DNA of 24,477 nt from a virus: IMG/VR virus record IMGVR_UViG_3300033153_006519, positions 1 to 24,477 of that record; one strand, written 5' to 3'. The first letter of the stretch is position 1; every line of letters starts with the position of its first letter. This document shows positions 1 to 24,477 of this stretch, one piece after another. Under the pieces are notes generated by a model that was given only the letters and a program-made list of their open reading frames with translations, did not search any database and was not told the origin of the DNA. The translations under genes were made by a program, and so were the position numbers.

Positions 1-169
1 TGGATGGATCACAAGGAGGTCTAACAATGTCCTGCTCCTTCAGAATTTCGAGTGTGCGCTTGATGAGCGGCTCGAGAACCATCTCGGCATAACGTCGGTT
101 CATCTCGTGCTCGCGCCGGCTCTGCACCAGCGTGTCGTGGCGGATCTTCGTCGCGGTCAGATATCCCAT
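1..169 (-). CDS. N-terminal part of a phage protein of unknown function (runs off the left edge)
   Basis: The first 56 codons of a gene that continues beyond the window. I place the ATG at 169-167, inside the last codons of the glycosyltransferase gene upstream (its TGA is at 157-159), which matches the overlapping gene style of the whole window. The visible part begins MGYLTATKIRHDTLVQSRRE and is strongly charged and probably helical, with a later stretch EPLIKRTLEIL. That pattern (TAT, charged helix, PL[IV], EIL) loosely resembles the C-terminal helical part of T7-type connector proteins, including the one at 4477-6174. The resemblance is faint and the fragment starts with its own ATG, so I do not assign a function. 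The upstream purine stretch is a weak ribosome site, and translation may depend on coupling. Confidence 0.7.
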   Translation of the reverse strand, partial: MGYLTATKIRHDTLVQSRREHEMNRRYAEMVLEPLIKRTLEILKEQDIVRPPCDPS

Positions 170-756
170 GGTTTCGGCTTCCCGTGAAAGATGATGGCCT
201 TGGTGTCGTTGTGCGCGTTCGCGATGTTCCGATTGAGTGAGATCTTATAGCTCGGGAACCACTCGGGCGGGAACGTCGGCATGATGCTGTTGGCCGCGAT
301 GTAGTCCTGGTCGCCGTGAAAGATGTCCATGGCCCGCGGGATCCACCGCTGGTGCAGGTAGTCGAGCACGCCCGCGTCCCAGACCATGACCGAGCTGTTG
401 TAGGTGTGGGGATTGAGATAGTCGCGGATGATGCAGCAGTCGCCGTGGCTGTAATCCACGACCGGCCCCAGGTCACCCGTGATCGTTATGTCGAGGTCGA
501 GGTAGAGCACCCGGCCACTGAACATGCCGGGCGTGAATAGATCGATCTTGCCCCAGAAACCAGGCTTGTCCGACCCAGACAGGATATGGGCGTTGAAAGG
601 TCGCTTGAGGTGCTGCTCCACCATGCCGTAGAGGCGCTTGACGTGGTCGTGGGTGTACTCGCCGCCAGGCGTGAACACCGTCGCCACGGTGAGCAGGCTC
701 TCTATCCTAGCAAGTCCCTGGTGCGCCCCGACATCGACCGGCACATCCGATGCCAT
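157..756 (-). CDS. GT8-like glycosyltransferase
   Basis: A 199-residue protein that looks like a metal-dependent GT-A glycosyltransferase. Visible marks are a central DxD inside YLDLDITITGDL (Asp87 and Asp89), an Asn-Ser-rich acceptor loop (TYNSSVMVWD, near 119-127), a GDQDYI segment near 148-153 and a final IIFHGKPKPW with His191, all in the order usual for GT8 (glycogenin/LgtC-like) enzymes. Substrate cannot be read from the sequence. The ATG at 756 is preferred because a strong GGAGG lies seven bases before it, although this makes the gene overlap the previous one by 55 bases; GTG codons further in have no comparable ribosome site. It is one of three sugar-transfer-like genes in the window and lies downstream of the capsid genes, so a role in decorating virion or host surface is inferred only. 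Confidence 0.8.
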   Translation of the reverse strand: MASDVPVDVGAHQGLARIESLLTVATVFTPGGEYTHDHVKRLYGMVEQHLKRPFNAHILSGSDKPGFWGKIDLFTPGMFSGRVLYLDLDITITGDLGPVVDYSHGDCCIIRDYLNPHTYNSSVMVWDAGVLDYLHQRWIPRAMDIFHGDQDYIAANSIMPTFPPEWFPSYKISLNRNIANAHNDTKAIIFHGKPKPWDI

Positions 757-1187
757 TTCGTTTCCTCCCTAATCCCTTGCAAGAGGCGATCGACGATCTC
801 AGGGTCTTCCATGAAACCGCCCATCGAGTGATTGCCGACATACGGCCCTGGTATCATCGGGCAACCACAGAGCACCACCATAGAGAAACCTATGAGGGAT
901 GCAAGCTTCCTCGCGCCCCATACGGACCCGCCCCTCATGCCGGTCGATGGCCAGACGTAGTCGGCGCCCTTGACCGGCGCGTGCGTGGACACCGGGCCGA
1001 ACCGCTCGACCTGGGTCTCGAGCCACTTGAGCTCGACGAACCGCTCGGGGTGGAAGGAGTAGAGCGCGAAGGCCTTGAGCTCGCGCGCGGCGCCGTTGAC
1101 GGCGATGACCGAGATGTCGGAGTAGATCTTGAAAGCCGCGGCCAGGTCGTCGTGGAGACAGGCCGCGGCACCGGCAACGATGCACGT
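702..1187 (-). CDS. Conserved phage Rossmann-like protein (MptE/DUF115-like), start codon unclear
   Basis: About 161 residues. The N-terminus has a Rossmann-type strand-turn (CIVAGAAACLHDDLAAAF), then an IAVNGAA segment, and later a G-S-x-W-G-A-R-K-L-A helix followed by GFSMVVLCGCPM. This layout is that of a phage protein family loosely related to DUF115/MptE-type nucleotide-binding domains, often found next to phage glycosyltransferases. The reading frame is open far upstream, but no ATG, GTG or TTG lies between the hairpin at 1209-1230 and the first conserved strand. The given start at 1187 is an ACG codon chosen only because it is close to the expected N-terminus; ATC at 1181 is equally possible. 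An extension through the hairpin into the preceding gene is unlikely but open. The C-terminus overlaps the GT8-like gene by 55 bases. Confidence 0.6.
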   Translation of the reverse strand, partial: TCIVAGAAACLHDDLAAAFKIYSDISVIAVNGAARELKAFALYSFHPERFVELKWLETQVERFGPVSTHAPVKGADYVWPSTGMRGGSVWGARKLASLIGFSMVVLCGCPMIPGPYVGNHSMGGFMEDPEIVDRLLQGIREETKWHRMCRSMSGRTRDLLG

Positions 1188-1208
1188 ACCGCTGTGCTGA
1201 ACAGAGTA

Positions 1209-1230
1209 GGGCGGGGCCGAAGCCCCGCCC
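1209..1230 (-). terminator. Perfect 9-bp hairpin with a cUUCGg tetraloop, probable terminator
   Basis: On the minus strand a GGGCGGGGC arm, a TTCG loop and a GCCCCGCCC arm form a perfect stem closed by the very stable C(UUCG)G loop. It begins 22 bases after the TAA of the small capsid-associated gene and is followed by the pyrimidine-rich TACTCTGTTC rather than a clean U run. It probably ends or weakens the capsid transcript, or protects its 3' end. Confidence 0.65.
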
Positions 1231-1252
1231 TTGAGACCCTGCCGAGGGGGGA

Positions 1253-1573
1253 TTAGTTCCCCGACGAGATCGCACCGGTGGTCGCAATGCCGTATTCCGC
1301 GACGTTGACGTTGCCCGCCGAGGCGGCGGCGTCGTTCGCGATGACATTGGTCACGATGAATTGAGAGACACGAGAGATCGTGCCGCTCCGAACCGCGGTG
1401 GCCCATGTGACCAACGTGATGAGGTCGCCACGCGCGAGGCGCAGGTTGTCATCGACGTTGTTGAAGTAGCCGGCCGTCTCGACCGTGACTGGAGTGTCCA
1501 GCGTGTCGAGGCGATACGTGCCGAAGCCGTTGCCGTCCGCGAGTTGGGTGAGGTCGCCTGTGGCGTAGGTCAT
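1253..1573 (-). CDS. Small capsid-associated protein, possible head decoration protein
   Basis: A 106-residue protein with short beta-rich segments (GYFNNVDDNLRLARGDLI near 35-52, SQFIVTNVIAN) and a Ser/Gly/Ala-rich C-terminus. The GYFN...D.LR.GD pattern is common in small proteins encoded directly after phage major capsid genes. Position only 14 bases after the capsid stop, with an AAGGAGGGAACCT-type ribosome site in front of the ATG, says it is co-expressed with the capsid. Head decoration or stabilisation is the likeliest role, by position and composition only. It is the last gene before the hairpin at 1209-1230, so the capsid and this gene may share a short, abundant transcript. Confidence 0.75.
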   Translation of the reverse strand: MTYATGDLTQLADGNGFGTYRLDTLDTPVTVETAGYFNNVDDNLRLARGDLITLVTWATAVRSGTISRVSQFIVTNVIANDAAASAGNVNVAEYGIATTGAISSGN

Positions 1574-1587
1574 AGGTTCCCTCCTTC

Positions 1588-2484
1588 CTACGTCACGATG
1601 ACGCTGGCGGTGTCATCGATGTTCGCTTCGATGACGCCAGTGTCGTCGATCATGACGGCCTGGCCGGACATCAGGTGATTGACCCAATGCGCGGCGCGGT
1701 CGCCGTGCCAGGTGATATCGGCGGCGACGCTGTTGTTGCCGGCGATGTTGCCGGCCGCGGCAGCAGACGCGTAGCCGATGGCGGTTTGGTGCCAGATGAA
1801 AGCCTTGGACGCGCTGGTGCCCATGCCGGGCATGCCCGTCTGCATCTTCCATTTGACGCCCATCCAGTCCCGCCATTTGCCCATGCCAACCATCGGACCC
1901 TGCGTGTAGGCCTGGCCATCGGCACCGACAAAGTCGGAATTCTGGAACTGTGGGAGAACCATGAGCTGGCTCCAGAAACGCGGGCTCACGACGCCGTAGA
2001 TCTGGCCGTCGTTGGGCACGTCGTTCGTCCACAGGGCTTCGACCCAGGTCAGCACGGAACCCAAGAACGCAGCCGCGGTGCTGCCTTCCGTGATGCCGAT
2101 GACCGCCTGGGAGGTGGTGTCGAGGACCGTGGTGATCTGGTCATCGCACTTGCGGCCGAGAGCCATGGCGCCGCCGTTGGCGTACGCCTTTCTCACGTCC
2201 ATGTTCGTTTTGGCTTCGTCGAGCTTGTCGACCCAATCGCCCGCGTAGAAGTCCACGAGGACACAGCTCGGGGCCGTGTGCTCCTGGTTCATCGGGGTGA
2301 TGGTGCCGTGTCTCGCTTTCGTGACCGCGACGCCGGTTCCGATCTTATGGAACGAGCAGGTCGAGCCGACGATGCCGCTCTTGTGGAAGACTGCCGGCAT
2401 AAGGTACGAGCCCTTACGCTGGAAGACTTCATGCACATCACTGTTGTATTGAGTGATGAAGCTTTGGTCTACTGAGGTGGACAT
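1588..2484 (-). CDS. Major capsid protein (Gp13-like family)
   Basis: A 298-residue protein that I recognise as a Gp13-like phage major capsid protein, which builds the icosahedral shell. Supporting features are the N-terminal FITQYNSDVHEVFQ helix followed by a beta segment (GSTCSFHKIGTGVA), the DFYAGDWVDKLDEAKTNMDVRK helix region in the middle, a central segment with DGQIYGVVSPRFWSQL, and a C-terminal WHQTAIGYA strand near an HGDRAAHWVNHLMSGQAV stretch. Length is right for the family. The ATG at 2484 is preceded by AAAGGAGGG, one of the strongest ribosome sites in the window, as expected for the most abundant virion protein. The gene has its own candidate promoter and 5' stem-loop (2600-2672), with a scaffold-like gene upstream and a decoration-like gene downstream. 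Confidence 0.88.
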   Translation of the reverse strand: MSTSVDQSFITQYNSDVHEVFQRKGSYLMPAVFHKSGIVGSTCSFHKIGTGVAVTKARHGTITPMNQEHTAPSCVLVDFYAGDWVDKLDEAKTNMDVRKAYANGGAMALGRKCDDQITTVLDTTSQAVIGITEGSTAAAFLGSVLTWVEALWTNDVPNDGQIYGVVSPRFWSQLMVLPQFQNSDFVGADGQAYTQGPMVGMGKWRDWMGVKWKMQTGMPGMGTSASKAFIWHQTAIGYASAAAAGNIAGNNSVAADITWHGDRAAHWVNHLMSGQAVMIDDTGVIEANIDDTASVIVT

Positions 2485-2599
2485 GCCTGTCCCTCCTTTG
2501 GTGAAGAGGAAGCAGGTCTTCAGGAAGCCGGTGCGGGTGTTCGCGGGAAGCCGTTGCCGGGGCCGCTATGCGCCCTACACCAGGGCATCAGACGTTGCA

Positions 2600-2639
2600 G
2601 GATCGGAGCAGGGCCGTTGCCGGGAAGCCGCTCCGATCC
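2600..2639 (-). promoter_or_regulatory. Stem-loop at the predicted 5' end of the capsid transcript
   Basis: Perfect 10-bp inverted repeat: arms at 2600-2609 and 2630-2639 (minus strand GGATCGGAGC and GCTCCGATCC) with a 20-base GC-rich loop. If the promoter at 2645-2672 is real, transcription would start near 2638, so the hairpin would be at the very 5' end of the capsid mRNA. There is no U run after it, so it does not look like a terminator. The gap 2485-2652 also contains two direct copies of a GCCGTTGCCGGG-like string and otherwise no gene. Confidence 0.6.
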
Positions 2640-2644
2640 GCAAG

Positions 2645-2672
2645 TCTATACACTACATCTTGTTTTCGTCAA
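2645..2672 (-). promoter_or_regulatory. Candidate sigma70-type promoter for the capsid genes
   Basis: On the minus strand TTGACG (2672-2667, five of six consensus positions) is followed after 16 bases by TATAGA (2650-2645, four of six). The spacer is AT-rich in an otherwise GC-rich genome. It overlaps the last codons of the Cys4 gene and points at the capsid gene 160 bases downstream. It is the best -35/-10 pair I found in the window, judged by eye. Confidence 0.5.
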
Positions 2673-2901
2673 GCTTATGATCACCACAGAAATCGCTCTC
2701 GAACATGGTCGGCCAGCCGTTCAGGGTCGGCGCGTGCTTGCGGCATCGGCCGATCGAAGTCTCGGCCATAGGATCGGCGGGCGCCTTGGAGACGAACCAC
2801 ATGCAGGTTCGACAGCTCATCTTGGCGCTGCGGTGCTTCCAGTTGTCCGCGACAGCGTTGTTGTCGGCCGTAGCGGTACTGCTGCCCTCGAGCTCGCTCA
2901 T
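2653..2901 (-). CDS. Small Cys4 (zinc-ribbon-like) phage protein
   Basis: An 82-residue protein with a Ser/Ala/Asn-rich N-terminal 25 residues, then four cysteines at 30, 33, 53 and 72. The pattern is C-x2-C-x2-F, later GRC-RKHAP, then NGWPTMFESDFCGDH. This CRTC...GRCR..P...GWP....DxCG layout is a recognisable small protein family common in phage genomes, with no function I can name; the cysteines probably bind one metal ion. The ATG at 2901 overlaps the stop of the scaffold gene in an ATGA arrangement. Its location between scaffold and capsid is odd for a zinc protein and may simply reflect an inserted accessory gene. The capsid promoter lies over its 3' end. Confidence 0.75.
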   Translation of the reverse strand: MSELEGSSTATADNNAVADNWKHRSAKMSCRTCMWFVSKAPADPMAETSIGRCRKHAPTLNGWPTMFESDFCGDHKLDENKM

Positions 2902-3896
2902 ACCGTCACTCCAGCCTGGCCGACGACGGCGCCGCCGCCGTCACGTCTGGCGATGAGCTCGCGCTCCTCGTTCGACAGCTTGTTGGCCATGGCGCGGTTG
3001 CCGGCGCGATTGGCCTCCTCGGCGCGCTTACGCACGTCGAGGATCTGGTCGTCGATCGTCTCGCGCTCGGTGTTGTTCAATGCCGGTCCCAAACCTCCAT
3101 CACCCATCTCACGGCCGAGCCGCGCGAACGCCTTGATCAGCAGCGGGTTGTCCAACACGTAGCGCCCGGTGCTGTCCTCGAGGTGCCTCGCGTCGGCGAG
3201 ATCCTCGCCGAAGTACGCGGTCAGCGCGCGGTTCTGATACTCGATGTTGGCCTCGTACTCGTTGCCCCACTCGGTGCGCAGCGCGGCCTCGCTCGCGCGA
3301 GCGTGCTGCTCGTCAGCCTCTTTGATGTTGGCCAGGTTGGCGAGATCCTGAGTGACCACGCGATCGACCGCGGCCCTGGCCTGGGCCGCGGTGTAGTGGT
3401 GCTCCTTGAAGAACGCCGACCACTCCTTGCGATCGTCGACGCTCTCTTGCGGGAGCTCCACGCCATCGGGCACCTCGGGCCACCAGTACTCACTCTCGTC
3501 GGCCGGCACGCCGATGGCCTTGTGGTACTCGGCGAGCTCGGCGTCGTCGGCGTTCTTGCCGGGGAGTGAGATGGTCTTGGAGAGCTGCACCCGCTGGTCG
3601 ACGTTACCTTTGACCAGATCGTCGAGCGAGTTGAACCGGCTGGCGTGCTCTTTCAGCTTGGCGTCTACGATCCCGTCTCGCCAGGAGGTGTCGGTGTCGG
3701 CTGCCGCGGCGGCGGCAGCGGCTTCGTCCTCGGCGGTTTTGGCAGCCGCGGCAGCGGCGGCAGCCTCGGCATCACCGTCGCCATCACCGTCGCCATCCCC
3801 GCCATCGCCATCGTCATCACCATCGGCGAAGAGACAAAGACGCTGCTCGAGTTCGTAAGCCGGATCGAAATCAGTCGTCGGTTTGCGTAGGCGCAT
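2898..3896 (-). CDS. Probable capsid scaffold/assembly protein
   Basis: A 332-residue acidic, mostly helical protein between the portal and major capsid genes, the usual place for the scaffold in T7-like phages. The N-terminal 20 residues are followed by a pure Asp-Gly tract (about 26-42) and two Ala/Glu-rich stretches (43-67). The rest is charged helices (KLKEHASRFNSLDDLVKG; EWSAFFKEHHYTAAQARAAVDRV; a long AxxYxxRALTAYFGEDLADARHL segment) and a C-terminus with KRAEEANRAGNRAMANKLSN. Scaffolds of this type share a proline/aromatic EYWWPEVPDG-like segment near the middle, seen here near 137-146. No catalytic motif is present. The ATG at 3896 overlaps the previous gene by 26 bases. Function is assigned from layout and composition, not from a diagnostic motif. 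Confidence 0.75.
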   Translation of the reverse strand: MRLRKPTTDFDPAYELEQRLCLFADGDDDGDGGDGDGDGDGDAEAAAAAAAAKTAEDEAAAAAAAADTDTSWRDGIVDAKLKEHASRFNSLDDLVKGNVDQRVQLSKTISLPGKNADDAELAEYHKAIGVPADESEYWWPEVPDGVELPQESVDDRKEWSAFFKEHHYTAAQARAAVDRVVTQDLANLANIKEADEQHARASEAALRTEWGNEYEANIEYQNRALTAYFGEDLADARHLEDSTGRYVLDNPLLIKAFARLGREMGDGGLGPALNNTERETIDDQILDVRKRAEEANRAGNRAMANKLSNEERELIARRDGGGAVVGQAGVTV

Positions 3897-4197
3897 CGGT
3901 AATCCCCTTGTTCTGCTGTGTCGGCCGCTGGGCCGGCGGTTGGATATGTATCGTGCGATTGATGGTCAAGGCAAGAGCTCGAGCGCCCTCGGCTGCCATG
4001 ACGCGGTGCGGGTCGATCGGGCTCGGCATCGATGTCGCGGTCTTGCCGACGTGCCCCCACGCCATGATCTGGCGCAGCACGCGCTCGGTCACCTCGTTCG
4101 CAAGGAACGTGGATCGGAAGTCGGCGTGCATCTGAGCGGGGTCGTAGGGCTCGGCCGGCAGGAGTGCGTCGTCGAGACCCTCGAGGTCGTCAGGCAC
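3871..4197 (-). CDS. Bbp19-like phage structural protein
   Basis: About 108 residues from a GTG at 4197. The central part, MHADFRSTFLANEVTERVLR then DPHRVMAAEGARALALTINR, follows the Bbp19-like pattern: F...F......VL..I, then DP......EGaR.LaL.I. Members of that family are small virion-associated proteins found between portal and capsid genes in podoviruses, which is exactly the position here. The C-terminus is Pro/Gln/Thr-rich. Start choice is uncertain: GTG at 4197 gives a short overlap with the preceding gene, GTG at 4245 would add 16 residues, and neither has a good ribosome site. It overlaps the start of the scaffold gene by 26 bases. Confidence 0.7.
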   Translation of the reverse strand: MPDDLEGLDDALLPAEPYDPAQMHADFRSTFLANEVTERVLRQIMAWGHVGKTATSMPSPIDPHRVMAAEGARALALTINRTIHIQPPAQRPTQQNKGITDAPTQTDD

Positions 4198-4480
4198 TCG
4201 CCGCTGCCGCGGGCATGCGGATCTTGGGTTTGTCGCCGGGCTCACCGCTAATGGCGTAATGCTTGTCGATGATGCCGCGCAGGATCAGCGCCTGCTCGGC
4301 GCCCAGGTTCTCGACCAGCATGTCGTAGTCGATCGACATGTTGCCGCTGAACCCGGTCTTGATCCCGAACGTCTCGGTGAGTGAGCGCAGCTTCGCCTTG
4401 AGCTGCTCGCCCGCCTCACGCGCTGTCTCGATGCGCGCCTCGGCGCTCTGAGCTCGATGGATTAATTCTGTCTCGTTCAT
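4190..4480 (-). CDS. Small coiled-coil protein downstream of the portal
   Basis: A 96-residue protein. The first half (NETELIHRAQSAEARIET through KLRSLTETF) has heptad-like spacing of hydrophobic residues and many charges, so a coiled coil is likely. The second half contains DYDMLVENLGAEQALILRGI and ends in an Ala/Ser-rich tail. I do not recognise a named family. The ATG at 4480 overlaps the portal stop in ATGA, so it is translationally coupled to the portal. Small helical proteins at this place in podoviruses are usually head-assembly or connector accessories, which is an inference from position. Confidence 0.65.
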   Translation of the reverse strand: MNETELIHRAQSAEARIETAREAGEQLKAKLRSLTETFGIKTGFSGNMSIDYDMLVENLGAEQALILRGIIDKHYAISGEPGDKPKIRMPAAAASA

Positions 4481-6174
4481 GGCTGGGCCGCTGCCTCCTC
4501 AAGGGCGGGCGATCCAGTGGACCCTTGGATACCGCTCGCCTGTGCTGCCGCGGCCATACCCTGGCCGGCGACTTTCAGGTTCTCAAGCTGTTGGGCGTTT
4601 GCCTCTTGCTCAGCCATCGCTTCTTGCGCCTTCGCGCGCTCCGAACGCTTGGCTTCGACCTCGCTCTCGCTGTTCATGAGATCGAGCGGCAGGCCGATCG
4701 CGTCGGCGCCAAACCTCGCGTATTTATCCATGTTGATGATGTCGAGCACCTCGGGGTCACCGGTATTGCCGGCGTAGTTGACCAGGCCGTTGAGCCACAT
4801 CTCGGCCGCTTGGCTCTCGATCTGCTGGCGCACGCGCTTGACCGGGCTCTCGTACTCGAACCTGATGTTCTGGCCCTCGAGCTGCTCGGGGATCGGCAGC
4901 AGCCGACCGGTGCGCATCAGGATCTTGAAGGCGAGCTGTACGATCGGCGCCGTGTAGTCGGTCTCGAGCCGGCCGAACACCGGGCCGATCTCGCGAATGA
5001 ATTCCTCTTTCCTCTGAATGACCTCGGTCGCCGTCATCTGAGGCCCCATCACCGGGAGCTGCAGCACGTTGCGGAAGAACGCCGCGAAGATCTGCTCGCG
5101 GATGTCCTGCTGCATCTCGCGCGTGAGCGGGACGTTGCCGCCGTTGCCCACTTCGAAAAAGGGATTTTTGCCGCCGGCCGTGGTCGGGTCGTAGTACAGC
5201 AGCCCGCCGGGGTAGGTGTTGTACTCGGAGAAGATGCCGTCGCTCGGCACCGCCAGCGCCGGGTCGGCCGCGCGCTGGCCGGCGACCAGCAGCGTCTCGC
5301 CGATGGCCTGGAGCGTCAAGCTGTCGGGCAGCCCGATCATGCCAGGGCTGCGCCCGTAGTCCTCACCGGAGCTCGTGTCCCACCTGGGCACGACGAACGG
5401 GAAGTCTTCGAAGCCGCCGTTGTGGACGATGTGCTCCTGGGCCACCTCGATCCAGGTGTCGGTCCAGGGCAGGTTGCGACCGAGCAGCGCGCCCTTGAAC
5501 CCGCGGTCGCGTATCACGACGCAGTGAACGAATTCGATCCGCTCTTCGCCGCGGTCGTTGCCGCCCTTGGTCGTGAGGAGCTCGCGGCTCTCTTTCGACA
5601 GCTTCTCTTCACCCCACACGCCGGCAGCCTGGCGCACGCTCAGCTTACGAAAACGGTACATACCACGGGGAACGCCAGCAGCGTCGAAGTAGACCAGCCC
5701 GTCCTTCAGATGAACAGACTGGAAAAGCAGGCTGTCGCGTTCCGGCGTCTCGTTCTCGAACAAGACGCCTGTACCGAAGACCACCAAGTCCAGATCGCAT
5801 TCGCCGGTGGCCTGGCCGAAGCGAGATCGAGGGTCGTCGAAGGCCGCGCGGATCTTGTCTTCACAGTCGTTGAGCCAGTACTTGACCTGCTCTTGCTCGT
5901 CGAGCTTGTCGTCTGTGGTCTTGATGAAGAACCATTTCTGGCCGTCGGGGCGGACGATGCCGCCGAGCGCGTTGGCCAGTCCTCGAGCCGCCACCATGGG
6001 CGTGCCGTCGAAGATCTCCTCGGTGCGCTGGGCGCCGTCTACCTGGGTGGACGCAAAGCCCTCGCGCCTGGGCAAGAGCACGCGCGCGAGCTCATCCCAG
6101 TGGTTGTTCCAGACGCCGCGGTTGGAGCGTAGGCTCCGAGCCCGCGCGATATGCTCTTTGACGCTATCGGGCAT
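4477..6174 (-). CDS. Portal / head-to-tail connector protein (T7-type)
   Basis: A 565-residue protein of the bacteriophage head-to-tail connecting protein family, the dodecameric portal through which DNA enters and leaves the head of podoviruses. Seen in the sequence: an N-terminal helical segment (RNRGVWNNHWDELARVLLP-like, near 18-36), then GTPMVAARGLANALGGIVRP near 57-76, typical of this family; a central DGLVYFDAAGVPRGMYRFRK; and a C-terminal TATEVIQRKEEFIREIGPVF stretch followed by a helix ending in RTGRLLPIP. Length fits the family. The C-terminal 70 residues are Ala/Gln/Glu-rich and probably helical. It follows the coiled-coil gene at 6164-6673 with an 11-base overlap and is followed by coupled small structural genes. 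Confidence 0.9.
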   Translation of the reverse strand: MPDSVKEHIARARSLRSNRGVWNNHWDELARVLLPRREGFASTQVDGAQRTEEIFDGTPMVAARGLANALGGIVRPDGQKWFFIKTTDDKLDEQEQVKYWLNDCEDKIRAAFDDPRSRFGQATGECDLDLVVFGTGVLFENETPERDSLLFQSVHLKDGLVYFDAAGVPRGMYRFRKLSVRQAAGVWGEEKLSKESRELLTTKGGNDRGEERIEFVHCVVIRDRGFKGALLGRNLPWTDTWIEVAQEHIVHNGGFEDFPFVVPRWDTSSGEDYGRSPGMIGLPDSLTLQAIGETLLVAGQRAADPALAVPSDGIFSEYNTYPGGLLYYDPTTAGGKNPFFEVGNGGNVPLTREMQQDIREQIFAAFFRNVLQLPVMGPQMTATEVIQRKEEFIREIGPVFGRLETDYTAPIVQLAFKILMRTGRLLPIPEQLEGQNIRFEYESPVKRVRQQIESQAAEMWLNGLVNYAGNTGDPEVLDIINMDKYARFGADAIGLPLDLMNSESEVEAKRSERAKAQEAMAEQEANAQQLENLKVAGQGMAAAAQASGIQGSTGSPALEEAAAQP

Positions 6175-6673
6175 TCCACATATCGGTGATGCGGGTGATC
6201 ATGGTCTCGCGTGTCGCGACGTTGAGCTCGCGAACGCTCAGCGCCGTTTCACGTTTCTCCAACGCTGTGTTCTGTATCTCGAGCGCCTTGAATTCGATCT
6301 TGTTCTCCGTGCGGGTCGCCGCAACCTCGGCCAGGCCGGTCTTGAGTGAGGCAGCCTTGTCGGCGTGGGTCTTCTGCTGCTTCAGCTCGGCCGTCTCGAT
6401 CGCGATACGGCGTGTGCGCAGCATATCGGTCGACTGGGCGTGCGCGCGGCTGTTGGCGTTGGTGACCTTCACGAGCTCGGCGAGCGCGGCCTCGGCGCCG
6501 ACCTGGGTCTTGGCAGCCGCGTTGCGCTCGTCGCGCAAGAGCTCCATAGCCGCGCCGTGGCGCTTGGTCGCGGCATCGAGGCGCTTGATCTGTGTTCCGA
6601 TCTCTTTCGGGTCCAGGCTCGCGACAGCGTCGGCGAGACTGGCGGTCTTGGGTGTGGCTTTCGCTCCGACCAT
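6164..6673 (-). CDS. Long coiled-coil protein upstream of the portal
   Basis: A 169-residue protein that is nearly all charged helix from about residue 15 to the end, rich in Ala, Lys, Glu and Thr, with heptad-like hydrophobic spacing (for example ALEIQNTALEKRETALSVRE). There is no signal peptide, cysteine or catalytic motif. The composition resembles scaffold or tape-like helical proteins, but a separate scaffold candidate exists at 2898-3896, so its job is unclear; a portal-associated or internal head protein is possible. The ATG at 6673 follows the previous TAA after one base, with only a weak AAAGG ahead, so coupling to the upstream gene is likely. Confidence 0.65.
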   Translation of the reverse strand: MVGAKATPKTASLADAVASLDPKEIGTQIKRLDAATKRHGAAMELLRDERNAAAKTQVGAEAALAELVKVTNANSRAHAQSTDMLRTRRIAIETAELKQQKTHADKAASLKTGLAEVAATRTENKIEFKALEIQNTALEKRETALSVRELNVATRETMITRITDMWNAR

Positions 6674-6674
6674 G

Positions 6675-6980
6675 TTACAGCCTTTCGATGACGCTGATGG
6701 TGTGCCCAGCTTCGATGTCGAAGTACTCGGGGTTCTCGGCGCCCATCATGCGACCCTCGGTGCCGTCGTTGAGCGCGGTGACACCGGCGCCCCAGGTCAC
6801 CCAGGCCTTGGCGTCGCACATGATACGAACCCTGCGCTTGACGCGCTCGCCGTTGGGCTGGCCGATGATGGCCTCGCTGGGTGCGGCGGTGTCACTGATC
6901 GCGACCGCGCCCTCCTGCAGGACTGGCCCGACCGCGACCTCGGCCGCGGCGGTCCAGACGGTGTATTGCATTGTCGCCAT
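6675..6980 (-). CDS. Small beta-rich phage protein of unknown function
   Basis: A 101-residue protein with alternating beta-strand-like segments (YTVWTAAAEVAVG, AIIGQPNGERVKRRVRIMC, AWVTWGAGVTAL) and a clear C-terminal signature NPEYFDIEAGHTISVIERL. Proteins ending in this ENPEYFxIxxGxxIxVI pattern are common in podovirus and siphovirus structural regions and may be small virion beta-sandwich proteins; the exact role is not known to me. The ATG at 6980 has a GGGAG six bases ahead and starts two bases after the upstream stop. An ATG three codons later is possible. Confidence 0.7.
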   Translation of the reverse strand: MATMQYTVWTAAAEVAVGPVLQEGAVAISDTAAPSEAIIGQPNGERVKRRVRIMCDAKAWVTWGAGVTALNDGTEGRMMGAENPEYFDIEAGHTISVIERL

Positions 6981-6982
6981 GA

Positions 6983-7228
6983 TCAGCTCCCGGTGTAGGT
7001 GTCGTCGCTACCGCTGCCGAGCTGTGATCCGCCGCGGGTGTTCGCGTCGCCCATCTTGGCGCCGGTCTGCACCAGGCGGGTCTTCGCCTTCTTGCGGTTC
7101 TTGGTGATGTTCTGGAGACGCCGCTTTTCCTTGGCCGCGGCGATCGCCTCGTCGTCACGTTGCGGCAGCGGCTCCAGTGGCTCCACCGCTGGCGGGCTCG
7201 CACTTTTGAAGCCTGGAAGAATTCGCAT
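6983..7228 (-). CDS. Small basic protein beginning MRILPGF
   Basis: An 81-residue, Lys/Arg-rich protein with a Pro-rich N-terminus, a charged helix (EAIAAAKEKRRLQNITKNRKKAK) and a Gly/Ser-rich C-terminal tail. The first residues MRILPGF resemble MRLLPGY at the start of the protein encoded at 7583-7858; the two may be distant paralogs or share a short N-terminal motif. It lies inside the 3' end of the upstream gene by 74 bases, with a GGAG eight bases before the ATG supporting translation. Function unknown. Small basic proteins between terminase and portal are frequent in this type of phage. Confidence 0.6.
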   Translation of the reverse strand: MRILPGFKSASPPAVEPLEPLPQRDDEAIAAAKEKRRLQNITKNRKKAKTRLVQTGAKMGDANTRGGSQLGSGSDDTYTGS

Positions 7229-7586
7229 GCGCCTGTCTCCGCTTCAGATGATTGTAGAGCTGCCAGGGCGTCTGAGCCCACGGCGCGCGGATGCATAGTA
7301 CAGCTTTCACCAACCCAACGCAGTTATTAATCATGAGCGGCGAGAGCACGGGCCTGGTGCCCTGCATCGTGTCGATGACGGTGCAGTCGTTGTCCTCGTA
7401 GAACGCGACGGGATCCCAGTCGACGCCGGCGAGCGGGTCGACCACCGGCACGCCGATCTGGGCGTCGATGCGGATCCAGATGTCGTCGACGAGCACCACG
7501 GCAAATACGTGGCTGAAGCCGTCCTTGAGATACCGACCGAGCGGATGGCGCTCCTCGCCGCTCGAGAATACGAGGACCGCCCTCAT
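7155..7586 (-). CDS. Conserved phage protein with possible Cys/His site
   Basis: A 143-residue protein. It has an N-terminal strand VLVFSSGEE, a GRYLKDGFSHVFAVVLVDD segment with His26, an IRIDAQIGVPVVDP strand pair, a NNCVGLVKAVLCI helix and a final TPWQLYNHLKRRQ. The order GFrH-F..., DP, C(V/E)xVKxxLxI, TPWQLYxHL is a conserved phage family found near terminase and portal genes. The Cys in a helix start together with a conserved His and Asp reminds me of papain/NlpC-like folds, but no activity is known to me and this is speculation. The ATG at 7586 overlaps the upstream stop in ATGA. The C-terminal 30 residues share DNA with the next gene. Confidence 0.75.
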   Translation of the reverse strand: MRAVLVFSSGEERHPLGRYLKDGFSHVFAVVLVDDIWIRIDAQIGVPVVDPLAGVDWDPVAFYEDNDCTVIDTMQGTRPVLSPLMINNCVGLVKAVLCIRAPWAQTPWQLYNHLKRRQAHANSSRLQKCEPASGGATGAAAAT

Positions 7587-7858
7587 CTACCCATGCCGGT
7601 GTGGTCGGGGTGCTCGGGGTTGTTGGGGTCGTCAGCCATCAGCGCACCGGTGCGCCGCTTGTTCTCAGCCCTGCGCGCATCGGTCTTCTCTTTGTAATCC
7701 GCGGCCTCTTTGTCCTGCTTATACTTGGCGTTGTGGGGATCGAACATGCCGGTGCCACCCATCATATCGTCGACCTTCTTGGCGCCCGGCTGGAACTTGG
7801 CGACCAGCTTATTGCCGGGGAGCTTCGCGAACATGCCGTAGCCTGGGAGTAGCCTCAT
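7583..7858 (-). CDS. Small charged protein beginning MRLLPGY
   Basis: A 91-residue protein with a glycine/hydrophobic N-terminus (MRLLPGYGMFAKLPGNKLVA), a DDMMGGTGMFDP linker, a charged helix rich in Lys and Asp, and a Pro/Asn/Asp/His tail. I chose the ATG at 7858 because it overlaps the upstream TGA in ATGA and has GGAG seven bases ahead; a GTG four codons earlier is open but poorly placed. The N-terminal motif resembles that of the product at 6983-7228. Function unknown. A role in head completion is possible by position. Confidence 0.65.
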   Translation of the reverse strand: MRLLPGYGMFAKLPGNKLVAKFQPGAKKVDDMMGGTGMFDPHNAKYKQDKEAADYKEKTDARRAENKRRTGALMADDPNNPEHPDHTGMGR

Positions 7859-8094
7859 CGTTTTCTCCACCGATGTGGGTGTAGCCGTTTCTGTCTCGCT
7901 GGTCTGGTCCCTGGTCGGAAAACCGGATCATGCATTATGACGCCATTCGCAGCGCGTGTCCGCTCCTCGATATAGTCGGTCAGCTTGTCGGCCGTCCAAC
8001 CGTTGCGTCGCTCTTCCTCGTTGGGCTCGATGAGCACGCGCAGGTCGGGATCGATGCCGCGTCGCCGCCTGCTGGTCTTAGCGGTGCTGCGCAT
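7855..8094 (-). CDS. Small Arg-rich protein overlapping the terminase end
   Basis: A 79-residue basic protein with Arg clusters at both ends (KTSRRRRGIDPDLRVLIEPN near 7-26 and RQKRLHPHRWRKR at the C-terminus) around a central acidic-amphipathic helix (WTADKLTDYIEERTRAA). No family recognised. The ATG at 8094 lies in the last codons of the terminase gene (17-base overlap) and has only a weak AGCAGG well upstream, so translation is probably by termination-reinitiation. Highly basic ends suggest nucleic acid contact, which is inference. Confidence 0.55.
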   Translation of the reverse strand: MRSTAKTSRRRRGIDPDLRVLIEPNEEERRNGWTADKLTDYIEERTRAANGVIMHDPVFRPGTRPARQKRLHPHRWRKR

Positions 8095-9340
8095 GCGGGT
8101 TGTACCTGCTGTTGGCGCGCACCGGCGGGTTCACGAGCCGCTTCTGCACCAGGCGCGGGAAGAGCTCGCTGAAGGCCCACACCAGCGCGTCGACGCGATC
8201 GGGTGAGCCTTCGCCCTCGTACCCGCCGGCGGTCATCAGAACCATCTGTGCCTCGAGCTCGGGGAAGCTGCCGATGTGGCTGATCCGGCCGAGGCCGTAC
8301 AGGCTCGAGATCGGCTCGGCGCGCACATGCTTGCCGCGGGACGCCACGACCTGGACGATCGGCGCGTTGGGGTGGACCGACCTGATTGTGTGCGCCACGA
8401 GATCGCCGCCCATATTTCGCTCTACCACGTAGGCGTCGGCTTCCCACTCGTAGAACATCACCCGCGCCGCGGTCGCCCACTGCGCCGGATCGCCACGCAT
8501 CGAGGCGTCGTCGAGCACGTAGCCGCGCCCGTCCATGCCTTTGCCGGCGACGATGATGCCGTGCTCGTCGGAGTACTCTTCGCTCGAGACCGCGTGATCG
8601 ATGCTGACCAGGATGCGGTCCATCTCGGGCGCCTCGCGACGGCGATGCTCTCGGATGTTGTTTAAATTCCAGATGGCGCCGAGGGCTTGAGGCTGGTACT
8701 CGCCCCTCCAAATATGTGTATATCGATCCGGCACATTTATCTTGTCGTACAGGCGCTCCTGCTCGAGCACGTCAGGAAAAAACGGGTTGTCGTAGTAGTT
8801 GGCCTGGATGACGATCGCGTCGGGTGGCGGCTCGGGGCCACGGAGGAGTTGATCTACCGGGTCCGTTGCAGACCGCGGGTTCCAGCTAAACCACAGCTCC
8901 GAGCCTGGGGAGCGGATCGTGGGGCGCAGCATCTCGAGCGACCCGGCGGTCATCGTCTGTGCTTCCTCCACGTACCCGATCTCAAAATTCTCGAGTGATT
9001 TTACGCTTTCCTTGGTGTGCTCTTGCATGCCCTGGAACAGGATGAGCCCGTCGCGCAGTGTGCGGATCTGTTGGTCTTGGACGTTGAACTTGTCGGCCAC
9101 GCCGAGGTCGAGGATACTGTCCTCGATCAAAAGCTTGACGCTTTCCTTCAGAGATTTTTGCACCTCTCTGACACAGACCAGGCGCGAGCCGGGGTGCTTG
9201 ATGGAGTAGTCGACGAGCTTGCGCGCGAAGAACCAACTTTTGCCGCTGCCCCTTCCGCCATGTGCGCCTTTGTAGCGTGACGGCTTCTCGAACGGTTCGA
9301 AGATGTGCGCGGTCGGGATGACCAGGTTACTGCCGTCCAT
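8078..9340 (-). CDS. terL: Terminase large subunit (packaging ATPase and nuclease)
   Basis: A 420-residue DNA-packaging motor of the terminase 3/PBSX-like type. The N-terminal ATPase has Walker A GGRGSGKS (28-35), Walker B IGYVEE (121-126) with the catalytic Glu, and coupling motif SWNP (152-155). The C-terminal RNase H-like nuclease has Asp248 in SIDHA, Glu307 in VVERNMGG and Asp381/Asp384 in DRVDALVWAF, so all acidic metal ligands expected for concatemer cutting are present. Length is normal. The ATG at 9340 overlaps the TGA of the upstream DUF5681 gene (TGATG), which fits a small/large subunit pair. The C-terminal Arg/His tail overlaps the next small gene. Confidence 0.93.
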   Translation of the reverse strand: MDGSNLVIPTAHIFEPFEKPSRYKGAHGGRGSGKSWFFARKLVDYSIKHPGSRLVCVREVQKSLKESVKLLIEDSILDLGVADKFNVQDQQIRTLRDGLILFQGMQEHTKESVKSLENFEIGYVEEAQTMTAGSLEMLRPTIRSPGSELWFSWNPRSATDPVDQLLRGPEPPPDAIVIQANYYDNPFFPDVLEQERLYDKINVPDRYTHIWRGEYQPQALGAIWNLNNIREHRRREAPEMDRILVSIDHAVSSEEYSDEHGIIVAGKGMDGRGYVLDDASMRGDPAQWATAARVMFYEWEADAYVVERNMGGDLVAHTIRSVHPNAPIVQVVASRGKHVRAEPISSLYGLGRISHIGSFPELEAQMVLMTAGGYEGEGSPDRVDALVWAFSELFPRLVQKRLVNPPVRANSRYNPHAQHR

Positions 9341-9675
9341 CAGTCGTCCTCGTCTCGAGGCTCGGGCCGGATGTAGTGGTAGGTGATCGTCGTCAACGGC
9401 GGGCCTTCCTCGTCACCGCTGATCGGCTGCACCGGCTTGCCCTCGGTGCGATCGACGAGCTTCTCGATCGTGGCGGCGTCGCCATTCATCGCCTTGTGGA
9501 ACATCTGGCGCGCCAAGCGGGTGGCGTTAGTCTCATCAGGGCAGTCGTCGAGCACGTTGACCGGGTCGCGCGTGTCCAAGATGACCCGAAGCGCATCGGT
9601 CACCGGCTTGCTCTTGGGGCGCCCACCGGGGTTGCCGCTGGTGCCTTTCTGGAACAGGCCTCGGTGATTTTTCAC
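9340..9675 (-). CDS. DUF5681-type protein, likely terminase small subunit
   Basis: A 111-residue protein opening with FQKGTSGNPGGRPKSK, the hallmark of the DUF5681 family, which often lies directly before large terminase genes and is treated as a small-subunit-like DNA-binding protein. The middle (ARQMFHKAMNGDAATIEKLV) is helical and contains the GD-x-A-T-I-x-K-L-V-D-R-T-E-G-K-P-x-Q-P signature common in this group. The tail is acidic. The start is a GTG at 9675 that overlaps the upstream TGA (GTGA). Pairing with terL by direct overlap supports a packaging role. It has no classical helix-turn-helix that I can see. Confidence 0.78.
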   Translation of the reverse strand: MKNHRGLFQKGTSGNPGGRPKSKPVTDALRVILDTRDPVNVLDDCPDETNATRLARQMFHKAMNGDAATIEKLVDRTEGKPVQPISGDEEGPPLTTITYHYIRPEPRDEDD

Positions 9676-9890
9676 AGCATCTTACCCACGTTCTGCCTAA
9701 ATCCCTCGTGTCGCAGCGCCAGGTCGGCAGGCGTCGCCGCTACCTTGCCGTCGAACGACCCGTACCTCATGCGGGTGCCGCCGTATAACCCCATGCGCGT
9801 GTAGCCCTCGCGCAGGGGGATGAACAGCGTCTTGCCGCTGAACTCGCCGTACTGGCCTCGAGAGCCACCATAGAGGCCGAGGCGCGTCAT
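9672..9890 (-). CDS. Small protein with a duplicated GLYGG motif
   Basis: A 72-residue protein made of two copies of an approximately 19-residue unit, TRLGLYGGSRGQYGEFSGK at 2-20 and TRMGLYGGTRMRYGSFDGK at 31-49 (13 of 19 identical), followed by a helical tail. Gly/Tyr-rich repeats like this are seen in small phage proteins near fibre genes; the role is unknown. The ATG at 9890 overlaps the upstream TGA (ATGA) and the end overlaps the DUF5681 gene (GTGA), so it is embedded in a coupled chain. A virion or fibre-associated function is inferred from position and repeats. Confidence 0.7.
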   Translation of the reverse strand: MTRLGLYGGSRGQYGEFSGKTLFIPLREGYTRMGLYGGTRMRYGSFDGKVAATPADLALRHEGFRQNVGKML

Positions 9891-12685
9891 ACGATCTTGA
9901 TGGCGGACCCGGCGCTCGGCGCGACGGCCAGCACATCCCCACTGTAGATCACCACGCCGTCGGCGCTGATGTAGTCGTCGATGACACCGCCCTCGCCGTC
10001 GGCGTCGCCGCCGGTGAAGATCACGACCCGGCCGATGAGCTGGTCGTTCTCGTAGCCGGCCAGGTCGGTCGTGACCGCCGAGGTCGTGCCGGCCGACACC
10101 GATGTCGTGGCGCCGTAGATGATGCCCTTGTTGAGATCGGTGACCACTGTCGAGATGGCCGCGGCCACGGCGCTGGTGGCCACACCGCTGATCTGGGCAC
10201 TGATCGCATACGCGCTGGCCAGGATCGTGCGGGCAATCATCTCGGCGTCGGTCGGCGGGTCGTACTGGGTGAGCGCACTGAGCGCGGCGCCCGACACCTG
10301 GGTCGCGATCTTGCTGATGGCGTCGGCGCTGAGCACCGCCGAAGTGATGGCGCTGGCCGCGAGCGTCTTGGCCGACACGACCTGCGCGCTTGTGGCGATG
10401 GCGCTGGACACGATCGTGCGCGCGATCATCTCGGCGTCAGTCGGGGGATCGTAAGAGGTGAGCGCGCTGAGCGCCGCGCCCGACACCTCGGCCGGCGAGG
10501 CATTGGCCACGACCTGTGTCGAGGTGGCGTAGGCGCTCGAGAGGATCGTCCTAGCCGCGACCTCGGCGCTGGTCGGAGGATCGTACTGAACGAGGGCCGA
10601 CAGCGCCGCACCCGACACCTGGGCCGGTGTGGCATTGGCCGCGACCGCGGTGCTGATGGCGTAGGCGCTGGACAAAATCGAGCGCGCGATGTGCTCGGCG
10701 CTGGTCACATAGCTGGCCGTCGGCATCGTGCGCGCCGCCACCTCGGCCGAGGTCGGCGGGTCGTACTGGGTGAGAGCTGACAGCGCCGCCGCTGATTGGA
10801 GCGAGGGGGCATTCGCCACAACCTGCGCCGAGGTCGCATAGGCTGATGCGACCTGCGTACGAGCTGCCACCTCGGCGCTAGTCGGCGGGTCGTACTGAAC
10901 GAGCGCGCTGAGCGCCGCGCCCGATGTCTGTGTCGCTATCTTGCTGATGGCGTCGGCACTGAGAACCGCGCTCGTGATGGCGCTGGCCGCGAGCGTCTTG
11001 GCCGCCACGGCCTGGGCGCTGGTGGCGTAGGCGGACGTGGCCAGCGTGCGCGCGATGACCTGGGTGCTGGTGACGTAGGCGCTCGCGAGCTGCGTCCTGG
11101 CCGCGACCTCGGCGCTGGTCGGCGGGTCGTAGGCCGTGAGAGCTGACAAAGCTGCTTGGGACACGGCTGCCGCGTCCGCACCACCGGCTGCACCGGCGAT
11201 CTCGGACACGACCGAGCTCGCCACCGCGGCCGAGATGTCATCGACCTCGACCGTGAACATGGCGCCGGCGATAGCCGACACGACAGGTAGGGCAGCGACC
11301 GCCGTCGAGATGGCGTAGGCGCTGGCCAAAATCGTGCGTGCCGCCACCTCGGCGCTGGTCGGCGGGTCGTACTGGGTGAGGGCCGACAACGCCGCGGTCG
11401 ACACCTGGGCAGCGGTGGCGCCGCCGGCCGCGCTCGCGATCTCGGACACGACCGAGCTCGCCACCGCGCCTGAGATGTCGTGCTCGGCGAGCGTGAACAT
11501 AGCGTCGGTGATGGTGCTGACCACGGGCAAGGCCGCGACCGCCGTGCTGATGGCGTACGCCGATGCGAGGATCGTGCGTGCCGCCACCTCGGCCGAGGTC
11601 GGCGGGTCGTACTGGGTGAGGGCTGACAGGGCCGCACCCGACACCTCGGCCGGCGAGGCATTGGCCACGACCTGCGCGCTGGTGGCGTAGGCGCTCGCGA
11701 GCTGGGTGCGCGCAATGTGCTCGGCGCTGGTCACATAGCTGGCCGTCGGCACCGTGCGAGCCGCGACCTCGGCGCTGGTCGGCGGGTCGTACTGGGTGAG
11801 AGCTGACAGCGCCGCCTCCGACACCGCGGCAGCGGTGGCGCCGCCGGCCGCGCTCGCGATCTCAGACACGACCGAGCTCGCGACCGCGCCGCTGATATCG
11901 TGCTCGGCGAGCGTGAACATAGCGTCGGTGATAGCCGACACGACCGGCCGTGCAGCGACCAGCGTGCTTGTGGCGATGGCGCTCGACACGATCGAGCGCG
12001 CGATGTGCTCGGCGCTGGTGACATAGCTGGCCGTCGGCATCGTGCGTGCCGCCACCTCGGCCGAGGTCGGCGGGTCGTACTGGGTGAGAGCTGACAGCGC
12101 GGCACCCGACACCTCGGCCGGCGAGGCATTGGCCACGACCTGCGCGCTGGTGGCGTAGGCGCTCGCGGCCTGTGTCCTGGCGAACACCTGACCACTGTCG
12201 ACATAAGCGCTCGCCACGAGCGTGCGAGCAGCCACCTCGGCGCTGGTCGGCGGGTCGTAGGCGACTACGGCGCTGAGTGCGGCAGCCGACTGGAGCGAAG
12301 GCCTGTTGGCCACGACCTGGGCGCTGGTCGGCATGACCGCGGCGCCGGCCGAGAAGAACGCGTCGTAGATCGCCTGCTCGATGACTTGGAATTCCTTGAA
12401 CACCGGCAGCGCCGCGCTGTCGTCTTGCACGACGACGGTCATGGCGCCGGGCGTGTCGGTGTCGCCTGTCGTGAGCGTGAGATTGTACCAGCCGTCGGCG
12501 CTCGTCCTGGCCGACCAGGTGCGCGCGCTAATATCGGATGGCGCCGCGCTCGTATTGTACTTGAGCACGAAAGCATCGTCGGCTGCCGAGATCAGGATGC
12601 CGGTAACCGGGGCCACGGCGGTGGCGCTGTTCAAGAACGGCCCGACCTGGACAATCTGCTGGGTGCTCTCGCGAAGGTACTGCAT
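9887..12685 (-). CDS. Large Ala/Ser-rich repeat structural protein (fibre-like)
   Basis: A 932-residue protein with three parts. Residues 1-115 form a conserved phage N-terminal domain (MQYLRESTQQ, VGPFLNSA, then a DGWYNLTLTTGDTDTPG beta segment and FKEFQVIEQAIYD). Residues about 120-840 are an Ala/Ser/Thr-rich repeat array with eleven copies of a unit centred on YDPPTSAEVAART, separated by ASAYATSAQVVA-like and VVSEIASAAGG-like spacers. The last 90 residues form a beta-rich cap (GRVVIFTGGDADGEGGVIDD). Known phage proteins with this head, helical repeats and cap are virion structural proteins, probably fibre or stalk. There is no catalytic motif. The ATG at 12685 overlaps the glycosyltransferase stop (TGATG), and the repeat DNA is itself strongly repetitive. 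Confidence 0.75.
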   Translation of the reverse strand: MQYLRESTQQIVQVGPFLNSATAVAPVTGILISAADDAFVLKYNTSAAPSDISARTWSARTSADGWYNLTLTTGDTDTPGAMTVVVQDDSAALPVFKEFQVIEQAIYDAFFSAGAAVMPTSAQVVANRPSLQSAAALSAVVAYDPPTSAEVAARTLVASAYVDSGQVFARTQAASAYATSAQVVANASPAEVSGAALSALTQYDPPTSAEVAARTMPTASYVTSAEHIARSIVSSAIATSTLVAARPVVSAITDAMFTLAEHDISGAVASSVVSEIASAAGGATAAAVSEAALSALTQYDPPTSAEVAARTVPTASYVTSAEHIARTQLASAYATSAQVVANASPAEVSGAALSALTQYDPPTSAEVAARTILASAYAISTAVAALPVVSTITDAMFTLAEHDISGAVASSVVSEIASAAGGATAAQVSTAALSALTQYDPPTSAEVAARTILASAYAISTAVAALPVVSAIAGAMFTVEVDDISAAVASSVVSEIAGAAGGADAAAVSQAALSALTAYDPPTSAEVAARTQLASAYVTSTQVIARTLATSAYATSAQAVAAKTLAASAITSAVLSADAISKIATQTSGAALSALVQYDPPTSAEVAARTQVASAYATSAQVVANAPSLQSAAALSALTQYDPPTSAEVAARTMPTASYVTSAEHIARSILSSAYAISTAVAANATPAQVSGAALSALVQYDPPTSAEVAARTILSSAYATSTQVVANASPAEVSGAALSALTSYDPPTDAEMIARTIVSSAIATSAQVVSAKTLAASAITSAVLSADAISKIATQVSGAALSALTQYDPPTDAEMIARTILASAYAISAQISGVATSAVAAAISTVVTDLNKGIIYGATTSVSAGTTSAVTTDLAGYENDQLIGRVVIFTGGDADGEGGVIDDYISADGVVIYSGDVLAVAPSAGSAIKIV
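10240..12290 (-). repeat. Degenerate tandem repeat DNA within the fibre-like gene
   Basis: About 2 kb of imperfect direct repeats coding for eleven YDPPT units. Long near-identical blocks occur: a 66-base exact match between 11634-11699 and 12102-12167, and a block of about 107 bases at about 10680-10787 that is repeated at about 11996-12102 with two or so differences. Units differ in the choice of spacer module rather than being clean tandem copies, which suggests shuffling by recombination. Confidence 0.85.
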
Positions 12686-13509
12686 CAGGCGTTCTCGCTA
12701 ATCGTCTGCAGGATCGTCACGGCTCGCTCCTTGGCTACGAGGTACGACGCTGTTACCGGGTGCTTGTCGCCTTGCGTCTCCTCCACCTCGGGGATCGTGG
12801 CCCGGTACTCCTCGTTGGGGCAGAACGTGTCCATCACCGCGGTCATGTCCTCGAGCCTGCGCTCGGGGTAGAGCTTGTCGGCGATCGCTTTGGCCTCGAC
12901 CAGGCGAGCCCCGCGGGTCGCGTGGTAGAAGTCGTCCCAGAACATCATGTCGCGCATGCGCGTCGTTGCCATCGGACAGTCAGCGAGCTTGGCGCCTTCG
13001 ATGCGAGGGACTTCGAAGCCCGTCACCATGATGCCGACCTCGCGGATCCACACGTCATCATACCAGCAAGGGAACAGGTCTGTGAAGATCCGACCGGTGA
13101 CCGCGCGCCAGGTCTCGGTGACGATCGGGTAAATGGCCTTGCGATCGTCGAACGCATCCCACCACCACAGCCCGCGGGGGTTGGCCTCGACCGCCTCGGC
13201 GATCGCCTTGTCCCACTTGGGCGAGACGCAGATCACGTCGTCGCCGAGCGTCGTGTACACGTCGGCCGGCACCGCCGTGGCAAGCTGGTTGTGGTAGCTG
13301 CCGAGCGCCGGCAGGCGGGAGAAGAGCGACATGCTCGCCCGGTGTGTCTGGGTACACCGGGCCGCGGCCTCGATCGATGCCGGGTCGTCGTTGTCGACGC
13401 CGATCGAGTAGACGACCTCGTGCTCGCCACTCTCGAGCATCGAGAGCGCGTGGACGCAGCCGCCGATGAAGGTGGCTCGCCTGGTCGGGATCATGCATGT
13501 GATCTTCAT
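12685..13509 (-). CDS. GT-A fold glycosyltransferase (GT2-like)
   Basis: A 274-residue protein. It opens with KITCMIPTRRATFIGGCVHAL, the first strand and helix of GT2-like nucleotide-sugar enzymes, followed by YSIGVDNDDPAS, a GS-YHN helix, and YTTLGDDVICVSPKWDKAI with Asp-Asp in the place of the DxD metal site. A later WWWDAFDDRKAIYPIVT and CWYDDVWI are also acidic/aromatic segments typical of the acceptor side. No membrane segment is seen. Donor and acceptor cannot be told. Its ATG overlaps the adhesin stop (ATGA) and its end overlaps the repeat-protein start, so it sits between two candidate fibre proteins; modification of those proteins or of host glycans is an inference. Confidence 0.75.
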   Translation of the reverse strand: MKITCMIPTRRATFIGGCVHALSMLESGEHEVVYSIGVDNDDPASIEAAARCTQTHRASMSLFSRLPALGSYHNQLATAVPADVYTTLGDDVICVSPKWDKAIAEAVEANPRGLWWWDAFDDRKAIYPIVTETWRAVTGRIFTDLFPCWYDDVWIREVGIMVTGFEVPRIEGAKLADCPMATTRMRDMMFWDDFYHATRGARLVEAKAIADKLYPERRLEDMTAVMDTFCPNEEYRATIPEVEETQGDKHPVTASYLVAKERAVTILQTISENA

Positions 13510-15671
13510 GCCTGGTGCATCCTTCGAAGGTGTTGGTGCTTAGGAGGAATGGTGTCGCCACCAGCCGCTTCGACTACCGTATAGGTGAACGTCTGGGTGT
13601 ACGTGTCGAGATCGGTCCCATCATTTAACTCCAGACGGATCGTACCTGTTTCGCCGTTGGCGACGTTCGTGCTGTCGATTTGAAACGAAAGTGCAGCAAC
13701 AAATGCAGTATCTGTAACCAAATCCGCAGCAAGAGAAAACGTCCCGTCTTCGCTGGCGGCATTATTATTGGCGACATAAGTACCGCTGCCGGATAGGATC
13801 TCGGAGATATCGTCGTTGTTTAGATATGCCGCCGTCGCCACCGCTTTAACGTGTGTTGAAACTGTCGTGATCGCCGTGTCACCGCCGCTGTTGTGATTAT
13901 ACGCCCAGCGGAAATCAGCCGTTCCCGTCGCACCGCCGCTATTATAGGCGCGGGCCAAAATGATGTACGTGACATCCACATCGAGGCTGGCATCCGCGTT
14001 GAGAGCAGCGTGTTCCTCGGTCGTTACCGTTATTGCAAAACCGCTAGACCGGGTGGTAGAGCTATCTTCGACAATGACATAGTGTGTGCGGAAAAGCTCT
14101 AAATCGTCAGTGAGGGCACCGGTGGTCGTAATCTCTTGGATATCGACCTGTATTGACGTGTCAGCCCAAGTATCAACGGCTATCTCGACGTATGTACCTA
14201 CTGCTCCCAGCGTCGCAGTCTCCGACACATATACTTTACCCGTGGTGCCGCCGAAGTCCGTTCCGGTGATCGTAACGTCTTGCTCACCATCCCAGACCAC
14301 TTCGTCACTGTTAACATCAGTAATGGCGGGAGTCGTACCCGCCAAAGAGCCAAGACGTAGCAACGACATCTGCGCCGATTGCGCCGCTATAGCTCCCGAA
14401 GCCGTACCAATCCTATCATTCCGGCTATAAATACTATCACCAGCCGTCAGGCCCGTGAGTAACCCACCACATGAGATGCTGGCTGTCGCTGATGTGCTAT
14501 TGCGATTGTATGTACTGCCGCCGGTGATCTCGATGTCTGTCGTATTGACGCGGAACTGGATTGCCGGGACGGCGCGACTGACACCAATAGAAGACGTTCG
14601 AGCGTGTGTGGCAAAAACGAAATAATCGTCATTCACATCCACATCCACGTTGGCATTAGTTGCCGTGTGGGTGAACCCGGCTGTATCGATGTGGGGAACG
14701 GTATCCCACGCAAAGTTTGTCGCAGCGGCGTTGAAGTTGCCTGACGTAGCTTCAACGATGCAGGTCTCGGCACCCGCTGGCAGTTGCCAAATCTCCAGCG
14801 ACGAACCCGCAAGATAGTTTACAGTCGAGCTTTCGCCGTCTGCGCGAACATGACGAAGAACCAAGACATCCAATGCAGCGACATCAATAATGCCACCCCA
14901 TGACAGACACCCGTCATCAGAGTTGTCCGTTGTCCGTAGATAGGTCTGCGTGTGAGAGCCAGCGACAGCGACGGTATCTAGTTCGAGATGCGACAGAAGC
15001 TCATTTCTAGAACCCGAGCCAGATGCGTCCAAAGGAACAGAATAACTGATAAAGTACCGGCCCGCAGATGTAATCGTAATGCTGTCGGTGGACCGGGAAA
15101 ATCCCGTGTCTTGCTCATCATTGGTATCCCAGACAATCGATGCCTCGGACCCATTACCTGTTACGACAGCCTTGTTCGATGATGTCGAATAACGACCAAA
15201 CGCATCGCCATCATCAAGTTTAAGAATTGAAATACCAGACCGATCACCAGCTTGGCGTGTCGGCGAGCCTGTCGTCGAGTTATCCCTCCTGTCTGAACGA
15301 ATTAACAATGATTGCGAAGACGTAGAAACATTGATGATCGCAAAGCCGCTGACAATATACTCTTGAGAGCCACCGCTCTTCCGAATATAGCCACTGGACT
15401 GCCCAGGAACGATGTTCGCGCCATTGAGGCGCAAATATGTCATCCAGTTGATGCGTTCGTTGTTGGTCGTACTCGTCGTGCCAAAATGGTCTGAATAAGT
15501 GACCAGATAATTGCCGGTATCGACAAGCGTAAATGTGCCAGCAGAATATGTGACTGCCGTTCCGCTAACCGCTACCTGCGTATCCCAATCGTGATCGAGG
15601 GTCGATCCCGTGGTCGGCAGGGTTGATGTATCCGACGCATTGCGTCGGACCATATAATCTAGGTTAGCCAT
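13506..15671 (-). CDS. Tail adhesin with three C1q-like repeats and an IPT/TIG domain
   Basis: A 721-residue, Ser/Thr/Gly/Asn-rich beta protein. Three successive domains of about 145 residues (about 1-150, 155-300, 300-450) each have a W-DT motif, a G-YF-x-Y strand and a closing hydrophobic strand (SGISILKL, SLEIWQL, MSLLRL); the layout resembles C1q/TNF jelly rolls. Next comes an IPT/TIG Ig-like domain (about 452-520: TPAITDVNSDEVVWDGEQDV then ITGTDFGGTTGKVYVS). The C-terminal 200 residues form further beta domains. These are binding modules, so receptor recognition on the host surface is likely. The ATG at 15671 has a weak ribosome site. Base composition is clearly lower in GC than the flanks (30 of 60 in one hand-counted sample, versus 39 of 60 in the polymerase gene), suggesting foreign origin. 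Confidence 0.75.
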   Translation of the reverse strand: MANLDYMVRRNASDTSTLPTTGSTLDHDWDTQVAVSGTAVTYSAGTFTLVDTGNYLVTYSDHFGTTSTTNNERINWMTYLRLNGANIVPGQSSGYIRKSGGSQEYIVSGFAIINVSTSSQSLLIRSDRRDNSTTGSPTRQAGDRSGISILKLDDGDAFGRYSTSSNKAVVTGNGSEASIVWDTNDEQDTGFSRSTDSITITSAGRYFISYSVPLDASGSGSRNELLSHLELDTVAVAGSHTQTYLRTTDNSDDGCLSWGGIIDVAALDVLVLRHVRADGESSTVNYLAGSSLEIWQLPAGAETCIVEATSGNFNAAATNFAWDTVPHIDTAGFTHTATNANVDVDVNDDYFVFATHARTSSIGVSRAVPAIQFRVNTTDIEITGGSTYNRNSTSATASISCGGLLTGLTAGDSIYSRNDRIGTASGAIAAQSAQMSLLRLGSLAGTTPAITDVNSDEVVWDGEQDVTITGTDFGGTTGKVYVSETATLGAVGTYVEIAVDTWADTSIQVDIQEITTTGALTDDLELFRTHYVIVEDSSTTRSSGFAITVTTEEHAALNADASLDVDVTYIILARAYNSGGATGTADFRWAYNHNSGGDTAITTVSTHVKAVATAAYLNNDDISEILSGSGTYVANNNAASEDGTFSLAADLVTDTAFVAALSFQIDSTNVANGETGTIRLELNDGTDLDTYTQTFTYTVVEAAGGDTIPPKHQHLRRMHQA

Positions 15672-15688
15672 CTAAATCTGAAAGGGCA

Positions 15689-16399
15689 TCAGTCATTCAC
15701 CCCCTTTTTATAGACTCGAAATGACACTTGCTGATATGTAACAGCCACCGTCGCCTTCTTAAAGACTGCAATGACACCTGACCATTCGTCGCTAGAGGTC
15801 GAGGTCAGGTTCGCGGTCAGTGCCGTCGTAGCGGATGTGATCTGACTGCCGGAACAGGACGAGTTGTCGCCCGATCCTCCGGGGTTAAAGGTGTAGTTTT
15901 GTGTCCAACCATCGCCACTGTCGATGGAGATGTCGCCACCAGTGTCCTGACCTGCGACAAAGATGGCGTAGTTGTCGGCTTGCGCCAGCGTGGCCGTCGC
16001 TCCAATGGAGAAGGTGGACGAGGGGCTTGTCACGCTGTTGACGGCGGTCAGGTCGAGCGGGGTAGCGTCAAACGCACCCTCAATCTCAAACAGGCCGATA
16101 CTAAGCTGTTCGTCGTTTGTCCAAGCAACAAAAGCCTCGGTCTCATCACCATGAGAAATCTTGTAGAAGATGGCCGAGGAAGAAGTGCCGTCGGCCGAGA
16201 CCTCAAAAGCCGCTTGGGTCCAGAAGTCCCCGGAGCCATCCTCATCCCGAACGGTGGGGTCTTCGACACCCTTGTCCCAGTTCAGAGCAACAATCAGCAG
16301 ATTACCGAGCGTGGCCGTCGCGCCAAGCTCCTGTGTGTGGTCGGGGGTGGTGGCAACATTACCGTCGAAGGACGAGTTTACTACGCTACCGAACGCCAT
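15689..16399 (-). CDS. Beta-sandwich phage structural protein (tail/adhesin accessory)
   Basis: A 236-residue protein with no signal peptide, rich in Thr, Ser, Ala, Gly and Asp. It has repeating short strands: LGNLLIVALNWDKG near 31-44, a GDFWTQAAFE strand, a SSSAIFYKISHGDET strand, a NYAIFVAGQDTGG strand, and a C-terminal SDEWSGVIAVFKKA. The LLIVAxxW, then W-T, then IFYK, then AxxVFK order is a beta-sandwich type common in phage tail-region proteins. The start at 16399 has an AGGTGG ahead and lies inside the tiny Arg-rich gene at 16386-16454, so the two are translationally linked. It shares the lower GC content of the adhesin next door. Virion attachment is inferred. Confidence 0.7.
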   Translation of the reverse strand: MAFGSVVNSSFDGNVATTPDHTQELGATATLGNLLIVALNWDKGVEDPTVRDEDGSGDFWTQAAFEVSADGTSSSAIFYKISHGDETEAFVAWTNDEQLSIGLFEIEGAFDATPLDLTAVNSVTSPSSTFSIGATATLAQADNYAIFVAGQDTGGDISIDSGDGWTQNYTFNPGGSGDNSSCSGSQITSATTALTANLTSTSSDEWSGVIAVFKKATVAVTYQQVSFRVYKKGVND

Positions 16400-16454
16400 G
16401 ACGAGACCACCTGTTCCAGATGCGCTGAGATACGCGACGGCGAGCGCGAGCCAT
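16386..16454 (-). CDS. 22-residue Arg-rich peptide gene leading the tail module
   Basis: Reads MARARRRVSQRIWNRWSRHG plus two more residues: 22 codons with eight arginines and two tryptophans, closed by TAG. Its ribosome site is excellent (CGGAGGAT four to ten bases before the ATG), better than that of the following 236-residue gene, whose ATG it overlaps by 14 bases in another frame. It is therefore a plausible leader peptide driving coupled translation of the tail protein, or a tiny basic protein in its own right. No similarity is claimed. Without the strong ribosome site I would have dismissed it. Confidence 0.5.
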   Translation of the reverse strand: MARARRRVSQRIWNRWSRHGVR

Positions 16455-16498
16455 TTTATCCTCCGGTTTTACGTGCGCGGCACCATACCACATCTGTT

Positions 16499-16531
16499 CT
16501 CAGAGCGGCAGATGCAGGACGCCGCCCTGAG
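16499..16531 (-). promoter_or_regulatory. 11-bp hairpin before the tail module
   Basis: Arms 16499-16509 and 16521-16531 pair over 11 positions in the minus-strand RNA (one G-U pair) with an 11-base loop. There is no U run after it. It overlaps the inner flank of the long inverted repeat by four bases, so the two structures would compete. It lies about 45 bases before the ATG of the small Arg-rich gene. A 5' UTR control element or RNA processing site is possible. Confidence 0.5.
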
Positions 16532-16632
16532 TAATGAGTGAAAAATTCCTAAGAGGCGGCAATATGCAGGTTAGGGGAGCTGAGACAGTATAGTAAATGG
16601 TTTGCTCTTAGGATATTTTCACTTATCACTCA
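16528..16632 (-). repeat. 28-base imperfect inverted repeat with a 49-base spacer
   Basis: Arms at 16528-16555 and 16605-16632 match at 24 of 28 positions when one is reverse-complemented; the inner 9 bases (TCCTAAGAG) are exact. The outer end of the second arm contains the stop codon of the primase-helicase gene. The spacer is AT-rich and holds TTTACTATACTGTC on the minus strand, where TATACT could be a -10 box without a good -35. It marks the boundary between the GC-rich replication module and the lower-GC tail module. Terminator, promoter/operator or module-boundary repeat are all possible. Confidence 0.65.
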
Positions 16633-18837
16633 CTTTCTATTACGGTCTTTTCCCTTTGTTTTCCGAGACTTAACCCCCGTCTTGAGGTGAGTGATTTTCT
16701 CGCCCGTCGTCGAGATGCCGAGCTCGGCCTTGCGCTCGGCTTGGCTCGCGCTGCGCCAATATGCCCCACTTCTCAAGATCCGAGCCACCTCCTGTTCATT
16801 TTTCACTCGGAAGCGTGTGCCGCCTGGCTTGGTCTCAGGGTCCAGATGAGGCAGCGATCGCCAGATATTTCCACGCACGGCCTCGAGCGTTTTATCGGGC
16901 ACGTCCTCGTGCGCCGCGGCCTGGTGCATGCGCATGTCGAACTGTGATTTGCTGATGATGTCCTGCTCGACGTGCTCCTCGAGCCACGACATGATGCGCG
17001 CCTGGGGCGAGGCGGTCTGCTCGATCATCGTGCGCTTGGCCGCGGTCATCGGCGGCGATGATGGAGCGAATTTCGACACGTCCCGACGCTGCAGCCAGTG
17101 CCAGATCGCAGCGACCTCGGTGTCCATGTCCTGGGCGACCTGGCGTCCCTTCTCGCCACCGATGGGCTCGTCGGGGTTTCGTATCACCATGAGGCGCCGG
17201 TCGTCTGCGTCTATGACCAGGCCGTCGGTGTGGTTCGAGAAGATCAGCGCGACGAACCATATCTTTTCGTCGACCGCCTCGACGCCCTTGCGCTTGATCG
17301 CCACGCTTCCGACCCGGCTATCGATGCGCTTCTTGAGCTTATCGTACGCGTCCCAGCCGTCCTGCTTGGAGAGCTGGCCTTGGGTCTCCTCGATGATCAC
17401 GAGCTGACACTCGGACATCCAGCCATTGTAGTTTTCGTTCTGGTAGCCGATGCCGAGGATCTCGGCCATGTCGCTGTCGTGCGCCTGGCCGCGCCACACC
17501 TTCGACAAGACACCTCCGAGCATCGATCGGCCAACGCCCTGCACGCCGTCGGTCACCATCATCACGCTGAACGGTCTCTCGTCGGGGTGCTGCGCCTTGT
17601 ACGCCAGCATGTCGAGGAACGCCCTTCTCTCCTCGGGGACGGGCACCAGCCACTCGATATGGCGCAGGAAGGCCTTTGGTGTCGCGTCAGTAGTTGGATG
17701 CTCGATCGGTGACCAGCGATTACATAGCGGGTCGATCGCGATCGGTGCGCCTGGCTCGTAACCATAGTCGTTGAACACTGTCGTCTCCTTTGCTTCCTTG
17801 AATGCGGTCAGGATCATCACCGGGCTGTCACGATCGGGCGTCATCATCTTGCCTTTGAAGCCCTGTAGCAAAGCAGCAGCCCCCATCTCGTATATCCATT
17901 TGCCCTTGCCGTGCGCGTACAGGTCGACGAGCTGCCCCTTGGCGCCGTGAGCCACGATCGCGTACTTGTCCTGCAGCCACGGCAGAGGGTCGTAGCGGGC
18001 ACACTCAGGCGCGCCCTCGCTGGCGTAGAGCTCCATCAAGTCGGGGAATTTCACCTTGGTACAATGGCCGTGCAAACACTTAAAACCACGTATGGCGGCG
18101 TTGTCGTCACCGCCCCGGCCGAGGGGAAAATACGCCGCTTCCCCGCTGCCAGTCGTGTGCTCGTCGGCGTTGGGACACTGTACGATGACCCGCTCGTCCT
18201 CCTCACGCAGCACCTTCCCGTTCGCGAGCATCCAGGTCAGCAGCTCGTCGACCACGTCGACCCGGCCCACGTTCTCGATGCGCGGCTGGGCTTTCTTGCG
18301 TGCTACTCCCAAGGGCGTGTCACCCATCACCTCTTGCCAGGTGAAGCGTCTTTTGCTCATCTCGACGCGGCACGCGAACTTGGTCCGCTTGTGCCAGGAT
18401 CCAGGTATGCGAAACACATGGACGGCATCGCGGATCGCCGGGTCGGTGCGGCCGGCGTCGCTGAGCCCGCACATGATCTGCTCGGCTAAAGTGACATCCT
18501 CAATCGGCTCGTCGAGCGTGTAGCCGTACTGCCAGTTGCCTGGCGATGTCTCAGCACGCCACGAGGGCTCGCCCTCGGGCACGGGAGCCTTGGTGCCGAT
18601 GTCGTCCAGTACGATGCAGTGCATGGCGACGAAGTCCACCAGACGGCGTCTCACGCGATCCTCGGCGGTCTCGCACGTCGAGGCGCAGAAGTACCAGGCG
18701 TCGGTCTTGCGTTGGTTGAGGTCGCCCGGCCGGCATTGGTACATCCCGCCGCTGGGCTTGAGTTTGGCGAGCACGACCTGGGACAGGCCCTTGCCGAAGA
18801 TGGCTTGCAGAAATTTGTCAGTGCTGATATTTTTCAT
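16630..18837 (-). CDS. Primase-helicase (AEP-like primase plus SF3/VapE-like helicase)
   Basis: A 735-residue replication protein. Residues about 50-170 resemble an archaeo-eukaryotic/RepB-like primase: acidic pair in VLDDIGTK (78-79), ETSPGNWQYGY (96-106) and VFRIPGSWHKR (141-151). A zinc site follows (Cys221, His227, Cys254, Cys259). The helicase part has Walker A GVQGVGRS (431-438) with Arg in place of the usual Lys, Walker B QLVIIEE (478-484), sensor Asn535 in FSNH and an arginine pair at 547-548, the order of SF3-like phage helicases (VapE/DUF5906 type). It would prime and unwind phage DNA beside the family A polymerase encoded just upstream. The C-terminus is basic. The ATG at 18837 has AAGGAA ahead, held in a small hairpin loop. 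Confidence 0.85.
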   Translation of the reverse strand: MKNISTDKFLQAIFGKGLSQVVLAKLKPSGGMYQCRPGDLNQRKTDAWYFCASTCETAEDRVRRRLVDFVAMHCIVLDDIGTKAPVPEGEPSWRAETSPGNWQYGYTLDEPIEDVTLAEQIMCGLSDAGRTDPAIRDAVHVFRIPGSWHKRTKFACRVEMSKRRFTWQEVMGDTPLGVARKKAQPRIENVGRVDVVDELLTWMLANGKVLREEDERVIVQCPNADEHTTGSGEAAYFPLGRGGDDNAAIRGFKCLHGHCTKVKFPDLMELYASEGAPECARYDPLPWLQDKYAIVAHGAKGQLVDLYAHGKGKWIYEMGAAALLQGFKGKMMTPDRDSPVMILTAFKEAKETTVFNDYGYEPGAPIAIDPLCNRWSPIEHPTTDATPKAFLRHIEWLVPVPEERRAFLDMLAYKAQHPDERPFSVMMVTDGVQGVGRSMLGGVLSKVWRGQAHDSDMAEILGIGYQNENYNGWMSECQLVIIEETQGQLSKQDGWDAYDKLKKRIDSRVGSVAIKRKGVEAVDEKIWFVALIFSNHTDGLVIDADDRRLMVIRNPDEPIGGEKGRQVAQDMDTEVAAIWHWLQRRDVSKFAPSSPPMTAAKRTMIEQTASPQARIMSWLEEHVEQDIISKSQFDMRMHQAAAHEDVPDKTLEAVRGNIWRSLPHLDPETKPGGTRFRVKNEQEVARILRSGAYWRSASQAERKAELGISTTGEKITHLKTGVKSRKTKGKDRNRK

Positions 18838-18838
18838 G

Positions 18839-18855
18839 TGCTGTTCCTTTCAGCA
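18839..18855 (-). promoter_or_regulatory. Ribosome site of the primase-helicase held in a hairpin loop
   Basis: On the minus strand TGCTG and CAGCA form a 5-bp stem around the loop AAAGGAA, which contains the Shine-Dalgarno sequence; the ATG is two bases after the stem. A short stem presenting the site in its loop could tune initiation. Confidence 0.4.
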
Positions 18856-18874
18856 GGGTTTGCAGAACCCACCG

Positions 18875-18902
18875 GGGGCGGGGCCGTCATGGGCACCGCC
18901 CC
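18875..18902 (-). terminator. Strong hairpin directly after the polymerase stop
   Basis: Arms 18875-18885 and 18892-18902 pair over 11 positions with one mismatch (minus strand GGGGCGGTGCC, loop CATGAC, GGCCCCGCCCC). The first arm begins at the polymerase stop codon. No U run follows, so it is more likely an attenuator or 3'-end stabiliser than a full terminator. A weaker GGGTT/AACCC stem follows it. Confidence 0.45.
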
Positions 18903-20992
18903 TACTTTTTGGCGTAGACGGTGTTGACATACGTGGCAACGTCGATCGGCAGACCAGCCATCCACGGTGCCCGTTTTCGCATCGCCTTGTCTAGCCTCTT
19001 CTCCCACATTTTCGCATTCGCCGCCGGCACCTCGAGCACGACCTCGTCGTGGACGTGCGCCACTATGGGAGCTCTATCAAGCTGCCGCATGGCGTAGCGC
19101 AGGATCTCCCCGGCGATGCTCTGAGTTGCGTTCTCGGCCATGAGACCGCCATACAGGTTCACGCGGGGCCACTCGGTGTCGCCCTCGGCCGGCGTCCAGG
19201 CTGCCTTGATGGCCGTGAGGTAGTAGGACTGGAACTCCTCGTTGTACTCGACGCGCGGCCTGGGGTAGGTGATCACGAGCTCGCCGGGCAGCAAACAAAA
19301 CAGCATGTCCCACGCCTTGTCATAGACGTACGAAACTTTCTCGGCGCCCTGGACCGAGCCGGGGTCGCGCACCGCCTTCATGGCTGCCTTGTCGAGACCC
19401 TTCCAGAAATCGACGGCCCATTGGTTCCGCCGGCGCCAGGTGCCGACGATGCGTTTGCGCTCCGCGAGCTCGATGACGATCTCGTAATTCCTGGCCATCG
19501 TTTGAAGTGCATTTGGTCCGCCTTGGAACCCCAGCGCCAGCTCGGTGACCTTGCCGATCTGTCTCATCTCCAAACCTCGTCCGGGGTAGATGCTCTCGGC
19601 GGTGACGGTGTAGACATCGATGCCGTCCGCGTACATCTTGAGCCTGGTCGCGGCGTTGGCGAGCCACGGCAGGCAGCGCGCCTCGATCTGGGCGTAGTCG
19701 CCCGCCACGAGACGCTTGCCCTTGCGGGCCTTGATCGTGGGCCTCAGACAGCGCGCCAGCGTCTTCATCGGTGTGTCGAGCTCGAGGTTGTTCATCACCG
19801 CCTTACGGATGCCGTGGAAGCCCGGCATCACGTCGCGCTTCATGTTGTGGAGCTGCGCGCCCGTGGACGAGAACCTCTTGGTCTGGCCGGCGCCTGAGTA
19901 GATGAACGCGCCGCGTAGCCGGCCGTCCTCACCGGCACGCGCCACCATGGATTTGAACTTCGACACGCTGGTGGATCCCGCTTGCTCGAGCAGCTCGATC
20001 ATCTCGATGAAGTCGTTATCCACGTCTTCCAGCTCGAGCAGGTTGGCGCGGGCGAACCGATCGAACGAGATCGTGACCTTGGTCTCGTCGGTGCGCCGGT
20101 CGGTCTTGTGGCGCGTGACGATCTTGCGGATCCGATCGTCCTGCTCCATATACGGCGCCGCCCAGTCCTTGACGCGAGCGAACTGCCTGGCGCTGGTGAT
20201 CTCGCCGTTCGTTAAAAGCGAGATCTGCTCGTGGATGTCGGCCAGCTCGTCGTCGGCGTACGCCGTGGCCGCGATCGCGAAGTTGACATCGATGCCAACG
20301 CCGCGGTCGTTGACCATCTCGTTGATGACGTAGTCCGCGAATTCGATATCGCTCAGCGCCGGCGAACACTCCTCGGCCGCGCGCTCGACGACCACGTCCT
20401 GCAGGCAGTATTCGCCGAACTCACGCATGAGCGACGGGTCGTTGTTGAACTCGCCGTTCTCCCAGTCGATCTTGCCGGCGGTCCACGGGATCGACAGCTT
20501 GCGGATGAGCTCCTTGCCGCGCTTGTCCTTCTGGGTACGCAGCTTCAAGCAGCGGCCAAGATTGTCTAAGGAAGCCGGCAGGGCGCGAGCACGGGCCTGG
20601 CTGGCGGTGCAGTACCAGGCCGACACGTTGGTCTCGGGTATGTCCTGGTCCCACAACTCGCGCATCATGCGCGACAGGCAGTGCTGTGTCATGACCCGCT
20701 CGAACGCCGCGTTGTGGGCGTGGACCGACCGAGGCTCGCCACGGGACAAGTGTTCGTATACCTCCCGCGGCAGCGGGCTCTGCTCGGGCCACCACAGCAC
20801 CGGGTCGTCGTCGTCGAACGCCCAGGCGAGCATCAGTATCTGCGTGCTCGGATCCTTGGCGTAGCGGTAGAGCCCGTGCTTGATCAGGTCGACCCTCGAC
20901 AGGCTCTCGTAGTGCGGGAGGAGGTCGAGGTTGTCGTCACGCAGCCCTGTGTCGAGCTCGATGGCGCTGTCGTTCGAGGTGTGCTGTCTCAT
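18902..20992 (-). CDS. Family A DNA polymerase with an altered 3'-5' exonuclease site
   Basis: A 696-residue phage replicative polymerase. The polymerase domain is complete: TKRFSSTGAQLHNMKR (371-386), motif A GDYAQIEARCLPW (431-443) with Asp432, motif B RQIGKVTELALGFQGG (477-492) with Lys481, and motif C HDE (648-650). The N-terminal DnaQ-like exonuclease keeps Exo II (AHNAAFE, 92-98) and Exo III (YCLQDV, 195-200), but the Exo I block that is normally DFET reads HYES (27-30), so the first metal-binding Asp is replaced by His while the Glu stays. Proofreading may be weakened. The ATG at 20992 follows AGGGG and stands only 12 bases after a terminator U run. It is upstream of the primase-helicase gene and in the same operon direction. 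Confidence 0.92.
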   Translation of the reverse strand: MRQHTSNDSAIELDTGLRDDNLDLLPHYESLSRVDLIKHGLYRYAKDPSTQILMLAWAFDDDDPVLWWPEQSPLPREVYEHLSRGEPRSVHAHNAAFERVMTQHCLSRMMRELWDQDIPETNVSAWYCTASQARARALPASLDNLGRCLKLRTQKDKRGKELIRKLSIPWTAGKIDWENGEFNNDPSLMREFGEYCLQDVVVERAAEECSPALSDIEFADYVINEMVNDRGVGIDVNFAIAATAYADDELADIHEQISLLTNGEITSARQFARVKDWAAPYMEQDDRIRKIVTRHKTDRRTDETKVTISFDRFARANLLELEDVDNDFIEMIELLEQAGSTSVSKFKSMVARAGEDGRLRGAFIYSGAGQTKRFSSTGAQLHNMKRDVMPGFHGIRKAVMNNLELDTPMKTLARCLRPTIKARKGKRLVAGDYAQIEARCLPWLANAATRLKMYADGIDVYTVTAESIYPGRGLEMRQIGKVTELALGFQGGPNALQTMARNYEIVIELAERKRIVGTWRRRNQWAVDFWKGLDKAAMKAVRDPGSVQGAEKVSYVYDKAWDMLFCLLPGELVITYPRPRVEYNEEFQSYYLTAIKAAWTPAEGDTEWPRVNLYGGLMAENATQSIAGEILRYAMRQLDRAPIVAHVHDEVVLEVPAANAKMWEKRLDKAMRKRAPWMAGLPIDVATYVNTVYAKK

Positions 20993-21004
20993 CTGATATC
21001 CCCT

Positions 21005-21040
21005 AAAAAAGGGGGTCGGCGCTTCCAGGCGCCGGCCCCC
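21005..21040 (-). terminator. Rho-independent terminator between the 233-residue gene and the polymerase
   Basis: On the minus strand GGGGGCCGGCGC, loop CTGGAA, GCGCCGACCCCC pair over 12 positions with one C-A mismatch (arms 21029-21040 and 21011-21022), then TTTTTT at 21010-21005. This is the most convincing intrinsic terminator in the window. It lies 22 bases after the upstream stop and ends 12 bases before the polymerase ATG. Confidence 0.88.
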
Positions 21041-21061
21041 GGTTCAGCCGTAGCAGTGAGC

Positions 21062-21763
21062 CTATGCCGCGGCCTTCTTTCGCGTGCGCGCTTTGCCGGC
21101 AGCCGGCTTGCGCTCCTTTTTCTCGGCCGTCTTAACCTCGGTCTCGTCGACGCCGACCCAGCCCATGATCGAGTACTCGGGCTTGTAGACCCGGCCGTGA
21201 ACCTTGTGGGCGTAGTGCGAGCTGCCGAACTCGATGATCGGGATCGGGTGCTCGGCGTCGTTCTCGAACTGCACGCCCACGTCGGCGAACAGCGCCCTCA
21301 AGAAGCCCAAGCCGCCGTAGGACGACGGGTTGTAGAGCACGGTGACGCCCTTGTCGTCGCCGCTGATGCAGGTGACCTCGACCGACAGCGCGGTCTTCCA
21401 CTCCCACGTCCTGCCGGTCGCCTCGTCGATGTGCTCGGCCATCTCTTTGACCGGGGGCAGGACATCGCCGAGCCCGACGAAGTGTTCGCCCAGCTTGGTG
21501 TTCTTCTCGTTTTTGTGATCGGTCCAGCAGACGTGGCCCTGCAACGCCGACATGACGTTGACGGCCCACTGGCTGTCCTCCTCGACCTGGTTGTCCTCGG
21601 CGCCCCAGTGCCAGCCGTCGCCCTTCAGGAGCCTCAGAAACGGCAGCCCGCCACCGACCTGTTTCGGGTTGGCGGCGACGAAGCCTTGGACGTTATTTTT
21701 GAGAGCGGCGAGTGCCCCGGCGTTGGGGGCGGCGAAGGGAGCAACCTGTTTCGATTTTGCCAT
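21062..21763 (-). CDS. Conserved phage replication-region protein, candidate single-strand DNA-binding protein
   Basis: A 233-residue protein with an Ala/Asn N-terminus, a glycine-aromatic segment GGGLPFLRLLKGDGWHWGAE (about 37-56), a set of beta strands (WEWKTALSVEVTCIS, GVTVLYNPSSYGGLGFLRAL, HYAHKVHGRVYKPEYSIMGW) and a Lys/Arg/Ala-rich tail. I do not recognise a named domain. Its place between the DUF2800 nuclease and the polymerase is where many phages encode a single-strand-binding or DUF2815-like protein, and the beta-rich core with aromatics fits, but the tail is basic rather than the acidic tail of classical SSB proteins. The ATG at 21763 has AGGAAAG ahead; the open frame continues upstream without a better start. 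A terminator follows it, suggesting high expression relative to the polymerase. Confidence 0.7.
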   Translation of the reverse strand: MAKSKQVAPFAAPNAGALAALKNNVQGFVAANPKQVGGGLPFLRLLKGDGWHWGAEDNQVEEDSQWAVNVMSALQGHVCWTDHKNEKNTKLGEHFVGLGDVLPPVKEMAEHIDEATGRTWEWKTALSVEVTCISGDDKGVTVLYNPSSYGGLGFLRALFADVGVQFENDAEHPIPIIEFGSSHYAHKVHGRVYKPEYSIMGWVGVDETEVKTAEKKERKPAAGKARTRKKAAA

Positions 21764-21794
21764 TTCGTCTTTCCTATCTCTGGTTGAAGTGGTA

Positions 21795-21813
21795 CGCACC
21801 CTACTTGGGTGCG
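21795..21813 (-). promoter_or_regulatory. 7-bp hairpin in the leader of the 233-residue gene
   Basis: CGCACCC (21795-21801) and GGGTGCG (21807-21813) form a perfect stem with a 5-base loop in the 64-base gap after the DUF2800 gene. No U run follows. It may be a processing or stability element. Confidence 0.4.
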
Positions 21814-21827
21814 CCCCGCTGTGCAAA

Positions 21828-22985
21828 CTATTTTCCGGCCCTCTTCGCGATCTCTTTGAACACGCCCGACATCGAGACCTCGGTGCCCTCGGCGTCGTCG
21901 GGCACCAGGTTGGTGCCACCCGACGAGCGCGTGATGATCTCGTCGTCGGGGTGCGGCTTGAGATCGTTGAGGGACAGATCCTTCTTCTTCAGCAATTTTT
22001 CTATCGGCGCCGGCCCCAGCAGCGTGTGCTTATAGAAGTCGGCGACCTTGAACTTGCGACCGAAGCTGCGCAGTTTTGCGGCTATCTCGTCCTCGTCAGC
22101 CCACTTGCGATTGCCGAGCTTCTTGGCGACCAGCTTCATACCAGGGACACTATGCCCGCTCTCGAGCTGGCCGCGGGCGAGCGCCCGGCGTTCCGAGATC
22201 ATTTCTTCGAGTTTGGGCGCGTCCTCGGCTAGCCACCGACCGAGCTCTTTGGGCTTGAGCTCGGACGATTTGAGCGCGGCGATGCCGATCTTGTTGATGA
22301 CAGGACACGCCGGCATGGCCGGGCACCACTTGCACCAATCGCCCGCCTTGAACGGCGCGGTGGTCTTCTTCATGGTCCGCGTGGTGACCTTGAGCTGGCG
22401 TTCGAAGTCGACCAGGTCTTGCAGCGACACCTCGTCGTACGGCTTGTTGCTGATGCCGAAGCCGGGCTGGACGATGTAGAGCCGGATCGGCTTGTCCTTC
22501 TCGAACCAGTCGGGGCGGCTGTGCCGTGCCGCCGAGGCGTAGTAGCGGAGCTGCTCGTTCTTGATCGGCGAGACGTAGACGCCGCGGCCGAACTTCCAGT
22601 CGACGATCGCAGTGAATTCGTCGGTGTGTCCGACAACGTCGCCGGTCCCGAACTCACCGGGTAGGTCGGGAAAGCTGACCGTCGCCTCGATGTCGACATC
22701 GAGCCAGTCGATGCTGTTAAACAGGTCGAGCGCCGGTACGATCATCTCGTTGAATAGCTCGAGGCTGAGCTCGTGCTCGTCGCCGTGGGTCATGCCGACC
22801 ACGTCCTCGACGTAATCGACCTGGCCATCGAGGATCAGCGCCATGGCGCTGTGCAGCATGGTGCCCTCGTCGGCGTAGCTGCTCGACGGCTGCTCGGGCA
22901 GGGTCTGGCCGAGGCGCCAACTTCCGGGGCAGTTGATCACGCGCTTGGCGGACGAGCCGCCGATCATCTTGCTGTGGGCCGTCAT
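21828..22985 (-). CDS. DUF2800 phage protein, Cas4/RecB-like PD-(D/E)XK nuclease
   Basis: A 385-residue protein of the DUF2800 group, built like a Cas4/AddB-type nuclease. Catalytic pattern: His45 in DEGTMLHSA, Asp116 in GTGDVVGH, Asp129 and Lys131 in IVDWKFGRG, and QLRYYA (145-150) as the QxxxY-type motif. Four cysteines could bind an iron-sulfur cluster: Cys19 in INCPGSW and Cys218, Cys221, Cys227 in WCKWCPAMPAC. The C-terminal 150 residues are charged helices with a KKLGNRKWADEDE stretch. Such proteins process DNA ends in phage replication or recombination; the exact job is not established. It starts with an ATG overlapping the stop of the mini-methylase gene (ATGA) and lies upstream of the SSB candidate and polymerase. 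Confidence 0.85.
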   Translation of the reverse strand: MTAHSKMIGGSSAKRVINCPGSWRLGQTLPEQPSSSYADEGTMLHSAMALILDGQVDYVEDVVGMTHGDEHELSLELFNEMIVPALDLFNSIDWLDVDIEATVSFPDLPGEFGTGDVVGHTDEFTAIVDWKFGRGVYVSPIKNEQLRYYASAARHSRPDWFEKDKPIRLYIVQPGFGISNKPYDEVSLQDLVDFERQLKVTTRTMKKTTAPFKAGDWCKWCPAMPACPVINKIGIAALKSSELKPKELGRWLAEDAPKLEEMISERRALARGQLESGHSVPGMKLVAKKLGNRKWADEDEIAAKLRSFGRKFKVADFYKHTLLGPAPIEKLLKKKDLSLNDLKPHPDDEIITRSSGGTNLVPDDAEGTEVSMSGVFKEIAKRAGK

Positions 22986-23098
22986 GTCAGTGTCTCCATG
23001 TATGCTGTTACGAATTCCGCCGCGATTTGCGGGACGATGGCGTTACCCGCTCCGCGCAGCCACTTGCCACAGAACGGATCGTTGTCGTTGTAGATCAT
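22982..23098 (-). CDS. 38-residue relic resembling both ends of a DNA cytosine methyltransferase
   Basis: Reads MIYNDNDPFCGKWLR and then GAGNAIVPQIAAEFVTAYM plus a few residues. The first part looks like the start of phage C5-cytosine methyltransferases (YYNExDPxxxxWLRNL); the second looks like their C-terminal motif X (LRxxGNAIVPQxAAEFIxAxM). All catalytic motifs between are absent, so it cannot methylate DNA. The two halves meet at the WLR/RLR-like residues, suggesting an internal deletion at shared codons that stayed in frame. It has a GGAG seven bases before the ATG and ATGA coupling to the nuclease gene, so it may still be translated and serve as a coupling leader. The family assignment is from memory of motif patterns. 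Confidence 0.6.
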   Translation of the reverse strand: MIYNDNDPFCGKWLRGAGNAIVPQIAAEFVTAYMETLT

Positions 23099-23099
23099 C

Positions 23100-23321
23100 T
23101 CAGATCTCCAGGTGGAGCATGAGCTCTTGCGCGCCGAACACCATGTTGGCGCTGCAGCTCTCGCAGGGATATTCGCGCGCGTCCGGCTCGGTCTGGCCCT
23201 GCTCGCTGCCGCACCCGATGCAGATGCCGGGATCCTCCAGGCTCATGGACGACCGCTCGACCGCGGCCACGATGGCGTCGGCGTGCTTGGCCGCGCGCTC
23301 AGCTATTTCGGTGTGGTTCAT
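23100..23321 (-). CDS. Small zinc-ribbon phage protein
   Basis: A 73-residue protein with a helical N-terminus (HTEIAERAAKHADAIVAAVE), a zinc ribbon of Cys34, Cys37, Cys53 and Cys56 (ICIGCGSEQ, then EPDAREYPCESC), and NMVFGAQELMLHL at the end. The EPDARxYxCExC...VxGAxELLL pattern is a widely distributed phage small-protein family with no known function. The ATG at 23321 has GGGAGAT nine bases ahead and overlaps the upstream 40-residue gene by 23 bases. DNA or RNA contact through the ribbon is likely by analogy only. Confidence 0.78.
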   Translation of the reverse strand: MNHTEIAERAAKHADAIVAAVERSSMSLEDPGICIGCGSEQGQTEPDAREYPCESCSANMVFGAQELMLHLEI

Positions 23322-23421
23322 TGCTGAAGATCTCCCATCTGATGTTGGTGATGATGTTGCAGTCGCGCCGGTGGTCGCCGTAGAGCCACCGGCGCCACGC
23401 CCTACTCAGCCGCCGCTTCAT
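23299..23421 (-). CDS. 40-residue basic protein
   Basis: Begins MKRRLSRAWRRWLYGDHRRD and continues as a polar tail. The first 20 residues would form a basic amphipathic helix with three tryptophan/tyrosine residues. An AGGAGC stands ten bases before the ATG, and it overlaps both neighbours (20 and 23 bases), closing what would otherwise be an 80-base gap. No family recognised. Given its size it could be a chance frame, but the ribosome site and tiling support it. Confidence 0.45.
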   Translation of the reverse strand: MKRRLSRAWRRWLYGDHRRDCNIITNIRWEIFSNEPHRNS

Positions 23422-23716
23422 CGATCTGCTCCTGGCCGTTTTTAACGCCGACGGAAAACTGTTCCGCGGATATTTTCTTGACCGCCGCGACCGTGTCGGA
23501 GATCTCGTGCGCAGCCATCGCAACGCCGCATGCCGTGCCGAGCTTCCATGTCGTGAACTGCACGGCGAGCAGCAAGCCGTTGATATAGTCGGAAGGCGTC
23601 AACCCCGCCGCGACGTAGAGATCGCTATTGCGCTCCATTGTCTTTGACAGATCGTCGGTGAGTTTTTTTGCCAAGTCACCCGCCACGCCCGTCGGTGCCG
23701 TGTGTATTACCCGCAC
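23402..23716 (-). CDS. Small helical phage protein of unknown function
   Basis: A 104-residue protein from a GTG at 23716, chosen because a perfect AGGAGG lies eight bases ahead; the open frame extends upstream only as an overlap with the previous gene. The sequence is helical and amphipathic: LAKKLTDDLSKTMERNSDLY, then GLTPSDYINGLLLAVQFTTW and later HEISDTVAAVKKISAEQF, with an acidic tail. There is no predicted membrane segment of full length and only one cysteine. No family recognised. Confidence 0.68.
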   Translation of the reverse strand: MRVIHTAPTGVAGDLAKKLTDDLSKTMERNSDLYVAAGLTPSDYINGLLLAVQFTTWKLGTACGVAMAAHEISDTVAAVKKISAEQFSVGVKNGQEQIDEAAAE

Positions 23717-23868
23717 GATGCGTACCTCCTGCACAGCGCGACCCATTTGCCGGCGCGCTCGACGATGTTGTAGCTCGGGCCGTAGCCGTAGCCCCAGGCC
23801 TCTACCCACCGCTCGGCGGCGATGACCGCGCCGGGCCTGGTGTCGCTCTCGATCTCTGTCCTGATCAC
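23707..23868 (-). CDS. 53-residue protein of unknown function
   Basis: Starts at a GTG (23868) that overlaps the upstream TGA in GTGA, with an AGGA ahead. The protein contains AERWVEAWGYGYGPSYNIVE and ends KWVALCRRYASCG; Trp/Tyr/Gly-rich center, two cysteines. No family recognised. The coupled start and tight tiling make it likely real. Confidence 0.6.
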   Translation of the reverse strand: MIRTEIESDTRPGAVIAAERWVEAWGYGYGPSYNIVERAGKWVALCRRYASCG

Positions 23869-24146
23869 TTCATTTTCCTCCAGATGTGCGGCGCGATGTC
23901 GCCCTCGACGATGCGCTTGACCTCGGCCTTCTTCAGTTTCGATATCGCCGTCTTGGTGTACAGCAAGTGGTGGTACAGGATGCCGAACTCGGCCTTGGTG
24001 TAGGTGATCTTCGACCGCTTCGTTTTCTTGGTCTTGCCGATGCGTATACTTTTGCGCGGGCTCCGACCGACATCGCGCATCGGCGGTTTCCTTTCCTCGA
24101 TCTTGCGTCGGAGGAAGTCGGGAATGTCGAGCAGGTCGTCGTTCAT
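23865..24146 (-). CDS. Small basic protein of unknown function
   Basis: A 93-residue, strongly basic protein from the ATG at 24146 (GGAGGA four to nine bases ahead; ATGA overlap with the upstream gene). The N-terminal 20 residues are acidic (NDDLLDIPDFLRRKIEERKP), then a Lys/Arg-rich stretch (SIRIGKTKKTKRSKITYTKA) and a C-terminal helix with a KKAEVKRIVEGDI segment. The basic middle suggests nucleic acid contact. No family recognised. Confidence 0.65.
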   Translation of the reverse strand: MNDDLLDIPDFLRRKIEERKPPMRDVGRSPRKSIRIGKTKKTKRSKITYTKAEFGILYHHLLYTKTAISKLKKAEVKRIVEGDIAPHIWRKMK

Positions 24147-24331
24147 TTGATCCTCCTGTCGAGCTCTTCGAACAGCATGTCGAGGACGACGATGCGTTCC
24201 TCGTCGTCGAGGCTGTGCTGTTCCGCGCCGCAGTCGGGGCACCAGCGCCGGCCGACCACCGTCTCGCCGAACGTCGGCGCGCTGAGCGGTCGGCCACAGC
24301 TCTCGGTGATGCAGTACGAGTAGGCGCCCAT
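24143..24331 (-). CDS. Small Cys4 zinc-finger-like protein
   Basis: A 62-residue protein with Cys7, Cys12, Cys31 and Cys34 (YCITESCGRP and WCPDCGAEQ), which would bind one zinc ion, followed by an acidic helix (DDEERIVVLDMLFEELDRR). It starts at an ATG overlapping the upstream TAA (TAATG). The second knuckle CPDCG is typical of zinc ribbons in small phage regulators; no specific family can be named. Confidence 0.68.
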   Translation of the reverse strand: MGAYSYCITESCGRPLSAPTFGETVVGRRWCPDCGAEQHSLDDEERIVVLDMLFEELDRRIK

Positions 24332-24477
24332 TACCTGTTCGCCTCCTCGTCGGGCGTCTCGACGACGCGCCAGGCGGTGACGGCGGTCCAGCGCGAGAAC
24401 AGGTCGAGACCGTAGTCCTTGGCGTTTTCGAAGTCCGCGAACCGTAGGGCGTTCGAGGCGTAGCTGCCGCCGTCGCC
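24331..24477 (-). CDS. C-terminal part of a small phage protein (runs off the right edge)
   Basis: The last 48 codons of a gene that begins outside the window, ending in TAA at 24331-24333. The visible part includes ALRFADFENAKDYGLDLFSR and then TAVTAWRVVETPDEEANR. The pattern of an F-xx-xx-A-x-x-YxxDLxxRW helix followed by WRVVE is common in short phage proteins that reshape small hypothetical product families; the function is unknown. Confidence 0.7.
   Translation of the reverse strand, partial: GDGGSYASNALRFADFENAKDYGLDLFSRWTAVTAWRVVETPDEEANR

Follow-up and report, generated by a model that had tools for sequence, protein, structure and literature searches.

The record analysed here is a viral contig of 24,477 bases from an uncultured phage, referred to below in its full length as the window. 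It contains a packed early operon in which a 73-aa Cys-rich gene, a 38-residue mini-ORF, a DUF2800/PD-(D/E)XK exonuclease gene, a DUF2815-like gene, DNA polymerase A and a primase-like VapE protein follow one another (Table 1). The exonuclease assignment is based upon matches to PF10926 (DUF2800; E 5e-49) and PDDEXK_1 (E 7e-10). Read on the minus strand from 23098 down to 22982, the mini-ORF specifies MIYNDNDPFCGKWLRGAGNAIVPQIAAEFVTAYMETLT and terminates with TGA. An earlier note, made from the letters of this DNA, had described a 38-residue frame with a good ribosome site and an ATGA overlap with the DUF2800 nuclease, and all three are present. The 3' end of the mini-ORF, GCATACATGGAGACACTGACATGA (that is, TACATGGAG...ACATGA), carries the nuclease's Shine-Dalgarno sequence as well as the start-stop overlap, the former lying wholly inside the mini-ORF. 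Its GC content at third positions is 71%, calculated from only 38 codons, versus 80-90% in the neighbouring genes.

Table 1. Features of the mini-ORF and of the genes on either side of it (window coordinates)
Feature	Position	Strand	Remarks
73-aa Cys-rich (zinc-ribbon-like) gene, directly upstream of the mini-ORF	23100..23321	-	stop and mini-ORF start read TGAGATG
GGAG, Shine-Dalgarno of the mini-ORF	23106..23109	-	7 nt upstream of the mini-ORF ATG
38-residue mini-ORF: N-terminus and motif X C-terminus of a phage C5-cytosine methyltransferase, fused in frame	22982..23098	-	
N-terminal part (MIYNDNDPFCGKWLR), equal to the first ~15 residues of the family	23054..23098	-	YN[DE]xDP..xxWLR; best match 10/14 (L213)
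CTGCGC, Leu-Arg codons common to both ends; deletion junction in or beside them	23054..23059	-	
C-terminal part (LRGAGNAIVPQIAAEFVTAYMETLT), corresponding to the family's motif X end	22985..23059	-	up to 19/25 identical (L348, L238)
GGAG, Shine-Dalgarno of DUF2800	22994..22997	-	mini-ORF codons 34-35 (ATG GAG), 8 nt upstream of the DUF2800 ATG
ATGA overlap: DUF2800 nuclease start and mini-ORF stop	22982..22985	-	
DUF2800 / PD-(D/E)XK exonuclease gene, downstream neighbour of the mini-ORF	21828..22985	-	385 aa

The N-terminal half of the product (residues 2-15) was placed, both by eye and with MAFFT, on the first residues of a family of phage C5-cytosine methyltransferases. The family columns, taken from 189 intact genes, read Y-Y-N-E-x-D-P-x-A-A-x-W-L-R, and the mini-ORF reads Y-N-D-N-D-P-F-C-G-K-W-L-R, with Asp in place of the near-invariant Glu. 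Tyr, Asn, Asp, Trp and Leu are invariant in the 189 genes, the same motif having been the search key for those columns. A PSSM for the 14-mer was built from relatives picked with a looser anchor. It gave the mini-ORF 26.9 bits, a score that not one of 20 million random 14-mers attained; the next best of the 37,105 14-residue stretches in all six frames of the window had 7.1. The closer form YN[DE]xDP[FY]CxxWLR was found in 50 viral contigs, mostly where a long methyltransferase frame begins, some instances being in frames cut by the stored stretch. Motif II of the C5-methyltransferases (E.DP.C...L) was considered as a source of this half and was ruled out by the preceding Tyr-Asn, the following Trp-Leu-Arg and the position at the very start.

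The remainder of the product corresponds to motif X. Residues 14-37 matched positions 292-315 of the 327 in phrog_363 ('DNA methyltransferase'; E 4e-4), and tblastn aligned this half to the C-terminal end of the C5-methyltransferase of Klebsiella phage SBP with 82% identity (5e-5). When a methyltransferase HMM was run against the window in six frames, the mini-ORF frame scored E 9e-9 and nothing else was significant; a Pfam search with the mini-ORF returned no match. The PSSM, tblastn, phrog_363 and HMM scores put the resemblance to methyltransferases far beyond chance, and since the matches fall at the N-terminus and the C-terminus of the family, both halves come from one family. These four lines of evidence thus bear out the earlier reading of the product as the two ends of a DNA cytosine methyltransferase fused in frame, with the catalytic motifs gone.

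The parent family is of the PF00145 type, with M.HhaI as the nearest solved relative. Both the N-terminal extension motif of the phage subfamily, YN[DE]xDPxxxxWLR, and a C-terminal motif X (GNAIVPQ..AAEF), which characterize members of PF00145/phrog_363, are found in the mini-ORF. Among these phage enzymes are those of Klebsiella phage SBP, Kagunavirus K1ind3 and Podoviridae sp. ctNMl277 (MW202483). They have in common with it the N-terminal motif and GNAIVPQxAAEFxxAYME, and several also have a 3' GGAG followed by an ATGA overlap. They are, however, ~270-400 residues long rather than 38, and the mini-ORF is without their catalytic motifs, SAM-binding motifs and target-recognition region. The closest intact genes, for example L348 (YYNDNDPKVCAWLR ... 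LRGAGNAIVPQVAAEFVMAYAESIA), have 266-326 codons. With the family HMM, the catalytic PCQ, the SAM-binding FAGIGG and the remaining core motifs were found neither in the mini-ORF nor in any other part of the window, all six frames being covered, which rules out a nearby core reached through a split gene, an intron or recoding. Judged from its sequence, a stub with no catalytic, SAM-binding or target-recognition motif cannot methylate DNA.

It is very probable that the mini-ORF originated as a deletion derivative of a methyltransferase gene. We propose that a gene of the phrog_363 type would have lost ~250-300 codons in one internal in-frame deletion, probably between short repeats at two Leu-Arg-coding sites. 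In intact relatives Leu-Arg is found at two sites, in WLR near the N-terminus and in xLRGxGNAIVP near the C-terminus, and the mini-ORF has one CTGCGC. A junction on Leu-Arg codons common to the two ends, as the earlier note had it, fits well with this CTGCGC at the join and with the 160 of 189 full-length relatives that have Leu-Arg at both ends, 30 of the 160 having the same six bases at both. In a smaller set, in-register runs of at least five identical bases at the two Leu-Arg sites were present in 18 of 46 genes, compared with 3.5% of random codon pairs; such runs are permissive and not proof, because the conserved amino acids alone yield them. From the join we infer deletion by short homology as the putative mechanism. 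The ATGA overlap was preserved because the join is in frame; in either of the other two frames it would be broken, with termination 22 or 57 nt ahead of the DUF2800 ATG.

The deletion is witnessed by one assembled contig, and the ends of a real full-length gene might have been brought together during assembly or in a chimeric read. Contigs of this same phage do disagree locally, at a 29-nt gap (~16162-16190) and in a repeat array. A standard assembler would nevertheless not merge two ends over six common bases, the reading frame runs exactly through the join, and the operon on either side is undisturbed; an artefact of assembly or library preparation is consequently most improbable.

A full-length methyltransferase at the position of the mini-ORF, for which the earlier note had proposed a search of related phages, was not found. 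In none of 61 loci with DUF2800 was a methyltransferase located directly upstream of it on the same strand. At the 40 loci containing both genes, the methyltransferase is encoded on the other strand, follows DUF2800, or precedes it by 624 nt or more; in many relatives full-length copies thus belong to the same replication cassette, elsewhere in it or on the other strand. Since no intact same-strand methyltransferase was found directly upstream of DUF2800, we can only infer the arrangement that preceded the deletion. In replication cassettes like these, a full-length C5-methyltransferase is often found 0.6-0.7 kb downstream of DUF2800 (L126, L128, L148, L171, L175 and others), and in L073, L078, L080 and L152 one lies divergently upstream of it. 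In L224 (~100-1050, minus strand), methyltransferase segments are scrambled across frames, with core segments before a second N-terminal-region segment, owing to either gene rearrangement or an assembly error.

Further copies of the fusion were sought in two collections, which may omit records very close to the window's own. Degenerate patterns for the exact fusion matched no other record, whether among the 2.9 million viral contigs or among the 84,980 species genomes. A gapped, wider-gap pattern gave 33 matches in viral contigs, nearly all of them ordinary motif X ends, mostly within long ORFs and in a few cases on short fragments; no other short N-to-C fusion was among the matches listed. 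Scanning the species genomes for short N-terminal leaders produced eight matches and no leader (one early stop, the others long frames), and a literature search found no report matching a fusion of methyltransferase ends. In Komagataeibacter phage phiKX1 (L002, ~3480-5129) a 549-codon frame with both C5-methyltransferase ends is annotated as separate hypothetical proteins. Its 'hypothetical protein' was considered as a short form and ruled out, since the frame is open over all 549 codons and it is the annotation that is split.

The 38-residue form, for which conservation had been suggested as a check, was therefore absent from every other record searched. A recurrence of this short form in independent genomes under purifying selection, the mark of a conserved micro-protein, was not seen in these collections. 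As the fusion occurs nowhere else in them and no methyltransferase was found directly upstream of DUF2800, it appears to be a private deletion remnant with no sign of conservation as a protein; in the lack of a second fusion and of a same-position methyltransferase there is likewise no comparative evidence for selection on the peptide.

This bears upon the possibility that the peptide has a role of its own. It might act against a methyltransferase of the host or of a rival phage, for example by mimicking motif X, which in M.HhaI packs against the SAM-binding region, or it might bind DNA or the nuclease. The intact ribosome site and start would suit such a micro-protein. AlphaFold2, run on the single sequence, modelled one helix at residues 8-37 with a mean pLDDT of 78, best at the motif X end, and a pTM of 0.41. 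For a lone 38-mer such a helix is weak evidence, neutral on peptide function, and no second example exists in the collections searched. A functional micro-protein is accordingly very unlikely. We attach equally little weight to the more specific proposals of a dominant-negative or decoy piece blocking host or competitor C5-methyltransferases, or of a regulator of the adjacent DUF2800 nuclease. Nothing points to the inhibiting or titrating role raised by the earlier note, and the 38-residue form is without conservation in the records searched.

The 3' end of the mini-ORF offers another reason for its presence. The intact relatives L218 (tacatggagtgcagaccATGA), L238 and L363 (tacatggaggtgtgtgccacATGATG) have a 3' plan like that of the mini-ORF, with TACATGGAG or GGATGGAG shortly upstream of ATGA or ATGATG, and in intact relatives the conserved Tyr-Met-Glu codons form GGAG ahead of the ATGA overlap. 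Because the Shine-Dalgarno sequence and the overlap are in the retained 3' end, as they are in these relatives, the deletion would have removed the enzyme and left the wiring. Ribosomes ending the 73-aa gene would start on the stub and, on reaching the ATGA overlap, would pass on to the DUF2800 gene; the Shine-Dalgarno sequence of the latter is formed by the stub's last codons. If so, the peptide would be made and coupling would be the reason for its retention. The coupling leader suggested by the earlier note gains indirect support from this location of the signals and from the loss of the overlap in out-of-frame joins.

A less favoured explanation is that of a recent deletion which left an idle stub, its frame and overlap being leftovers that persist by chance until lost. 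In agreement with this, the fusion is private to the record, with no other match in the viral contigs and species genomes, GC at third positions is a little reduced, and Asp replaces a near-invariant Glu in the N-terminal motif. Against it, two of the three possible join frames would have destroyed the overlap, which is intact here together with most motif X residues and both Shine-Dalgarno sites. The in-frame, coupled state could be due to luck, at about one in three for the frame; on balance a neutral remnant is rather unlikely. The stub is probably kept as a putative translational linker within an early operon whose genes are tightly packed, as judged from these sequence features. As a whole, a C5-methyltransferase stub left by an in-frame deletion and persisting as a putative translational linker is the best explanation for the mini-ORF, and we give it a probability of roughly two in three.

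The mini-ORF resembles linker or leader ORFs of packed phage operons in having its own Shine-Dalgarno sequence, TGAGATG before it, ATGA after it and the next gene's Shine-Dalgarno sequence inside it. Unlike such ORFs in general it is recognisably derived from both ends of an enzyme, and the coupling here is predicted from sequence. An unrelated contig, L261 (IMGVR_UViG_3300045738_001553), contains at 1635-1709 on the plus strand a 24-codon ORF, MPAYYNEIDPYCAAWLRNLIAAGR, which is the bare N-terminus of the methyltransferase family. Its neighbours are two early-region genes, RusA on one side and, on the other, a PAPS-reductase-like gene whose start it overlaps (TGATG). No methyltransferase core follows the ORF, which was the sole such leader among 252 instances of the N-terminal motif. 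Here too a member of this family has been cut down to a short ORF that overlaps the adjacent gene; it differs from the mini-ORF in consisting of the N-terminus alone, without motif X, and in preceding a PAPS-reductase-like gene rather than DUF2800.

Under the linker interpretation the mini-ORF would be a clean case of a phage dropping an enzyme (~0.8-1 kb) and keeping the codons that wire its neighbour into the operon. It suggests a simple cause for the persistence of such remnants, namely that the C-terminal Tyr-Met-Glu codons can serve as the next gene's Shine-Dalgarno sequence. Perhaps other tiny ORFs annotated in phages are translational wiring and not functional proteins.

Two sister contigs of the phage were available for comparison. 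The longer (36 kb) shows 99.99% identity over window 1-16162 and ends short of the mini-ORF region. It gave no match to phrog_363 in a search that included a positive control; a second, intact methyltransferase may lie between its far end and the right end of the window. At its end (L212) it lacks 29 nt at window 16162-16190, inside a 236-aa ORF (15689-16399) whose frame would be shifted as a result; the gap is either true variation or an assembly effect at the contig's end. A 932-aa Ser/Ala-rich protein, encoded by window 9887-12685, consists of degenerate repeats (SALTQYDPPTSAEVAART...). Compared with the window, ~340 bp of this array are missing from the 14-kb sister contig (L012), and the repeat copy number may vary.
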